A program made the translations under genes and the position numbers. From the NCBI RefSeq assembly GCF_003584125.1, contig NZ_QXFL01000011.1, positions 1 to 64,000 on the forward strand: 64,000 bases of DNA, written 5' to 3'. The notes beneath the pieces were generated by a model. The model was given only the letters and a program-made list of their open reading frames with translations. It was not told the origin of the DNA and ran no database searches. The number at the start of each line of letters is the position of its first letter. Position 1 is the first letter of the stretch. This document shows, piece by piece, positions 1 through 64,000 of this stretch. Source of the stretch: Aurantiacibacter zhengii. GTDB taxonomy: Bacteria > Pseudomonadota > Alphaproteobacteria > Sphingomonadales > Sphingomonadaceae.

Positions 1-4
1 CAAA

Positions 5-36
5 CAAAAAGGGCCGGGATTGCTCCCGGCCCTTTT
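5..36 (-). terminator. Intrinsic terminator of the ompA-like gene
   Basis: A perfect 9-bp stem (11-19 with 24-32) with a 4-base loop is flanked by A-runs on one side and T-runs on the other. On the minus strand it lies just after the stop of the OmpA-family gene and is followed by a T-rich stretch. Its A/T flanks would also let it work in the other direction. Confidence 0.85.
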
Positions 37-58
37 CGTTATTGTGTCCGTCGTGGAC

Positions 59-1273
59 TTACATGCCCGAACCCGGACCGTAAGTGATTTCCACGCGGCG
101 GTTCTGCAGCTCGCGCACACCGTCGGCGGTGGGAACGCGCAGGTCGTTCTCGCCGAAGGCTTCGCTGGAGATGCGGCCGCCGGGGATGCCGCGACCCGTC
201 AGGTACTGACGGACCGAAGCGTTGCGACGCTCTGCCAGGCCCATGTTGTAGGTCGCGGTACCCGAGGTATCGGTGTGACCTGCCAGCATGATGGCTGCGG
301 TGCCACAATCGCCGTAAGCGGTGATGGCGGAGTTGAGCACGGTGGCCGCTTCCGGAGTGATGGTCGACTCATCCCAATCGAAGAACACGATGTAGGGGCC
401 CTGCTCACACACTGCAGCTGCCGGAGGAGGCGGCGGCGGGGGCGGCGGGGGCGGAGGAGGCGGCGGCGGAGGCGGCGGCGGGGGCGGAGGAGGCGGCGGA
501 GCCATCTCATCGCCACCGAACATGAACCGCAGGCCCATGGTGCCGCTGTGCTGCGCGAAATCCGTCATCAGCGACGCCGGCAGAACCGACGTGGTGTTGA
601 AGGTCGGCTCGTCGAACATGCGACGATACTTGTATTCGGCGAACAGCTGGGTGTTGCGCGACAGGTTGCCGGAGATACCGACGATGCCCTGGTATGCGAA
701 GGTCGTGTCCGCATCGTGCACAATGTCCACGCCGCTGGGCGCGTAGTCGAGGTCGACCACGTACACACCGGCACCAACGCCGAGGTAGGGCTCAACCGGG
801 CCGAGCTGGAAGTCGTACAGCGCGTTCAGGAACACACCATAGGTTTCCACGTCGCCGCGGCCGTCTGCGAGGAAGGAACCAACCGACTGGCCGGTGGGCT
901 CGTCACGCAGGACAAACCGGCCGACGTCGCGGCCATCGATGTTCGAGCCACCGATGGTCAGGCCGCGGTGATAATCGATGTCCATGCTCTGGTAGTTGCC
1001 GTCGAGTTCGAGGCGGAAACCATTGTCGAACGCGTAGCCGAGCTGCGCACCGGCAGTCCAACCCACATCAACGTTGGTTTCGAATTCGTAGTTGGTGCCG
1101 GCCGGAATACCCGGAACGGTGCCAATAGGGTCCAGGTCCGTGTCAAACGTGCCCGAATTCTCAGCGTTTTCGTTGGTGACTACACCACCGCTGACACCGA
1201 TATAAGCCTGTGCCTGGGCAGTTGCCGGAACGGCAAGTGCTACCATCGAGGCGCTGATCAATAGCTTCTTCAT
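59..1273 (-). CDS. OmpA-family outer membrane porin with poly-proline linker
   Basis: A 404-residue outer membrane protein predicted to anchor the outer membrane to peptidoglycan. Residues 1-22 are a Sec signal peptide ending near AQA. An opacity/OmpA-like beta-barrel with many aromatic strands fills about 25-250. Residues 259-284 are 26 uninterrupted prolines. The C-terminal OmpA domain (about 288-404) has the peptidoglycan-binding signature around AGHTDTSG and ends in NRRVEITYG. The ATG at 1273 was chosen because MKK begins a clean signal peptide and GAGGA lies about 9 bases upstream; an in-frame ATG seven codons earlier lacks both. The gene is monocistronic with a strong terminator at 5-36. 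The family call is secure, the exact porin role is not. Confidence 0.92.
   Translation of the reverse strand: MKKLLISASMVALAVPATAQAQAYIGVSGGVVTNENAENSGTFDTDLDPIGTVPGIPAGTNYEFETNVDVGWTAGAQLGYAFDNGFRLELDGNYQSMDIDYHRGLTIGGSNIDGRDVGRFVLRDEPTGQSVGSFLADGRGDVETYGVFLNALYDFQLGPVEPYLGVGAGVYVVDLDYAPSGVDIVHDADTTFAYQGIVGISGNLSRNTQLFAEYKYRRMFDEPTFNTTSVLPASLMTDFAQHSGTMGLRFMFGGDEMAPPPPPPPPPPPPPPPPPPPPPPPPPPAAAVCEQGPYIVFFDWDESTITPEAATVLNSAITAYGDCGTAAIMLAGHTDTSGTATYNMGLAERRNASVRQYLTGRGIPGGRISSEAFGENDLRVPTADGVRELQNRRVEITYGPGSGM
422..499 (-). repeat. 26-codon proline tract in the ompA-like gene
   Basis: All 26 triplets read on the minus strand are proline codons (CCG, CCT and CCC mixed). The mixed codons point to selection for the peptide rather than simple replication slippage. 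The tract forms a stiff periplasmic spacer between barrel and peptidoglycan-binding domain. Confidence 0.95.
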
Positions 1274-1438
1274 AGTTGTCCTCATTACGACCAACGGGAA
1301 TGCTCCCGCATCCCTTGCTCAATCACGCGATTACACCATTGTTCCGGCCTTGGGAACAAATCCCTAAAACACACTAAAAGTGTTGCGCAAAATCCACATT
1401 CGCGATGCGGAAGTTTCAAGGTGTGCGACGGCGCGTCC

Positions 1439-2623
1439 CTAGAAAGCGGAAAGACCCGTGATGGCGCGCCCCAAAATGAGCGCATGAACGTCATGCGTGC
1501 CTTCGTAAGTGTTCACCGTTTCCAGGTTCAGCATGTGGCGCATGACCTGGTATTCTTCCGAAATCCCGTTGCCGCCGTGCATGTCGCGGGCCGCGCGGGC
1601 GATATTCAGCGCCTTGCCGACGTTGTTGCGCTTCACGATGGAAATCATCTCCGGCGCGAACTTGCCCTCGTCCATCAGGCGACCGACGCGCAACGAACCC
1701 TGCAACCCCAGCGAAATCTCCGTCGCCATGTCGGCAAGTTTGAGCTGGTAAAGCTGCTTGGAAGCGAGCGGCACGCCGAACTGGTGCCGGTCGAGGCCAT
1801 ACTGGCGCGCTGCGTGATAGCAGAACTCCGCCGCTCCCATGGCGCCCCAGGAAATGCCGTACCGCGCACGGTTCAGGCAGCCGAACGGACCCTTGATACC
1901 TTCTACATTGGGCAGCAGCGCCTCGGCAGGAAGCTTGACTTCGTCCATCTGGATCATGCCGGTTGTGCTGGCGCGCAGGCTGAGCTTGCCCTGGATCTTG
2001 GGCGCTTCCAGACCCTTCATTCCCTTTTCCAGCACGAAACCGCGCACCTTGTCGCCATGCGCCTCGCTCTTGGCCCAGACCACGAAGACATCGGCAAACG
2101 GCGAATTCGAAATCCACGTCTTCGCGCCGGAAAGCGAATAGCCGTCACCATCCTTCTTGGCGTAGGTCCGCATTCCGGCAGGATCGGACCCGGCATCGGG
2201 CTCGGTCAGGCCGAAACACCCGATCAATTCGCCCGACGCAAGGCCGGGCAGGTATTTCGCATGCTGTTCGGGCGAGCCGTAAGCGTGGATGGGATACATG
2301 ACGAGCGAGGACTGGACGCTGGCCATCGAGCGATAGCCGCTGTCCACCCGCTCGATTTCGCGCGCGACCAGTCCGTAAGCCACGTAGCTGGCACCGGCCC
2401 CGCCGAATTCCTCGGGAATGGTAACGCCCAGCACACCGGCCTGTCCCATCATCGGGAAAAGCTCGCTGGCATCGGCCTCGCTGGCAAAATCCTCTATCAC
2501 GCGCGTCTGCAACGTGTTCTGCGCGAAACCATGCGCGGCATCGCGCACCATGCGCTCGTCCTCGCTCAGCTGATCGTCAATGTTGAAGGGGTCAGCCCAG
2601 TCGAAAGGCACCATGTCGGCCAT
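1439..2623 (-). CDS. gcdH: Glutaryl-CoA dehydrogenase (acyl-CoA dehydrogenase family)
   Basis: A 394-residue FAD enzyme converting glutaryl-CoA to crotonyl-CoA and CO2 in lysine/tryptophan breakdown. It has the ordered acyl-CoA dehydrogenase N-terminal, middle and C-terminal domains. The FAD/substrate segment around [12 protein letters not shown] sits near residue 145 and the C-terminus carries [20 protein letters not shown]. In glutaryl-CoA dehydrogenases the Glu of YEGTHD (about residue 374 here) is the catalytic base. Length and ending match the glutaryl-CoA branch better than short-chain dehydrogenases. No partner genes are adjacent, so it appears to be transcribed alone. Confidence 0.95.
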
Positions 2624-2687
2624 GAAAAACAGTCTCCTTTGTAACCGCCCTAGTTATTCCAGCGGGGCGGAGCAAGGAGCGGCGCGA

Positions 2688-3068
2688 CTAATGTGCTCTC
2701 TTGTTGGCTTCCGCGATCATCTGCATCAGCTTGCTCGGCGGGCAGGGCTTCGCTGCTGTCTGAGCGTTGGGATAGCGCTCTGCAATCTCATGGTCGGTGA
2801 TGTGGCCGGAATGAAAGATGATCGGTACGCCGGCCTCTGTCAGTGCATCGGCCAGGGGAAATACCTCGCCATCGGCGGTCCGGACATCGAGGATGGCGAA
2901 GTCCGGCATTTCCTGGTCGATGGCGATGAAGGCGTGGCCGTTGTTGGCGTAAGGCCCTTCAACGCGAAAACCCATGTCGCGCACAGTTTCCGACAGATCG
3001 AGCGCGATAATCACCTCGTCCTCTACAACCAGCACGGTGGGCTGTTCGTTCGCTAACTGGCTCGCCAT
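2688..3068 (-). CDS. Single-domain response regulator (receiver only)
   Basis: A 126-residue CheY-like protein made of only a receiver domain. The acidic pair ED is at residues 16-17 and the phospho-acceptor Asp at about 61 in FAILDVRTADGE. The usual switch Ser/Thr region reads IIFHSGH and the conserved Lys sits in AAKPCPP. There is no output domain, so it probably relays phosphate or acts by protein contact. The ATG at 3068 was chosen because AAAGG lies about 6 bases upstream; an in-frame start 14 codons earlier has no such site. No histidine kinase lies nearby, so the partner is unknown. Confidence 0.88.
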   Translation of the reverse strand: MASQLANEQPTVLVVEDEVIIALDLSETVRDMGFRVEGPYANNGHAFIAIDQEMPDFAILDVRTADGEVFPLADALTEAGVPIIFHSGHITDHEIAERYPNAQTAAKPCPPSKLMQMIAEANKRAH

Positions 3069-3140
3069 GAACACACCTTTCCCTGCGCAGGAATGCAGCG
3101 CAGCTTTCAAATTACGCGGCAGCGCGCGGAGGGTTCCCGA

Positions 3141-3830
3141 TCAGTTCGTGTTGCCGAACTTCGCTTCGTAGGCGCCGATGTCTCCTGCTTGCAGAAGCCG
3201 AGCCTGCTCTACCCAGTTGTCACGGCGGATACGGCCCTGAAAACGACCGAGTTTCGCATCAATGCGATCGATATCGGAATCGCTCCACCCGGCGATTTGA
3301 GCGAAGCTGGTTACACCCTGCTCGTTCAGGATCGTGACGAGCTTGGGACCAACGCCCTTGATCCGCCGCAAATCGTCACCGGCCGACGTTTCGGACGCGG
3401 CAGTTGGAGCGGGTGCAGGCGATGACGCAGCGTCGGGGGACAGTGCAGGGGATGCCTTCATCGCTTCGCGGGCTGGCACGCCGTCACCCGTCTCGGCATC
3501 GGTGCCAAGCGCTGCAGCGGCCGTGGTATCGGAATTGGCAGCGGCGGACGTCGGCCCGGGGGACGCTGCGCTGCGAGCAGCTTCTACGTCTTCCAGGTCA
3601 CTTGCAGCGGGCGTAGCCGTTGGGGGTGGCGGGCCCTCATCCCTGCGCGCGGCGGGCGGCGCATCGATCAAGGCCTGGTTGCGCTTGGCGCCCTTGCTGT
3701 CGCTCTCTACCTTCTCCTCGACATTGACCTTGGTGCGGCGGGACGCGACGAAAATCCACCAGGCGACCAGCAGTCCGATCACCAATGCTATGACGAGCAG
3801 GATCCAGTTTGCCTGCAACAATTCAGCCAT
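3141..3830 (-). CDS. Membrane-anchored protein with C-terminal helix-hairpin-helix-like domain
   Basis: A 229-residue protein of unknown function. A single transmembrane helix lies at about 8-27 (WILLVIALVIGLLVAWWIF). A long low-complexity linker rich in Ala, Pro, Ser, Asp and Glu spans about 40-150. The C-terminal domain (about 152-229) begins DLRRIKGVGPKLVTILNEQG, a helix-hairpin-helix-like motif resembling the small domain found at the end of some alphaproteobacterial NADH dehydrogenase-related proteins. The ATG start has GGAGAG about 7 bases upstream. The neighbouring 30-residue membrane peptide is on the same strand and may be co-transcribed. Confidence 0.75.
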   Translation of the reverse strand: MAELLQANWILLVIALVIGLLVAWWIFVASRRTKVNVEEKVESDSKGAKRNQALIDAPPAARRDEGPPPPTATPAASDLEDVEAARSAASPGPTSAAANSDTTAAAALGTDAETGDGVPAREAMKASPALSPDAASSPAPAPTAASETSAGDDLRRIKGVGPKLVTILNEQGVTSFAQIAGWSDSDIDRIDAKLGRFQGRIRRDNWVEQARLLQAGDIGAYEAKFGNTN

Positions 3831-3848
3831 TCATAACTCTCCGTTTGA

Positions 3849-3941
3849 TCACGTGTCCCGGCCCCAGACGACCCAGCCGAGGCCCAGGCCGACCGCATAG
3901 GCGAACAGCATCAGCACCAGCACTTCCATCCAGATCGGCAT
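3849..3941 (-). CDS. 30-residue single-pass membrane microprotein (hypothetical)
   Basis: A short reading frame beginning MPIWMEVLVLMLFAYAVGLG and ending WGRDT is almost entirely one transmembrane helix. AAGGA lies 6 bases before the ATG, a better ribosome site than many larger genes here have. It sits between the membrane HHH protein and the OmpA-like protein on the same strand. Such tiny genes are usually missed by annotation. The function is unknown. Confidence 0.55.
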   Translation of the reverse strand: MPIWMEVLVLMLFAYAVGLGLGWVVWGRDT

Positions 3942-4008
3942 AACATTCCTTTTGCGGCAGGACTCGCGATTCGGGCAAATCGCGGGTTCGCGCCCTTCTT
4001 GTAACAGC

Positions 4009-4749
4009 CTAGCGCGGACCCGGTGTGTCGACTGGGGTGGGCAACAGAGGCTGGGTTGAGACGACTGCGAATTCGATACGACGGTTGGCGGGGTCGGTAG
4101 GTTCCAGACCCTCCACCGGGTGGGCGGAACCCTCACCGGATACCAGCAGGGCGTCAGCCGGGATGCCGCTGTGCACCAGCGCCTGCTTGACCGCGTCGGC
4201 ACGCTCTGTGGACAGGCTGACGTTGACATCCTCCGGGCCTGAGCGATCGGTATGGCCGCTCACCTCGATCACCGCGCCGATGCAGGGCCGCAGGGCGCTT
4301 GCCACTTCATCGATCAGCGATCTGCTGGCGACATCGATCTGGGCCGATCCTTCCTCGAAACGGATGGTCCGCGCGCGCAAAAGCGCCTGCACGTCTTCCT
4401 GGCAATGGAGCGGGCTGTAATGCTGCTCCACCATCATGTCCCCGTCGCTCCAGCTGATCCCGCCGACGCCGGGCAGAGCGGCCACCGAATGGGCGATGCG
4501 GTTGCGAGTGGATTCGTCGAGCGTTTCCGCCCCGGTCAGCACGACGTGACGGCTGGGAAAGCCATTGGGTGTCTCGAAGTGCGCTGTCACCTGCTCGCCG
4601 CCGCCCGCTTCCTCGATTGCGGCCGAAGCAGGAGCGGAAATTTTCGCCACGATCCCCGGCGCATTGGCGCTGCCGACAACGACGGCAAGTATGACGCAGA
4701 CCAGGAGGCCCGCGATGATGGCGGTATAAGGCTTGCGCAGGAATTCCAT
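4009..4749 (-). CDS. OmpA-family protein with N-terminal membrane anchor
   Basis: A 246-residue envelope protein. Residues about 8-28 form a signal anchor. A BON-like middle region (about 50-110) is followed by an OmpA peptidoglycan-binding domain (about 120-235) with VSGHTDRSG and PANRRIEF. The layout resembles ArfA-type proteins more than a porin, because there is no barrel. ATG at 4749 is preceded by AAGG; the TTG two codons upstream is less likely. The end is rich in Pro and Thr. Its role is probably envelope anchoring. Confidence 0.85.
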   Translation of the reverse strand: MEFLRKPYTAIIAGLLVCVILAVVVGSANAPGIVAKISAPASAAIEEAGGGEQVTAHFETPNGFPSRHVVLTGAETLDESTRNRIAHSVAALPGVGGISWSDGDMMVEQHYSPLHCQEDVQALLRARTIRFEEGSAQIDVASRSLIDEVASALRPCIGAVIEVSGHTDRSGPEDVNVSLSTERADAVKQALVHSGIPADALLVSGEGSAHPVEGLEPTDPANRRIEFAVVSTQPLLPTPVDTPGPR

Positions 4750-4768
4750 GCGCAAGCCTTAGCGCGAG

Positions 4769-6391
4769 TTAGCGCCGCGCGTCGAGTGTCTGTGCCAAAC
4801 CAGCAAGTTGCAGAAATTCCTCGCGCCAGTAGCCATTCTGTCGCCCCGCCAGCGCAACGCTGTCTTCGAAACCGAACCCGTTTAGCAGGCTGTCTTCGCG
4901 AAGGTTCTGTCCGTACGCCGCGACCGCTGCCACGAAGGCCATGTCGCCGCGCGCCGGGCGGGCGCTGGCAAGCATGCGTGTTGAAACCGGCCGCTGAATC
5001 AGGCGCGAGCGATCCTGCCCCGGCAACTTGTAGCGAAGCTGCACGAAGGCAACCTCGTCCCCGGAGCCGCCTTCGCGCATGACGCTGGCCTGGTTGCCTT
5101 CGTATCGGCGCGGGTTGATCCAGCCATCCCCTCCTGCTGGCACGATCTCATAGAGCGCCGTCACTTGATGTCCGGCGCCGATGTCGCCGGCATCCACCGT
5201 GTCGTTGTTGAAATCCTCTTCGTTTAGAATGCGGTTCTCGTAACCGATCAGGCGATATTGCGAGACATGCTCTGGATTGAATTCCACTTGGATCTTCACG
5301 TCTTGCGCGATGGTGAATAGGGTGGACTGCATCTCGTCCGACAGCACCTTGCGAGCCTCCATCGCGCTGTCGATGTAGGCGTAGTTGCCGTTTCCGTGAT
5401 CGGCGATCTGCTCCATCATCGCCTCGTTGTAATTGCCTCGGCCGAAGCCCAGCGTGGTCAGGGTGATGCCGCTGTCGCGCTGGTCCTCGATCATCTGGAC
5501 GAGGCTGTCCTGATCGGAGATGCCGACATTGAAATCGCCGTCGGTCGCCAGGATGACGCGGTTCACGCCGCCTTCGATGAAGCCCTTGCGCGCCATGTCG
5601 TAGGCAAGGCGCAGGCCGGCAGCCCCTGCAGTCGACCCGCCTGCTTCCAGCCGGTCCAGCGCGCGACGAATGGCGCGTTCGTTGTTGGTGGGTTCCAGCA
5701 CGACGCCGGTGGCACCTGCATAGACGACGATGGAGACGCGGTCCTGCCTGCCGAGTTCGCCCGCAAGCTGGCGCATCGCGGTCTTCACCAGCGGCAACTT
5801 GTCGGCGTCGGACATCGATCCCGAAACGTCGAGCAGGAAGACGAGGTTGGCAGCCGGACGCTGGGCGCGGGGCAGGTCGTAGCCTCGCAGACCCACACGC
5901 AGGATGCGGGTGTCAGGATTCCAGGGCGTTATCGCCATGTCGGTGGTGACGGAAAACGGCTGTTCGCGGCTTTGAGGAACAGGGTAGTCGTAGCGGAAGT
6001 AGTTGATCAGTTCCTCTGTGCGCACTGCCGCCTGCGGAGGCATTTGCCCCTGCGAGAGGAAGCGGCGTACATTGGCATAGGCGCCCGTATCAACGTCCAC
6101 GGAAAATGTGGATACCGGTTCGGCAGCCACCAGCTTTACCGAGCCGATGGCCTCGCCATCATAACGCTCCGCGTTTGCGGGGGCGTAGTACGAGATCGCA
6201 GGGGGCGGGGCCATGGAGTACTCGGCCTCCGGCATTGCACGCTCGGCCATAAAGGGTTCCTGCACATCGTAGGTGCTCATGTGCTCTGTCTTCTGAGCGT
6301 TCTCGTTTTGCGCGCAGGCCACCAGAGCCATCACCATGGCCGTAGCCGTGAGGGCTCCAGCCATACCGGAAATACGAGCCTTGTTGGTCAT
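4769..6391 (-). CDS. VWA-domain lipoprotein (YfbK family)
   Basis: A 540-residue secreted lipoprotein. A signal peptide ends at the lipobox LVAC (Cys about 26). A conserved N-terminal VWF-like region is followed by a von Willebrand A domain (about 180-360) with an intact MIDAS motif DVSGSMSD, then a C-terminal DUF3520-type region. It probably binds a protein ligand through a metal ion on the periplasmic face. The gene is separated by a short gap from the OmpA-like gene on the same strand. The ligand is unknown. Confidence 0.88.
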   Translation of the reverse strand: MTNKARISGMAGALTATAMVMALVACAQNENAQKTEHMSTYDVQEPFMAERAMPEAEYSMAPPPAISYYAPANAERYDGEAIGSVKLVAAEPVSTFSVDVDTGAYANVRRFLSQGQMPPQAAVRTEELINYFRYDYPVPQSREQPFSVTTDMAITPWNPDTRILRVGLRGYDLPRAQRPAANLVFLLDVSGSMSDADKLPLVKTAMRQLAGELGRQDRVSIVVYAGATGVVLEPTNNERAIRRALDRLEAGGSTAGAAGLRLAYDMARKGFIEGGVNRVILATDGDFNVGISDQDSLVQMIEDQRDSGITLTTLGFGRGNYNEAMMEQIADHGNGNYAYIDSAMEARKVLSDEMQSTLFTIAQDVKIQVEFNPEHVSQYRLIGYENRILNEEDFNNDTVDAGDIGAGHQVTALYEIVPAGGDGWINPRRYEGNQASVMREGGSGDEVAFVQLRYKLPGQDRSRLIQRPVSTRMLASARPARGDMAFVAAVAAYGQNLREDSLLNGFGFEDSVALAGRQNGYWREEFLQLAGLAQTLDARR

Positions 6392-6478
6392 AACGTCTCC
6401 CCTTTTTGACGCCGACCGAAGATGGCCGGCGCCCTAAAGGTGATGTTACAACATTAATAGTGGCTGAATTGCGGCGAT

Positions 6479-6500
6479 AATAAGGCAGAAGTGCCTTATT
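6479..6500 (-). terminator. Likely terminator after the flippase gene
   Basis: A perfect 9-bp inverted repeat (6479-6487 with 6492-6500) with a 4-base loop lies 43 bases past the stop of the flippase gene on the minus strand. The stem itself ends in TTATT, but there is no long T-run, so termination strength is uncertain. Confidence 0.45.
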
Positions 6501-6542
6501 CTGCCCCACCAGTCAAATATTGGTGCTCAGGTAGAACAAAGG

Positions 6543-8120
6543 TTAGATCGGAGGCCGGTCTGTGGAGGGCTGGATATCGTCTGCAGGCTTCGGTTTATTG
6601 CTGAACAAGACCCGGTCTTCAGGTCCAAAGCCGCGGGTCCAGATAATGAAGCCGTAGACCCCGAGGATCGCCGGGATGCCGAATGCCAGTTCCGCCCACT
6701 CGGGCAGCAGAATGGCAACCTGGCCCACCAGCACGGCGGCAGCAGCCGCCCACACCAGTGCCCAGCGCCAGTTGTTGATCGAGTGACCCAGGATCTTGCC
6801 AAGCATCACTGCCTTCACGATAGAGGCGACGCCCAGCGACACCATCAATGCGCCAGCCGCGGCAGCGGCCCGGTAGATGTCGGCACGTTCGGGGCTGGAG
6901 AAGGTCAGGGTCTCGACTACCAACATGGCGGCGACGGTCAGCAGCGCCTGCAGCGCGATCGTGCCGATGGAGACCCACAGATTGCGCACGCGCGCGACGT
7001 AGATCAGCGCCGCTTCCGAAACGACGGCTGTGGCAGCCACCACTTCTGCAGCCAGCAGGAATGCCAGGGCGGCCGTGCCAGGTACGAACTCGCCCGCATC
7101 GCCCATCAGGCCCATCAGCGCCTCGCCCGGTATGCCGAGGGCGAGCGCAATGCCTGCCTGAGCCGCCACGATCCAGAAACCGACCTGACAAACCTGCCGC
7201 GCTATGGCGGCATAATCCTTCACTTTAAGTTTAGCGGTGATGACGGGGCCCAGAATGGGTTCGAAGCTTGTCTTCAGCTTTTGCGGCAGGCTGGCGACCT
7301 GCTGGGCCATCCAGTAAATGCCCAGCGCCACCGGACCAGCAAACCAGCCGAGGATCAGCAGATCGACCCTGCGTGTGCCCCATTCGATGGCGTCGGTAAC
7401 CGCCAGCGGCATGGCGCGCGCTACCATCGGGATCAGGCGGGCAGGGTGGGGCGACCAGCCCTTTGGAAGGCCGTAGGTGCGCAGGAACGGCACCATGGCC
7501 GTCGCCAGCCCTGCAAAGATCGACGCGAGGTAGGCAAGCGCCAGGCCAGCGTCCCCGATCGCGGGCACGAACCAGAACGCGCCAGCTAGGATAGAGATCG
7601 TCCACGGCTCCACCACGGCGCGGGCGCGCACTGTCGTGCCGATGTCGTACTTGTACGCCTGCGCGGCGAGCACGATCTCGGTCAGGGCGTAGCCGGGTAT
7701 CGCCAGCACGATCCAGCGGTCCAGATCGTTCGACATGCCATTGGGAAACAGCGGCGTTGGCCAGACAAAGAATACCGCAGCCATGATGCCGGAGAATATG
7801 AGCGCCACTAGCATGGAATCGGCGATGAGTCCGGTTTCGGTTGCCTCGCTTTCCTCCTCGCTATCGCGCAGGCGCTGGGCCAGGCCGCGTTTCTCGCCGA
7901 TGGAACATACCAGCGCGGTAAGTTCCACCACAAGCAGGGCATAGGCATAGATGCCGAGCGCTTCTGCACCGTAAAGCTGGCCGGCGATGAACAGAAAGGG
8001 CAGGCGCGCCAGCAGGCGCAGCACGAACCCGAAGAAATTGGTACGCCCGCCCTTTGCCAGCGCAGCGATGTCGCCGCCGGGCTCCTCGGCAGCTTCGACT
8101 TTCGCCTTGGACGTGCTCAA
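6543..8120 (-). CDS. Polysaccharide flippase (Wzx/MATE-like, oligosaccharide flippase family)
   Basis: A 525-residue multi-pass inner membrane protein with about 12-14 hydrophobic helices, preceded by a charged cytoplasmic N-terminus ([14 protein letters not shown]). The pattern fits the polysaccharide transporter family that flips lipid-linked sugars. Its TTG start overlaps the TGA stop of gpsA (TTGA), and GAGGGG lies about 8 bases upstream, so translation is probably coupled. It forms an operon with tsaD and gpsA. No glycosyltransferase genes are adjacent, so the substrate cannot be named. Confidence 0.82.
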   Translation of the reverse strand: MSTSKAKVEAAEEPGGDIAALAKGGRTNFFGFVLRLLARLPFLFIAGQLYGAEALGIYAYALLVVELTALVCSIGEKRGLAQRLRDSEEESEATETGLIADSMLVALIFSGIMAAVFFVWPTPLFPNGMSNDLDRWIVLAIPGYALTEIVLAAQAYKYDIGTTVRARAVVEPWTISILAGAFWFVPAIGDAGLALAYLASIFAGLATAMVPFLRTYGLPKGWSPHPARLIPMVARAMPLAVTDAIEWGTRRVDLLILGWFAGPVALGIYWMAQQVASLPQKLKTSFEPILGPVITAKLKVKDYAAIARQVCQVGFWIVAAQAGIALALGIPGEALMGLMGDAGEFVPGTAALAFLLAAEVVAATAVVSEAALIYVARVRNLWVSIGTIALQALLTVAAMLVVETLTFSSPERADIYRAAAAAGALMVSLGVASIVKAVMLGKILGHSINNWRWALVWAAAAAVLVGQVAILLPEWAELAFGIPAILGVYGFIIWTRGFGPEDRVLFSNKPKPADDIQPSTDRPPI

Positions 8121-9100
8121 CCCTCGTGCCCCTCGGCCTTCAGCGGGCGGGCAAGCAACTCGCGCACCACGTCCGGAGCGCGTTGCCCTTCCAGCAACGC
8201 GTTGACGGCCTCGGTAATCGGCATGGAAAGGCCGTGCCTATTGGCAAGTTCGCGCAATACGGGGGCCGTGTGCGCGCCCTCTGCCACCGTGCGCCTGTCG
8301 GCCAGGGCCTCCGCCGCGCTCATGCCTTCGCCCAGTGCCTTGCCGAGGGAGAAATTGCGGCTGGAGGTGGAGGAGCAAGTCAGCACCAGGTCACCCAGAC
8401 CGCAAAGTCCATTCAAAGTCTCGGGCTTGCCGCCCAGTGCCACGCCAAAGCGCAGCATTTCGGCAAAACCGCGCGTGATCAGGGCATTGCGCGCATTTTG
8501 GCCAAGCCCCAGCCCGTCCACCACGCCGCATGCGATGGCGAGCACGTTCTTCACCGCGCCGCCGGTTTCCGCGCCGATGACATCGTCGGAGTAATAGGGG
8601 CGGAAGTTCGGGCGCGCGATCTCGGGCGCCAGCCGCTCCCACTGGGCCTCACCCCCGCCGCAGGCCAGTGTGACCGCGGCAGGCAGCCCGGCGGCGACTT
8701 CATGCGCAAAGGTGGGTCCGGACAGCACGGCGATCTGGGCGCCGGGAGCAATCTCGCGCGCGACATCGTTCATCATGCGCCCGGTGCTCTGTTCGATACC
8801 CTTGGAACATAGCACCAGATCGCGGGGATATGCCCGCATCGTGGAGAGAACGTTGCCAAGATGCTGCGCCGGGGTGACCATCAGCAGGATGTCGCACGTC
8901 GCCACGTCGGCAATGTCTCCCGTTGCGCGGATAGAGGGGGCAAGATCGGCTGATGGCAGATAGAGGCCGTTGCTGCGGGTGGTGTTGATGGCATCGGCAA
9001 GACCGTCTTCCAGCGCCCACAGCAGCACCTCGCGCCCGTCGCTCGCCAGCATCTGCGCCAATGCCGTGCCCCATGCGCCTGCCCCTACTACGCCAATCAT
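8117..9100 (-). CDS. gpsA: Glycerol-3-phosphate dehydrogenase [NAD(P)+]
   Basis: A 327-residue cytosolic enzyme that reduces dihydroxyacetone phosphate to sn-glycerol 3-phosphate for phospholipid synthesis. The Rossmann glycine motif [10 protein letters not shown] is at residues 6-15. [12 protein letters not shown] and [10 protein letters not shown] (catalytic Lys) follow, and [11 protein letters not shown] is diagnostic of GpsA. Its start overlaps the tsaD stop by 4 bases (ATGA) and its stop overlaps the flippase start, so the three genes form one coupled operon. Confidence 0.97.
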
Positions 9101-10134
9101 GCCTTTACTCCTGCGCCTCTTGCGGGTTCTGCATCGGGATCAAGTGGCCAGCGTGGCCGTGCTTTCAATTCGAGCGGATCGGCTGCAAAGCCTGCGTTCA
9201 GCCGCTCCAGCCCCGCCCAGGCTATCATCGCGGCATTATCCGTGCACAGCGGGAGGGGCGGTGCGGTGAACGGCAAATCGAATTCGGCGGCAAGGCCCTC
9301 GAGGCCTGCACGAATGGTCTGGTTCGCCGCAACCCCTCCCGCACAGACGAGAGCCGAAACTGCATCCATGCCGGAAAGCGCCCGCCGCGTGCGATCGAGG
9401 ATGCAGTCGAGTGCGGCCTGCTGGAAGCTGGCGGCGATGTCGGCATCCGAATGCTCTCCGCAGTCGTGGGCGCGCAAGACGGCACTTTTCAGTCCGGCGA
9501 AGCTGAAATGCGGCTCCTTGCTGTGGACGAGCGGGCGCGGAAGCGGGACTGCCTGGGCATCGCCTTCGCGTGCCAGTTTCTCTACCGCAGGTCCGCCGGG
9601 ATAGCCGAGGCCCAGGATCTTGGCGGTCTTGTCGAACGCCTCTCCCAAAGCGTCGTCGATGGTGGTGGCAATCCGCTGGTAATTCCCAACGCCTTGCACG
9701 CGCAGGATCTGGCAGTGGCCGCCGCTGACCAGCAACAGCGCATAAGGAAAACGCAAGTCGCTATCGGCAAGGCGCGGAGATAGTGCATGGCCTTCCAGAT
9801 GGTTGATCGCCATCAGGGGCTTGTCGCTTGCCATGGCCAGTGCCTTGGCCGTCACCAGTCCCACCATCACGCCGCCGATCAGGCCCGGACCGGCCGTGGC
9901 GGCGATGGCATCGCAGTCGGCCAGCGTCTTGCCAGCCTCTTTCAGGACCTTGTCGATCAGGGGGGCAAGCCGCTCTGCATGGGCGCGGGCGGCGATCTCC
10001 GGCACCACCCCGCCATAGGGCGAATGCTCTTCCTCCTGACTGGCGATGGCCTGCGCAAGAATCCTGCGATCGCTTGTCACCAGCGCCGCTGCGGTCTCGT
10101 CGCAACTGCTTTCAATGCCCAGAACCAGTGTCAT
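9097..10134 (-). CDS. tsaD: tRNA N6-adenosine threonylcarbamoyltransferase
   Basis: A 345-residue ASKHA-fold enzyme that completes the universal t6A37 modification of ANN-decoding tRNAs. The N-terminus [14 protein letters not shown] is family-defining. The metal-binding histidines lie in INHLEGH near residue 113, and LVSGGHCQ and [12 protein letters not shown] are also present. It is first in the minus-strand operon tsaD-gpsA-flippase and divergent from hemC across only 44 bases, so the two operons share a promoter region. Confidence 0.97.
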
Positions 10135-10178
10135 CCCGCTTCCCCTTAGACTTTCGTGCCGCTAGGGCAAGCAAACGG

Positions 10179-11123
10179 ATGACACAGCAACCACTCCTCA
10201 GGCTCGGAACGCGGCGCTCGCCGCTGGCATTGGCGCAGGCGGAAGAAGCACGGGCGCGGCTGTGTGCGGCCCACGGCTGGGACGGCAACGCCGTCGAACT
10301 CGTGCCGGTGGAGGCCAGCGGGGACAAGATTCAGGACCGACCGCTGGCAGACATCGGTGGCAAGGCACTTTGGACCAAGGAACTGGATGTCTGGCTGGCG
10401 AGCGGGGAAATCGATGCCTCGGTTCATTCGCTGAAGGACGTGGAAACGATCCGCCCAGATGCTTTTGCCCTCATCGCCATCCTGCCGCGCGCAGACAAGC
10501 GGGACCGGCTGGTTGGCGCTGCTAGCCTGGCGGACCTGCCAAAAGGCGCAGTGATCGGCACCAGTGCTCCGCGCCGCGCGGCCCAGGCGCTTTACAACCG
10601 CCCCGATTGCCGCGTCAGCACCTTTCGCGGCAACGTTGCCACCCGCCTGGTGAAGCTCGAAGCAGGGGAAGCCGATGCGACGTTCCTTGCCGCTGCGGGA
10701 CTCTCCCGGCTGGGGCAGGACGACATCGGCGTACCGCTGGATCCGGAAGACTGGCTGCCCGCCGCGGCGCAGGGCGCCATCGCCGTCGAATGCCGCGCAG
10801 AAGATGAGCGGGCGCGCGAGCTGCTGTCAGTCCTCGATCATGCGCCCAGCCATGCCGAAGTGATGGCAGAGCGCGCCCTGTTGCTGGCGCTGGGCGGCAA
10901 TTGCCATTCCCCGGTCGCCGTCCGTTGCACCTACAGCGATGGCAAGCTGGACATGCGCGCTGCGCTGTTCAGTCCTGCGGGACAGGAGCGGGTCGAAGCG
11001 CAGGCTACCTTCGACGCTGGCGACACGGATATTCCCGCCCGTCTGGCCGCCGAACTGCTGGGCAAGGCAACATCGGGCATCACGGCGGTCTTCGATGGTG
11101 CCCCGGGCACGGACTCTCAATGA
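10179..11123 (+). CDS. hemC: Porphobilinogen deaminase (hydroxymethylbilane synthase)
   Basis: A 314-residue enzyme that polymerises four porphobilinogens into hydroxymethylbilane. LGTRRSPLALAQA is at the N-terminus. Arg-rich substrate segments such as SAPRRAAQ and STFRGNVATRL follow. Cys242 in GGNCHSPVAV is the predicted attachment site of the dipyrromethane cofactor. The ATG at 10179 gives the normal family length; longer in-frame extensions upstream would run into the divergent tsaD promoter. The stop overlaps the hemD start (ATGA). Confidence 0.97.
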   Translation: MTQQPLLRLGTRRSPLALAQAEEARARLCAAHGWDGNAVELVPVEASGDKIQDRPLADIGGKALWTKELDVWLASGEIDASVHSLKDVETIRPDAFALIAILPRADKRDRLVGAASLADLPKGAVIGTSAPRRAAQALYNRPDCRVSTFRGNVATRLVKLEAGEADATFLAAAGLSRLGQDDIGVPLDPEDWLPAAAQGAIAVECRAEDERARELLSVLDHAPSHAEVMAERALLLALGGNCHSPVAVRCTYSDGKLDMRAALFSPAGQERVEAQATFDAGDTDIPARLAAELLGKATSGITAVFDGAPGTDSQ

Positions 11124-11788
11124 TTTTCGTAATCCGGCCCGAACCCGGATTGCAGGCGACCTTGCAATTGGCGCGCGAGATGGGCCTTGCCGCCATCGGC
11201 ATGCCGCTGTTCGAGGTGATGCCACTTGCTTGGAAACCCCCTGAGCCAGGTGGTTTCGATGCCCTGCTGCTGGGCAGTGCGAACGCGGTGCGCCATGGTG
11301 GGGTCGCGCTGGATAAATATCGCGAACTGCCTGTTCATGCCGTGGGCAAAGTGACGGCAGAAGCAGCGCGGGAGGCCGGGTTCGACGTGGATCGAACCGG
11401 TGAAGGTGGGTTGCAAAACGTGCTCGACGATAACGAGGTGCCTACGCGGTACCTGCGCCTTGGCGGCGTGGAAAAGGTCCCGCTCACCCCTGGTCACCAC
11501 ACCATAACAGCCCGCGATGTTTACGAAGTGCGCGCCCTGCCTATCACAGGCAGCGCGCAGATCGGACTGCGCACCGGGCAGTCCTGCATACTCCTGCACA
11601 GCGCCGCCGCAGCAAGGCATTTCCGCGGCGAAATCGATCGCCTCGGGTTTGACCGCGGCGCCATCCGGCTGGCCTGCATCGGCGCACGCGTCGCGGCAGC
11701 AGCCGGCGACGGATGGCAGGCTTGCCAATCCGCTCCACAACCCGATGACCACGCGCTGTTGGCCTTGGCACGCGACATGTGCCATTAA
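11120..11788 (+). CDS. hemD: Uroporphyrinogen-III synthase
   Basis: A 222-residue protein beginning MIFVIRPEPG. It should cyclise hydroxymethylbilane to uroporphyrinogen III. The sequence is divergent, as is usual for HemD, but it has two similar alpha/beta lobes, LLLGSANAVRHGG in the first and ILLHSAAAARHF in the second. The position right after hemC with a 4-base ATGA overlap is strong support. Confidence 0.9.
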   Translation: MIFVIRPEPGLQATLQLAREMGLAAIGMPLFEVMPLAWKPPEPGGFDALLLGSANAVRHGGVALDKYRELPVHAVGKVTAEAAREAGFDVDRTGEGGLQNVLDDNEVPTRYLRLGGVEKVPLTPGHHTITARDVYEVRALPITGSAQIGLRTGQSCILLHSAAAARHFRGEIDRLGFDRGAIRLACIGARVAAAAGDGWQACQSAPQPDDHALLALARDMCH

Positions 11789-11847
11789 GGCAACATCCCC
11801 GAGAAGGCAGGCCGTGCGAAGCCTGCGACGGGACGCCGAAGGACATT

Positions 11848-12822
11848 ATGGACCAGAGTTACGATTTTCCCGGCGCACAGGCGCAGCGGCGCAGCATCCC
11901 CCTGCGTCCCGCCCTCGTTGGGCTGGCGCTTGCATTCCTGCTTGGCATTTTCCTCACGGCTTGGTTCGTCCGCGATGGCGATCTGGGCCTTGGCGGTCTG
12001 TTCAGCGTCCGCAGCGAGGAGAGCGCGACCGAGCCCGTTCCGCAGGATACTGCCACGCTGGCTGCGCAGGAGGTGATCTCTCCCGAACCCACCCCGAGTT
12101 CCTCGGCCAGCGCCGCTGCTGTCGCTGAGGATGCGCGCGAGGCGGTGCAGCGGGTCGAACAGGTGGTGGAGCAGCAAGGCGGTCTGGATAGCCGCGTCGC
12201 CGCGATGGAGCAGAGGCTGACACGTCTCGACATGCAATCCCAGGCAGCTGCCGGCAATGCGGCGCGGGCGGAAGGGTTGCTGATCGCCTTTGCCAGCCGG
12301 CGCGCCATCGAACGCGGTGCCCCGCTTGGCTATCTTGCGGACCAGTTGCGCCTCCGCTTTGGCGAAGCGCGCCCCAATGCAGTGCAAACGGTAATAGATG
12401 CCGCACAGGATCCGGTTACGCTGGACAGACTGGTGGCGCGCCTGGAAGGGCTGGCCCCGGTCCTGACCGAAGCGCCTGCAGACGAGGGCGTGTTCACGCG
12501 CCTGGGTCGCGAACTGTCATCGCTATTCGTCGTCCGGCGCGAAGATACCCCGTCGCCCGTGTCGGAACGGCGGCTGGAGCGCGCACGCCTGTTCCTCGAC
12601 AGCGGACGGATCGAGGCGGCCGTGCAAGAGGTGCGCGGCCTGCCCAATGCAGCCGAGGCCGAGACCTGGATCGACGATGCAGAGCGCTTCGCCGCCGCCC
12701 AGCGCGCGCTGGAAACGCTGGAAACCGCAGCCGTGCTCGATCCGCGCGGCCTTCGCACCAGTGAGGGTGAGCAGGTGCAGCAGCTCAGTCCCGCACTGCC
12801 CGGCCGGCAGGGCGTGGACTAG
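11848..12822 (+). CDS. Mitofilin/Mic60-like inner membrane protein
   Basis: A 324-residue protein with a proline/glutamine-rich cytoplasmic N-terminus, one transmembrane helix at about 19-41, an Ala/Glu-rich linker and coiled-coil region (about 60-140), and a helical C-terminal part with an end resembling the mitofilin signature. In alphaproteobacteria the Mic60 homologue characteristically follows hemC-hemD, which is what is seen here. The call therefore rests on layout and synteny more than on sequence identity. The role would be intracytoplasmic membrane shaping or envelope contact. AAGGA precedes the ATG. Its stop overlaps the convergent UbiH-like stop. Confidence 0.65.
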   Translation: MDQSYDFPGAQAQRRSIPLRPALVGLALAFLLGIFLTAWFVRDGDLGLGGLFSVRSEESATEPVPQDTATLAAQEVISPEPTPSSSASAAAVAEDAREAVQRVEQVVEQQGGLDSRVAAMEQRLTRLDMQSQAAAGNAARAEGLLIAFASRRAIERGAPLGYLADQLRLRFGEARPNAVQTVIDAAQDPVTLDRLVARLEGLAPVLTEAPADEGVFTRLGRELSSLFVVRREDTPSPVSERRLERARLFLDSGRIEAAVQEVRGLPNAAEAETWIDDAERFAAAQRALETLETAAVLDPRGLRTSEGEQVQQLSPALPGRQGVD

Positions 12823-14045
12823 CCCTTGAGCAGTTCGGGCAAGTCGCCGCTCATGCCGCGGGCCTCGTCCATGAACCAGTTTTTCAGCACCGGAGTACGC
12901 TGAACGCCGGCCATGCCGAAGCGGCGAACCGCGCTCGCCAGCTTGCCCGGCACGCCGAACAGCCGGGTAAGCGTGTCGGTCGCGCCCATCACCATCAGCG
13001 AATCCATTGCCCGCCATTTTTCGTACTTCGCCAGCATCTGGGCATCGCCTGGCTCCAGACCCAGCCGCATACCTTCCGCCAGTACGTCGACCAGTGCGCC
13101 GACATCGCGCAGGCCCAGGTTCAGGCCCTGTCCGGCGATAGGGTGCATGCCGTGAGCGGCGTCGCCTACCAGCGCCAGCCGGTGGTCGATGATCCTGGCC
13201 GTATGCTGGAAACCCAGCGGATAGGAGGATCGCTGCCCCTCGACAGTGATATCCCCGAATATACCGTGCATGCGCTTGGCGATTTCGTGCGCGAAGGCAC
13301 GTTCACCCAAGGCGAGAACGCCGGCTGCATCTTTTTCGTCCACCGTCCACACCAGCGCGGAGCGGTGACGACCCCGATCGTCGTCGAGCAGGGGCAGCAG
13401 AGCGAAGGGGCCGTCGGGATAGAAGACTTCCCATGCCACTCCTTCGTGCGGCTTTTCGTGAGTCAGGCCCGCGATGATGGCGCGGTGGCGATAGTCCCAC
13501 TGCGCCATGGTGAAGCCAGCCTCTTCACGGGTGGGCGAGCCGCGCCCTTCCACGCCGCACATTAGGCTGCCTTCCAGCACTGTCCCGTCTTCCAACGTGG
13601 CTGAAACGCCGTGTTCGCCGCGCTGGCGATCCACCACGTTGGCCTTGGAATGCCAGGTAATCAGCGGCTCGTCCTTAGCCGCCTGGAACAGTGACAGGCG
13701 CAGCTGGCGATTGGGGAACATGCGGCCCAACGTGCCCTCGTGCGCCTCGGGCTGGAAATCGATGCGGCCCGGCTTCATCCCGTCGGTGACGGCGATGGAA
13801 GAGATCGGGCAACCGAAGGGCTCCAGCGCGTCGGCAATGCCGATGTTGGTGAACAGGTTCCAGCTCGCCGTGGAAATGGCCGAGGCGCGACCGTCGAAGC
13901 CTTCAGCCGTCAGTTCGGCCGGGTCCGCCCGGTCGACCACGTGGCTGGACATGCCCTTCTTTGCTGCTGCCAGGGCCAATGTCATGCCGACAAGGCCGCC
14001 GCCGAGAATGAGGAGATCGCGCCTTGGATTCAACTTGTCGCTCAT
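12819..14045 (-). CDS. UbiH/UbiF-type FAD-dependent hydroxylase (ubiquinone biosynthesis)
   Basis: A 408-residue flavoprotein monooxygenase, probably hydroxylating the ubiquinone ring. The dinucleotide-binding motif ILGGGLVGMTLAL is at about 11-23. A mid-sequence DG motif is replaced by RIIDHRLALVGDAAHG, and PIAGQGLNLG is the typical UbiH/COQ6 signature. The ATG at 14045 was chosen because the Rossmann motif starts 11 residues later. Which ring position it modifies cannot be told from sequence. It is convergent with the Mic60-like gene and divergent from the DsbD-like gene. Confidence 0.88.
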   Translation of the reverse strand: MSDKLNPRRDLLILGGGLVGMTLALAAAKKGMSSHVVDRADPAELTAEGFDGRASAISTASWNLFTNIGIADALEPFGCPISSIAVTDGMKPGRIDFQPEAHEGTLGRMFPNRQLRLSLFQAAKDEPLITWHSKANVVDRQRGEHGVSATLEDGTVLEGSLMCGVEGRGSPTREEAGFTMAQWDYRHRAIIAGLTHEKPHEGVAWEVFYPDGPFALLPLLDDDRGRHRSALVWTVDEKDAAGVLALGERAFAHEIAKRMHGIFGDITVEGQRSSYPLGFQHTARIIDHRLALVGDAAHGMHPIAGQGLNLGLRDVGALVDVLAEGMRLGLEPGDAQMLAKYEKWRAMDSLMVMGATDTLTRLFGVPGKLASAVRRFGMAGVQRTPVLKNWFMDEARGMSGDLPELLKG

Positions 14046-14099
14046 GGTAACCGTCACTAGTTGTCGCGCACTATGCAGGCAAGCTCGCCATCCCGCTCC

Positions 14100-16124
14100 A
14101 TGGCCTTTTTCCGGTATCTGGCGACGCTTTGCGCCCTCGCGGCTGCGCTGCTGGCCATTCCGGCCGCCGCGCAGAATTGCCCACGTGGGCCGGATCTCAT
14201 GGATCGTGGCAGCGCACGTCTGGTGGCGGGCGGTGCCATCGCGCCAGGCGAAAGCGGGCAGCTTGCGCTGGACTTCCTGCCGAACGAAGGCTGGCACGGA
14301 TACTGGAGCAACCCGGGCGATGCTGGCCAGGGCATGTGCATCGATTGGGACTTGCCCGAGGGCTGGCAGGCGGGCGAGCCGCTTTACCCAGTGCCGCAGA
14401 CCTACGTTACCCAAGGCCTGATGAACCACATATTCGAAGGCGAGCACGCGGTGTTGCTGCCTTTGACAGTGCCTGAAGGGACGCCGCCGGGCGCGTACGA
14501 AGTGGGACTTTACGCCGATTGGCTGACGTGCAGCGATACCCTGTGCGTTCCCCAGCGTGCAAGCCTGACGACTACCGTGCAGGTGGGAGGGACCGGCACC
14601 ACGCACCCAGGGTTCGAGGCGTGGCGTACTGCCATTCCACCGCTGCTCGACTCCGCCGCCCGGTTCGAATTCAGGGGAGACTTCCTGCGGGTCGCGATTC
14701 CCCTTCCGGCCAGCCTCGAGCTTGCCGCTCCGCACGTGTTCATCGAGACCGAGAATGTGATCGACTATGCCGCGCCGCAGGTGTTCCGCCGCGATGGCGA
14801 CATGCTAGTGGCGGAGATCGCGCGTGGTAGTCTTCGCGAGGAACCGCAGGCGCTGCGCGGTTTGCTGGCGTTCGACGGGGCGGGCGGCGGCGTGCAGTTC
14901 GAAGCCGAGCCCGGCGACGTGCCAAACGGCGGCACGCGCATCGGGCCAAACGCCCTGGAAACGCCGCTGGCGTTGCTGCTGGGCGGAGCCTTGCTGGGCG
15001 GCCTCCTGCTGAACCTCATGCCCTGTGTTTTCCCGATCCTGAGCCTGAAGGCGCTTACCCTGGCACGTGCGGGAGGGGATGAGCGGCAGGCCCGGCTGGA
15101 GGGGCTGGCCTATACCGCAGGGGTGGTCATGGCCTGTCTCGCGCTGGGCGCCCTGTTGCTGGTGCTGCGTGCCGGGGGCGCGCAGGTGGGTTGGGCCTTC
15201 CAGTTGCAGGAACCGCTGGTAGTGGCCGCGCTGCTGGTGCTGGCAACGCTGATAACGGCCAACTTCATGGGCCTGTTCGAAATACCCAGCCTGCCAATCC
15301 GCACGCGCGGGGAGGGCGGTGCCTTTGCCACAGGCCTGCTTGCCGCCGTAGTGGCAACGCCCTGTACCGGCCCCTTCATGGCGGCTGCCCTCGGTGCCGC
15401 CCTCCTGCTGCCCGCGCCGCAGGCCCTGCTGCTGTTCGCCGCGCTTGGACTTGGCCTTGCCTTGCCATTCCTGCTGCTGGGGTTCGTTCCGGCGTTGCGG
15501 CGGATGCTGCCGAGACCGGGTGCGTGGATGCAGACGTTCCGGCGGCTGCTGGCGATTCCCATGGGTCTTACCGCGCTTGCGCTGGTGTGGCTTGCCTTCC
15601 GGCTGGGCGGCACGAGCTTCGCGTTCGCCGCACTGGCGCTTGCCATCCTTCCGGTCGTGGCCCTGAGCGCCAGTCGCAACGGCAATCGGCTGGTCGCGCT
15701 GATTGCCGTTCTTGCCGCACTGTATTTTGCCGCATCCCTGCCCTTCAGGATGGAGGAGCAAGTTGCCAGCAGCGAAAGCGTGCTGGAGCCGGTTGCCTAT
15801 TCCGAAGCCGCGCTGGCCGATGCTCGCGCCTCTGGCCAGCCGGTATTCCTCTGGTTCACCGCGGACTGGTGCCTGACCTGCAAGGTAAACGAGCAGGTCG
15901 CGATCGAGCGCGAAGCCACCCGCGCCGCTTTCGAGGATGCAGGGGTAGTCGCCATGCGCGGCGACTGGACCCGGCGAAACCCGGAAATCACGCGCTTTCT
16001 TGAGCAGTGGGAAGCGGCGGGCGTCCCGCTTTACATTTGGTATCCTGCCGGCGGTGAAGGCGAGCAGCTTCCACAAGTGCTGACGCCAGCGATGCTGGCC
16101 GAACTTGCAGAGGGACGCGACTAG
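14100..16124 (+). CDS. DsbD-like thiol:disulfide interchange protein
   Basis: A 674-residue membrane protein moving electrons from cytoplasmic thioredoxin to the periplasm. A signal peptide (1-23, ending AAAQ) leads a periplasmic DsbD-type immunoglobulin-like domain (about 25-290) containing the pair SDTLCVP. An eight-helix membrane domain carries Cys about 309 in NLMPCVFPI and Cys about 421 in VATPCTGPF. A C-terminal thioredoxin fold has DWCLTCK (about 589-594). All redox cysteines of the family are present. The ATG at 14100 gives the signal peptide; upstream in-frame ATG and TTG codons would bury it. Confidence 0.92.
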   Translation: MAFFRYLATLCALAAALLAIPAAAQNCPRGPDLMDRGSARLVAGGAIAPGESGQLALDFLPNEGWHGYWSNPGDAGQGMCIDWDLPEGWQAGEPLYPVPQTYVTQGLMNHIFEGEHAVLLPLTVPEGTPPGAYEVGLYADWLTCSDTLCVPQRASLTTTVQVGGTGTTHPGFEAWRTAIPPLLDSAARFEFRGDFLRVAIPLPASLELAAPHVFIETENVIDYAAPQVFRRDGDMLVAEIARGSLREEPQALRGLLAFDGAGGGVQFEAEPGDVPNGGTRIGPNALETPLALLLGGALLGGLLLNLMPCVFPILSLKALTLARAGGDERQARLEGLAYTAGVVMACLALGALLLVLRAGGAQVGWAFQLQEPLVVAALLVLATLITANFMGLFEIPSLPIRTRGEGGAFATGLLAAVVATPCTGPFMAAALGAALLLPAPQALLLFAALGLGLALPFLLLGFVPALRRMLPRPGAWMQTFRRLLAIPMGLTALALVWLAFRLGGTSFAFAALALAILPVVALSASRNGNRLVALIAVLAALYFAASLPFRMEEQVASSESVLEPVAYSEAALADARASGQPVFLWFTADWCLTCKVNEQVAIEREATRAAFEDAGVVAMRGDWTRRNPEITRFLEQWEAAGVPLYIWYPAGGEGEQLPQVLTPAMLAELAEGRD

Positions 16125-16705
16125 GCCTCGTCGCCGGGTTCCTCGGTTGCGGTTTCGCTTTCCACCGGCTCGGGCCTGCCGCCCGCGCGGCACCATTCCA
16201 GGAACTCACCGGTGATCCGCCCGCCGGCAATTTCCAGCATGCCGCGACCGGGCAGCGTGGCGGTGATATCGCGCGTGCCGGAGAAGACTTCCAGTTGCGG
16301 ATCGTCGGCGGGGAGACGCCCCTCCCAGTGCCATTCGCCATCGGCCAGCTTCGCATCGACAAGAAAGCGGCTGGACATGCCGTTGCCCAGAACGGGAAAC
16401 AGCGCGCTCTGACCGGGGAATGCGCGGGCATGGCGGATGATGACCAGCTGCGGCGGCGTTGCATCGACATCGCACGCCAGTGTGAGCAGTGGCGGCTCGT
16501 CCCTGTTGCCGAACCTTATCGCCTGCCCGTCTGTCGCGACAGTCCAGGAAGCCTCGCTGGTATCGGGAGAGACTTCGGCCATCGCCTGGCGCTGGCCAGA
16601 TTCCTCCAGAGCGACACGCTGGACACTGCCTTGCGGAAGTGGAGCCGGACGGTCGCAAGCCGTTAGCGTGAGCGAAAGGAGCAGAAGGGGTGCAACAAGG
16701 CGCAT
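16121..16705 (-). CDS. Putative lipoprotein of unknown function
   Basis: A 194-residue protein with a signal peptide and lipobox LTAC (Cys about 17). The mature part is mostly predicted beta strands and contains one further Cys pair region (LACDVDA and EWCRAGG). The C-terminus is acidic. I do not recognise a named family. Its stop overlaps that of the convergent DsbD-like gene by 4 bases. Confidence 0.75.
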   Translation of the reverse strand: MRLVAPLLLLSLTLTACDRPAPLPQGSVQRVALEESGQRQAMAEVSPDTSEASWTVATDGQAIRFGNRDEPPLLTLACDVDATPPQLVIIRHARAFPGQSALFPVLGNGMSSRFLVDAKLADGEWHWEGRLPADDPQLEVFSGTRDITATLPGRGMLEIAGGRITGEFLEWCRAGGRPEPVESETATEEPGDEA

Positions 16706-16786
16706 GTCAGCGCGCTACTCTGCACGCGGCCCGTCGTGCAAGACGCAGAACGCCATCGGCTGGGGATCGTGGTCAGCTGGAAGAAT

Positions 16787-18976
16787 CTATTTCTTCCCGA
16801 ACTTGCGCTGCGTCTTGCCATAGCGCAGCTTGCGCGTGCCCGGCTTGCCCTCGTTGCTGCGACCCACGACAGGTGCCTTCTTCTCGCTCTCGCCAAGACC
16901 CAGCTCGTCGTTCTCGAGGCGGCGGATCTCGTCGCGCAGGCGTCCGGCTTCTTCGAACTCGAGATCGGCGGCGGCGTTGCGCATCCGCTTTTCCAGGTCC
17001 TCGATATAGGCGCGCAGGTTATGGCCAACGAGGTTGTTCACCTCGTCATCGCCGGTATCGACCGTGACCCCATCCTGCGCCGCGGTGTGGGCCACGATAT
17101 CCTGAATGTTGCGCTTGATCGTGGTTGGCGTGATGCCGTGTTCCTCGTTGTATTCGCGCTGCTTTTCTCGGCGACGCTCGGTTTCCGCCATGGCACGCTC
17201 CATGGAGCCAGTGATGCGGTCGGCGTAGAGGATCACCCGGCCATCGACGTTACGCGCGGCGCGGCCGATGGTCTGGATCAGGCTGGTTTCGGAGCGCAGG
17301 AAGCCTTCCTTGTCGGCATCCAGAATGGCGACCAGTCCGCATTCGGGAATGTCGAGCCCCTCGCGCAGCAGGTTGATACCGATGAGCACGTCGTAAACCC
17401 CAAGGCGCAGGTCGCGAATGAGTTCGATGCGCTCCAGCGTCTCCACGTCGGAGTGCATGTAGCGCACGCGCACACCCTGCTCGTGCATGAACTCGGTCAG
17501 GTCCTCCGCCATGCGCTTGGTCAGCGTGGTGACCAGCGTGCGGTAGCCCTTGGCGGCGACGGCCTTGGCCTCGGCAATGCAATCCTGCACCTGGTCCTCG
17601 ACCGGCTTGATCTCCACCGGCGGGTCGATCAGGCCGGTGGGCCGGATGACCTGTTCGGCAAAGACGCCGCCGGTCTGCTCCAGCTCCCACTTGCCCGGCG
17701 TGGCGGAGACGGCCACGGTTTGCGGGCGCATGGCATCCCATTCGTTGAAGCGCAGCGGACGGTTGTCGATGCAGCTCGGCAAGCGGAAGCCGTACTCGGC
17801 CAGCGTCAGCTTGCGGCGGTGGTCCCCGCGCGCCATCGCGCCGATCTGGGGGATGGTCTGGTGGCTTTCGTCCACGAACAGCAGCGCGTTTTCCGGCAGG
17901 TATTCGAACAGCGTTGGCGGCGGCTCGCCGGGCAGACGCCCGGTCAGGAAGCGGCTGTAGTTCTCGATGCCGTTGCAGCTGCCGGTGGCGGCAATCATTT
18001 CCAGGTCGAAATTCGTGCGCTGCTCTAGCCGCTGGGCTTCCAGCAGGCGGCCTTCCTCGTGCAGTTCCTTCAACCGCTCCTCGAGCTCGAACTTGATGGC
18101 GGCGGAAGCCTGCTTCATCGTCGGGCCGGGGGTGACGTAGTGGCTGTTGGCGTAGACGCGCACCTTGCCGAGGTTCTCGCCTTTCTTGCCTGTCAGCGGA
18201 TCGAATTCGGCGATATCCTCGATCTCGTCCCCGAAGAAGCTGATGCGCCATGCCGTGTCCTCGAGGTGGCTGGGAAAGATTTCCAGGTTGTCGCCGCGCA
18301 CGCGGAAACAGCCGCGGGCAAAGGCGGTGTCGTTACGCTTGTATTGCAGGGCGACGAGCTTGCGGATGAGCTCGCGCTGATCGACGGTATCGCCTGCTTT
18401 CAGGTCGAAAACCATGGCCGAATAGGTCTCGACCGAGCCGATACCGTAGAGGCAGGAGACAGAGGCGACGATCAGCACGTCGTCCCGCTCCAGCAGGGCG
18501 CGCGTGGCGGAGTGACGCATCCGGTCGATTGCCTCGTTCACCGAGCTTTCCTTCTCGATGTAGGTGTCCGACCGGGGGACGTAAGCCTCGGGCTGGTAAT
18601 AGTCGTAGTAGCTGACAAAGTACTCGACCGCGTTTTCCGGGAAGAAGCTCTTGAACTCGCCGTAGAGCTGCGCCGCCAGGATCTTGTTTGGGGCCAGCAC
18701 CAGGGCCGGGCGCTGCAACTGCTCCACCACCTTTGCCATGGTGAAGGTCTTGCCCGAACCGGTGACCCCCAGCAGCACCTGGGTCTGCTCGTCATCCTTT
18801 GCCGCCGCCACCAGTTCGGCAATCGCCGTGGGCTGGTCGCCAGCAGGTTCGTATTCCGAAACCAGCTTGAAAGGTTTCTGTTCGTCCGCCTTTTCCGGGC
18901 GGGCGGGCTTGTGCGGGGTGAATTCGCCGGTGGTATCGGGTTCTTCCAGTCCGCGGCGGATAACGAGTTCGGCCAT
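16787..18976 (-). CDS. uvrB: UvrABC excinuclease subunit B
   Basis: A 729-residue nucleotide excision repair helicase that verifies damage and loads UvrC. The Walker A motif GVTGSGKT is near residue 70, and the beta-hairpin tyrosines appear in [21 protein letters not shown] is the DExH-type box, QTIGRAARN is motif VI, and a C-terminal UVR domain occupies about 660-700. The tail is basic ([15 protein letters not shown]). The N-terminus is about 30 residues longer than typical, with a Pro/Lys-rich lead before the conserved [14 protein letters not shown]. It is monocistronic. Confidence 0.97.
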
Positions 18977-19130
18977 GGCGGGGATATGGGTGACGGGGAA
19001 CGGATTGGCAACGTGGCTTTAAGTGACCCGGTGTGTTCGCATGCGTTGGCAGGCGGGGTGCTTGTCGTTACACCCGTTGTTCGAACCAACAGGTCGCGAC
19101 CGTCGCAACCTGCCAGATAAGGGAATTTCC

Positions 19131-19685
19131 ATGCGCTTCATCAACACCCTGCCGCTGCTTGCGGGCCTCGCTCTTGCCGCCTGCGGCGATTCCGGCACCG
19201 TGGAAGATCCGGCGAACGATCCGGAAGGCGTTGCAGAGGCAATGGCCAACCTGCCCAAGCCACAGGCAGGCGAGTACCGCACCGTCGGGGAACTGGTGGA
19301 AGTGAGCGTTCCGGGCATGTCCGAAGAGGAAACGGCCATGATGCGCGAATTCATGACCCGCATGTTCGCCGAACCGCAAAGCCAGTGCCTGACTGCCGAA
19401 CAGGCGGAAGAGGGCTACGAAAGCATGGTGGGCAATATGGGGCAGGACAACGACGCCTGCGAGATGACGACCTTCAACGCGACCTCCGACGGGTTCAGCG
19501 CCAAGATGAACTGCGATGACGGGGAAGGTAACGTCGGCACCATGAGCTACGAAGGCGAGGTCACCAGTACCAGCATGGATGCCACGATGACCATCGACGG
19601 TACCGATCCGAACATGGGCGACCTGCGCATGGTCGTGCGCCTTCAGTCGGAGCGGGTTGGCGAATGCGCGGCCGACGCCGGTTAA
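19131..19685 (+). CDS. DUF3617-family lipoprotein (first of a tandem pair)
   Basis: A 184-residue lipoprotein with a short signal peptide ending in the lipobox LAAC. The mature domain has KPQAGEYRT, a Cys in QCLTAEQAE and a second in DNDACEMTTF, a layout typical of DUF3617 proteins in sphingomonads. AAGGG lies 7 bases before the ATG. The next gene is a clear paralogue with the same signal sequence and cysteine pattern. Function is unknown; the family is periplasmic. Confidence 0.85.
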   Translation: MRFINTLPLLAGLALAACGDSGTVEDPANDPEGVAEAMANLPKPQAGEYRTVGELVEVSVPGMSEEETAMMREFMTRMFAEPQSQCLTAEQAEEGYESMVGNMGQDNDACEMTTFNATSDGFSAKMNCDDGEGNVGTMSYEGEVTSTSMDATMTIDGTDPNMGDLRMVVRLQSERVGECAADAG

Positions 19686-19823
19686 GCATAAATTGGGCCG
19701 CCTGACCTGAAATGGGACGGCGGCCCCGTCAGCGCCCTGCCGAGATTGGCAGTTGCACGGGTGCTTGGTATTCCGGCCTGTAGCCATGCGGGTTGTCCCG
19801 CCGAACAATTACAGGGGAATACC

Positions 19824-20360
19824 ATGCGCCTGATCCACTCCCTGCCGCTGCTAGCTGCATTCGCACTGGCCGCCTGCGGTAACGATCCGGACGAGGAACT
19901 GTCCGACGAATCGCTGTCGATGGACGAAGTGATGGCCGAGGGTGAGGACAACGGCGTCATGCCGCAGCCCGGCGAATATTCGACCAGTTATGAACTCGTA
20001 TCGTTCGAAGTTCCGGGTGCCTCCAGCGTCGACATGGACGCACTCGAAGCAGCCTTCCGCGAAGGCGCGCAGGAGCAGTCGAGCTTCTGCGTGACCGAGG
20101 CGATGGATCGCGAAGCGTGGATTTCCGCCATGCAGGACAACAGCTGCACCCTTTCGCGCCTTTCCGCCGATGGCGATACGCTCGATCTCGCGATGACCTG
20201 CGATGCGGAGGACGGACCCCAGGGCCGCATCGGCATGAGCGGCACCGCAGGCGAAACCTCTTCCGATCTGGAAATGACCTTTACCCAGCCGATCCCCGGC
20301 ATTGGCGATGCCAACATCGTGATGAACGTCACGACGGAGCGGACCGGCGATTGCAGCTGA
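19824..20360 (+). CDS. DUF3617-family lipoprotein (second of a tandem pair)
   Basis: A 178-residue paralogue of the preceding gene. The signal peptide RLIHSLPLLAAFALAAC is nearly the same. The mature part has MPQPGEYST, SSFCVTEAMDRE and DNSCTLSRL at matching spacing. It is more acidic after the lipobox than its neighbour. AGGGGA precedes the ATG. A tandem duplication is the simplest origin, now well diverged. Confidence 0.85.
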   Translation: MRLIHSLPLLAAFALAACGNDPDEELSDESLSMDEVMAEGEDNGVMPQPGEYSTSYELVSFEVPGASSVDMDALEAAFREGAQEQSSFCVTEAMDREAWISAMQDNSCTLSRLSADGDTLDLAMTCDAEDGPQGRIGMSGTAGETSSDLEMTFTQPIPGIGDANIVMNVTTERTGDCS

Positions 20361-20529
20361 ACCTGCTGCGCACTTGCCCGCGCATGAAAGCGACGGGCGC
20401 GCAGCGACTTCTTCAGCCGGACCTTGCCTGCGTCGGTAACAGGGCTTCCCCTGTTACGGCCACGATATTTGCCTATATCGGCGAGAGCACCGATGCCGCG
20501 CACGGCGGCAGCAACAGGCAAGGCAGGAA

Positions 20530-21360
20530 ATGGCTGCAGGCAGAAACCGGCCAATAACCGATCATGACACCGTCGACGGTCCCGATCGTGGCGGCTTGTT
20601 ACAACGGCTGAAGAACCTGCGCGACAATGCCCGCTATCGTTTCCAGCTGCTACGCGGCTCCGCCCCCACCAACGCCCACACCCCGTCATGGAAACTTTTC
20701 GCGGCAGAGCTGGGGCAGGTTATCGCGCCCGTTACGCGCCTGGTGAAACCCGAATTGCCCATCGAAAGGGCAGACCATCCGCGCATCGTCATCCTGCTAC
20801 CCGGCTTTGCGGCCCATCCCGGCTCCATGCGTTACATGGCGCGCGAGCTGGAGCGCGCGGGGCACAAGGCCAAGCGCTGGGGACTGGGATACAATTTCGG
20901 GCCCACGCCCGAGAATTTCGAGCTGCTGGCCCAGCGCGTGCGCGCGGTGCACGACCGCTACGGCCAGAAAGTCGTGCTGATCGGCTGGAGCCTTGGCGGC
21001 GTGTTCGCGCGCGAAGTGGCGAAGGTGCATCCCGATTGCGTGGCCAAGGTGATAACGATGGGCACCCCGTTCAGCCATACGCCCTATTCCAACAATCTGT
21101 GGCGGCTCTACCAGTTCACTGCCGGACATGCGGTGGAAGACCTGCCGATCGAGGCGGAACTGGCTGTAAAGCCGCCGGTCGAAACGGTCGCTTTCTGGTC
21201 TCCGCGCGACGGGGCGATCTCTCGCCGCGCGGCCTGCGGGCTGCCCGGCGAGCGCGACCGGGCGGTGGCCTTGCGCTGCTCTCACATGGGGTTTTGCGAC
21301 TCTCGCGAAGTCATCCTTGCCCTTGTTGAGGAACTAAGCCGCGAATCAGGCTTTGATTAA
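20530..21360 (+). CDS. Alpha/beta-hydrolase, lipase-like
   Basis: A 276-residue predicted hydrolase. IVILLPGFAAHPGSM provides the oxyanion strand near residue 85. The nucleophile elbow GWSLGG has Ser about 154. The acid is likely Asp in SPRDGAISR and the histidine lies in CSHMGF near residue 255. There is no signal peptide. This layout is seen in bacterial triacylglycerol lipase-like proteins, but the substrate is not evident. AGG lies a few bases before the ATG. Confidence 0.82.
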   Translation: MAAGRNRPITDHDTVDGPDRGGLLQRLKNLRDNARYRFQLLRGSAPTNAHTPSWKLFAAELGQVIAPVTRLVKPELPIERADHPRIVILLPGFAAHPGSMRYMARELERAGHKAKRWGLGYNFGPTPENFELLAQRVRAVHDRYGQKVVLIGWSLGGVFAREVAKVHPDCVAKVITMGTPFSHTPYSNNLWRLYQFTAGHAVEDLPIEAELAVKPPVETVAFWSPRDGAISRRAACGLPGERDRAVALRCSHMGFCDSREVILALVEELSRESGFD

Positions 21361-21423
21361 CGAGACAATCTGGCGCATGCTGCATGTGCGAATAGCTGAT
21401 TCCAGCTTAGCGAGGGGACCTGC

Positions 21424-22854
21424 GTGACTGCGTCCGAACCGGACAACTTCGATGAGATGCACATGCCCGATGGCAGCGTGCGTGAAGCTTATCAGGGCTA
21501 CAACGACTGGCTGGAGCAGCAGGATGAGGGCTGGATGCGCCGCAAGGCGTTCGAGGCGGAAAGCTTTTTCCGCAAGACCGGCATCACGTTCAACGTTTAT
21601 GGCGAAGACGACGCCGAGGAACGGCTGATCCCGTTCGATCAGGTGCCGCGCATTATTACAGGCGCCGAATGGCGCCGGCTTTCCAAGGGTATCGAACAGC
21701 GGGTGAGGGCTCTCAATGCCTTCATGCACGATCTCTATCACCGGCAGGAAATCATCCGCAGCGGTCGCCTGCCCGAGCGGCTTTTCCGCGACAATGCCGC
21801 ATGGCTGCCGCAGATGGTCGGCTTCACGCCGCCCGGCGGAGTCTACACCCACATCGTCGGTATCGACCTGGTTCGCACCGGGCCGGACGAGTTCATGGTG
21901 CTGGAAGATAACGCCCGCACGCCCAGCGGCGTCTCCTACATGCTGGAGAACCGCGAGACGATGATGGCCATGTTCCCCGAGCTGTTCAGCAAGGTGAAGG
22001 TGTCCGACGTCTCCGACTATCCGCGCAAGTTGGCGAAAAGCCTCGCCGCCTGCGCGCCCGAATGTGTCGAAGGCAACCCCAGCATCGCCGTGCTTACGCC
22101 GGGCATCTACAATTCCGCCTATTACGAGCACGCTTTCCTGGCAGACCAGATGGGTGCCGAACTGGTGGAGGGCAGCGACCTGCGGGTGATCGATGGCAAG
22201 GTGCACATGCGCACCACCGTCGGCTTCCGCCCGGTTGACGTGATCTATCGCCGCGTGGACGACGATTTCCTCGATCCGCTGACATTCAACCCCACCAGCG
22301 TTCTTGGCATACCCGGGGTGATGGACGTCTACCGTTCGGGCAATGTCACCATCGCCAACGCGCCGGGGACCGGCGTCGCCGACGACAAGGCGATCTATTC
22401 CTTCATGCCCGACATTGTGGAGTTCTATACCGGCGAGAAGCCGCTGCTGCCCAATGTCGAGACTTTCCGCTGCGCCGATCCCGATGCGTTGAAGTACGTG
22501 CTGGATAACCTTTCGGAACTGGTGGTGAAGGAAGTTCACGGTTCGGGCGGATACGGCATGCTGATCGGCCCCACCGCCTCGAAAAAGGAAATCGCCGAGT
22601 TCCGCCACAAGCTGGAGAACCGGCCCGAGAATTACATTGCGCAGCCCACACTGGCGCTGTCCACCTGCCCCATATTTACCAAAAAGGGGCTGGCGCCGCG
22701 CCATGTCGACCTGCGCCCCTTTGTGCTGTGTTCGCCCGAAGGCGTGTCCATCACGCCCGGAGGTCTGACCCGGGTGGCGCTGAAGAAAGGCTCGCTGGTG
22801 GTCAATTCCAGCCAGGGCGGCGGCACCAAGGACAGCTGGGTGCTGGAAGACTGA
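21424..22854 (+). CDS. Circularly permuted ATP-grasp protein of the Anbu operon
   Basis: A 476-residue protein of the circularly permuted ATP-grasp type 2 family. Recognisable segments are VLEDNARTPSGVSYMLENR, VKEVHGSGGYGMLIGP and DLRPFVLCSPEGV. Such proteins occur beside alpha-E proteins, transglutaminases and the Anbu protease and are thought to form peptide or amide bonds. GTG start with GAGGGG 6 bases upstream. It begins a four-gene run with very short gaps (22 and 12 bases, then a 4-base overlap). The substrate is not known. Confidence 0.93.
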   Translation: MTASEPDNFDEMHMPDGSVREAYQGYNDWLEQQDEGWMRRKAFEAESFFRKTGITFNVYGEDDAEERLIPFDQVPRIITGAEWRRLSKGIEQRVRALNAFMHDLYHRQEIIRSGRLPERLFRDNAAWLPQMVGFTPPGGVYTHIVGIDLVRTGPDEFMVLEDNARTPSGVSYMLENRETMMAMFPELFSKVKVSDVSDYPRKLAKSLAACAPECVEGNPSIAVLTPGIYNSAYYEHAFLADQMGAELVEGSDLRVIDGKVHMRTTVGFRPVDVIYRRVDDDFLDPLTFNPTSVLGIPGVMDVYRSGNVTIANAPGTGVADDKAIYSFMPDIVEFYTGEKPLLPNVETFRCADPDALKYVLDNLSELVVKEVHGSGGYGMLIGPTASKKEIAEFRHKLENRPENYIAQPTLALSTCPIFTKKGLAPRHVDLRPFVLCSPEGVSITPGGLTRVALKKGSLVVNSSQGGGTKDSWVLED

Positions 22855-22876
22855 TGCGGATCGGAGAAATACGTAA

Positions 22877-23821
22877 ATGCTAGGCCGCGTCGCCCACGGA
22901 ATCTTCTGGATGTACCGCTATCTGGAGCGGGCCGAGAATACGGCTCGCCTGCTCGCGGCGGGGCAGCGCATGGCGCTTACCCGCGGTGACGAGATGGCGT
23001 ACCAGGAATGGAAATCCATCCTCACCACGCTGGGCCTGCGCCAGGCGTATGAGTCGCATTATGATGACTATGACGGTCCGCACGTCTGCGACTTCGTGCT
23101 GCGCTCAAAGCACAATTCCGAAAGCGTGCTGTCCATGGTGGAGCGTGCCCGCACGAATGCGCGCGCCTGCCGCTCTGCCATCACGGCAGAGGTATGGGAG
23201 GCTGTCAACGAAGGCTGGATGACGCTGCGGGACCTGCTGGCGCGCCCGGTGCGCAGTTCCAACCTCAACATGTCGCTGGCCGCTATCCGGCGCGAGAGCA
23301 CGCTCGCGCGCGGAGCATCGCACGGCTCCATGCTGCGCAACGAGACCTACTGCTTCGCCCGCCTCGGCACGTTCCTGGAACGGGCCGACAACACCGCGCG
23401 GATCCTGGACGTGAAGTACTACCTCCTGCTGCCGTCGCTGTCCTATGTCGGTACGCCGCTGGACACGGGGCAGTGGGACAACATCCTGCGTGCCCTGGCG
23501 GCAGAACGGGCTTATCGCTGGCTCAATGCCGGACGGATGGATGCACGATCCATCGCCGACTTCCTGATCCTGGACGAGCGTTTTCCGCGCAGCCTGGTGT
23601 TCTGCTACTCCGACATGCGCGGCAACCTTGCGGAACTGGCGCGCCTGCACGGGGCGGAAGGCCGTTGCCACGAGGCCATGCGCGAGGCCGACCTTCGCCT
23701 TTCCGGCAAGACGGTGGAGGACATCTTCGACCAGGGACTGCACCAGTTCGTGCTGGAATTCATTGCCGGCAACCAGTCGCTCGCGGGCGCCATTGCCGAG
23801 GACTATCGCTTCGTCTCCTGA
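22877..23821 (+). CDS. Alpha-E domain protein
   Basis: A 314-residue, mostly helical protein with the alpha-E family start MLGRVAHGIFWMYRYLERAE and many conserved Arg/Glu pairs (LERADNTARILDVKYY near the middle). Its biochemical role is unknown. It is consistently encoded with ATP-grasp and transglutaminase genes, as here, so a shared peptide-modification pathway is likely. GGAGA precedes the ATG. Confidence 0.93.
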   Translation: MLGRVAHGIFWMYRYLERAENTARLLAAGQRMALTRGDEMAYQEWKSILTTLGLRQAYESHYDDYDGPHVCDFVLRSKHNSESVLSMVERARTNARACRSAITAEVWEAVNEGWMTLRDLLARPVRSSNLNMSLAAIRRESTLARGASHGSMLRNETYCFARLGTFLERADNTARILDVKYYLLLPSLSYVGTPLDTGQWDNILRALAAERAYRWLNAGRMDARSIADFLILDERFPRSLVFCYSDMRGNLAELARLHGAEGRCHEAMREADLRLSGKTVEDIFDQGLHQFVLEFIAGNQSLAGAIAEDYRFVS

Positions 23822-23833
23822 CGGGAACCCACC

Positions 23834-24658
23834 ATGCGCCTCTCTATTCGCCATACCACCCGCTATCGCTTCGCTACCCCCGTGGCGCACGGCATCCAGC
23901 GCCTGCGGCTGACACCCAAGGAAACGCAGGGTCAAAAGATCATCGAATGGAATCAGGAGTTCGAAGGCGCGCACGAGCAGCTCACTTACGATGACCAGAA
24001 CTTCAATCACGTGACCCTCGTGGCCGTGAACGAGGGCGTGAAGGAGGTGAAGGTAACCTGCAGCGGCGTGGTCGACACGCAGGACCATGCGGGCGTGATC
24101 GGCCAGCACGCGGGGCACCTCCCGCTGTGGTCGTTCCTCAGCCAGACCGAACTGACCAAGCCCGGCCCGAGGATCAAGGCGCTGATCGCAGAGGTGGAAC
24201 GCAGCGAGGAAGGGATGGTGGAAACGCTTCACAACCTTTCCAACACAATCCGGGAGCAGGTTGTTTACGGCACGGGCAGCACCGGCGTTGCCACCACCGC
24301 CGAAGAGGCTGTGGTGGAAGGTCGCGGCGTTTGCCAGGACCATGCGCATATCTTTATCGCCGCGGCACGCAGCCTGGATATCCCCGCGCGCTACGTCAGC
24401 GGCTACCTGATGATGAACGACCGTATCGAGCAGGAAGCCACCCACGCCTGGGCCGAGGCCTACGTACAGGGTCTGGGCTGGGTCGGGTTCGACATTTCCA
24501 ATGGTATCAGCCCCGATCCGCGCTATGTGCGCGTGGCCACGGGGCGTGACTACCACGATGCGGCCCCCGTCACGGGAATCAGCTTTGGCGCGGTGACCGA
24601 GGATCTCACGGTCGACCTGTCGGTCGAACAGCAAACGGAAGAACAGCAGCAACAATGA
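23834..24658 (+). CDS. Transglutaminase-like cysteine protease of the Anbu operon
   Basis: A 274-residue protein with a bacterial transglutaminase-like N-terminal beta domain (about 1-80, starting MRLSIRHTTRYRF) and a catalytic core. The predicted triad is Cys about 166 in GRGVCQDHAH, His about 204 in ATHAWAEAY and Asp about 219 in WVGFDISNG. It ends in a Gln/Glu tail. It is likely a protease or amidase rather than a cross-linker. The stop overlaps the Anbu start by 4 bases. Confidence 0.92.
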   Translation: MRLSIRHTTRYRFATPVAHGIQRLRLTPKETQGQKIIEWNQEFEGAHEQLTYDDQNFNHVTLVAVNEGVKEVKVTCSGVVDTQDHAGVIGQHAGHLPLWSFLSQTELTKPGPRIKALIAEVERSEEGMVETLHNLSNTIREQVVYGTGSTGVATTAEEAVVEGRGVCQDHAHIFIAAARSLDIPARYVSGYLMMNDRIEQEATHAWAEAYVQGLGWVGFDISNGISPDPRYVRVATGRDYHDAAPVTGISFGAVTEDLTVDLSVEQQTEEQQQQ

Positions 24659-25410
24659 CCTATTGCGTAGGAATGGTGCTCGACAAGGGCCTGGTCCTCA
24701 TGAGCGATACCCGCACAAATTCGGGCGTCGACAATATCTCGGTGTTTCGCAAGATGTTCAGTTGGTCCGTTCCCGGCGAGCGGATTATCACCCTGATGAC
24801 GGCTGGCAACCTTGCCACCACGCAGGCGGTTATCAGCCGCCTGGAAGAACGCACGAAGCAGCCATCGGATCGGCAGAATTCGCTGATGGAATTGCCCACC
24901 ATGTTCCAGGTGGCGGCAGAAACGGGCAAGCTGTTGCGCGAGGTGATCCACGAAACGCAGGACGACAACGGTCGGCTGGGCAAGGGGCGCTTCACCGCCT
25001 CCATCATCCTGGCAGGTCAGATCAAGGGCATGGAACCGCGCCTGTTCATGATCTACCCAGAAGGAAACTTCATCGAGGCCAGCTTCGACACGCCTTTCTT
25101 CCAGATCGGGGAAACGAAGTACGGCCGCCCCATCCTGATCCGCGGTTACGACCGCGACATGAGTTTCGAGGATGCCGTGAAGCTCCTGATGGTAAGTTTC
25201 GATTCCACGCTGAAGGCCAATCTCTCCGTCGGCCTGCCGCTGGACCTGATGGTGATCGAGCGCGACGGTTTCGGCGCAAAGCACGAGCGGCGGATCGAAA
25301 GCAGCGATCCTTATTTCAATGCCATCAGCGATAGCTGGAGCGAGGCGCTGCGCAGCGCGTTCCACTCACTGCCCGATTACAGCTTCTACCAGCCCGACGA
25401 GACGACCTAG
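24655..25410 (+). CDS. Anbu-type proteasome-like protease
   Basis: A 251-residue Ntn-hydrolase of the ancestral beta-subunit (Anbu) family. The chain starts MTYCVGMVL, so Met removal exposes Thr as predicted nucleophile with no propeptide. SDTRTNSGVDNIS and LMTAGNLATTQAV match the proteasome beta-fold. Anbu proteins assemble into cytosolic rings. The gene overlaps the transglutaminase gene by ATGA and closes the operon. The peptide made or degraded by the pathway is unknown. Confidence 0.93.
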   Translation: MTYCVGMVLDKGLVLMSDTRTNSGVDNISVFRKMFSWSVPGERIITLMTAGNLATTQAVISRLEERTKQPSDRQNSLMELPTMFQVAAETGKLLREVIHETQDDNGRLGKGRFTASIILAGQIKGMEPRLFMIYPEGNFIEASFDTPFFQIGETKYGRPILIRGYDRDMSFEDAVKLLMVSFDSTLKANLSVGLPLDLMVIERDGFGAKHERRIESSDPYFNAISDSWSEALRSAFHSLPDYSFYQPDETT

Positions 25411-25424
25411 GGGCTAACCCCTAG
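25407..25424 (+). terminator. Hairpin overlapping the Anbu stop codon
   Basis: A perfect 7-bp stem (25407-25413 with 25418-25424) with a 4-base loop includes the TAG stop of the Anbu gene. There is no T-run after it, so it may be a weak terminator or an mRNA 3' end protector. Confidence 0.35.
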
Positions 25425-25620
25425 CCACTGCTACCGATACGGGGTGGTCCGGGGGACCGGGGATTTGCGGATTGAGGGCCAAGCCGCAGAGAAGGATCCG
25501 AAATGGATGCTTGCAAACCCGCAGGCGACCTGACCTTTCCTTGTACATCAATTCCTTATAGGTGGAATTCCGAGGTAATACGGATTGGTTCTGGTCGGGA
25601 TTCCTGCGCAGAATCCGGGC

Positions 25621-26307
25621 ATGGAACAGCGTATCACCATCCACATCGTCGGCGGCAACAGCCGCTCCCGCGCGGAGCAATCGCGCCTTATCATGGCCAT
25701 GGGCCATCACGCAGAAGTCTATTCTGATCTGGTGGAGTTGATCGACAGGCCGCCGCGGTCCGGCGTCATCATCGCCAGCGGTGATGTGCTAGCATGCGGC
25801 ATAGGCAGGCTGCTGGACAATCTGGCCGACGCCGGTGTGTGGACCCCGGTGGTCGCAGCGAAACCCGATCCCCAAGTGGAAGAAGTCGTGCAGACCATCC
25901 AAGCAGGCGCGCTCGATTTCCTGCCGTTACCGCTGTCGCAGCAGGACCTGACTCGCGTCGTCGCGCATTTTCACTCCGATGCGGGTCGCCATGCCGACGC
26001 CCGTCGCCGCCTGATCGATGCCCGCCGCCGCATCGGTGCCCTGTCGCCGCGCGAGCGCGAGGTGCTCGACTGGCTGAGCCAGGGCTGCTCCAACAAGGCC
26101 ATCGCCCGCAATCTGGAGATCAGTCCGCGCACGGTAGAAATCCATCGTGCCAACATGATGGGCAAACTGAAGGCCGACCATGTCGCGGAAGCGGTGCGAA
26201 TGCGCTTAGAGGCGGGCCTGATGATCGAGTCAGAGGAGTCTCTGCCGGAGGAGTCTGATGCGCCCGATACGGGCGCAACCCTCACTCGCAAAGCTGCCAA
26301 TAACTAG
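25621..26307 (+). CDS. LuxR/FixJ-type regulator with degenerate receiver
   Basis: A 228-residue transcription regulator. The N-terminal half follows the receiver fold, but where the phospho-acceptor Asp is expected the strand reads SGVIIASGDV, with no Asp at the end of the strand. Phosphorylation is therefore doubtful. The C-terminal LuxR helix-turn-helix (about 140-195) is intact: LSPREREVLDWLSQGCSNK and TVEIHRANMMGKL. The ATG at 25621 is preferred to a TTG 12 codons earlier. It follows the Anbu operon after a 210-base gap that shows a TATAGG-like -10 but no strong RBS. Confidence 0.85.
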   Translation: MEQRITIHIVGGNSRSRAEQSRLIMAMGHHAEVYSDLVELIDRPPRSGVIIASGDVLACGIGRLLDNLADAGVWTPVVAAKPDPQVEEVVQTIQAGALDFLPLPLSQQDLTRVVAHFHSDAGRHADARRRLIDARRRIGALSPREREVLDWLSQGCSNKAIARNLEISPRTVEIHRANMMGKLKADHVAEAVRMRLEAGLMIESEESLPEESDAPDTGATLTRKAANN

Positions 26308-26348
26308 TTGGATTATCTACAAGCTCTCTGAGATCCAGCTTTCGAGGG

Positions 26349-27062
26349 TTAGCGGCAGAAAGAATTGCCTTCTATCACGCCTTCGACGTGGAGATGATCG
26401 TGGTGGGCGGCGTTGTAATCCGGCCCCAGTACGGTTCCGAAGCGGCGGCAGGCGCTACGCTGCACGACGCGGAGGAACTGCCGCTCTTCTGCACTGCCGG
26501 TCCACCCGTGCTGCACACTGATACGGCGACCATCGGCGAGCACGAAGCCACCGATGTCGATGGCATCGGCACTGGCGTGAGCGCTGCGGCGCGATGTCCC
26601 TGCCACGTTGCGGCAGGCAAAGCTGCCCATGGTCTGGATGCTCGCAACGGGGGAGCCGAAGATCTGCCGTGCCGCACGATCCACGCCGTACCGCGCCCAG
26701 GCCGCAAACGCAGCAGAAACGGGGCAGGTGACCGGGCCGAGATTGCTGACATCGAACTGGCCGTCGTCACCCGCCAGGGCATGCATCTGCACCGCACCCA
26801 GTGTGCTGCACCCTTCGCCGAGATACCGATCCGGTAACGCATCGAATCGAACGCCCGCCTGGCCGAGCTGGGACAGGCACTGCCGGTCCGCGCTGCTTTG
26901 CGCCAAGGGAGGCGGCGCGCCGATGCGCGTGGAGCCTGTCGTGGACGTCGCGCCAGTGGCAGCGCGTTCGGGGGCGCTTCCCGAAGCGCCCGCCGATTGC
27001 GGCAGGACCGAGCATGCCGAGAGGGCCAGGGTGGCAAGGCAAAGAGCAAGGGCCTGTTTCAT
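26349..27062 (-). CDS. Extensin-like lipoprotein
   Basis: A 237-residue lipoprotein with lipobox LSAC and a low-complexity Ala/Gly/Ser/Thr linker. The C-terminal extensin-like domain (about 65-237) carries six cysteines. It ends with HHDHLHVEG, the metal-binding histidine cluster typical of this family, which is related to D-Ala-D-Ala peptidases. GGAG is 6 bases before the ATG at 27062. A cell-wall peptidase or binding role is likely but unproven. Confidence 0.87.
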   Translation of the reverse strand: MKQALALCLATLALSACSVLPQSAGASGSAPERAATGATSTTGSTRIGAPPPLAQSSADRQCLSQLGQAGVRFDALPDRYLGEGCSTLGAVQMHALAGDDGQFDVSNLGPVTCPVSAAFAAWARYGVDRAARQIFGSPVASIQTMGSFACRNVAGTSRRSAHASADAIDIGGFVLADGRRISVQHGWTGSAEERQFLRVVQRSACRRFGTVLGPDYNAAHHDHLHVEGVIEGNSFCR

Positions 27063-27273
27063 AACGATCTCCATGCTTTACCATGGCTAACGGCTTGTGA
27101 CTAATTTACGGTTAACGCAGCGGTAACACCTGGGGAAGGGCAGGAAAGATTGCCTGTCCCGGTCGTTGCACAGGAAACCGCAAATTCATTTGACTCGAAT
27201 GTGGTAACCTATAGTGCGCGCCCCGGGCCACGCGGTCCCAACGCCGCGCGTGCTCTCTGTAAGGAGAGAATAC

Positions 27274-28434
27274 ATGACTAAGCAACCTGACCTCCGTCCG
27301 GAGCGTCCCTTCTTTTCGTCCGGTCCCACTGCGAAGCCTCCCGGCTGGTCGCCAGACAAGCTCGATTTCAAGAGCCTCGGACGTTCCCACCGATCCAAAT
27401 ATGCCAAGGGCCGGCTGAAATACGCCATCGACCTGACGCGCGAACTGCTAGGTGTGCCCGACGATTACCTCGTCGGCATCATGCCCGGTTCCGACACAGG
27501 CGCGCTGGAATGCGCGATGTGGACCATGCTGGGCGCGCGGCCCGCGACCATCGCCGCCTGGGAAAGCTTCGGCAACGTGTGGATCCAGGACGCGGTCAAG
27601 CAGCTCAAGCTGAAAGACCTGCAGGTGCTTGACGCCGACTACGGCGAAATTCCCGATCTGTCCGCGATCCCGCAGGAAAACGACGTCGTCTTCACCTGGA
27701 ACGGAACCACCTCTGGTGCCCGCATCGCGGATACCGACTGGCTGGCGCCCGATCGCGAAGGCATCACTATCAACGATGCGACCAGCGCCGTCTTCGCCAT
27801 GGAGATGGATTGGCCCAAGCTCGATGTGACTACATATTCCTGGCAAAAGGTGCTGGGCGGCGAAGCCCAGCACGGCATGATGATCTTGTCGCCAAAGGCA
27901 GTGGAACGGATCAACAGCTACGATCCCGAATGGCCGCTTCCTAAGCTGTTCCGCATCAAGAAGAAGGGCGCCATCGACACCGCGATCTTCGAGGGCGCGA
28001 CGATCAACACGCCGTCCATGCTGGCAACCGAGGACTACATCGCCGCGCTCGAGTGGGTGAAGTCGATCGGCGGTCGCCAGGCCATGTTCGACCGCGCCGA
28101 CGCCAACGCGAAGATCGTCAAGGATTGGATCGAAGCTACGCCGTGGCTGCGCAACATGGTGCCGAATCCGGCGCAGCAGACCAACACCGGCGTATGCATG
28201 GTCTTCCAGGGCGACTGGATCGACAGCCTGACCGACGAGGAACGCTCCGCCGTACCTGGCAAGATTGCCAGGAAGCTGGAAGAGCTGGACGTCGGCTACG
28301 ACTTCAACGGCTACCGCGATGCCCCCCCGGGTCTGCGTATCTGGTGTGGCGGTTCGGTAGAGCCCGAAGACATCGAGCGGCTGCTGCCCTGGATCGAATG
28401 GGCATACGAAGAGCTCAAGGCCGGCAACCTCTGA
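27274..28434 (+). CDS. serC: Phosphoserine aminotransferase
   Basis: A 386-residue class V PLP aminotransferase that turns 3-phosphohydroxypyruvate into phosphoserine. VFTWNGTTSGARI contacts PLP and substrate. The predicted PLP lysine (about 193) is in SWQKVLGGEAQHG. The length matches the alphaproteobacterial SerC branch. AAGGAG is 7-8 bases before the ATG. The gene is followed after 101 bases by serA, so the two consecutive steps of serine synthesis are encoded together. Confidence 0.95.
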   Translation: MTKQPDLRPERPFFSSGPTAKPPGWSPDKLDFKSLGRSHRSKYAKGRLKYAIDLTRELLGVPDDYLVGIMPGSDTGALECAMWTMLGARPATIAAWESFGNVWIQDAVKQLKLKDLQVLDADYGEIPDLSAIPQENDVVFTWNGTTSGARIADTDWLAPDREGITINDATSAVFAMEMDWPKLDVTTYSWQKVLGGEAQHGMMILSPKAVERINSYDPEWPLPKLFRIKKKGAIDTAIFEGATINTPSMLATEDYIAALEWVKSIGGRQAMFDRADANAKIVKDWIEATPWLRNMVPNPAQQTNTGVCMVFQGDWIDSLTDEERSAVPGKIARKLEELDVGYDFNGYRDAPPGLRIWCGGSVEPEDIERLLPWIEWAYEELKAGNL

Positions 28435-28535
28435 TTGCGTGATCCGGGCTGACGGCCCGGCTCGCCATCCCATTTCAAGTCCGGTGGAGGCGACAGCTTT
28501 ATCCGCGCCCTGGCTTTTCGCGACAGGAATTCCCC

Positions 28536-30119
28536 ATGACCAAGCCCAAAGTCCTCATTTCCGACAAGATGGACCCGAACGCCGCCCGCATCTTTGAAGA
28601 GCGCGGCTGCGATGTCGATGTCATTACCGGCAAGACGCCCGAAGAACTGAAATCCATTATCGGCGAGTACGACGGTCTTGCCATTCGTTCATCCACCAAG
28701 GTGACTGCCGAAATTCTCGATGCCGCCACCAATCTGAAGGTGATCGGCCGCGCCGGCATCGGTGTCGACAACGTCGATATTCCCGCCGCCTCGTCCAAGG
28801 GTGTGGTGGTGATGAACACCCCGTTCGGCAACTCCATCACCACGGCCGAGCACGCCATTGCCCTGATGATGGCACTCGCCCGCCAGATCCCCGAAGCCAA
28901 TGCACGCACGAAGGCGGGCGAATGGCCCAAGAGCGCGTTCATGGGTGTCGAGGTTACCGGCAAGACGCTGGGCCTGATCGGTGCGGGCAACATCGGCGCG
29001 ATTGTCGCCAGCCGCGCGCTGGGACTGAAGATGAAGGTCGTCGCCTACGACCCCTTCCTCACGCCCGAACGCGCGATCGAGATCGGGGTGGAAAAGGTCG
29101 ACCTGGAGCAACTCCTGACCCGCGCCGATTTCATTACCCTGCACACGCCCTTGACCGATGAGACGCGCAACATCCTCTCGCGGGAACGACTGGAGAAGAC
29201 CAAGCCAGGCGTTCGGATCGTGAATTGCGCGCGCGGCGGCCTGATCGACGAGGCTGCGCTGAAGGACATGCTGGAAAGCGGCCACGTGGCAGGCGCTGCG
29301 CTGGACGTGTTCCTGGAAGAGCCTGCCAAGGACAGCCCGCTGTTCGGTGCGCCCAACTTCATCTGCACCCCGCACCTCGGGGCATCCACCACCGAAGCGC
29401 AGGTCAACGTGGCGCTGCAGGTGGCAGAGCAGATGGCGGATTACCTCGTCAACGGCGGCGTTACCAACGCGCTCAACATGCCTTCGCTCAGCGCCGAGGA
29501 AGCCCCCAAGCTGAAGCCCTACATGGCGCTGGCCGAGAACCTCGGCTCGCTGGTGGGTCAGCTTGCCCACGGCGAACTGCCGAAGATCAGCATCGAGACC
29601 GAGGGCCACGCTGCCGAACTGAACCAGAAGCCCATCGTGGGTGCGGTTCTGGCCGGGCTGATGAAGCGCTATTCGCAGAGCGTGAACATGGTCAACGCAC
29701 CTTTCATGGCGAAGGAACGCGGCATCGAAGTGCGTGAAATCCGCAACGAGCGGGAAGGCACGTTCCAGACCCTGATCCGCGTAACCGTTGCCACCAGCCA
29801 GGGCAACCGCTCGGTCGCAGGGACCCTGTTCGGCAACTCGGATCCGCGCTTGGTGGAAATCTTCGGCATCGGTATCGAGGCGGAACTGTCCGGCGAGATG
29901 CTCTACATCGTCAACCAGGACGTTCCCGGCTTCATCGGACGGGTCGGCGCGCTGATGGGCGAGTACGACATCAACATCGGCACGTTCCACCTTGGTCGCC
30001 GTGCCAGCGGGGACGAGGCGATCATCCTGTTGAGCGTCGACCAGAAGATCCCGCAGAACGTGATCGACAAGGCTTGCGCGCTTGATGGCGTGAAAGTCGT
30101 TCGGGCGCTGTCGTTTTGA
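28536..30119 (+). CDS. serA: D-3-phosphoglycerate dehydrogenase
   Basis: A 527-residue enzyme for the first step of serine synthesis. The NAD site is LGLIGAGNIGAIVASRAL (about 147-164). The catalytic Arg, Glu and His lie in NCARGGLIDE, VFLEEPAKD and TPHLGASTTEAQV. An intervening domain (about 320-450) and a C-terminal ACT domain (about 455-527) make this the long, serine-regulated type. It is in an operon-like run with serC upstream and hisZ 42 bases downstream. Confidence 0.96.
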   Translation: MTKPKVLISDKMDPNAARIFEERGCDVDVITGKTPEELKSIIGEYDGLAIRSSTKVTAEILDAATNLKVIGRAGIGVDNVDIPAASSKGVVVMNTPFGNSITTAEHAIALMMALARQIPEANARTKAGEWPKSAFMGVEVTGKTLGLIGAGNIGAIVASRALGLKMKVVAYDPFLTPERAIEIGVEKVDLEQLLTRADFITLHTPLTDETRNILSRERLEKTKPGVRIVNCARGGLIDEAALKDMLESGHVAGAALDVFLEEPAKDSPLFGAPNFICTPHLGASTTEAQVNVALQVAEQMADYLVNGGVTNALNMPSLSAEEAPKLKPYMALAENLGSLVGQLAHGELPKISIETEGHAAELNQKPIVGAVLAGLMKRYSQSVNMVNAPFMAKERGIEVREIRNEREGTFQTLIRVTVATSQGNRSVAGTLFGNSDPRLVEIFGIGIEAELSGEMLYIVNQDVPGFIGRVGALMGEYDINIGTFHLGRRASGDEAIILLSVDQKIPQNVIDKACALDGVKVVRALSF

Positions 30120-30161
30120 GGCAACTGGCGTTCTGACGAAACTGGCCCTAGGGGAGCCGGC

Positions 30162-31274
30162 ATGACCGATCCGACACAGGACTTGCTTCCCGAAGGGCTG
30201 GAGGACCGCCTGCCGCAAAGCGCGGCTGCGGCCACCCGTATTGAACGCGCCATGCTGCGAGTGATGGGCGCGCACGGTTACGACCGTGTGCGTCCGCCGC
30301 TCGTGGAATTCGAGCAATCGATGGCACGGCGAATGAACGGATTGATGACGCGGAACATGTTCCGGTTCGTCGATCCAAGGTCGCTGCGCACGCTGGCACT
30401 TCGCGCCGACATGACCGTGCAAGTCGGTCGCATCGCCGCAACCGGGCTTGCCGAGGCACCGCGGCCCCTGCGCCTGTGCTATGCGGGACAGGTGGCCCGC
30501 ATTACCGGCACCACGCTGGAACCGCGCCGCGAAAACCTTCAGATCGGTGCCGAATTAATTGGTCGTGATACCGTGGCGGCCGCGGCGGAGGTCGTGGAAC
30601 TGGCGATCGCCGCACTCGAAGCTGCCGGAGCCAAGGGAATCTCGGTGGATTTCACCTTGCCCGACCTCGTGGATACGCTGGCCGATGGGCCGCTGCCGCT
30701 CTATCCGGAAGCCCGCGTGCGCGTGCGGCGCGAGCTCGATACCAAGGATGCTGGCGGCCTGATCGAAGCGGGCGGCGAGGCTTACCTCCCGCTTATTCAC
30801 GCGACAGGAGCCTTTCCCGAAGCCGCGGAGAAGCTGGCAGCGCTGGACAGCACCGGTGTGCTGGGCACTCGTATCGACGGCTTGCGCCAGATCGCCCGCC
30901 GCGTGGAGGGCCGCGCGCGGCTGACCCTCGACCCGAGCGAACGCCACGGCTTCGAATACCAGAGCTGGTTCGGCTTCACCCTGTATGCCGAGGGCGTCCG
31001 GGGCGAGCTCGGGCGCGGCGGAACATACTGCATCGGCGGCAGCGACGAGCCTGCAACCGGTTTCTCGCTCTATCCGGAGGAACTGGTGGAAGCGGTCAAG
31101 GCCGATGAAAAGCTGGGCGCGCGGCTGTTCCTGCCAATGGACCACGACCGGGATGCGGCGCAAAAGCTGCGCGAAGACGGCTGGCGCACCGTTGCCGCGC
31201 TTGATGCTGGCGACGATGCGGCAACGCTGGGTTGCTCCCATATACTCGAGGACGGGGCGGCAAGGCCGCTGTAG
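30162..31274 (+). CDS. hisZ: ATP phosphoribosyltransferase regulatory subunit
   Basis: A 370-residue relative of histidyl-tRNA synthetase catalytic domain. Class II motif 2 is recognisable around FRFVDPRSLRTLALRADMT. There is no anticodon-binding domain, which separates HisZ from HisS. HisZ acts with a short HisG in the first step of histidine synthesis. hisG is not in this window, so the pairing is inferred from the family. The short gap after serA suggests co-transcription. Confidence 0.88.
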   Translation: MTDPTQDLLPEGLEDRLPQSAAAATRIERAMLRVMGAHGYDRVRPPLVEFEQSMARRMNGLMTRNMFRFVDPRSLRTLALRADMTVQVGRIAATGLAEAPRPLRLCYAGQVARITGTTLEPRRENLQIGAELIGRDTVAAAAEVVELAIAALEAAGAKGISVDFTLPDLVDTLADGPLPLYPEARVRVRRELDTKDAGGLIEAGGEAYLPLIHATGAFPEAAEKLAALDSTGVLGTRIDGLRQIARRVEGRARLTLDPSERHGFEYQSWFGFTLYAEGVRGELGRGGTYCIGGSDEPATGFSLYPEELVEAVKADEKLGARLFLPMDHDRDAAQKLREDGWRTVAALDAGDDAATLGCSHILEDGAARPL

Positions 31275-31292
31275 ACCCGCCGCCCCTTCGGT

Positions 31293-32108
31293 TCAGCACA
31301 TTTGCGAAGGATCGGGACCCATACGTCCGTCGCCGCGATCAAGCCCGTCGATCGCGGCCATCTGTTTGTCCGAAAGCGTTAGGCCCAGCGCTTTGAAATT
31401 GGCCGCCGCGTGATCGCGGCTGCTGGCCTTGGGGATCGGGGCAAGACCGTGTTGTAGGTGCCACGCCAGAATCACGGCTGAAGCCGGCGCGTCCGTCTCT
31501 TCGGCGATGCGCTGGATCGTCCCGTCCTCCAGACCTTCACCCTGGCCAAGGGGAGACCAGCACTGCGTCACGATGCCCATTTCATCATGCACGCGTCGCA
31601 GTTCGCGCTGCTGGAACGAGGGATGCAGTTCGATCTGGTTCAGGGCGGGCGTAACGCCGGTTTCATCGACGATGCGCTTCAGATCCTGCTCGCGGAAGTT
31701 GGACACGCCGATGGACTTGGCCTTTCCGCTATCGCGAAGCTCAATGAGCGCCTTCCACGTGTCCACGAATTTGCCCTTGGCGGGACAGGGCCAGTGGATC
31801 AGCAGCATGTCGACGTGCTCGCGGCCCAGCCGTTCCAGGCTCTTGTCGAAAGCCTTCAGCGCCTCGTCATGGCCCTGGTCGTCGTTCCAGACCTTGGTCT
31901 GCAGGAAAATGTCGCTCCAGTCGCCAACGCCTTTGCCCACTCCGGTCTCGTTCTCGTAGACCGCAGCGGTGTCGATCAGCCAGTAACCCACATCGATGGC
32001 GGTGGACACGGCACCGTCGGCGTCCCCGTCAGGAATCTGGAAGGTTCCAAAGCCAAGCTGCGGGATCTGGCGATCATCGTTGAGGGTAAGGGTGGGATAG
32101 TCGGTCAT
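31293..32108 (-). CDS. Aldo/keto reductase
   Basis: A 271-residue NADPH-dependent oxidoreductase similar to 2,5-diketo-D-gluconate reductases. Catalytic Asp and Tyr are in LIDTAAVYENE, Lys in FLQTKVWND and His in LLIHWPCP. LNQIELHPSFQQ and IPKASSRDHAAANF are typical cofactor-site segments. The substrate cannot be told from sequence. The gene lies between the hisZ and purA genes on the opposite strand and is convergent with hisZ. Confidence 0.92.
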   Translation of the reverse strand: MTDYPTLTLNDDRQIPQLGFGTFQIPDGDADGAVSTAIDVGYWLIDTAAVYENETGVGKGVGDWSDIFLQTKVWNDDQGHDEALKAFDKSLERLGREHVDMLLIHWPCPAKGKFVDTWKALIELRDSGKAKSIGVSNFREQDLKRIVDETGVTPALNQIELHPSFQQRELRRVHDEMGIVTQCWSPLGQGEGLEDGTIQRIAEETDAPASAVILAWHLQHGLAPIPKASSRDHAAANFKALGLTLSDKQMAAIDGLDRGDGRMGPDPSQMC

Positions 32109-32280
32109 CAGGTTCTCCTTTGCTAACCTAACGGACTCGCAAGCCGATCTTTCCGGGGAGCATGCACGGACTTTCGCCCATGGGGTGTCGCGATATCACA
32201 CGGCGAAGCGCGCCTCGCGTGTTGCCCTTTCCCGCAGCATTGCCTAGTGCGCGGCGGGTTCTCTCGAAAAGGATTTTGTA

Positions 32281-33570
32281 GTGGCCAATGTCACCGTGAT
32301 CGGCGCCCAGTGGGGCGATGAAGGCAAGGGCAAGATCGTCGACTGGCTGGCCGCGCGCGCCGATGCCGTCGTGCGTTTCCAGGGCGGCCACAACGCCGGG
32401 CACACGCTGGTGGTGGGGGACCAGACCTACAAGCTTTCTTTGCTGCCCAGCGGCATCGTCACCGGCACGCTGTCGCTCATCGGCAACGGTGTGGTACTGG
32501 ATCCGTGGGCGCTGAAATCCGAGATCGAGAAGCTGGAGGGGCAGGGCGTTACGATCACTCCCGATAACTTCGGTATCGCCGATAACTGCCCGCTGATCCT
32601 GCCACTGCACCGCGACCTCGACGGGCTTCGCGAAAGTGCTGCGGGGGCAGGCAAGATCGGCACCACCGGTCGCGGTATTGGCCCGGCTTACGAAGACAAG
32701 GTGGGCCGCCGCGCCATTCGCGTATGCGACCTGGCACATCTCGACGAAATCGGCCCGATGCTCGATCGCCTGTGCGCGCACCACGATGCGCTGCGTGCCG
32801 GTTTCGGGCAGGGCGGGGTGGACCGCGAAAAGCTGCTTGCAGAGCTGCGCGAAATCGCGCCGTTTGTGCAGCAGTTCGCCCAACCGGTCTGGAAACGCCT
32901 GAACGAAGTGAAGAAGGCTGGCGCGAAGATCCTCTTCGAAGGCGCGCAGGGCGTTCTGCTGGACGTCGACCACGGCACCTACCCCTTCGTAACCAGCTCC
33001 AACACAGTTTCCGGCACGGTTGCCAGCGGCACCGGCATGGGTCCGGGCGCTGCGGGCTTCGTCCTTGGTATCGTGAAGGCCTACACCACCCGCGTGGGCA
33101 GCGGCCCGTTCCCTACTGAGCTGGAAGACGAGATCGGCCAGAAGCTGGGTGAGCGCGGCCACGAATTCGGCACCGTCACCGCGCGCAAGCGGCGCTGCGG
33201 CTGGTTCGATGCGGTGCTGGTGCGCCAGACCTGTGCGCTTTCCGGCGTGACCGGTATCGCGCTGACCAAGATCGACGTGCTTGATGGGTTCGAGACGATC
33301 CGCATCTGCACCGGCTACAGGCTGGGTGACGAGGTTCTCGACTACCTGCCTGCCCATGCCGCGGCGCAGGCTGCAGTGGAGCCGATCTACGAGGAATTCG
33401 AAGGCTGGCAGGGCACTACCGTCGGCGCGCGGAGCTGGGCCGATCTTCCCGCGCAGGCGATCAAGTACATCCGCCGCATCGAAGAACTGATCGAATGCCC
33501 GGTGGCGAGCGTTTCCACCAGTCCGGAGCGCGAGGACACGATCTTGGTACGAGATCCCTTCGCAGACTGA
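32281..33570 (+). CDS. purA: Adenylosuccinate synthetase
   Basis: A 429-residue GTP-dependent enzyme that joins IMP and aspartate for AMP synthesis. The start is GTG followed by the P-loop region [42 protein letters not shown] and the ending [14 protein letters not shown] are family hallmarks. It is complete and of normal length. Confidence 0.97.
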
Positions 33571-33645
33571 TTTGACTGCATAATTCTTGACTTGATCCCA
33601 TTTTGTTCTACCTGTGTTCTCTATTGATTCGCAGGGGAGAATGCA

Positions 33646-34656
33646 GTGGGACAGGTCGATTTCGCATACGAAATGGCGGCGGATTCGGCTGGCCTTCCGC
33701 TGGCTGTTTCCATTTTCGGTGACAGTTCCGACGTTCGCCAGCTGCTGCAGGAAGATGTCGAGGCGGCCGGCTTCTCCACTCGGGAAAGCGGAACGCTGGA
33801 CGAACTGCTGGCGGGCGATGCCCGGGCACTGGGAGACCTGGTGCTGGTAGACTGCCCGCGGCCCGATGTCGCCTCGATGGCAGCGCTCGCCCGGCTGGAC
33901 AGCCGCGTGGCGCATGCTGGCGGCAAGCTGATCGTTTCCACATCGCGGGAAGGGCTGGAGGACATCTTCGGGGCCTGCGCCGAAAGCCATGCGCAGATCC
34001 TTGTCGATCCCACGCGGGCGGAACGTGTGATCGCCCTTGGCCGCATGCTTGCCGAACTGCCCAGGTTGCGGCTGCGCGAACTGTCGGAGACGGATCGTCT
34101 GGCCCTGCTGCGCCTTACCGAACAGGTCGGCAAGATTGCGGAGCGACTGGACCGCATCGATCGCAAGGCAGGTGGCGGCCAGTGGGGGCAGGATGCACCG
34201 TTCGGTGGGGACAGCGCGTTTCGCTTCGAGAGCCCTGTCGATACCTACCGCGGCCCCGGCATTGAGCGGCAGCAGGCCAAAGTGCCGCAACGCAAGAGCC
34301 GACCCGCGCTGCCCAGCGCAACGCTGGTTCGCAAGATCATCACCGCCCGCAGGCTGCGCGCCCGTTTCATGAATGCCGAACTGTTTGCCGATCCTGCGTG
34401 GGATATGCTGCTGGACCTGACCGCGGCGCGCGTTGAGCATGCGCGAGTTTCGGTCACCTCGCTGTGCATCGCATCGGGAGTGCCGCCCACCACGGCGCTG
34501 CGCTGGATCGGGCAGATGACCGAGGCGGGGCTGTTCGAACGGGTGGAGGACGACTGCGACCGCCGCCGGGCCTTCATCCGCCTGTCGGACAAGGCCGCCG
34601 ATGGCATGGCGCGCTACTTTGCGGAACTGGGGCACGACGCAGCGGCGCTGGTCTAG
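33646..34656 (+). CDS. MarR/winged-helix regulator with N-terminal receiver-like domain
   Basis: A 336-residue protein found in sphingomonads next to purA. About residues 18-140 resemble a degenerate receiver (VSIFGDSSDVRQLLQEDVEA). The C-terminus (about 225-336) is a winged helix with ARVSVTSLCIASGVPPTTAL and FERVEDDCDRRRAFIRLSDK, as in MarR-like regulators. GTG start, with GGGGAG 7 bases upstream. A TTGACT (33587-33592) and TACCTG (33609-33614), 16 bases apart, form a plausible promoter. Targets are unknown. Confidence 0.8.
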   Translation: MGQVDFAYEMAADSAGLPLAVSIFGDSSDVRQLLQEDVEAAGFSTRESGTLDELLAGDARALGDLVLVDCPRPDVASMAALARLDSRVAHAGGKLIVSTSREGLEDIFGACAESHAQILVDPTRAERVIALGRMLAELPRLRLRELSETDRLALLRLTEQVGKIAERLDRIDRKAGGGQWGQDAPFGGDSAFRFESPVDTYRGPGIERQQAKVPQRKSRPALPSATLVRKIITARRLRARFMNAELFADPAWDMLLDLTAARVEHARVSVTSLCIASGVPPTTALRWIGQMTEAGLFERVEDDCDRRRAFIRLSDKAADGMARYFAELGHDAAALV

Positions 34657-34678
34657 CGCGCCAGTACCGACGAGGGTT

Positions 34679-35659
34679 TTAGCGCCTGCCGAAAGCTTCC
34701 TGAACCAATGCGGGTTCGGTTACTCCGTTCGCGATCAGCACCTGAACCAGAATGCGGGCCTTCGCAGGTCCCAGGGCACGCGCGGCAACGAAACCGTGAA
34801 TGTCGTCGTCCGGCTCCCGGTCCACCAGGCCTTCATCCACTCTCGTCGCTCGGACGACCACGATCCCTTCGTGTGCCGCCTCCGCCAGCGCCTGGCGCAC
34901 GGTGTCCGGCGCATTGCCATCTCCCAGGCCCGCCAGCACGATGCCCCGGGCGCCCGCCTTCACAAGCTGGTGCACGCTATCGCCGGTCTGCCCGGCATGG
35001 CAATGCAGGATCGGCACTTCCGGAAACTCGCGCGGGAAGTGCCACCGGGCGGGCTCGTCCAGCCGCCATTGGCCCTGCAACCAGTCGAGCGAAGCCGGTG
35101 TCGCCAGGGCCACCGCTCCGCGCGGGAAACCTTCGAAAGCGTTGGAACCGGTCGTCCTCGCCTTGCGGGCATCGCGGGCAGAAAGGACCTGGTCACCCAT
35201 CACCAGCAGAACGCCGCGGCCGCGCGCCTCGGCATCGGCGGCCACGCGTACGGCCGTGGCGAAATTGCGCAGTCCGTCGCTGCCTACGGCATCGGCAGGA
35301 CGCATCGCACCGACAAGCACGACGGGCTTGGCAGTGGGCAGCGTCAGGTCGAGCAGGAAGGCGGTTTCCTCCGCCGTGTCGGTACCGTGGGTGATGATCA
35401 CGGCGTCGCGATCGGGATCGTCCATCGCGGCGCAGATGCTCTCGTGCAGGTCGCGCCAGATGGCGGGGCCGATATTGGCCGAATCGATGTTGGCCACCTG
35501 CCGTCCTTCGAGCCGAGCCTTGACACCCAGCGCGGCGAATTCGGCGAGGAAATCGGCAATATCGATCTGGCCCGGGCGATAGTCGCGCCGCGTGGCGTTG
35601 CCGGCCTGACCGGCAATCGTGCCGCCGGTGGCGAGAACAAGGATGGAGGCATCACGCAT
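34679..35659 (-). CDS. L-asparaginase
   Basis: A 326-residue amidohydrolase. The two catalytic threonine motifs are VLATGGTIAG near the N-terminus and ITHGTDTAEETAF near residue 90. There is no signal peptide, so it is probably the cytoplasmic type. The ATG at 35659 starts directly at the core fold; upstream in-frame sequence is low in similarity to anything. It is the last core-type gene before the island. Confidence 0.92.
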   Translation of the reverse strand: MRDASILVLATGGTIAGQAGNATRRDYRPGQIDIADFLAEFAALGVKARLEGRQVANIDSANIGPAIWRDLHESICAAMDDPDRDAVIITHGTDTAEETAFLLDLTLPTAKPVVLVGAMRPADAVGSDGLRNFATAVRVAADAEARGRGVLLVMGDQVLSARDARKARTTGSNAFEGFPRGAVALATPASLDWLQGQWRLDEPARWHFPREFPEVPILHCHAGQTGDSVHQLVKAGARGIVLAGLGDGNAPDTVRQALAEAAHEGIVVVRATRVDEGLVDREPDDDIHGFVAARALGPAKARILVQVLIANGVTEPALVQEAFGRR

Positions 35660-35755
35660 GGTCGCAGGCGTTAGCGGCGAGTCGGGGCCTAGGCCAGTGC
35701 CCTTGCGTGAAAACTGGTGGTGTGTGCAGTCATGCGCGAACCAGTCTGCATTAGC

Positions 35756-35910
35756 AAATTTCCCTGATTTGCGGGATTTTACAGGGAAATTACAAGAATT
35801 GGCTCGGTTTTGCAGGTCGCGAGTCACCCCGAAACGGCGGAGATCTGCCGTTCTCCTTCGGGATTTCCCTAGACTCAGAACAGGGAATTCGTTTGTCGTT
35901 AACAGGGAAG
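35756..35910. repeat. CAGGGAA repeat cluster at the left edge of the island
   Basis: The 335-base gap between the asparaginase and the HTH gene has no convincing gene. It holds copies of CAGGGAAAT-like octamers in both orientations at about 35756-35766, 35781-35790, 35862-35870, 35880-35889 and 35902-35910. Several are preceded by A or AA. The density suggests a protein-binding array or the end of a mobile element rather than chance. From memory, similar tracts occur near integrases in other alphaproteobacteria, but this was not checked. Confidence 0.5.
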
Positions 35911-35994
35911 TCTTAGCGCAGATCAGCGAAACGAAGAGCCAATGATCACTTAAGCCGCCGAAGCAACTTGTTCGAGTTTGTGTAGCTCACGCTG

Positions 35995-36381
35995 TTAGCT
36001 CGGATCGAGATCGCTTGTGCCCGCAGAACTGTAAATAGCTGTTCGGACCTTGGCGAGTGCGCGTTCGAGATCTCGTTCGATCGCCCGCAATTCCAATGCC
36101 AAAACGACATCGCCATGACCTGTAAGTTCCAAGACAAGAGCCATTACCGAAGGCGATCTTGTCGCTAAGGCCAGTAAGTGTAGTCCGCTCGGACTCGCCT
36201 CGCCGTGCAGCCATTTTCGCGCTGTCCTATCACTGACGTGGGTCCAACGCATCACCGTCTTTGCTGCTCTACGAGTCGCCCCGAGATCGCTCGTAAGAGT
36301 TCGCCCAATATGTGTCGCAAGTTCGGAATCCGTCAGCACGAACGGTAAATCCGGAACTTGAGTTCCGCTATTAAGAACCAC
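35995..36381 (-). CDS. HTH regulator divergent from the serine recombinase
   Basis: A 128-residue protein, probable GTG start with AAAGGG 8 bases upstream. A helix-turn-helix-like segment is visible at about 38-60 (AAKTVMRWTHVSDRTARKWL). The C-terminal half is helical and charged. It is transcribed divergently from the recombinase with only 59 bases between the starts, the usual layout for a repressor controlling an integrase. I do not recognise a named family. Confidence 0.65.
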   Translation of the reverse strand: MVLNSGTQVPDLPFVLTDSELATHIGRTLTSDLGATRRAAKTVMRWTHVSDRTARKWLHGEASPSGLHLLALATRSPSVMALVLELTGHGDVVLALELRAIERDLERALAKVRTAIYSSAGTSDLDPS

Positions 36382-36440
36382 GCTTCACCCTTTCCTATAG
36401 TAGAACGCGCCTTTCGCAGCAGGCTCGGTGCAAGGCAGTT

Positions 36441-38015
36441 ATGGTAATCAACTGGTTGGACACGGATGGGGTAACACCGCCCGACGAACCGCCTAAGCAG
36501 CGCGCGGCGGAATATGTTCGCATGTCCACGGAACACCAGAAATACTCGACCGACAACCAGTCAGATGCGATCCGCAGATACGCCGAGCAGCGCGGATATG
36601 AAATTGTCCGGACTTATGCCGACGAGGGCAAGAGTGGCCTCAACATCGGAGGTCGCCTGGCACTCCAGCAGCTTCTTGAGGACGTCGAAGCTGGTCGCGC
36701 TGATTTCAGCGCATTGCTAGTCTATGACGTGAGCCGCTGGGGCCGCTTCCAGGATCCGGACGAGGCAGCAAGCTACGAGCTGCGTTGTCGCCGTGCCGGC
36801 GTGCAGGTCCACTACTGCGCCGAACAGTTCGAGAATGATGGCAGCATCGGATCCTCGATCATCAAGACCGTCAAGCGAGCAATGGCGGGTGAATATAGCC
36901 GCGAGCTTTCGGTCAAGGTTTTCGCAGGCCAGGCCAACCTCATCCGGCTCGGATACAGGCAAGGCGGGCCGGCGGGCTTTGGCCTCCGGCGTATGTTGGT
37001 TGACCAGTCAGGCACTGAGAAAGAGCTTCTCGATACCGGCCAACATAAGAGCATTGCCACTGATCGGGTAATCCTCGTCCCAGGCCCCGACGATGAGATT
37101 TCAATTGTTCGCGAGGTGTATGATCAATTTGTTGAACATGGCCGGACCGAGCGAGAGATTGCCGATGACCTCAATCAGCGCGGGATCGTAACGGATCTCG
37201 GTCGCCCGTGGACTCGCGGTTCAGTCCATCAATTGCTGATCAATGAGAAGTACATTGGAAACAATGTCTGGGCCCGTACTTCCTGCAAGCTCAAAAGCGC
37301 TCATGTCCGCAACGATCCCAGTGACTGGATCAGGGCGGATGGTGCCTTTGAAGGCATCGTCCCTGCTGAGTTGTTCAACGCAGCACAGGTTATCATCCGC
37401 CAACGAAGTGCGCGACTGACCAACGATCAAATGCTTGAGCAACTTGCAGGCATCCTGAAGCTTAACGGCTACTTGTCTGGCCTCATCATAGACGAAGCCG
37501 AAGACTGCCCGTCGAGCAGTTCCTTCCGTTCACGGTTCGGAAGCTTGCTCCGGGCATATGCCCTCGTGGGCTTCGCACCCGACCATGATTACCGCTATCT
37601 CGAGACCAACCGCAAGCTGCGGGAGATGTATCCCGGCATTATTCAATCGGTTGTAGACGGGATCAACGAGGCTGGTGGTGTAGCCACACGTGACCCGATA
37701 ACCGATCTGCTGACGATCAATCGCGAATTCACAGCCTCGCTCGTGATCGTCCGCTGCTTCCATACATCAGCTGCCAGCTTGCGCTGGAAATTACGCCTCG
37801 ACACCGCGCTTAAACCCAATCTTACCGTCGCCATTCGGATGGACGACAGCAACGAGAAGCCGAAGGATTACTACCTGCTGCCACGGCTCGACATGCGCGA
37901 TGCCGTTCTGCGACTTGCAGAATACAATGGTCTTTCGCTTGATGCCTATCGCTTCGACACTCTGGCACCTTTCTTCCAGATGGCAGCGCGTGCGCAATTC
38001 AGGGAGGCGGCCTGA
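36441..38015 (+). CDS. Large serine recombinase (left)
   Basis: A 524-residue site-specific recombinase. The resolvase domain (about 22-170) contains the nucleophile Ser about 29 in YVRMSTEHQKYSTDNQ and the Arg-rich VYDVSRWGRF. A recombinase domain (about 185-300) with GFGLRRMLVD and TRGSVHQLLINEKYIGN follows, then a long C-terminal region. It lacks the Cys-rich zinc ribbon of many large serine integrases. AAGG precedes the ATG. The stop overlaps the next gene (TGATG), so it is co-translated with two ParB-like genes, an unusual linkage for an integrase. Confidence 0.93.
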   Translation: MVINWLDTDGVTPPDEPPKQRAAEYVRMSTEHQKYSTDNQSDAIRRYAEQRGYEIVRTYADEGKSGLNIGGRLALQQLLEDVEAGRADFSALLVYDVSRWGRFQDPDEAASYELRCRRAGVQVHYCAEQFENDGSIGSSIIKTVKRAMAGEYSRELSVKVFAGQANLIRLGYRQGGPAGFGLRRMLVDQSGTEKELLDTGQHKSIATDRVILVPGPDDEISIVREVYDQFVEHGRTEREIADDLNQRGIVTDLGRPWTRGSVHQLLINEKYIGNNVWARTSCKLKSAHVRNDPSDWIRADGAFEGIVPAELFNAAQVIIRQRSARLTNDQMLEQLAGILKLNGYLSGLIIDEAEDCPSSSSFRSRFGSLLRAYALVGFAPDHDYRYLETNRKLREMYPGIIQSVVDGINEAGGVATRDPITDLLTINREFTASLVIVRCFHTSAASLRWKLRLDTALKPNLTVAIRMDDSNEKPKDYYLLPRLDMRDAVLRLAEYNGLSLDAYRFDTLAPFFQMAARAQFREAA

Positions 38016-38908
38016 TGTCAGCCCTTCCGGCCCAACGCGTCGAGATGATCCCGATCGACCGCATCACTGTGGTCAATCCGCGCGTGCGCAACAAACGCAA
38101 TTTCAAAGAGATCGTCGACAATATCGCCAAGATTGGTCTCAAGAAGCCAATAACTGTCACGCGCCGCGCCGAAGCAGGCGGCCCTTTCTATGACCTTGTT
38201 TGCGGCCAGGGTCGTCTCGAAGCCTATGTTGAGCTCGGCCAGATCGAAGTTCCCGCGCTCGTTGTCAGCGCGGATCCGGAAGATAGCTTGATCGCCAGCC
38301 TGGTCGAAAACTGCGCGCGCAGGCAGCACCGAGCAATTGACTTGCTACAGGATATTCGCGGGATGGAAGAGCGCGGATATTCGCAAGCGGAGATAGCGCG
38401 CAAGACTGGTCTTACGGCGGAATATGTCCGCGGTGTCTCGCGGCTCATTGAAAAGGGAGAACAACGCCTCCTACGTTCGGTCGATTGTGGAACAATCCCA
38501 TTGAGCGTTGCAGTCGACATTGCGGATTCCGAAGATCATGAAGTGCAAGCTGCGCTTTCTAGCGCCTACGAGCGCGGGCTACTCAAAGGTCGCAAGCTTC
38601 TCATGGCGCGCAAGGTCATCGAAAGCCGGAGGCGGCGTGGAAAGGGACTGTCGACGGGCGGCCGGCAGAAACGCGAAAGTGTGTCCGCAGACGCGCTTGT
38701 GAAAGCGTATCAGGAAGATACGGATCGCAAGCGCTCACTGATCCAACGCGCTCAGGCGACGCGTGATCGACTACTCTTCATCATCGAGGCTTTGCGGCGC
38801 CTCGCCGAAGACGAACGCTATGTCGTATTGCTGGACGAAGAGGACCTCGCCACCCTTCCTCACAACCTAATGATGAGGATCCGCCCAGCACCCGAGACTA
38901 TGCCATGA
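38015..38908 (+). CDS. ParB/RepB-like DNA-binding protein 1
   Basis: A 297-residue protein. The N-terminal ParB nuclease-like fold (about 8-100) has IDRITVVNPRVRNKRNF and VCGQGRLEAYVELGQ. It is followed by the ENCARR segment and a helix-turn-helix (about 118-145, YSQAEIARKTGLTAEYVRG). The C-terminus is basic and helical, like the RepB C-terminal domain of plasmid partition proteins. It overlaps both neighbours (TGATG and ATGA). No ParA ATPase is nearby. Confidence 0.88.
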   Translation: MSALPAQRVEMIPIDRITVVNPRVRNKRNFKEIVDNIAKIGLKKPITVTRRAEAGGPFYDLVCGQGRLEAYVELGQIEVPALVVSADPEDSLIASLVENCARRQHRAIDLLQDIRGMEERGYSQAEIARKTGLTAEYVRGVSRLIEKGEQRLLRSVDCGTIPLSVAVDIADSEDHEVQAALSSAYERGLLKGRKLLMARKVIESRRRRGKGLSTGGRQKRESVSADALVKAYQEDTDRKRSLIQRAQATRDRLLFIIEALRRLAEDERYVVLLDEEDLATLPHNLMMRIRPAPETMP

Positions 38909-39795
38909 GCCGTCAGCGGCAGACACTGCTTCCGCAAGCGTTCGAGGACTCCACGCTACGGATCCCAATCGCGGACATCACGCCTTTGCGCGAATTGCGC
39001 CGAGACGTTCGAAAGTCCGTAAAATACCGGCAGATTGCCTCGTCCATCGCCGAAGTCGGTATCATCGAACCGCCTGTTGTCGTGCGCGATCCGCTCACCA
39101 AAGGACGCTTTCGCCTTCTCGACGGACATCTGCGGATAGACATCCTGATTGCCCAGGGCGTGCAAGAGGTGGTGTGCCTCATTGCCACGGAGGACGAAGC
39201 CTTCACTTACAACCGTCGAATTAGCCGGATCGCGATCATCCAAGAGCATCGAATGATCCTCCAGGCGGTGAAGCGCGGGGTTTCGGAAGAGCGGCTTGCG
39301 CGTGCGCTCAACGTCAACATCAACAGCATCCGCAAAAAGCGTAATCTGCTCGTCGGCATCTGCCCGGAAGCGTCCGACTTGCTGCGCGACAAACATGTAC
39401 CGATCAATGCTTTCATCGAACTCAGGCGATTGAAGCCGATGCGCCAGATCGCAGCCGCCGAGATGATGGTCGCGATGAACCGCTATTCACTCGGATATGT
39501 GAAGTCGATTGTGGCCGCGACACCGGCCGACCAGTTGGTCGAAGGCAAGCAGCAAGCCGTGCGTGGGCTCACACCAGAGCAGGTCGATCTGATGACCCAG
39601 GAAGCCGAACGGCTGGACCGCGAGTTCAAGCTCATAGAACAGAGCTATGGTGCCGATCACCTCGATCTAGTGTTGGCTACCGCATACATCGCCAGTCTGC
39701 TCGATAATGCCCGCGTGGTGCGACACTTGGCGCAAAGTCACTCTGACCTATTGCAGGAATTTCAGAAAATCGCCGAGCTGCAAAAGGCGGCATGA
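38905..39795 (+). CDS. ParB/RepB-like DNA-binding protein 2
   Basis: A 296-residue homologue of the preceding protein. It has a ParB fold with IADITPLRELRRDVR and LLDGHLRIDILIAQGVQEV, then a putative HTH near 130-155 and a RepB-type C-terminus with PADQLVEGKQQAVRGLTPEQ. The GQGR-type catalytic motif of ParB1 reads LDGHLR here. The two ParB-like proteins are probably a working pair, perhaps heteromeric. The start overlaps the previous stop (ATGA). Confidence 0.87.
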   Translation: MSRQRQTLLPQAFEDSTLRIPIADITPLRELRRDVRKSVKYRQIASSIAEVGIIEPPVVVRDPLTKGRFRLLDGHLRIDILIAQGVQEVVCLIATEDEAFTYNRRISRIAIIQEHRMILQAVKRGVSEERLARALNVNINSIRKKRNLLVGICPEASDLLRDKHVPINAFIELRRLKPMRQIAAAEMMVAMNRYSLGYVKSIVAATPADQLVEGKQQAVRGLTPEQVDLMTQEAERLDREFKLIEQSYGADHLDLVLATAYIASLLDNARVVRHLAQSHSDLLQEFQKIAELQKAA

Positions 39796-39925
39796 TGGGG
39801 ACCCGGACCCGATAAGCGCGGGGACCGCAGGAGACGCCGCACAGTGGGGCGGATCGAGCGCGGCGGTGGGAATGGCGGCGATCCCGCACGAAGCCCACCC
39901 GGGGATAGTAAGATCCCTGTTTTTA
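39796..39925 (+). ncRNA. Candidate structured RNA/3' UTR ending in an intrinsic terminator
   Basis: Right after the second ParB-like gene comes about 105 bases of very G/C-rich sequence with many G and C blocks able to pair, then a terminator. It encodes no plausible protein in any frame. It could be the 3' UTR of the ParB operon or a processed small RNA. No known RNA family was recognised. Confidence 0.35.
39900..39924 (+). terminator. Intrinsic terminator after the ParB-like pair
   Basis: A 7-bp stem (39900-39906 with 39913-39919, one G-U pair) with a 6-base loop is directly followed by five T (39920-39924). This separates the recombinase-ParB-ParB operon from the methyltransferase operon. 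Confidence 0.6.
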
Positions 39926-39926
39926 G

Positions 39927-39962
39927 CGTGCGCGTCAGCCGAGCGGCCGGCTGACGCGCACG
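39927..39962. promoter_or_regulatory. Perfect palindrome, 15-bp arms with 6-bp spacer (parS-like candidate)
   Basis: Arms 39927-39941 and 39948-39962 are exact reverse complements; the spacer is AGCGGC. No T-run follows on either strand, so it is a poor terminator. It lies directly downstream of two ParB-like genes and upstream of a methyltransferase that also starts with a ParB domain. A binding site for one of these proteins is the best guess; a recombination site is the alternative. Confidence 0.55.
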
Positions 39963-39997
39963 AATACGGGTTTCAAATCCATCTCCCCGGTCGCGGC

Positions 39998-40111
39998 ATG
40001 GCTCCGATCCGGCGTATTGTATTTCGCTTGACCAAAGCCGCGGCAACAACGAAAGTCCGGACGTCTCTAACGCAGATTCGCACCGCGCTTCGGCGCATCG
40101 CAGCAGCATAG
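39998..40111 (+). CDS. Possible 37-residue basic protein
   Basis: A short reading frame starts MAPIRRIVFRLTKAAATTK and ends RRIAAA, rich in Arg, Lys, Thr and Ala. There is no convincing RBS. Its TAG stop overlaps a perfect AGGAGG (40110-40115). Upstream in-frame sequence is interrupted by the terminator and palindrome, so a longer protein is unlikely. It may be only a chance frame in GC-rich DNA. Confidence 0.25.
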   Translation: MAPIRRIVFRLTKAAATTKVRTSLTQIRTALRRIAAA

Positions 40112-40217
40112 GAGGCAACTTCATCAGCCACGCAATTGCGGGCAGGGTGGTGGTTGTCCGCGCATATGCTGCTTCTGCTGTTCTGCCTCCTCGCTGGCCA
40201 GCAAGAGAGCAGAGACA

Positions 40218-41633
40218 ATGACCAAACAACATAAGAAGCACCCTGTCCTTTCGAACCGGGCCGACGCCCTTGAGCGTCGTTTCGGACCGATCGAGTACCG
40301 GTCGATCGATAACTTGGCCTCCTACAGTAACAACCCGCGCAAGCATTCTGAGGCCCAGCTCGTCAAAATTGCCTCCTCGATTACCGAATTCGGCTTCGTG
40401 ATGCCGGTGCTGATTGACGAGGACGGCGTCGTCATCGCCGGCGAAGCTCGCCTTGCGGCAGCCAAGCGTCTCGGCATGACCGAAGTTCCCGTGATTATCG
40501 CCCACCAGTGGAGCAAGGCCCAGGTGCGCGCATACAGGCTGGCCGATAACAAGTTGGCAGAACTGGCGACCTGGGATGCTGACACGCTTTCCATCGAACT
40601 CGCGGCGATCATCGAAATGGACGAAACCTCGGTTGAAATTCTCGGCTGGGAGACTGCCAAGGTCGACCTTATCCTCGAACACGAGAGCGAGCCGCAGACC
40701 TCGCAAGACGAAGCGGACGAACAGATCGTTCCGCCTGCCAGTCCTGTAACGCGTCCCGGCGACCTGTGGCTGCTCGGCAAGCACCGCTTGCTGTGCGCCT
40801 CGAGCCTTGAGACCGCGAGCTGGGAAGAGTTGCTCGCCGGCGAAGTCGGCGCGATGGCCTTCACCGATCCGCCATATAACGTGCCCGTTTCGGGGCACGT
40901 TTGCGGTCTTGGGAAGGTCAGCCATGCCGAGTTCGCCATGGCGTCTGGCGAGATGACTAGCCCCGAGTTCATCGCCTTCCTTTCGGCTTTTCTCAACGTG
41001 ATGCTGCCGCACCTCAAGGACGGTGCCGTACTCGACCTTTGCATGGACTGGCGCCACCTCGCGGAACTTCAGGCAGCACTCGACGCGAATGACCTGAAGC
41101 TGCTCAACCTGTGTGTCTGGAACAAGACCAATGGCGGCATGGGCTCGCTTTACCGCTCGAAGCACGAGCTGGTCCTGGTGGCTAAGAAGGGCAGGGCACC
41201 CCACACCAACAATGTCGAACTTGGCAAACACGGTCGCTACCGGACCAACGTTTGGGACTACGCCGGGGTCAATACCTTCGGCCGGAACCGGATGGAGGAC
41301 CTTGCCGACCACCCCACGGTCAAGCCGGTCGCGCTCGTGGCCGACGCGATCCGCGATGTCAGCATGCCTGGCGAGATCGTCCTTGATGCCTTCATGGGGT
41401 CGGGCACGACCATCCTTGCAGCGGAACGCACTAAACGGCGAGCATATGGCGTCGAGATCGACCCTGGATACGTCGATGTGGCGATCCGGCGCTGGGAAAG
41501 ACTGAGCGGGCAACAGGCAGTCTTGGCAGGCGCCGGGCAGAGCTTCGCAGAGATCGCAGCTGAGCGCGCCGAAACCCACGTCGAGGCCGGCGAACAGGAC
41601 TGCGCCAGCGACGAAGCCGCCATCCAACAATGA
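40218..41633 (+). CDS. ParB-domain DNA methyltransferase (beta class, N6-adenine or N4-cytosine)
   Basis: A 471-residue fusion. Residues about 22-115 are a ParB-like domain (YRSIDNLASYSNNPRKHSE and VIAGEARLAAAKRLGM). A type II methyltransferase follows, with catalytic motif IV TDPPYNV near 216 before the SAM-binding motif DAFMGSGTTILAAERTKR near 391. That order defines the beta class, the group of CcrM. This architecture is common in prophages. No cognate restriction enzyme is adjacent. Its ATG overlaps the stop of an upstream 31-codon frame, which could couple translation. Confidence 0.93.
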   Translation: MTKQHKKHPVLSNRADALERRFGPIEYRSIDNLASYSNNPRKHSEAQLVKIASSITEFGFVMPVLIDEDGVVIAGEARLAAAKRLGMTEVPVIIAHQWSKAQVRAYRLADNKLAELATWDADTLSIELAAIIEMDETSVEILGWETAKVDLILEHESEPQTSQDEADEQIVPPASPVTRPGDLWLLGKHRLLCASSLETASWEELLAGEVGAMAFTDPPYNVPVSGHVCGLGKVSHAEFAMASGEMTSPEFIAFLSAFLNVMLPHLKDGAVLDLCMDWRHLAELQAALDANDLKLLNLCVWNKTNGGMGSLYRSKHELVLVAKKGRAPHTNNVELGKHGRYRTNVWDYAGVNTFGRNRMEDLADHPTVKPVALVADAIRDVSMPGEIVLDAFMGSGTTILAAERTKRRAYGVEIDPGYVDVAIRRWERLSGQQAVLAGAGQSFAEIAAERAETHVEAGEQDCASDEAAIQQ

Positions 41634-41699
41634 GCATGGCGCCCGGTGAGCGCCTGCGCGCACCGGGCTGTCTGCAATTCTATAGCAAGGACACACCCT

Positions 41700-42233
41700 G
41701 TGCCGATCCGCCCTGTCAAACCCGACAACCCGCCCGCTACAACCTCTGGCAAGCCGCCTGTGCGCTCGCGGTCTCGCCCATCTACGCAATCGAATTGCAA
41801 AACCACTACGCCCGAACCGACCGAGCATGAGATGCCGAAGGGAGATGACTATAAGGTCGGCTATCGCAAGCCGCCCGTCGCCACCCGGTTCAAGCCCGGT
41901 AAGTCCGGTAACCCCAAAGGACGCCCCAAGGCAGCGAAGGGCCTGAGCACAATCGTGCGCGATACGCTGACCCAGAAAGTCTCGGTCCGGACAGCGAATG
42001 GCGAAAAGCGCATCAGCCGGATCGAGGCTGCGCTGCACAAGACAATCGAGCTGGCGATGAAGGGCAATCCGCGCGCCCTGGCTCAGTTGATCAAGCTTTA
42101 TGCTGATGCCGTTCCAGACCCGAAGGCCAATGCCGATCAGCAGTCTCCCGATCAGGACCTCACTGCGACCGATATCGCGATGCTCGAAGAACTGCAGCGT
42201 ATGCTGCTTGCTGAAGAGGAGCTGGCCAAATGA
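41700..42233 (+). CDS. DUF5681 protein
   Basis: A small basic protein with the DUF5681 core YKVGYRKPPVATRFKPGKSG and NPKGRPK. This family is typically encoded just upstream of terminase large subunits and may act as a small-terminase-like DNA-binding protein. GTG at 41700 has AAGGA 8 bases upstream and gives 177 residues with a Pro/Ser/Thr-rich lead. The ATG at 41832 (133 residues) starts nearer the conserved core but has no RBS. The stop overlaps the terminase start (ATGA). Confidence 0.8.
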   Translation: MPIRPVKPDNPPATTSGKPPVRSRSRPSTQSNCKTTTPEPTEHEMPKGDDYKVGYRKPPVATRFKPGKSGNPKGRPKAAKGLSTIVRDTLTQKVSVRTANGEKRISRIEAALHKTIELAMKGNPRALAQLIKLYADAVPDPKANADQQSPDQDLTATDIAMLEELQRMLLAEEELAK

Positions 42234-43687
42234 AACTCAACCCTGACCTTCTGTCGGCAGCACGCCGTCAGCATTTCCCGCTGTTCGTCATGAAGGGGTT
42301 CGAGACGCTCCACTCTGGCGAACCACCACTGCAGATGGTCTGGTATCTGCAGGCCACCTGCCACGCGCTAATGGAAATCCATGACGGGACGAAGCGACGG
42401 CTCGTGATCACCAAGCCGCCGCGTCACCTCAAGTCGATCGCGGCATCCGTCGCATTCGTTGCCTGGGTACTTGGGCACGACCCCACGGCGCGGATCATGG
42501 TCGCGAGCTACGGCCAGGACCTTGCCCGCCATCATTCCAACCAGACTCGCATGATCATGGAAAGCGAGTGGTACCGCCGCGACTTCCCTGGCACGCGGAT
42601 CAGCGAGCGTGGCAACCGCGCGCTGGAACTGGAAACGACTGCCGGCGGCGTGCGCAAGGCTGTGTCCGTTGGTGGCTCGATCACGGGCTTCGGGGCCGAC
42701 ATCATCATTGTCGATGACTGCATGAAGGCCGACGAAGCGCGCAGCCCGACCATCCGGCAGGAGCTGCGCAACTGGTACGACAATACCCTGCTCAGCCGGC
42801 TGAACGACAAGGCAACCGGGCGGATCATCTCGATCCAGCAGCGGCTCCACGAAGACGACCTACCCGCCTACCTGCTCGAGAAAGGCTACGACCACCTCAA
42901 CCTGCCAGCAATTGCCACAAAGGATGAAGTGATCCCCATTGGCCCGGACAGGGTGCACCATCGCAAAGTTGGCGATCTCCTCAATCCGGGCCGAGAGGAC
43001 AAGGCCACTCTCGACCAGTTCCGCCGCGACATGGGGCCGGTGGCCTTCTCAGCGCAATATCAGCAGGATCCGATCACTGCCGAAGGCAATATGATCCGCC
43101 TCGACTGGTTCGGCACCTATGACGAAGCGCCGCCCCGTCACCGCTTCATCAAGGTCGTGCAGAGCTGGGACACCGGCATGACCGCGGCACCAACCAGCGA
43201 TTACTCGGTCTGCACGACCTGGGGATTCGAGGTCGAGGAGCGCAAATGGTACTTGCTCGACGTTTTCCGCAAGCGCTTGGACTTTCCCGATCTGAAGCGC
43301 GCCGTGCTTGACCTGCGCAGTCGCTACAGGGCCGACAGGGTGATCATGGAGGAAGCGGGCAGTGGTTTCGCGCTCTACCAGGATCTGCGCTCCACCGGGA
43401 AACTGCGACTGCTCATGATCCCACCGGTCTCGAGCAAGGAAGAGCGTTTCAATGGCTGCCTCGCTGAGGTTGAGGCAGGGCATTTCCTGCTTCCGTGCGA
43501 GGCGCCCTGGCTCGATGACTTTCGCCGCGAGTTGCAGGCGTTCCCAGACGGGAAGTATGACGACCAGACCGACAGTTTCAGCCAGTTTGTACTGTTCCAG
43601 ATGAAGAACTGGCGCTGGCTTCTGACAGAGCGAACGGGCGACGGCAGGGTTCGAACACCTATTCGGCTTCGCAGCCGTCCCTGGTAA
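42230..43687 (+). CDS. Phage terminase large subunit
   Basis: A 485-residue packaging motor. The ATPase domain has the variant P-loop TKPPRHLKSIAASV near residue 60 and Walker B DIIIVDD near 160. The nuclease domain has QSWDTG near 310 and DDQTDSFSQF near 445, the acidic residues expected of the RNase H-like nuclease. It looks intact. No portal, protease, capsid or tail genes are in the window, so it is an orphan terminase. It is in one operon with the DUF5681 gene and probably the methyltransferase. Confidence 0.92.
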   Translation: MKLNPDLLSAARRQHFPLFVMKGFETLHSGEPPLQMVWYLQATCHALMEIHDGTKRRLVITKPPRHLKSIAASVAFVAWVLGHDPTARIMVASYGQDLARHHSNQTRMIMESEWYRRDFPGTRISERGNRALELETTAGGVRKAVSVGGSITGFGADIIIVDDCMKADEARSPTIRQELRNWYDNTLLSRLNDKATGRIISIQQRLHEDDLPAYLLEKGYDHLNLPAIATKDEVIPIGPDRVHHRKVGDLLNPGREDKATLDQFRRDMGPVAFSAQYQQDPITAEGNMIRLDWFGTYDEAPPRHRFIKVVQSWDTGMTAAPTSDYSVCTTWGFEVEERKWYLLDVFRKRLDFPDLKRAVLDLRSRYRADRVIMEEAGSGFALYQDLRSTGKLRLLMIPPVSSKEERFNGCLAEVEAGHFLLPCEAPWLDDFRRELQAFPDGKYDDQTDSFSQFVLFQMKNWRWLLTERTGDGRVRTPIRLRSRPW

Positions 43688-43793
43688 TGATGTAAGAATG
43701 GGGCCGGATACGGCGACGAGGCTAACTGCATCGTTCCATTTCTGGCAGGGCTGAGGATAGCTCTTCCTTATCCGGCTCCACTGCTTGCGATCA

Positions 43794-43851
43794 CCGTAAG
43801 TGTCGGTATTTATGAAAATTCAAAGTAATCCGGCGGTGCCGGCACTTACGG
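43794..43851. promoter_or_regulatory. Inverted repeat upstream of the DISARM-like operon
   Basis: Arms 43794-43806 and 43839-43851 match at 12 of 13 positions as reverse complements, with 32 bases between. The right arm ends 16 bases before the GTG start of the helicase gene. The intervening DNA is A/T-rich (TATTTATGAAAATTCAAAG), like a promoter core. This looks like a paired operator for the defence operon or a long hairpin in its leader. Confidence 0.5.
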
Positions 43852-43867
43852 TTTGGGGGCGACTTCC

Positions 43868-46800
43868 GTGAATATCTTCGATCTCGATAGGTCATTGGTC
43901 GAGCGATATGCCTCCTTTTCGCGATCCTTCTCGCGGATTCGCGCACAAGAGATCGCCGATAAGATCGATGCGGTTTATGATTCTGGAAAGTTTTGGCCGG
44001 ACCCGCTGATCACAATCAACCCGCGTTTTGAGAAGGGCGGATCAATCGACAAATTGGTGCAAGAGGGCGTTCTTGATCCAGCACTTGAGCAGATCTTTGC
44101 CTTTGGCAAAGAGCGCCATCCTATCACGCTCCATCGTCACCAAGAGCGTGCAGTTATCAAGGCCCGCGCCAAAGAGAGCTTCGTGGTCACCACGGGTACG
44201 GGTTCGGGCAAATCCTTGTGTTTCTTTGTGCCGATTATCGATGCGATTGTGCGGGCCAAACGAGCAGGCGAAGCGCCCAAGACGCGTGCAATTATCATTT
44301 ATCCGATGAATGCTCTTGCCAATTCGCAGCTTGGCGAAATTCAGAAGTTCGTTGCGGACGCGGATATTCCGGACGACCTCAAGCCGACCGTTGCGCGCTA
44401 CACCGGGCAAGAAAGCGAAGAAGAGCGCAAGGCGATCGCTGAGCAGAAGCCCGACATCATCCTCACAAACTTTATGATGCTCGAGCTGCTTATGACGAGG
44501 CAGTATAAGCTCGACCAAAAGGTCATCGACAACTCGATTGGCCTCGACTTCCTCGTGCTCGACGAGCTCCACACCTACCGTGGCCGTCAGGGAGCTGACG
44601 TCGCGATGCTTGTGCGGCGGGTCAAAGAGCGTCTCGCGCCAAAGAAGCACCTCATCTGTATTGGAACCTCGGCGACGATGTCGAGCTCGCCTGATGAAGT
44701 CGAGCGGGCAAAGAGAGTCTCTGAAGTGGCAACCAAGCTCTTTGGGCAGCCGGTTGCCCATGAGAATGTCATTGATGAGCTTCTTGAGCGAGCAACATGT
44801 CCAGAAGTCAAACCCGCAACTCTCGGCGCGAAGCTCGTCCAGGCAGTCAAGGATGAACTGCCCGACACGCTGACGGACGAGGAGCTCTACAACCATCCGC
44901 TCGCATGCTGGGTCGAAACTGAAATTGGTCTCGACGACGGCGAGAAGCTGAGACGGCGCAAGCCGATTACGCTCAAAGAAGCGGCCAAGAAGCTCGCCAA
45001 ACAGACCAGCGAGGATGAAGATCGGTGCGAGAGCATTCTAGCCAAGATGCTCGGCATCATGGGTACTCCGGAAAAAGACCGTGGCGGTGAGGGTGACCGT
45101 GCCTTCCTCGCCTTCAAACTGCATCGGTTTATTTCGGGCGCAGGTCAGGCCTATGTGACGCTCGAGGCGGCCCAGGAACGCCGTGTCGCACTCGAAGGAC
45201 AAATATATCATCCAGACGATGAAGGGGCGCGCCTTTACCCAGTGTTCTTCTGCCGCGACTGCGGTCAGGAGATACTCTCTGTTACCTATGGACATGACGA
45301 AGATGGGCTCGTTCGAATGTTGGCTAGGCCGATTGATGAACCGGTCAGCGATGAGCCCGACGCATTGGGTGATGAAACGGGTTATCTTGTTCCGGCGGTC
45401 AATGAGGACTTCGACTTCAGCGGAAATCCGGAGGACTATCCGGACAGTTGGCAGGAGACGGCTCCTTCAGGCGAGATCCGCCTAGCTGGTTCGCATCGGG
45501 GTAAGCACGAGGGGCAACACCTCTTTCTCAAACCTGATGGAGCACCTTGCGGCGAGGGTGAAGGAGGAACCCCTTCATGGTTCTTCCGCGGCCCCTATCG
45601 CTTTTGCCCGCATTGCAGTCATCAGCCGGCAAGCCAGGCACGCGAGCGAAACAAGCTTGCTGGTCTTTCAGCCGAGGGACGTAGCTCGGCCACCACGCTG
45701 ATCGTTGCCTCGGTCCTGTCCTGGATGGACCAGGATGCGAGCTTGCGAAAACACTCGCGCAAGCTTCTCGGGTTCACCGATAACCGGCAGGATGCGGCCC
45801 TTCAGGCGGGCCACTTTAATGACTTCATTTTCGTGTCGCTCCTGCGCGGCGCGATCTATCGCGCGGTGGCAGAAGCTGGAGAGGGCGGACTGAAGCCCAG
45901 CCAGTTTGGTGATGCTGTAAGGCGAGCTCTTGGCTTCGACTTGGAGTGGGAGGATCGCCTCGCTGACTGGATGCGTGATCCGAAAGTCAAAGGTTACGGC
46001 AAGCGCCAGGGTGCACAGGAAACGCTTTCTGAAGTGTTGGCGCACCGTCTTTGGGCGGACCTTCGCAAGGGATGGCGCTTTACCAATCCAAACCTTGAAG
46101 ATGTGGGATTGATTGAGGCCCGCTTTATGGGGCTCAGCGACCTTGCGAAGGACGATGAGGAATTTGCCGATTGCCCTCGGTTGGCAGAGCTAACTCCAGA
46201 CAAGCGCGAACAGCTATTTGCGATCCTGTTCGATGCAATGCGCCAATCATTGGCAGTTTCGACGCCAGCTCTCGATCGTGAGCGCATTCGACAAATGGCC
46301 GAGGAAAGCGATGGCCGGCTGCGGCTGCCCTGGGCGATCGATCCTGAAGAAATCAGAGGTCTTCGCGAAAGCGGAATGCTGATGATTGAGGTGCCGAAAC
46401 GCTCACGAATTTCGGCTGCCGATGCAGAGCTTATTCTTCGGGCTGGTGAACGGTCGAACCTTGCCAAGGCACTGCGCGACAAATCGATTTGGGGCGAGAA
46501 GCTCGGGCGCGATGACTATGAAGAGGTTATCAAGGGGCTTCTTTCTGCCGCAGAGAGCCATGAAATCGTCCGCCGAGTGCAATCAGGTTTTGAACTTCCA
46601 GCATGGCGGCTTGCACCAACCAATTTGCGCCTGTTTGCTCAGCCCGATGGCGAGGGAAGTGACAAGCACAACCAATTCTTCCGAACGCTCTATCACGGAG
46701 TGGCGGCCACGCTGGCTGAGAGTGGTCCTCTCCAAAACGCCTTCGAGGCGCGTGAACACACAGCACAGGTTGATAGCGACGTACGGGAATGGCGCGAGCA

Positions 46801-49066
46801 GCGTTTCCGCTTCGAGGACAAAGACCAAAAAGCCCTAATCGAAGAGAAGGAGAAGCTCTTTGAGGCTGGCGAGCAGGGAGATTTCTTGCCTGCTATGTTC
46901 TGTTCACCGACCATGGAGCTCGGTGTCGACATCAGCGCACTCAACGTCGTCTATATGCGCAATGTCCCGCCCACACCTGCGAACTATGCGCAGCGCTCGG
47001 GGCGCGCTGGGCGCAGTGGTCACCCAGCCCTCGTGGTGACCTATTGCGCCGCTCAGTCACCGCACGATCAATACTACTTTGCCGATACTCCGGCGCTCGT
47101 CTCAGGCGTTGTCCGTCCACCGGCGCTCGATCTTGCAAACCAGGACCTTTTGACATCGCACCTGCAGGCTGAATGGCTTGCCCAGGTTGACGCCGCGCTG
47201 GAGGCCTCCATTCGCGACAATCTTGCAATGGATAAGAGCGGGAAGCCGTTGAAGGATGTCATACGTTTGGCAGCCGAGGAAGCGAGCGCTTCTAAGCGAG
47301 CGCGCCCGGTCATGCGGCGGCTAATTGAAGCGATGCTAAGCGATATCGAGCCTGCCGATGCGCCGTGGCTGGAAGATGTTGAGACATTTGTCAACCAGGT
47401 GAACGGTGCAGCTCTCGAGAGTTTCGAGAGGAGTTTTGATAGGTGGCGCAATCTCTATGAGAGCGCGAGAGCCGAGCAGGACAAGGCTCACGCAATTCAG
47501 CAGAAGACCGGGCTCCAGCGAGGGGAACGGCGTGCAGCAAAGAACCGTTATGTGAATGCGACCAAGGAGCTCGAGGTCCTTGAGCGGGGGCAGTCGAAAT
47601 ACGGCTCAGACTTCTACGTCTATCGCTATCTGGCGACCGAAGGCTTCTTGCCAGGATACAATTTTCCTCGTCTCCCGCTCTATGCCTTTGTGCCTGCCGA
47701 CAAGACATCGGTTCTCCAGCGCCCGCGCTTCTTGGCGATTGCTGAATTTGGACCGAACGCGCTTATCTATCATGAGGGACGGGCTTACCGCGTCACCAAG
47801 GCGAAGCTTCCGGCCGAAAGCCGCAGCGATGACGGCAAGCTGTCAACCAACACGCTGATCCTCTGCGGCCAGTGCGGAGCTGCACACAAAGACCCTCTGC
47901 AAGAACGCTGTCATGCTTGCCAATCCTCTCTTGCAGGCGTGGAAAGGATCGACACGGTCTTCCGGATCGACAATGTCGAGACCTCGCCTTCGCTTCGTAT
48001 CACGGCAAATGACGAGGACCGCCAACGCAGAGGCTTTGAAATTCTGACCGTGTTCCAGTGGCCGACGAAAGATGGGGTGCCGCAGATCCGTGGCAGGGTT
48101 GTTGGACAAGGTTCGAACGCTCTACTCCACCTCGACTATGGCCCAGCGACGACGCTTTCGCGGCTTAACAAGGGGCTGAAGCGCCGCAAGAGTAAGTCGA
48201 TCCTGGGCTTCTTCATCGATCCGCAAACAGGGCGCTGGATCAAGGATCCCTCGAGCGGGGATAGCGATGAGGGAATGGGTGATCCTGGAAACGCGCCGCC
48301 GCAGCGCATCGTGCCGATCGTTGAAGATCACAAGAATGCCATGCTGCTGAGGCCAGCCACCAATTTCAGGCCGGACCAGATGGCGACGCTACAGCATGCG
48401 CTGCTGCGCGGCGTTCAAACCGAATTTGAATTGGAGGAAGGGGAGCTTCTTGGCGAGCCGCTTCCGACGCGCGAGGAGCGGAATTGCGTACTTATTTACG
48501 AAGCCACGGAAGGCGGAGCCGGCGTACTCAATCGCCTCGTTTCTGATCCGTCGGCGATCGCCAATGCTGCTACCCGCGCTCTCAAACTCATGCATTATCG
48601 CGAGCCATTTGATGGTGAGGAGCTAGAAGAGCAGGAGGATAGCTGCATCGCTGGCTGCTATCGCTGCCTATTGTCCTATTACAATCAGCCTGATCATGAG
48701 CTGATCGACCGACGCGACAGCGAAGTGGTCGAATACCTTATCGCCCTAAGCCAGTCCGATGACATCAGCGCTGCTAAAGCAAATGCATCTGGTAAAACCA
48801 GTGATGGGAACGAGGCTGGTTCGGATGCTTCCGGTTGGCGAGAAGCCTTCGAGCGGTGGGGAGCACAAGAGCCTAAGGCGCTCGATATCGAAGGCGGCAT
48901 CATCAATTTCTACTGGCCGTCCAGAGATGTCCTGGCGGTGGTTGGTCAGCTAACGGATGCTGCGAAGAGCATCGCCTCTACCCGCGGTATTTTGGATCTC
49001 ATAGAGTTACCAACCGCTCCGGGCGATGAGCCTCCGGCAAGCCTCAAAACAGCATTGGGAATTTGA
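43868..49066 (+). CDS. DISARM-like helicase-DUF1998 protein (apparent DrmA-DrmB fusion)
   Basis: A 1732-residue SF2 helicase. Walker A TTGTGSGKS lies at about 109-117, the DExH-type box LDELHTYRG at about 231, and motifs V-VI MELGVDIS and YAQRSGRAGRSG at about 1010-1050. Several CxxC zinc-binding pairs follow (FFCRDCGQ near 457, FCPHCSH, LCGQCGAAH with CHACQ near 1331-1352). The C-terminus is a DUF1998/MrfA-type domain with EATEGGAGVLNRL and SCIAGCYRCLLSYYNQ near 1590. In DISARM, helicase DrmA and DUF1998 protein DrmB are separate; here both layouts are in one chain of about their combined size. GTG at 43868 has GGGGG 7-8 bases upstream. A MrfA-like repair helicase is the alternative, but the neighbours favour defence. 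Confidence 0.85.
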   Translation: MNIFDLDRSLVERYASFSRSFSRIRAQEIADKIDAVYDSGKFWPDPLITINPRFEKGGSIDKLVQEGVLDPALEQIFAFGKERHPITLHRHQERAVIKARAKESFVVTTGTGSGKSLCFFVPIIDAIVRAKRAGEAPKTRAIIIYPMNALANSQLGEIQKFVADADIPDDLKPTVARYTGQESEEERKAIAEQKPDIILTNFMMLELLMTRQYKLDQKVIDNSIGLDFLVLDELHTYRGRQGADVAMLVRRVKERLAPKKHLICIGTSATMSSSPDEVERAKRVSEVATKLFGQPVAHENVIDELLERATCPEVKPATLGAKLVQAVKDELPDTLTDEELYNHPLACWVETEIGLDDGEKLRRRKPITLKEAAKKLAKQTSEDEDRCESILAKMLGIMGTPEKDRGGEGDRAFLAFKLHRFISGAGQAYVTLEAAQERRVALEGQIYHPDDEGARLYPVFFCRDCGQEILSVTYGHDEDGLVRMLARPIDEPVSDEPDALGDETGYLVPAVNEDFDFSGNPEDYPDSWQETAPSGEIRLAGSHRGKHEGQHLFLKPDGAPCGEGEGGTPSWFFRGPYRFCPHCSHQPASQARERNKLAGLSAEGRSSATTLIVASVLSWMDQDASLRKHSRKLLGFTDNRQDAALQAGHFNDFIFVSLLRGAIYRAVAEAGEGGLKPSQFGDAVRRALGFDLEWEDRLADWMRDPKVKGYGKRQGAQETLSEVLAHRLWADLRKGWRFTNPNLEDVGLIEARFMGLSDLAKDDEEFADCPRLAELTPDKREQLFAILFDAMRQSLAVSTPALDRERIRQMAEESDGRLRLPWAIDPEEIRGLRESGMLMIEVPKRSRISAADAELILRAGERSNLAKALRDKSIWGEKLGRDDYEEVIKGLLSAAESHEIVRRVQSGFELPAWRLAPTNLRLFAQPDGEGSDKHNQFFRTLYHGVAATLAESGPLQNAFEAREHTAQVDSDVREWREQRFRFEDKDQKALIEEKEKLFEAGEQGDFLPAMFCSPTMELGVDISALNVVYMRNVPPTPANYAQRSGRAGRSGHPALVVTYCAAQSPHDQYYFADTPALVSGVVRPPALDLANQDLLTSHLQAEWLAQVDAALEASIRDNLAMDKSGKPLKDVIRLAAEEASASKRARPVMRRLIEAMLSDIEPADAPWLEDVETFVNQVNGAALESFERSFDRWRNLYESARAEQDKAHAIQQKTGLQRGERRAAKNRYVNATKELEVLERGQSKYGSDFYVYRYLATEGFLPGYNFPRLPLYAFVPADKTSVLQRPRFLAIAEFGPNALIYHEGRAYRVTKAKLPAESRSDDGKLSTNTLILCGQCGAAHKDPLQERCHACQSSLAGVERIDTVFRIDNVETSPSLRITANDEDRQRRGFEILTVFQWPTKDGVPQIRGRVVGQGSNALLHLDYGPATTLSRLNKGLKRRKSKSILGFFIDPQTGRWIKDPSSGDSDEGMGDPGNAPPQRIVPIVEDHKNAMLLRPATNFRPDQMATLQHALLRGVQTEFELEEGELLGEPLPTREERNCVLIYEATEGGAGVLNRLVSDPSAIANAATRALKLMHYREPFDGEELEEQEDSCIAGCYRCLLSYYNQPDHELIDRRDSEVVEYLIALSQSDDISAAKANASGKTSDGNEAGSDASGWREAFERWGAQEPKALDIEGGIINFYWPSRDVLAVVGQLTDAAKSIASTRGILDLIELPTAPGDEPPASLKTALGI

Positions 49067-49068
49067 GA

Positions 49069-51858
49069 ATGGACGCTGTGCGTTTCAGCCCTGGCGATTT
49101 GGTCAATGCACGCGGCCGCGAATGGGTGGTCTTGCCATCTCGAGAGGGCTTTCTGCGCGTTCGACCGCTTTCAGGATCGGACGAAGATGCGCAGACGCTC
49201 ATCCCAGCGCTCGAACGCCAACCGGTAAAGCCCGCGCGCTTCGAGCCGCCGACAGCGGATCAGCTCGACACGCAAGCTGGTGCTCAGCTTTTAGCCGATG
49301 CGCTTCGCCTCTCGCTGCGGCGTGGCGCCGGCCCATTCCGGAGCGCAGCGCATCTCGGGGTTGAGCCAAGGGCTTATCAGCTTGTGCCTTTGATGATGGC
49401 GCTGAAATTGTCGCCAGCGCGCCTTTTGATCGCCGATGACGTGGGTATCGGTAAGACCATTGAGGCAGGCATCATTCTTCGCGAATGGCTTGATCGCGGT
49501 ACAATCGACCGGTTCACCGTACTTTGCCCTCCTCACCTGGTTGATCAATGGATCAGCGAGCTCTCGGAAAAGTTTGATATCGATGCGGTCGCAGTGACCT
49601 CGTCCCGGGCGCGCCGACTGGAACGCGGCCTTCCCGCGTCTCAAAGCCTTTTCGAAGCCTACCCCTTCACCGTTGTCAGCCTGGATTACATCAAAGCGGA
49701 CAGTCGCCGCGACGACTTCGCTCGCGCGTGCCCCGATCTCGTGATCGTCGATGAAGCCCATACGTGCGCTGGCAGTGAAGGTGGGACCCACCAGCGTTAT
49801 GAATTGCTGAAAAGCCTGGCGGGCGATGCCGAACGCCATATGCTTTTTTTGACGGCCACACCCCATAGCGGCGATGTGGACGCCTACCAGCGCTTGCTGG
49901 GTCTCGTCGAACCAGATCTCGCCAACCCTCCGCCGCAAGGGGCCGATGAGGCACGGCGTACGCAATACTCTCGCAAGCTTGCGCAGCACTTCGTGCAGCG
50001 CCGACGCCCAGACATTCAGGAGGGATGGGGCGAAGACAAAGCCTTCAAGCCGCATCTTACGAAGTCGGTGCCCTATGAGTTGGTTGGCGAGTATCGGGCG
50101 CTGCAAGAGGACGTGCTCGACTATTCCCTTGAGGTGACCAATCGGTCCGGGAGTGACAAGCGATCGCGTAGGCTCGCATTCTGGAGCACCTTAGCGCTGA
50201 TGCGCTGTGTCGGCTCCTCGCCCGCTGCAGCTGCGAGCGCGCTCAACAACCGTTTATCTGGACTGGCTGAGGCCGAAGAGGTTGAGCCGATCGTGTTCGA
50301 GATGGATGACGGGACGCTTGATGACAGCGACATTGAGCCCGCAACGGCCATGGTCGATGCTGAAGAATATACCGCGCTCACGAAGCTAATCGCACGCGCA
50401 AATGCGCTCGACAATGCCAAGGGCGATGGCGACCCCAAGGTCAAGACTCTTGTCGACGAACTAGCGCCGCTCCTGAAAGCCGGCGCAAACCCAGTTATCT
50501 TTTGCCGCTTTATTGCGACCGCCGAGGCGCTTGGGGAGATACTTCGGTTGAAGTGGCCCAAGCTCCATACGGAAGTGGTGACAGGTCGCTTGACGCCCGA
50601 AGAGCGCCGTGACCGTGTCGAAGACATGGGAGCCAGCGAGCAGAGATTGTTGGTGGCGACCGACTGTCTCTCCGAGGGTATCAACCTGCAAGAGCATTTC
50701 GATACCGTGGTGCATTATGATCTGAGCTGGAACCCGACGAGGCACCAGCAGCGCGAAGGCCGTGTGGATCGCTTTGGACAACAAGCAGAGCAGGTACGCT
50801 CGATCATGCTCCACGGCTCCAATAGTGCGATTGATGGCGCAGTGCTCAAGGTCATTATTCGCAAGGCTGAAGAGATACAGAAGGCGACCGGCGTCAGCGT
50901 GCCGATGCCAGAGGATCAGGACAGCATTACCTCAGCCCTCATGCAGGCCATGCTTATGCGCAAAGGCTCCGAGCATGCGCAGCTAGTGCTCGATTTTGGT
51001 GCCTCAGCAGGAAAGTTCGAGGCGGCATGGCGCGATGCGGCAGAAGGCGCGAAGGCCAGTAGAGCTCGATATGCGCAAAACGCAATGAAGCCGGATGAGG
51101 TCATTCCGGAATGGAAGAAGATGCGTGCGCTGAATGGTGGACCGCGGGAGGTCGAGCGTTTCACCAGGCGCGCACTGCAGCGTCTTGGAGCTGGACTTGA
51201 AGAGGTCTCGGGCCACTATCTCGTCCATTACGACGAGCTTCCTGAAAGCATCAGTGAAAAGCTTCAGGCGCGCAATCTCAAAGGAACGCGGCGCATCTCT
51301 TTCGTCGACGATCCGGCGCAGAACGTTGCGCATGTGGGCCGCGTCCATCCGCTCGTTTCGCATCTTGCGGAGACGCTGAGCGAGGGCGCGCTTGATCCCA
51401 CTTCGTCGGAGACCAAACCTTTGGGGAGGGGCGGTGTCTGGCGAACCTCCGCTGTCCAAGAAGCAACGACATTGCTGGTCATGCGGATGCGCTTCCAGCT
51501 TATCACCAGTGGCCGGACGAGCCGAATGCTTTTGGCCGAAGAGGCTTTGGGCATGGCGTTCGGTCCAGATTCCAGCGCGGCAAAAGCTGAAGGCCCTGAG
51601 GCACTGGCTCTGCTGGAACGCGAGGCTAGTGGTGATCTGGCTGAAGAAGCACGCCAAAGGCACTTGGAGCGAGCGCTCGAAAGAATCAACGAATACAGCG
51701 GTGAGATCGATAGATTGGCGCGCGAGCGAGCAGATCAGCTTTCTGAAGATCACGTCAAGCTGACCCGGGCGGCTGGTGGCGGCGCCACCGTTGAGGTCAG
51801 TGCGGTCATGCCTCCCGATATCATTGGCCTCTATGTGCTTCTGCCGGAGGCAAACTGA
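49069..51858 (+). CDS. SNF2-like helicase, DrmD-like
   Basis: A 929-residue SWI2/SNF2-type ATPase. Walker A is DDVGIGKTIEAG at about 122-133, the DEAH box VIVDEAHTC at about 225, and FLTATPHSGD follows. The C-terminal helicase half has ATDCLSEGINLQEHFD near 530 and HQQREGRVDRFGQ near 560. The last 350 residues are helical and specific to this family. The gene starts 3 bases after the previous stop, and its own stop overlaps the methylase start (TGATG). Its position beside a DrmA/B-like protein and an Eco57I-class methylase matches class 1 DISARM DrmD. Confidence 0.87.
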   Translation: MDAVRFSPGDLVNARGREWVVLPSREGFLRVRPLSGSDEDAQTLIPALERQPVKPARFEPPTADQLDTQAGAQLLADALRLSLRRGAGPFRSAAHLGVEPRAYQLVPLMMALKLSPARLLIADDVGIGKTIEAGIILREWLDRGTIDRFTVLCPPHLVDQWISELSEKFDIDAVAVTSSRARRLERGLPASQSLFEAYPFTVVSLDYIKADSRRDDFARACPDLVIVDEAHTCAGSEGGTHQRYELLKSLAGDAERHMLFLTATPHSGDVDAYQRLLGLVEPDLANPPPQGADEARRTQYSRKLAQHFVQRRRPDIQEGWGEDKAFKPHLTKSVPYELVGEYRALQEDVLDYSLEVTNRSGSDKRSRRLAFWSTLALMRCVGSSPAAAASALNNRLSGLAEAEEVEPIVFEMDDGTLDDSDIEPATAMVDAEEYTALTKLIARANALDNAKGDGDPKVKTLVDELAPLLKAGANPVIFCRFIATAEALGEILRLKWPKLHTEVVTGRLTPEERRDRVEDMGASEQRLLVATDCLSEGINLQEHFDTVVHYDLSWNPTRHQQREGRVDRFGQQAEQVRSIMLHGSNSAIDGAVLKVIIRKAEEIQKATGVSVPMPEDQDSITSALMQAMLMRKGSEHAQLVLDFGASAGKFEAAWRDAAEGAKASRARYAQNAMKPDEVIPEWKKMRALNGGPREVERFTRRALQRLGAGLEEVSGHYLVHYDELPESISEKLQARNLKGTRRISFVDDPAQNVAHVGRVHPLVSHLAETLSEGALDPTSSETKPLGRGGVWRTSAVQEATTLLVMRMRFQLITSGRTSRMLLAEEALGMAFGPDSSAAKAEGPEALALLEREASGDLAEEARQRHLERALERINEYSGEIDRLARERADQLSEDHVKLTRAAGGGATVEVSAVMPPDIIGLYVLLPEAN

Positions 51859-54800
51859 TGGCCAGGTCGCAAAAACGCCTCGCGGATATCGGCTTTACCG
51901 CAATAACAATTGAGGGTGGCCTGATATCGCCCGACCAGGTGGTGAAGGTTGCGAGCACGACGCCTGACCAGAAGACGGCTGCCGAATACAGCTGCCCCAA
52001 GGGCGTTTCACTTCGTGATGAGATCACGCGCTACTTTCAGATCGGGAAAGCCATATGGAAGAGCTTCGCCTCGATAGAGACTCCCACCCAGCAACAGACT
52101 GACGCTTTTGTTGAGGAACTGCTCACAAGCGCATTTGGGTTTGAGCTGACAAGGGCTGGCTCGAGACCGCGAGGCGACAGAAGGTTTGCAATTGCATTTG
52201 AAGGCTCTGACGGCCGTGTTCCCGTCGTCGTTACAGCGCCGCTGAGTCTGGAAGAGGATGGTAAGTCCAAGGACGCATTCACTGTTGGCCGCACGCAATT
52301 TGGTGACGGTGCCAATGGGCGAATTGCCAAGCGCTCAGCGGCCTTGCTGCTCCAGGATTGGCTAAACGCCAATGCGGACTTCTATTGGGGCTTGGTGTTC
52401 GCGGGCGACCGCGTACGCCTGATGCGGGATAACGCCAGCTTTACCCGGCCCGCCTTTATCGAGGCTGACCTCGGAGCGATTTTCCGCGATGACATGTTCG
52501 CGGAGTTCACGGCTTGGTGGCTTCTGACGCACGCCTCGCGCTTCGGCAAAGCAGGTGCGCCTCCCAGCGAAGCTCCGCTTGAGCACTGGCGCGAAGCGGG
52601 GATGGAGGCAGGTACCGCTGTCCGCGATAAGCTGCGCGGGAACGTGGAGAGCGCCCTGCTCGCGATCGGCAAAGGGCTGCTTGGCCACAACCCGGAGCTG
52701 CGCCGCAAGATCGATGACAATGAACTATCGATGCAGTCGCTCTTCGAGCAGATGCTACGGATGGTCTATCGACTGATCTTCCTAGCAGTCGCTGAAGATC
52801 GCGATCTATTGCATGCCCCGGGCACGGCTCGGGCGACGAAGCAACTTTATCAGGAGAACTACGGCTTTGCGTATCTGCGCAATCGCGCGACAAGACGTGG
52901 ATCACGCGACACGCATGGTGATGCATGGGAAGGTCTGAAAATCGTCTTCAGTGCTCTCGCTCGGGGTGAGAAGGATTTGGGGTTGCCTGCCTTGGGTGGT
53001 CTCTTCTCCGCAGACGCGACGCCAGATCTCGAGCAGTGCGCAATACCCAACCGGTATCTGCTCGAAGCCATCTTCAATCTCGGATGGATGATGGAGGAAG
53101 GGCGCCGCGTCCGGATCAACTGGCGTGATATGGCGACGGAAGAATTTGGCAGCGTCTACGAAGGGCTGCTGGAGCTGACCCCCACACGTACGGATGAGGG
53201 ACGCTCCTTCGACTTCGTTGAGGATCTGAAAGGCAATGCCCGCAAGACGTCGGGAAGCTACTACACGCCAGATAGACTCGTGCAGACCCTCCTCGACAGC
53301 GCGCTCAACCCAGTACTCGAGAAAGCAGAAGCCGTGGCTCGCGAAGAAGGCATATTGGATCTGAAGATCATCGATCCTGCCTGCGGCTCTGGGCACTTTC
53401 TGCTGGGCGCCGCTCGCAGAATGGCAACGCGGGTAGCGCAGCTGCGCGATCCTGACGCACCAGACTACAATCGCGCACTACGAGAAGTGGTGGGGCGCTG
53501 CGTCCACGGGGTGGACCGCAACCCAATGGCGGTGGAACTGGCCAAGGTGGCGCTTTGGATCGAGAGTGTTTCCCCGGGGCAACCGCTTGGTTTCCTCGAC
53601 GCCAATATCCGCTGCGGCGACGCGCTGCTGGGCGTGTTCGACCTGGAGGCGCTGGAACAGGGCATTCCCGACGATGCCTACAAGCCGCTGACCGGCGATG
53701 TGAAAGAGGCTGCCGCCTACTACAAGAAGAAGAACAAGGACGAGAAGAAGGGCCAGGGCAGCTTCGATTTCGCCAGCGGCACCGGGGCCATGCCGCCGAA
53801 GAAGCTGGCTGCGAACTTATCCACCATCCGCCGCATGCCGGAAGACACGGTGGGACAGGTTGAAAAGAAGCGCGAGGCGTTCGAGACTTGGAAGAACGAT
53901 CCCGATCGCCGCGCCACTCGCGTCGCCTGCGACTTCTACACCGCCGCCTTCCTCATGACCAAGGTCGAGGTACCGGAGAATTACCAGCGCGGCACCGTGC
54001 CGACCACGGCTGACGTGTGGAAACGCCTTGGCGGGGGGCAGGTCTTCGGTCTGCTCGAAGCCGCCGCTGTGGACGCTTCGGAAGAAGCCCGCGCCTTCCA
54101 CTGGCCGCTCGCCTTTCCCGATGTGCTGATCGGCAAAGGCGGGTTCGATGTCGTGCTGGGCAATCCGCCGTGGGAACGGATCAAACTGCAGGAGCAGGAG
54201 TTCTTCGCCGGTCACGAGGTGGCCGACGCGTCCAACGCCGCCGCGCGCACTCGTGCGATCGCGAAGCTGGCGCAAGCTGAGGAAGGCTCGTCATCGCGTC
54301 TGCTCTACGACGCCTTCCAGACCGCCAAGCGCATCGCTGAGGCGACCAGCGCCTTCGCGCGCGTGTCGGGCGAAGATGGCGGTCGCTACCCCTATACCGG
54401 CACGGGCGACGTCAACACCTACGCTCTGTTTTCGGAGCATTTCCTCAATCTCCTCGAGCAGAGCGGACGTGCGGGGATCATCGTGCCCACCGGCATCGCC
54501 ACCGACGCCACTACCGCGCCGTTCTTCGGCCATCTGGTGAGCGAGAAGCGGCTCGCCCGTCTGTTCGATTTCGAAAACAGCGCACCAATCTTCCCCGGCG
54601 TCCACCGTAGCTTCAAGTTTAGCCTTCTGACGCTCGGCAACGATGTAGACGAGGCAGAGTTTTCCTTCTTCCTTACCGATCCATCGCAGCTTGAAGACAG
54701 CCGTCGGCGCTTCACCCTCTCGCCCGCCGAGATCGCGCGGATCAACCCGAACACAAAAACCGCCCCCGTTTTCCGCGCCCGCAAGGACGCCGAACTGACT

Positions 54801-55919
54801 GCGACCATCTACAACCGTGTGTCCGTGCTGATCGACGAGGCGAAGGGCGGCAAGCCGGGCGAGCCGGGCAATCCATGGGGCATCAGCTTCATGGCGATGT
54901 TCCACATGTCGAACGACAGCCACCTGTTCCGCACCTCCGAACAGCTCGCTGCCGATGGTTGGGAGCGGCAGGGCACCGACTGGGTCCGCCCGTCCGGCGC
55001 GCGCGGCAACACCCCCGGTTTAGCTCTCACCGGTGGCCGGGATACTGCCCACCTCGACCTCTCCACCGGCTCTCCCGCTCCGGCCAGCGAGAAGAGGTAT
55101 GTTCCGCTTTACGAAGCGAAAATGTTTGACCAATTCAACCACCGGTACGCGGATTACAGCGCTCGTGGAGGAGAGCGCGGACACCGAGTACTGCCGGAGC
55201 TTGACGACAGCCGCCTTGCTGATCCAAGCGCCGAGGCCGAACCCTTTTACTGGGTACGTCAAACCGAAGTTGCGTCACGAACCGATGCGTCTTGGTTGAT
55301 GGGCTACGGAGAGGCGACGACCGCGTCCACATCTCGCACGATGGTGATGACAGCATTCCCAGCTACAGGTGTAGGTCACAAAGAGATTGAAGTCTTCTTG
55401 GAAGCCAAACCAAGCAAAAAGGCCGCGTTTCTTGCGAACGCGAACTCAACTGTCCTTGATGTCGTTTGCAGGACGAAGGTCTCTTACCTCAATCTAGGCC
55501 AATACATTGTTAAACAACTCCCCATCCTCCCACCCAGCGCCTACAGCGAGAGCGATCTCGGCTTCATCGTCCCACGGGTGCTGGAGCTCAGCTACACTTC
55601 GCATTCCATGGCCCCCTTTGCGCGCGACCTAGGTTATGAGGGCGAGCCGTTCCGCTGGAACGAGGACCGCCGCGCCCAGCTCCGGGCCGAGCTCGACGCC
55701 TGGTACGCGCTCGCCTACGGCCTCTCCCGCAATGAGCTGCGCTATGTCCTCGATCCCAAGGACGTGATGGGCGAAGACTACCCATCCGAAACCTTCCGCG
55801 TCCTCAAGAACAACGAAATCAGGAAACACGGCGAATACCGCACTCAGCGCCTCGTCCTCGCCGCCTACGACAAGCTGATAGCCGAAGGCATGCGACCGCG
55901 GGTGGAGGGGTATCGGTGA
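51858..55919 (+). CDS. Eco57I-class adenine methyltransferase, DrmMI-like
   Basis: A 1353-residue protein. The SAM motif DPACGSGHFLLGAARRM is near residue 504 and catalytic motif IV LGNPPWERIK near 767. Helical insertions and a probable target-recognition region occupy about 1050-1240. The N-terminal 480 residues resemble the front of type IIG enzymes, but I could not identify a PD-(D/E)XK nuclease site. In DISARM the methylase marks host DNA. Base use is uneven: about 53.5-55.1 kb is richer in G/C-ending codons than the sequence before it and than about 55.13-55.56 kb, which suggests mosaic origin. Confidence 0.87.
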   Translation: MARSQKRLADIGFTAITIEGGLISPDQVVKVASTTPDQKTAAEYSCPKGVSLRDEITRYFQIGKAIWKSFASIETPTQQQTDAFVEELLTSAFGFELTRAGSRPRGDRRFAIAFEGSDGRVPVVVTAPLSLEEDGKSKDAFTVGRTQFGDGANGRIAKRSAALLLQDWLNANADFYWGLVFAGDRVRLMRDNASFTRPAFIEADLGAIFRDDMFAEFTAWWLLTHASRFGKAGAPPSEAPLEHWREAGMEAGTAVRDKLRGNVESALLAIGKGLLGHNPELRRKIDDNELSMQSLFEQMLRMVYRLIFLAVAEDRDLLHAPGTARATKQLYQENYGFAYLRNRATRRGSRDTHGDAWEGLKIVFSALARGEKDLGLPALGGLFSADATPDLEQCAIPNRYLLEAIFNLGWMMEEGRRVRINWRDMATEEFGSVYEGLLELTPTRTDEGRSFDFVEDLKGNARKTSGSYYTPDRLVQTLLDSALNPVLEKAEAVAREEGILDLKIIDPACGSGHFLLGAARRMATRVAQLRDPDAPDYNRALREVVGRCVHGVDRNPMAVELAKVALWIESVSPGQPLGFLDANIRCGDALLGVFDLEALEQGIPDDAYKPLTGDVKEAAAYYKKKNKDEKKGQGSFDFASGTGAMPPKKLAANLSTIRRMPEDTVGQVEKKREAFETWKNDPDRRATRVACDFYTAAFLMTKVEVPENYQRGTVPTTADVWKRLGGGQVFGLLEAAAVDASEEARAFHWPLAFPDVLIGKGGFDVVLGNPPWERIKLQEQEFFAGHEVADASNAAARTRAIAKLAQAEEGSSSRLLYDAFQTAKRIAEATSAFARVSGEDGGRYPYTGTGDVNTYALFSEHFLNLLEQSGRAGIIVPTGIATDATTAPFFGHLVSEKRLARLFDFENSAPIFPGVHRSFKFSLLTLGNDVDEAEFSFFLTDPSQLEDSRRRFTLSPAEIARINPNTKTAPVFRARKDAELTATIYNRVSVLIDEAKGGKPGEPGNPWGISFMAMFHMSNDSHLFRTSEQLAADGWERQGTDWVRPSGARGNTPGLALTGGRDTAHLDLSTGSPAPASEKRYVPLYEAKMFDQFNHRYADYSARGGERGHRVLPELDDSRLADPSAEAEPFYWVRQTEVASRTDASWLMGYGEATTASTSRTMVMTAFPATGVGHKEIEVFLEAKPSKKAAFLANANSTVLDVVCRTKVSYLNLGQYIVKQLPILPPSAYSESDLGFIVPRVLELSYTSHSMAPFARDLGYEGEPFRWNEDRRAQLRAELDAWYALAYGLSRNELRYVLDPKDVMGEDYPSETFRVLKNNEIRKHGEYRTQRLVLAAYDKLIAEGMRPRVEGYR

Positions 55920-56014
55920 ACGAAGTCGTTGCAATCGAGCCGGCCAAAGATCGTGCGGCTATCCCGGCGCTGATCGCTGATCGTAAGCATGTAGGTCAGA
56001 GCCATGCTTCCTGA
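55916..56014 (+). pseudogene. Short frame, possible remnant of a tyrosine integrase N-terminus
   Basis: A 32-codon frame starts at a GTG overlapping the methylase stop (GTGA) and reads MNEVVAIEPAKDRAAIPALI, then stops inside the HNH gene. The wording resembles the lead of sphingomonad tyrosine recombinases, but this is from memory and the match is short. It may equally be a non-functional overlap peptide. Confidence 0.25.
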
Positions 56015-56789
56015 TCATCCCCCACGCATCGAGGATTATCCATACGAGCTACTTTCAGAGCTTAAAGAGTGCGCGAACGAGCACGGCTATCGCATCGGCC
56101 CGGATCAAGCGAAGGGATGGCTTTTCTTTCGGTCGGCCAGCGCGCCTGGTGAGATCGGATTGGCGGCAACAGCATCTGGCATGTCGGGGCCGCTTTATTT
56201 CTCGGTATTCCATCCCGGCGCTGCGCGCGAGCTTGTAGCCCCCGAAACAGCCGAGAAAGCAAGAGGTTCTACCAAGGCATTCACCTTGGATAGCCCCGCT
56301 GCTCTAAGAAAAGCTGTATCGGACGTTTATCGCCTGAGCATCTCTCTACCGACTCTGCCACTTGAGAGTTACCTTCGCGACATCGCTGGGTTGGGCGATA
56401 CGGAAGCCGAGCGAGCCCAGAAGGTACGTATTGGCCAAGACAGATTTCGGGATGCCCAACTTAGCTATTGGAACAGCTGTTGCCCTCTTACGGGAATTAC
56501 AGAGCCAGAATTGCTGCGCGCATCCCATATCATTCCTTGGGCCAAATGTGAGAGCGATGCTGAACGATTGGACGTCCATAACGGCTTTCTCCTGTCGAGC
56601 CTTTGGGATGCGGCATTTGACAGTGGTCTGGTGACCTTTAGCGACGAGGGACTTGCGCTGGCCTCTCCGGCATTGAGCGCTTCTGCTCGTGAAGCTTTGG
56701 GTCTTGATCGCGAGCACCTTCTGACCTTGCACGATGATCATCGCGCTAGGTTGGCCTGGCATCGCGGGAACCTATTCCAGTCGAGCTGA
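56004..56789 (+). CDS. HNH endonuclease
   Basis: A 261-residue protein. The C-terminal HNH domain (about 165-225) reads CPLTGITEPELLRASHIIPW, with the first His in SHI, and then LDVHNGFLLSSLWDAAFD. The catalytic His-Asn pattern is intact. The N-terminal 130 residues form a mixed domain of unknown type (YPYELLSELKECANEHGYRI), perhaps for DNA or modification sensing. It starts 84 bases after the DrmMI-like stop on the same strand and probably belongs to the operon. It could act as the cutting component of the system. Confidence 0.9.
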   Translation: MLPDHPPRIEDYPYELLSELKECANEHGYRIGPDQAKGWLFFRSASAPGEIGLAATASGMSGPLYFSVFHPGAARELVAPETAEKARGSTKAFTLDSPAALRKAVSDVYRLSISLPTLPLESYLRDIAGLGDTEAERAQKVRIGQDRFRDAQLSYWNSCCPLTGITEPELLRASHIIPWAKCESDAERLDVHNGFLLSSLWDAAFDSGLVTFSDEGLALASPALSASAREALGLDREHLLTLHDDHRARLAWHRGNLFQSS

Positions 56790-56982
56790 CGGCGTTCAAT
56801 TGGCAGCAGTAAGAAGCGCCAATTTTAATGCAGATAATGGGGAATGATACTCGACTTCCATCGGGAAGCGAGCATTGATCGATGTGCGCCGACCGAGGTG
56901 AGGCGCAGCCCCTAACCAGCCGGTTGATGGGGCCTGAGGTAGTGGGAACGGCACGGTGCCGGCCCCCAAAAGGAGACCTCAG

Positions 56983-57225
56983 ATGACTGATCAAACTGAA
57001 CCGACCGCAAGTATACTGAAGTCGCGTCAAGGCCCGACCAAAGCCTTTTGCGTCGAGAAACTGCTGTCACGCGCCAAGGGCGCCTCGCTCGCGGAAATAG
57101 TGGAGACGAGCGGATGGCAGCCGCATAGCGCTCGAGCCTTCATGACCGGCCTACGCAAGAAGGGGTACGAACTCGTTCGCGAATGTCGCCCGAGCGGCGA
57201 GACCTGCTGGCGCATCGAGCGCTGA
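56983..57225 (+). CDS. DUF3489 protein
   Basis: An 80-residue winged-helix-like protein with KAFCVEKLLSRAKGASLAEI and WQPHSARAFMTGLRKKGYEL. DUF3489 proteins are routinely found ahead of DUF2924 and a serine recombinase in sphingomonad elements, as here. AGGAG is 8 bases before the ATG. A recombination directionality or regulatory role is plausible but unproven. The 190-base gap before it contains no clear gene. Confidence 0.88.
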   Translation: MTDQTEPTASILKSRQGPTKAFCVEKLLSRAKGASLAEIVETSGWQPHSARAFMTGLRKKGYELVRECRPSGETCWRIER

Positions 57226-57227
57226 GC

Positions 57228-57674
57228 ATGACGCACATTGATGAACAACTCGCTGGGCTGGAGACGATGTCGCCAGCCCGGCTGCGAGCCGAGTGGAAGC
57301 GTCTTCACCGCGGCCAAGCTCTGCTAAATGGAATGACGCCCAGCCAGATGAAGCGCGCAATTGCCTGGCGACTTCAGGAGAAGCTTTATGGCGGCTTGCC
57401 ACCTGCAAGACTACGTGAGCTTGACCGCTTTACCGAGCAACTCGCGAAAGAGGGCAATATTGATATTGGCCAGTCCCAATCGCTCAAACCCGGCTCGCGA
57501 CTGGTCCGCCATTGGCATGGTAAGGCCTATTGCGTGACGGTGCTCGAGGAGGGCTTCGAGTTCGAGGACCGACACTTTTCCTCGCTTACCCAGATCGCAC
57601 GCGAGATCACCGGGGCTGCCTGGTCAGGACCACGTTTCTTCGGGTTAAAAAGTCGCCCGGGTGACGGGGAATGA
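57228..57674 (+). CDS. DUF2924 protein
   Basis: A 148-residue basic protein of the DUF2924 family, with LRAEWKRLHRGQ, AIAWRLQEKLYGGL and the C-terminal KAYCVTVLEEGFEFEDRHF. It starts 2 bases after the DUF3489 stop and ends in a 4-base overlap with the recombinase start. This fixed three-gene order implies a helper role in recombination. Confidence 0.9.
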   Translation: MTHIDEQLAGLETMSPARLRAEWKRLHRGQALLNGMTPSQMKRAIAWRLQEKLYGGLPPARLRELDRFTEQLAKEGNIDIGQSQSLKPGSRLVRHWHGKAYCVTVLEEGFEFEDRHFSSLTQIAREITGAAWSGPRFFGLKSRPGDGE

Positions 57675-59215
57675 CGCAGACCACACCGAAGCGCCGTCGC
57701 TGCGCGATCTATACTCGCAAGTCGACCGAGGAAGGTCTCGAGCTATCCTTCAACAGCTTGGATGCCCAGCGAGAGGCCTGTGCCGCTTTCATTCTCAGCC
57801 AGGCACATGAAGGCTGGAAAGCGATCGATGAGCTCTACGATGACGGTGGCTTCTCAGGTGGCTCAATGGATCGACCTGGTTTGCAGCAGCTGATGGAGGA
57901 TGTCGAAGCGGGTAAGATCGATATCATTGTCGTTTACAAGGTCGATCGGCTCACACGTAGCTTGGCTGACTTCGCCCGGATCGTTGACACCCTCGACAAG
58001 CGCGGTGCGTCCTTTGTCAGTGTCACGCAGGCATTCAACACAACCAACTCCATGGGTAGATTGACCCTAAACGTGCTCCTCTCCTTCGCCCAGTTCGAGC
58101 GAGAGGTTACGGGAGAGCGCATTCGCGACAAAATTGCGGCTTCGAAGAAACGCGGCATGTGGATGGGCGGTGTTGTCCCGCTTGGCTTCGAGGTCAAGGA
58201 CCGCAAACTGCTCATCGTGCCCGAGGAAGCCGAGAAGGTGCGATACATCTTCAATCGCTATCTCGGGCTGGGATCGGTCTATCTGCTGCAATCAGATCTT
58301 GCCGAGCAAGGCATCAGAACCAGGAAGCGCATCCTCAAGGATGGCCGCGTCTACGGGGGCTGTAACTTCAGCAGGGGCGCGCTCTATCAGATGCTCGCGA
58401 ACCGCATCTACCTCGGCGAGATTACCCATCACGGCAAATCTTATCCAGGCGAGCACGATGGCATCATCGACCCGGAGACCTTCGAGAAGGTTGCGACGCG
58501 ATTGTCGCTGAACCGGGTCAGGCGCAAATATGGAGAGCACGCCGTACAAGCTAGCGTGCTAGCTGGCATTATCTGGGATGGGGAAGGACGGCGGATGACG
58601 CCAGACCACGCAAGCAAGAAGGGACAGCGCTATCGTTATTACGCCAGCCTGAAGAACAAGGAACGACCAGAACTTCGCATCCACCGCTTGCCTGCAAGCG
58701 AGATCGAGAAGCTGGTGATCCATCAGCTGGCGACGAAGACCGAGGCCAGCTGGGAAGGGCCCATTCCATCACGCGAGCTCGTCCTCGAATACGTCGAAAA
58801 GGTGACGGTTAACTCCGATCGGGTCGATATCCTCTTTCAGGGTGCAGCTGAGTCGATCACTGTTGAGGCACCATTGATCCGCTGCGGTGGTGAAGTGCGG
58901 ATCGATGCACCGGGGCAGGACTGGGCAGAGGCACGGCGAGATCCCCCACTCATCAAGCTGATTGTCCGCGCGCACCAGGCAAAGGCAGCAATCGAAGATC
59001 CGGCCGTTGCGTCGGTCGATACTGCAGCGGAGAACCTGAATGTTTCAAAGCAATATTTCTGCAGGCTGCTGCGCCTTGCTTATCTTGCACCTGACATTAC
59101 CGCGTCAATTATTGACGGAAAGCAGCCTGTTCATCTCAACCGTCAGTTCATGGCGCGGGTCAACAACTTGCCTCTCGACTGGGCGAGCCAACGCGAGATG
59201 CTCGGCTTTGGATGA
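57671..59215 (+). CDS. Large serine recombinase (right)
   Basis: A 514-residue recombinase. The nucleophile Ser about 18 is in AIYTRKSTEEGLELSFNSL, and the resolvase core continues with VYKVDRLTRSLADFARI. The recombinase domain contains YLLQSDLAEQGIRTRKR and GALYQMLANRIYLGE. A C-terminal HTH is visible near 450-500 (NLNVSKQYFCRLLRLAYLAP). It is only distantly like the left recombinase, so the island carries two independent recombination modules. It looks intact. Confidence 0.94.
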   Translation: MTQTTPKRRRCAIYTRKSTEEGLELSFNSLDAQREACAAFILSQAHEGWKAIDELYDDGGFSGGSMDRPGLQQLMEDVEAGKIDIIVVYKVDRLTRSLADFARIVDTLDKRGASFVSVTQAFNTTNSMGRLTLNVLLSFAQFEREVTGERIRDKIAASKKRGMWMGGVVPLGFEVKDRKLLIVPEEAEKVRYIFNRYLGLGSVYLLQSDLAEQGIRTRKRILKDGRVYGGCNFSRGALYQMLANRIYLGEITHHGKSYPGEHDGIIDPETFEKVATRLSLNRVRRKYGEHAVQASVLAGIIWDGEGRRMTPDHASKKGQRYRYYASLKNKERPELRIHRLPASEIEKLVIHQLATKTEASWEGPIPSRELVLEYVEKVTVNSDRVDILFQGAAESITVEAPLIRCGGEVRIDAPGQDWAEARRDPPLIKLIVRAHQAKAAIEDPAVASVDTAAENLNVSKQYFCRLLRLAYLAPDITASIIDGKQPVHLNRQFMARVNNLPLDWASQREMLGFG

Positions 59216-59242
59216 AAGCAGGGGCTCCCAGGTAGAACCGTT

Positions 59243-59503
59243 TTACTCTGGTCCCGACGCTTCCAGCAATTCCATCAAATTGCGCGCTGCGTCCCGATCA
59301 CCTTCGTCCTCGAAGGCGACATCGAGATCAGGTGCCGCGCCACGCATGTGAAGAAGTGCCCACAGCGGAAACCGCTTTCCGCGATCCTGTTCGAGGCCAA
59401 GGTCAACCTGGCACCGCTCGATCCCTGCTACGAGTGCAGTAGGTGAAAGCTGCGAAATGTCGCTAGTCGCAAAATATCGATGAAGAAGGTCATCAAGTTC
59501 CAT
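59243..59503 (-). CDS. Conserved hypothetical protein beside the recombinase
   Basis: An 86-residue acidic protein (MELDDLLHRYFATSDISQLS) with predicted helices and no recognised motif. It is convergent with the recombinase, 27 bases apart. Similar small genes often sit beside such recombinases in sphingomonads, from memory. RBS is weak. Confidence 0.55.
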   Translation of the reverse strand: MELDDLLHRYFATSDISQLSPTALVAGIERCQVDLGLEQDRGKRFPLWALLHMRGAAPDLDVAFEDEGDRDAARNLMELLEASGPE

Positions 59504-59685
59504 CCGCGAGGGATAGAGCGTTAGCTACGAATAACCAATGGCCTTGGTGAGATCATCAGTTCCTTCTTCGCTAACTGGGCCGCAAGCGGACAACCCCGTT
59601 CTGGTTTCGCATCAACGATAGCTGCCGTCGCGCGGGCCGCTTCTTGACCAAATGCCGTGCGGTGGCCTTTTCATGGGGGCACTGT

Positions 59686-60195
59686 TCAATCAGTATCGGC
59701 GGTAGAAGATGTATTCAGCATATCATAGACGTTGAAGCTAAGGTCGGCACGTCCAAAAAACCGGACGAAGTCTCCAGTATCGTAGGTCGCAATCTGAACT
59801 GCAGGATGCATTCCGCATTCTCTGCTAATTCGTGTCGCCAAATCAATTAGGCTGGCATCGACCAAATCGATCTTGAATGCCTGAGAATAGGTATGTGCTG
59901 CCGAGACTGGCTCTATGGCATCGCCCACCAGGATCACTTGTCCTGGTGTTAAGACCCACTGCATTAAGGCGTACGCTAAGTCTGTGCGCCGCTCCCGCCC
60001 GACGAGCATGTTCCAAGCTTCTATAAGACACGCGTGAGGGACAGCCCAATTGTATTCTCCCAAGTCCAAGGCCCCAACCGTATGTTCGTGGTTGCCATCC
60101 CTCGGGTTAGCGAGCGCAATAAGCACGTTCGTATCGAGCAAAGCGATATTTCTAGGCAAATCATAAGCCCGCTCAGCGACGATCCAGTTGGGCAT
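59686..60195 (-). CDS. PIN-domain nuclease-like protein
   Basis: A 169-residue PIN-fold protein. Acidic site residues appear in order: Asp in NIALLDTNVLIALAN (near 20), Glu in CLIEAWNML, Asp in KIDLVDASLIDLA and Asp in ATYDTGDFVRFF. The ATG at 60195 was chosen because it lies 1 base after the stop of the methylase gene (TAACATG), so the two are co-translated. PIN proteins are usually toxins with a small antitoxin, but no antitoxin gene is next to it. The following 182 bases (59504-59685) hold nothing I can name. Confidence 0.82.
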   Translation of the reverse strand: MPNWIVAERAYDLPRNIALLDTNVLIALANPRDGNHEHTVGALDLGEYNWAVPHACLIEAWNMLVGRERRTDLAYALMQWVLTPGQVILVGDAIEPVSAAHTYSQAFKIDLVDASLIDLATRISRECGMHPAVQIATYDTGDFVRFFGRADLSFNVYDMLNTSSTADTD

Positions 60196-60196
60196 G

Positions 60197-62965
60197 TTAC
60201 TCGGCCGTGACGATATTGGCTTCACGCATTGCTGCTTCAACCACCTTGTCAATATTTGCCACCGCCATCGATTTAGGCTCTCCGCTCGATGTCACAGCGA
60301 GACGAGCAAGCTCATCCAGCTGCCGTTGGAATGCTTCGTCCTCTATTAAGCGGCGCAGGACAGGTATGCTTTGGAGGTGTTGTGGCTCGAATTTCTGGAA
60401 GCTACCTCGGAACTGAGGAGTTGTGCGCTTCACCAAAGCATTAACATGACTGCTGTTTAGATATGCCAGGAGCGGGAAAAGCAATTCCTCCTGCTCAGGG
60501 GCTACAGCAGTTCCGCCCACAATAAATACCTCGCCCTCGGCATCTACGGCGAATGATATCTCAGGTGCTAAATCCCGAATTAGAAGCTTCGGCCTGCACA
60601 ACCATTCTTCGTCTCTTCGCCTAACAAGTTCGTACCACCTGAGACCAGACGAAGCGATACTCGCGCGGGAAGAGAGGATATCACGATACGAGTGAAGATA
60701 TTTGAATGCCTGCGGGTAGCGCAGTTCCAATTCTCCCTCACTAATGGCCGAGCCGCCTTCATAGGGGTAGAGTAGATACTTGTTATAGCTGACCGCTTCG
60801 AATTTTCTCACCTCAGCGCCGAAGACGACAGGCTCTAAAAGCCCGGCTTCAAGCACGGCAGAGTCGCCGAGCCCGTTAAGCAATTCTGCTCCATAGCGAT
60901 CATCTTCCGCGACAATCTTGAAGATGAAAATGTCGTTGGCGCCCGTCCGAATCCCTTGGAATATGCCGGCGATATTATCCAATCTCTCCGACGCATCGGA
61001 TAGCCTCACCTGCTCCATTTTTTCTTCCATCGACAACAAGGTCCAGGGTCCACCTCCTCGCGGGTGCTGTGCGGTGTATACGCGAATATCCCGCTCGTTG
61101 ACTGTACCGGCTGCTTCTGCCTCCAAAAGAAGAGCGGCGACAAATTGCTCTGGAAGTGCCTTGACGTCGATCACCTTTACGGTCGTTGCAGAGGCGCTCA
61201 TCAATGGCTGATGCCTTGCAACGATGCAGCCCACGTAGGCGCTCGTGTTCTGAAAGACTTCGTTCGATCCAAAGTCGACGATAACATCAATGTTCATTCG
61301 TGCGGTGAGGTACGATCGAATGCTCGCTGCGTTGTGGTTGATGAACATGCGATTTGGTACGACCATTCCGATCGTGCCTTCAGGCTCGGTAACTCTAATT
61401 GCTTGTTCAACGAAAAGTGACGAATAGTCATACCGGCCCTTTGCCGTCTCAAAACTACTCTCCAGACCATCGCGGTTGGATACGCGTGAAGTTGCGAGGA
61501 ACGGCGGATTCCCGAGCACGATATCGAACCGCTGGCCTAACTGTTCCCATGAGGAGTGGTCCAGCCCATCGCCTTTCACAATAACCTTTGACAGATTGGG
61601 TAGCGGGAGGGGGTCGGGCTCTTCGGTCAGTCTGTTCCAGATATTCAGTCGGGCAACGGTGACGGCCTTCTCATCGATGTCCACCCCAACGATGTGTCCA
61701 CCGTCGATGAGGACCTTGCCCCAATTGGTCTCAGGGTCACGCTCCTTTAATCGGCGAAGCATACAGTCCACTGCTGCGACAAGGAACGAGCCCGAGCCAC
61801 AGGCGAAATCGACTACTTTGGGCAACGCGAGCGCGGCTTCTTCTCCTTCAGAATTGCTGCCGTCTGCCCGTTGCGCCAGAAACTGAGTTAAGAAATCTGG
61901 CGTAACGTGCTGATCGATGCACTTCATTGCCAAGTACTTCGTGAGGTATTCCGGAGTATAATAAACGCCACCGGCCCGGCGCACACTAATCCGGGCAACG
62001 TCCCTATAGGACTGCTCGAAAAGGTTCATCTGCGGCGCTGGCGGCAGCGGATGCAGGATGGTCGAAAGGTACTTCTCGTAGGCGAGGCCAAGAACGTCGG
62101 AATCAATCCAAGCAAAATTGTAGCGGCTTCCTGCGAAGGGCAGGCGGCGAGGCTTATAGAGGTCGCCGATTATGCCGGAAATCACGTGCTTCGGAATAAC
62201 GTCCAACTGCACATCGTCAAAAAGCTCGCTGCCAATGCATTCTCTTGCTTCCTGAAAGGTCGTCACGAGGGCTTCCACATCAAGCGGAGCTTGGGTGGAA
62301 ATTGCCTCACTCAGCGGCTTCACATTTGGAGCCAGTCCACGGTCTTCAATTGTTCGAAGCACGAAGAGCTTCGCGAATAACGTTTGCAAATGTTCGTCTA
62401 CGCCAGAGTGGATGCGTGATGATTTCAGGGCTTCATCGCGCCAAGCATCAAGCCGATCAACCAGCTCATCATCCACCGGCTGCAGAAGTTTGGGATTTGG
62501 ATAGCGCTCCAATGCGAGCCGATCTGGTTCGCCCTCCGTCACCTGTTCTGGCTCAAAGGCGCTGAGAATTTTGTGTTCTGCTTCAAGGCGATCCCAAGGG
62601 ATCGTAGGCATCGCGAACCAGTCATCGTGGGCAAGCCAGTGCGAGTTGAAGGGCGTGAGCCCGCGCTCGTCTGCAAATAGCCCCCAGCGAACTGCAGCAT
62701 GATAGCCGTATAGCGCTGCGCCCCTCAGAGGGTCCGTCCCGTTCCGGTGCATTGGGGATGCAAAAAGAGCAGCAGGCTGGACACCCAAGAACCCTCGGCC
62801 CACGTCAAGAACCGTTTCGCCTAGCGTTATCCGACGTTCCCGCACACGGTCGCCGTTCCAGCCGAAAGCAGCGGCAATCTCCCTAGGTGACGGACGACCG
62901 CCTCCAGCGACCTGTTCGCCTAAGCCCCTCAAATTTCCAATGAGTTCGTCCGTTGATAAGCCCAC
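60197..62965 (-). CDS. Eco57I-type DNA adenine methyltransferase, restriction-modification-like
   Basis: A 922-residue protein. The SAM motif VVDFACGSGSFLVAAV is at about 384-399 and catalytic motif IV VLGNPPFLATS at about 483-493. The N-terminal 250 residues are helical and may hold a nuclease or sensor, but no clear catalytic triad is visible. The C-terminus (FPLLAYLNSSHVNALVKR) fits a type IIG target-recognition region. GTG start with GGGGA 5 bases upstream. Base composition is clearly more A/T-rich than core genes, suggesting recent transfer. It forms a two-gene operon with the PIN gene. Confidence 0.85.
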   Translation of the reverse strand: MGLSTDELIGNLRGLGEQVAGGGRPSPREIAAAFGWNGDRVRERRITLGETVLDVGRGFLGVQPAALFASPMHRNGTDPLRGAALYGYHAAVRWGLFADERGLTPFNSHWLAHDDWFAMPTIPWDRLEAEHKILSAFEPEQVTEGEPDRLALERYPNPKLLQPVDDELVDRLDAWRDEALKSSRIHSGVDEHLQTLFAKLFVLRTIEDRGLAPNVKPLSEAISTQAPLDVEALVTTFQEARECIGSELFDDVQLDVIPKHVISGIIGDLYKPRRLPFAGSRYNFAWIDSDVLGLAYEKYLSTILHPLPPAPQMNLFEQSYRDVARISVRRAGGVYYTPEYLTKYLAMKCIDQHVTPDFLTQFLAQRADGSNSEGEEAALALPKVVDFACGSGSFLVAAVDCMLRRLKERDPETNWGKVLIDGGHIVGVDIDEKAVTVARLNIWNRLTEEPDPLPLPNLSKVIVKGDGLDHSSWEQLGQRFDIVLGNPPFLATSRVSNRDGLESSFETAKGRYDYSSLFVEQAIRVTEPEGTIGMVVPNRMFINHNAASIRSYLTARMNIDVIVDFGSNEVFQNTSAYVGCIVARHQPLMSASATTVKVIDVKALPEQFVAALLLEAEAAGTVNERDIRVYTAQHPRGGGPWTLLSMEEKMEQVRLSDASERLDNIAGIFQGIRTGANDIFIFKIVAEDDRYGAELLNGLGDSAVLEAGLLEPVVFGAEVRKFEAVSYNKYLLYPYEGGSAISEGELELRYPQAFKYLHSYRDILSSRASIASSGLRWYELVRRRDEEWLCRPKLLIRDLAPEISFAVDAEGEVFIVGGTAVAPEQEELLFPLLAYLNSSHVNALVKRTTPQFRGSFQKFEPQHLQSIPVLRRLIEDEAFQRQLDELARLAVTSSGEPKSMAVANIDKVVEAAMREANIVTAE

Positions 62966-63069
62966 AGAATCCCCGTTTCGAATCTTACTAACTATATCTG
63001 TAGCAATTGAAGCACTCTATGTTCCGAATTCGGCCATATTGCTAGACGGGCTGATCAGGACCTCGTTGC

Positions 63070-63169
63070 GGTCGCGAAATCCCCGATCCGGGCGGTTGCT
63101 ATGCTCTTCGCTGCTATAAGGCTGACGGCAACAAAAAAGACTCATGTCGGGTTTGAAGATTTCGCGACC
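63070..63169. repeat. Perfect 11-bp inverted repeat in the 490-base gap before the tRNA
   Basis: Arms 63070-63080 and 63159-63169 are exact reverse complements (GGTCGCGAAAT type), 78 bases apart. They lie upstream of the methylase-PIN operon in a gap (62966-63456) with no convincing gene. They could be a regulator site or a trace of an element end. Confidence 0.3.
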
Positions 63170-63406
63170 TTCATGGGAATGACGGCGATTGGGGCGCATT
63201 GCTGACCTTCGCGAGACTCACATCAAATCCGTATCGAATCTGCATCAAATTGCCACCACTTGTGCAATGCAACCTCCGACCTCGAAATCAGCCAGCAGAG
63301 AAACTGCCGCGAACAGTGACCGTAGTTCGAGGACCAATTCGGTCTCCCACAAGGATTATGAGCCTTCCAGATCGTGCGTAAGCATAGGAAATATCGGGAG
63401 GAATGG

Positions 63407-63455
63407 CCAGTCCACTAGCCCACTGGATAAGCGATCCAGTGGGCATAGTGACTGG
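63407..63455. repeat. Long dyad directly after the tRNA-Val gene
   Basis: An inner perfect 11-bp stem (63418-63428 with 63434-63444, 5-base loop) is extended by an outer stem with one bulge (63407-63417 with 63446-63455). It begins 1 base past the CCA end of the tRNA on the minus strand. It may be the tRNA terminator (though lacking a T-run) or an attachment-site structure at the island edge. Confidence 0.5.
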
Positions 63456-63456
63456 A

Positions 63457-63532
63457 TGGTGGGCGATGACAGGCTCGAACTGCCGACCCTCTCGGTGTAA
63501 ACGAGATGCTCTACCAACTGAGCTAATCGCCC
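63457..63532 (-). tRNA. tRNA-Val (anticodon TAC)
   Basis: Seventy-six bases fold as a standard tRNA on the minus strand: acceptor GGGCGAT paired with ATCGCCC, D-arm AGCTCAGTTGGTAGAGC, anticodon loop TTTACAC (anticodon TAC, reading GUA valine codons), T-arm with GTTCGAGCC, and an encoded CCA end. It marks the right boundary of the island. Confidence 0.96.
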
Positions 63533-63548
63533 CTTATCAGGAAACGCG

Positions 63549-63577
63549 CAGTTAGGCGCGCTTTTGCCTACGGTCAA
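63549..63577 (-). promoter_or_regulatory. Promoter of the tRNA-Val gene
   Basis: On the minus strand TTGACC (63572-63577) and TAACTG (63549-63554) are 17 bases apart, and the tRNA begins 16 bases after the -10. Spacing and sequence fit a housekeeping sigma factor promoter. Confidence 0.6.
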
Positions 63578-63676
63578 GGCAGTTTGGCTACCGAATTCGG
63601 GATGCCAAATAATCCACTCGGGAGAGTTGGTTCCCGAGATAGTCCCGACGGCGTCCTTGGTGCGAGACAGGCACAA

Positions 63677-64000
63677 TCAAAGCTGCGGAAAGCAGCTATC
63701 GGCCTCTAGATCGGCGGCCATACTCGGCATGAAGCCACCCATCACCGAATTGAAATCGTGCGTGATCGTGATGCGGCTCGAATCGGGAAATCCGTTGCAG
63801 TCCGCATCGGCTGTGGCGGTCACGTCTGCCGCCACGATCGCGATCCCGTAGGAGGCCGCGCGGTCGACAGCGAAATCCTGTTGCTCCGTTTCGGTTTCGC
63901 ACTCCAGACTGACCGACATGCACCGCGCTGTTGCGAAAGCCACCTCATCCAGCGTGTTCTTGGTCCACACGATCCGGCTGCCCTCGATCGTGCCGAATAC
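63677..64000 (-). CDS. TadE-like pilus assembly protein (partial, 5' end outside window)
   Basis: The frame continues beyond the window edge. The visible C-terminal 107 residues include CMSVSLECETETEQQDFA and DSSRITITHDFNSVMGGF and end in ADSCFPQL. A beta-rich tail ending in a Cys-Phe-Pro pattern is common in TadE/TadG minor pilins. The family call is tentative because the N-terminal hydrophobic helix that defines it is not seen. It belongs to the core chromosome beyond the tRNA. Confidence 0.45.
   Translation of the reverse strand, partial: VFGTIEGSRIVWTKNTLDEVAFATARCMSVSLECETETEQQDFAVDRAASYGIAIVAADVTATADADCNGFPDSSRITITHDFNSVMGGFMPSMAADLEADSCFPQL

Follow-up and report, generated by a model that had tools for sequence, protein, structure and literature searches.

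The locus described here occupies positions 43868 to 56789 of the window, by which we mean the whole stretch of DNA that was analysed (64,000 nucleotides of Aurantiacibacter zhengii contig NZ_QXFL01000011.1), and it consists of four closely packed genes that all lie on the forward strand. The first gene (43868..49066, GTG start) encodes a 1732-residue YprA-family SF2 helicase resembling ArmC of ARMADA, with Pfam matches above the cut-offs to DEAD (residues 90–277), Helicase_C (979–1051) and MZB (1508–1601; the zinc domain also named DUF1998) and with the motifs GTGSGKS and DELH; its C-terminus (about residues 1651–1732, nucleotides 48818..49063) is a remnant of a Vsr-type nuclease domain (below). 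The second gene (49063..51858) encodes an SNF2/RapA (BrxHII-like) helicase of 931 residues if it starts at the TTG at 49063, an in-frame ATG at 49069 being the other option, and its product has Helicase_C and SNF2-rel_dom matches above the cut-offs and a DEAH motif. The third (51858..55919), whose ATG overlaps the TGA of the SNF2 gene, encodes a 1353-residue Eco57I/PglX-like N6-adenine methylase with Eco57I and N6_Mtase matches above the cut-offs and the motifs DPACGSG (SAM) and NPPW, and 84 bp downstream of it lies the HNH nuclease gene (56004..56789, 261 residues), whose product reaches the HNH_2 cut-off. Open reading frames, Pfam matches and motifs thus bear out the four packed genes that a preliminary description of this DNA had listed as a helicase with DUF1998, an SNF2 helicase, an Eco57I-class methylase and an HNH nuclease. 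The G+C content, taken in 2-kb steps, is 0.53–0.62 from 36 kb to the end of the window and 0.61–0.67 before 36 kb, and the SNF2 gene was not found in either of the two further congeneric genomes that our search of the class covered; both observations are consistent with horizontal gain. A search for element-end direct repeats at the locus gave just two short imperfect pairs that were unusable.

Among the PADLOC models the large helicase matches DruE best (293.3 bits; best DrmA model, 53.3), and among solved chains it matches a DEAD/DEAH box helicase of 2108 residues (140.7 bits) and a helicase of 1970 residues (90.7 bits) which, judging by their lengths, we guess to be Druantia proteins. The preliminary description had raised the question of a better match to MrfA/YprA repair helicases along the whole length; the score with MrfA/YprA (6znp) is 79.9 bits, with its best stretch at residues 80–275, and both longer chains outscore it, so an MrfA-like repair helicase is rejected. 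For the SNF2 protein the top PADLOC model carries the label DpdE (663.6 bits, covering almost the entire chain) and DrmD comes next (262.9 bits), while the NCBIfam models place DrmD (296 bits, cut-off 610) above DpdE (183.6 bits, cut-off 500); the best solved relative of the protein is RapA. The methylase scores 231.6 bits with the PADLOC DrmMI model and is, as judged from its sequence, a DrmMI/Type IIG-like adenine methylase.

The preliminary description had interpreted the operon as a compact DISARM in which DrmA is fused to DrmB within the large helicase, with the junction near residue 1100–1300, and had proposed DISARM profile searches as a check. When the two halves of the protein were scanned separately, both matched DruE best: residues 1–1099 gave 258.7 bits with DruE versus 55.1 with the best DrmA model, and residues 1100–1732 matched solely DruE models (best 50.2 bits) apart from one chance match, no DrmB model being present among all the 7 families at E ≤ 1. 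The NCBIfam models agree, since DrmB_fam found a Nocardioides DrmB (280.5 bits, cut-off 240) and had no match in the C-terminal part of the A. zhengii helicase, and the DrmA model gave 1368.2 bits on the Nocardioides DrmA and 20.3 on the A. zhengii helicase, whose NCBIfam DrmA scores of 20.3 and 18.9 bits compare with family cut-offs of 950 and 999. On the Nocardioides plasmid the annotated DrmA and DrmB genes and a trio of ARMADA type are separated by about 4 kb. In pairwise alignments the A. zhengii helicase scores 944 bits with the ARMADA-type helicase of that plasmid (626 of 1673 columns identical), 37.0 bits with its DrmA and 26.6 bits with its DrmB, though the last value counts little, since DrmB_fam covers just residues 37–379 of that 729-residue protein, which is perhaps damaged and a doubtful control. 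The profile check thus gave a divided result: the part of the DISARM reading that stands is the DrmD score of the SNF2 protein (262.9 bits) and the DrmMI score of the methylase (231.6 bits), and the part that falls is DrmA–DrmB, with no DrmB match and DrmA far below its cut-off. A fusion of the two in the sense of descent is rejected by the profile and pairwise scores, and we give a compact DISARM of this kind almost no credence. Class 1 DISARM has an SNF2 helicase, a methylase and a YprA-type helicase that are related to those of this locus; it differs in that here the helicase and DUF1998 are in one chain without a DrmB match, and Pfam finds no PLD nuclease (DrmC) in any of the four proteins, the fourth being an HNH protein.

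The gene content instead resembles that of ARMADA, a group already named in a preprint (Bell et al. 2025, PMC12458937). According to its main text, ARMADA types are defined by clade and operon, the Type I order is “generally” (not strictly) YprA, BrxHII-like, PglX-like, the helicases of Types I and II carry at their C-terminus a Vsr nuclease predicted to be active, and the OB-CON-DUF1998 part of a YprA helicase typically shares a single chain with it, DISARM being the branch in which the two are consistently split. The A. zhengii locus matches Type I as described there in its one-chain YprA helicase with DUF1998/MZB, its BrxHII/RapA-like SNF2 helicase and its PglX-like methylase, in the same order, and departs from it in that the Vsr active site is lost and an HNH gene follows. 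Since the predicted active C-terminal Vsr is not there, we regard the locus as a non-canonical variant of ARMADA Type I, gene order being the single ground on which it is provisionally placed in Type I over Type II. The word “HNH” occurs once in the main text of the preprint, within a reference title, and we found no literature report linking an HNH protein to ARMADA Type I, as far as that main text goes, so the association proposed here from sequence comparison appears to be the part not found in print. Druantia is alike in that DruE is the closest PADLOC family of the large helicase, and unlike in that the partners here are an SNF2 helicase, a DrmMI-like methylase and an HNH protein; no Druantia partner proteins were among the listed PADLOC hits of the four proteins (the best 25 for three of them).

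How often does this gene set recur? Among 385 genomes of the class, 7 have an SNF2 relative at E ≤ 1e-100, and among 398 genomes of the phylum 13 do, the A. zhengii genome being included in both counts. We scored 121 loci, chosen by their match to the SNF2 or YprA protein (the A. zhengii window, 80 from genome contigs, 21 from plasmids, 3 viral and 16 from further genomes), after 12 of 133 records (two stretches of the A. zhengii genome itself and ten viral loci) had been excluded, and 117 of these 121 carry relatives of each of the three core genes, all on the same strand. Given the rarity of the SNF2 gene among genomes and this recurrence of the core trio, the four-gene set is not a chance assembly. 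The preliminary description had suspected a DISARM-related, defence-type operon and had asked whether the helicase recurs with SNF2 and methylase genes in other genomes; it does, and this recurrence and the DrmD and DrmMI scores agree with that broader suspicion. Viral contigs gave 13 loci, 3 of them with the operon's helicase, and phage records gave 2 weak matches. For the analyses below, 17 of the 121 loci were set aside for want of a full helicase frame, leaving 104, and removal of 3 duplicates left 101.

An alignment of 10 helicases shows what has happened to the C-terminus. In the intact tails, which come from plasmids of Roseomonas, Deinococcus and Rhodococcus, the final motifs are D-F-x-Y/F and, after it, F-I/V-D-G-P-x-H, and the other 7 aligned helicases, that of A. 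zhengii included, are without these Vsr motif residues and have about ten positions missing. The Pfam cut-off for DUF559 was reached by 5 of the 5 intact tails tried and by 0 of 4 lost tails; DUF559 is a Vsr-like nuclease family. Tails were sorted into intact, lost and borderline by a motif pattern of our own making. In an AlphaFold2 model of the A. zhengii tail (mean pLDDT 81, pTM 0.58) the well-modelled part has the order alpha-beta-beta-beta-alpha-beta-alpha, and its best VIA-align match is the I-Bth0305I catalytic domain (Z 7.2, rmsd 3.1 over 78 residues), with which a mitoribosome chain (Z 7.0) is tied. Retention of a Vsr fold in this tail is thus likely on the model, though unproven, since Z values under 8 are weak and Foldseek returned no match at E ≤ 0.001.

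The HNH protein, in contrast to the Vsr remnant, retains its motif. It is built of an N-terminal domain (about residues 1–115), a helix and the HNH domain, and among 68 HNH sequences (two of them duplicates) H175 is present in all 68 and N193 in 67. The AlphaFold2 model has a pLDDT of 96.2, and its C-terminal part superimposes over 137 residues on VcaM4I with an rmsd of 5.4 (Z 15.9) and over 105 residues on TagI with an rmsd of 3.0 (Z 9.0); the HNH profile also matches VcaM4I (E 8.1e-38). VcaM4I is reported to be an EVE-HNH endonuclease whose linker helix (148–178) restrains the nuclease and whose bare HNH domain is toxic (PMC7897488). The present protein has the HNH domain in common with it and differs at the N-terminal domain, for which the structure search gave no EVE or other clear modification-sensor match; because the aligned range starts at residue 168, just the end of the VcaM4I linker helix is covered. 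An EVE, SRA or other sensor fold may still be present in the modelled N-terminal domain. The similarity of residues 12–115 to the C-terminal domain of T4 MotA (Z 6.2, rmsd 3.7 over 91) is weak, and no fold is claimed from it.

At E ≤ 1e-30 the HNH profile matches 12 of the 385 class genomes, 4 over the full length and 8 from about position 95 or later. Three of the 4 full-length matches are in the 7 genomes with the SNF2 gene (hypergeometric p 1.5e-5, or 6e-4 without the A. zhengii genome), and in the fourth the HNH gene directly follows an SNF2 fragment that is likely a remnant. Of the remaining SNF2-bearing genomes, G131 and G233 have intact Vsr tails and no HNH match, G288 has a lost Vsr and no HNH match, and the G316 locus is cut short. 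In 58 loci the HNH gene lies −33 to 4336 bp from the methylase gene, with other genes between them, an SMC-like gene intervening in 25. Over the same 58 loci the HNH distances correlate with those of YprA (0.866) and SNF2 (0.888), values that compare with 0.749 for methylase–YprA and 0.964 for SNF2–YprA; once SNF2 is controlled for, HNH and YprA have a partial correlation of 0.085, and the co-divergence thus indicates shared descent and no special bond between the two proteins.

Presence of HNH and the state of the Vsr tail were tabulated for the 101 loci. HNH was present in 60, absent from 1 and unassessable in 7 of the Vsr-lost loci, and present in 5, absent from 25 and unassessable in 1 of the Vsr-intact loci (60 of 61 versus 5 of 30 assessable loci; Fisher p 2e-16, a test that treats relatives as independent); the two loci with borderline tails, L122 and L129, are both without HNH. 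Strict complementarity of the two nucleases is rejected, since five betaproteobacterial loci (L047, L051, L052, L058 and L061) hold both. A first count had required an uncut methylase gene followed by 4.5 kb or more of sequence, and an HNH match over 100 bits; the final count given here required over 70 bits and either 4 kb or a search of the whole genome or record, and three loci were set to present by hand: the betaproteobacterial L047 and L058, which hold both nucleases and whose HNH gene lies beyond the first fetched stretch, and L008, whose HNH gene came to light across the origin of the plasmid record. In two of the Vsr-lost loci scored as having HNH, L074 and L082, the HNH frame is cut by a contig or locus end. 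Of the 25 intact loci without HNH, 17 were judged by whole-genome or whole-record searches (four of which, L045, L084, L089 and L113, gave partial or weak HNH matches elsewhere), two (L093 and L094) on viral records, and six (L121, L123, L124, L125, L127 and L128) on available room alone. The sole assessable Vsr-lost locus without HNH, L005, has IS21 directly after the methylase gene, and its plasmid has no HNH. Genomes of 14 further Vsr-lost loci with early contig ends were searched whole: a full-length family member was found in 7 (L031, L041, L048, L050, L059, L066 and, in two pieces, L033), as genome-wide matches that do not imply a position in the operon, fragment or HNH-domain matches only in 2 (L028, L085), and no match in 5 (L053, L054, L083, L088 and G288, the genome of L106).

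The order of events was examined in two trees. In a FastTree tree of the 101 helicases, a single clade with support 98 unites 67 Vsr-lost rows, and L008, L122 and L129 lie outside it. In a mixture-model tree of 33 rows, picked by us from the 101, the HNH-bearing rows together with L045 fall on one side of a branch (SH-aLRT 99.7), and within that side lie the betaproteobacterial loci with both nucleases, L008 (Vsr lost; set apart by a node with support 92) and the large Vsr-lost clade. This nesting favours an order in which HNH was gained first and Vsr was lost later, perhaps twice, and on these sequences a single gain of HNH is likely. FastTree instead places the betaproteobacterial rows with the HNH-less rows (support 93), and on it two changes of Vsr state and four of HNH are needed, giving just one or two independent pairs; a sign test on independent pairs was dropped for having too few events. 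With one or two independent losses of Vsr, the statistics above cannot prove a link between the two nucleases.

What might such an operon do? On balance we favour, by a modest margin over doubt, an ARMADA Type I-like anti-phage operon belonging to a sub-branch with a changed cutting enzyme. The experiments in the main text of PMC12458937 concern Type II ARMADA, which protects E. coli and depends on every one of its four genes, and they speak for a defence function here. The methylase would mark host DNA at an adenine, and the SNF2 and YprA helicases, driven by ATP, would load on invading DNA that is unmarked or partly single-stranded and translocate along it; DruE of Druantia III is reported to load on 3′ single-stranded DNA and to cut long DNA (PMC13192584), which backs the helicase part of this scheme through kinship only. 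Because the nuclease domain fused to YprA is without its active site, cutting is assigned to the separate HNH protein, whose N-terminal part may hold it in check until the complex reaches target DNA, a gating that we propose by analogy with VcaM4I, and the dead Vsr domain may persist as a docking surface. What the sequences themselves show is the set and order of genes, their recurrence, the lost Vsr site, the kept HNH gene with its motif and a common descent; defence, marking, recruitment and gating are inferred from these.

More specifically, we suggest, with confidence that stops a little short of even, that in a branch of ARMADA Type I found across several phyla cutting was handed from the fused Vsr to a gated HNH subunit: HNH would have been gained once, both nucleases would have coexisted (as they still do in betaproteobacteria), and the Vsr site would then have decayed in HNH-bearing lineages, its fold being kept as a scaffold. 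The ARMADA Type I-like gene order and content, the retention of HNH with its motif in 60 of 61 assessable Vsr-lost loci, the presence of full-length family members in just 4 of 385 class genomes and the tracking of YprA and SNF2 by HNH distances all speak for the anti-phage operon with a changed cutting enzyme, and the fourth gene looks like a core part of an ARMADA Type I variant. The exception L005, the five loci with both nucleases, the two borderline tails without HNH, the 5 of 14 contig-broken genomes without an HNH match, spacing of up to 4336 bp, the one or two independent Vsr losses and the partial correlation of 0.085 weigh against it. The main rival, which we consider unlikely yet worth serious attention, is that the HNH protein serves as an accessory nuclease of the modification-dependent (Type IV) kind, accompanying ARMADA and directed against phages whose modified DNA evades the core, the core genes blocking phage on their own. 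The resemblance of its HNH domain to VcaM4I and TagI, both modification-dependent, fits this, as do the variable spacing from the methylase and the auxiliary HNH enzymes described beside BREX and BREX-related systems (PMC12839542, whose main text does not contain the words YprA, DUF1998, ARMADA or Vsr); however, an auxiliary enzyme is harder to reconcile with near-constant retention in Vsr-lost loci while several Vsr-intact groups are without it, and with an N-terminal domain that does not clearly match any known modification sensor. The same loose spacing and intervening genes, the SMC-like gene among them, could also be those of a defence-island passenger with no tie to ARMADA, but retention of HNH with an intact motif and the near confinement of its full-length family to ARMADA-type loci make this improbable.

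If the hand-over of cutting to HNH is correct, a probable core subunit is newly assigned to ARMADA Type I, the location of the cutting activity in the HNH-bearing branch is predicted, and the loci with Vsr only, both nucleases and HNH only form a natural series for studying the coupling of helicase and nuclease in YprA-type defence. A further point concerns annotation: the PADLOC model labelled DpdE is the best fit for the present SNF2 helicase.

Phage- or plasmid-like genes lie on both sides of the ARMADA Type I-like operon, at 36441-43687 and 57183-59215. The upstream flank carries a serine recombinase (36441), RepB/ParB-type genes (38015 and 38905), a ParB-methylase fusion (40218), a DUF5681 gene (41646) and a gene resembling a terminase large subunit (42230). 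In the downstream flank, a DUF2924 gene (57183) is accompanied by another serine recombinase (57671); the operon and these flanks are perhaps an integrated element. A tRNA-Val (tac) gene on the reverse strand (63457-63532), close to the end of the window's low-G+C region, is a possible candidate for an integration site. Between the downstream flank and this tRNA gene, Pfam identifies another Eco57I-type methylase (60197-62965, reverse strand), which has a TaqI_C-like specificity domain and Type IIG as its top PADLOC match (190.8 bits). The small gene adjoining it (59686-60252) has a sub-threshold PIN match.

The operon's SNF2 helicase (49063-51858) fits PADLOC model PDLC02853, labelled DpdE, over nearly its full length (663.6 bits), and a Dpd label may become attached to SNF2 genes of the ARMADA type. 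An SMC-like gene (L003:23435-25417 and its relatives), absent from the window, occupies the interval between the methylase and HNH genes in 25 of 58 related loci; it matches LmuB weakly (53.1 bits), and its annotation is either chromosome segregation protein SMC or DUF2326.

The system on an Acinetobacter soli plasmid (L130) is probably decayed, since its YprA gene is split into four frames (L130:13995-19304). A Nocardioides plasmid (L121) carries a row of genes (L121:3685-28772) in which a DrmA and a DrmB, both annotated as such, stand with a cytosine methylase, the YprA helicase, SNF2 helicase and methylase of an ARMADA-type trio, and an AAA ATPase/McrC pair; the DrmB in this row may be damaged.
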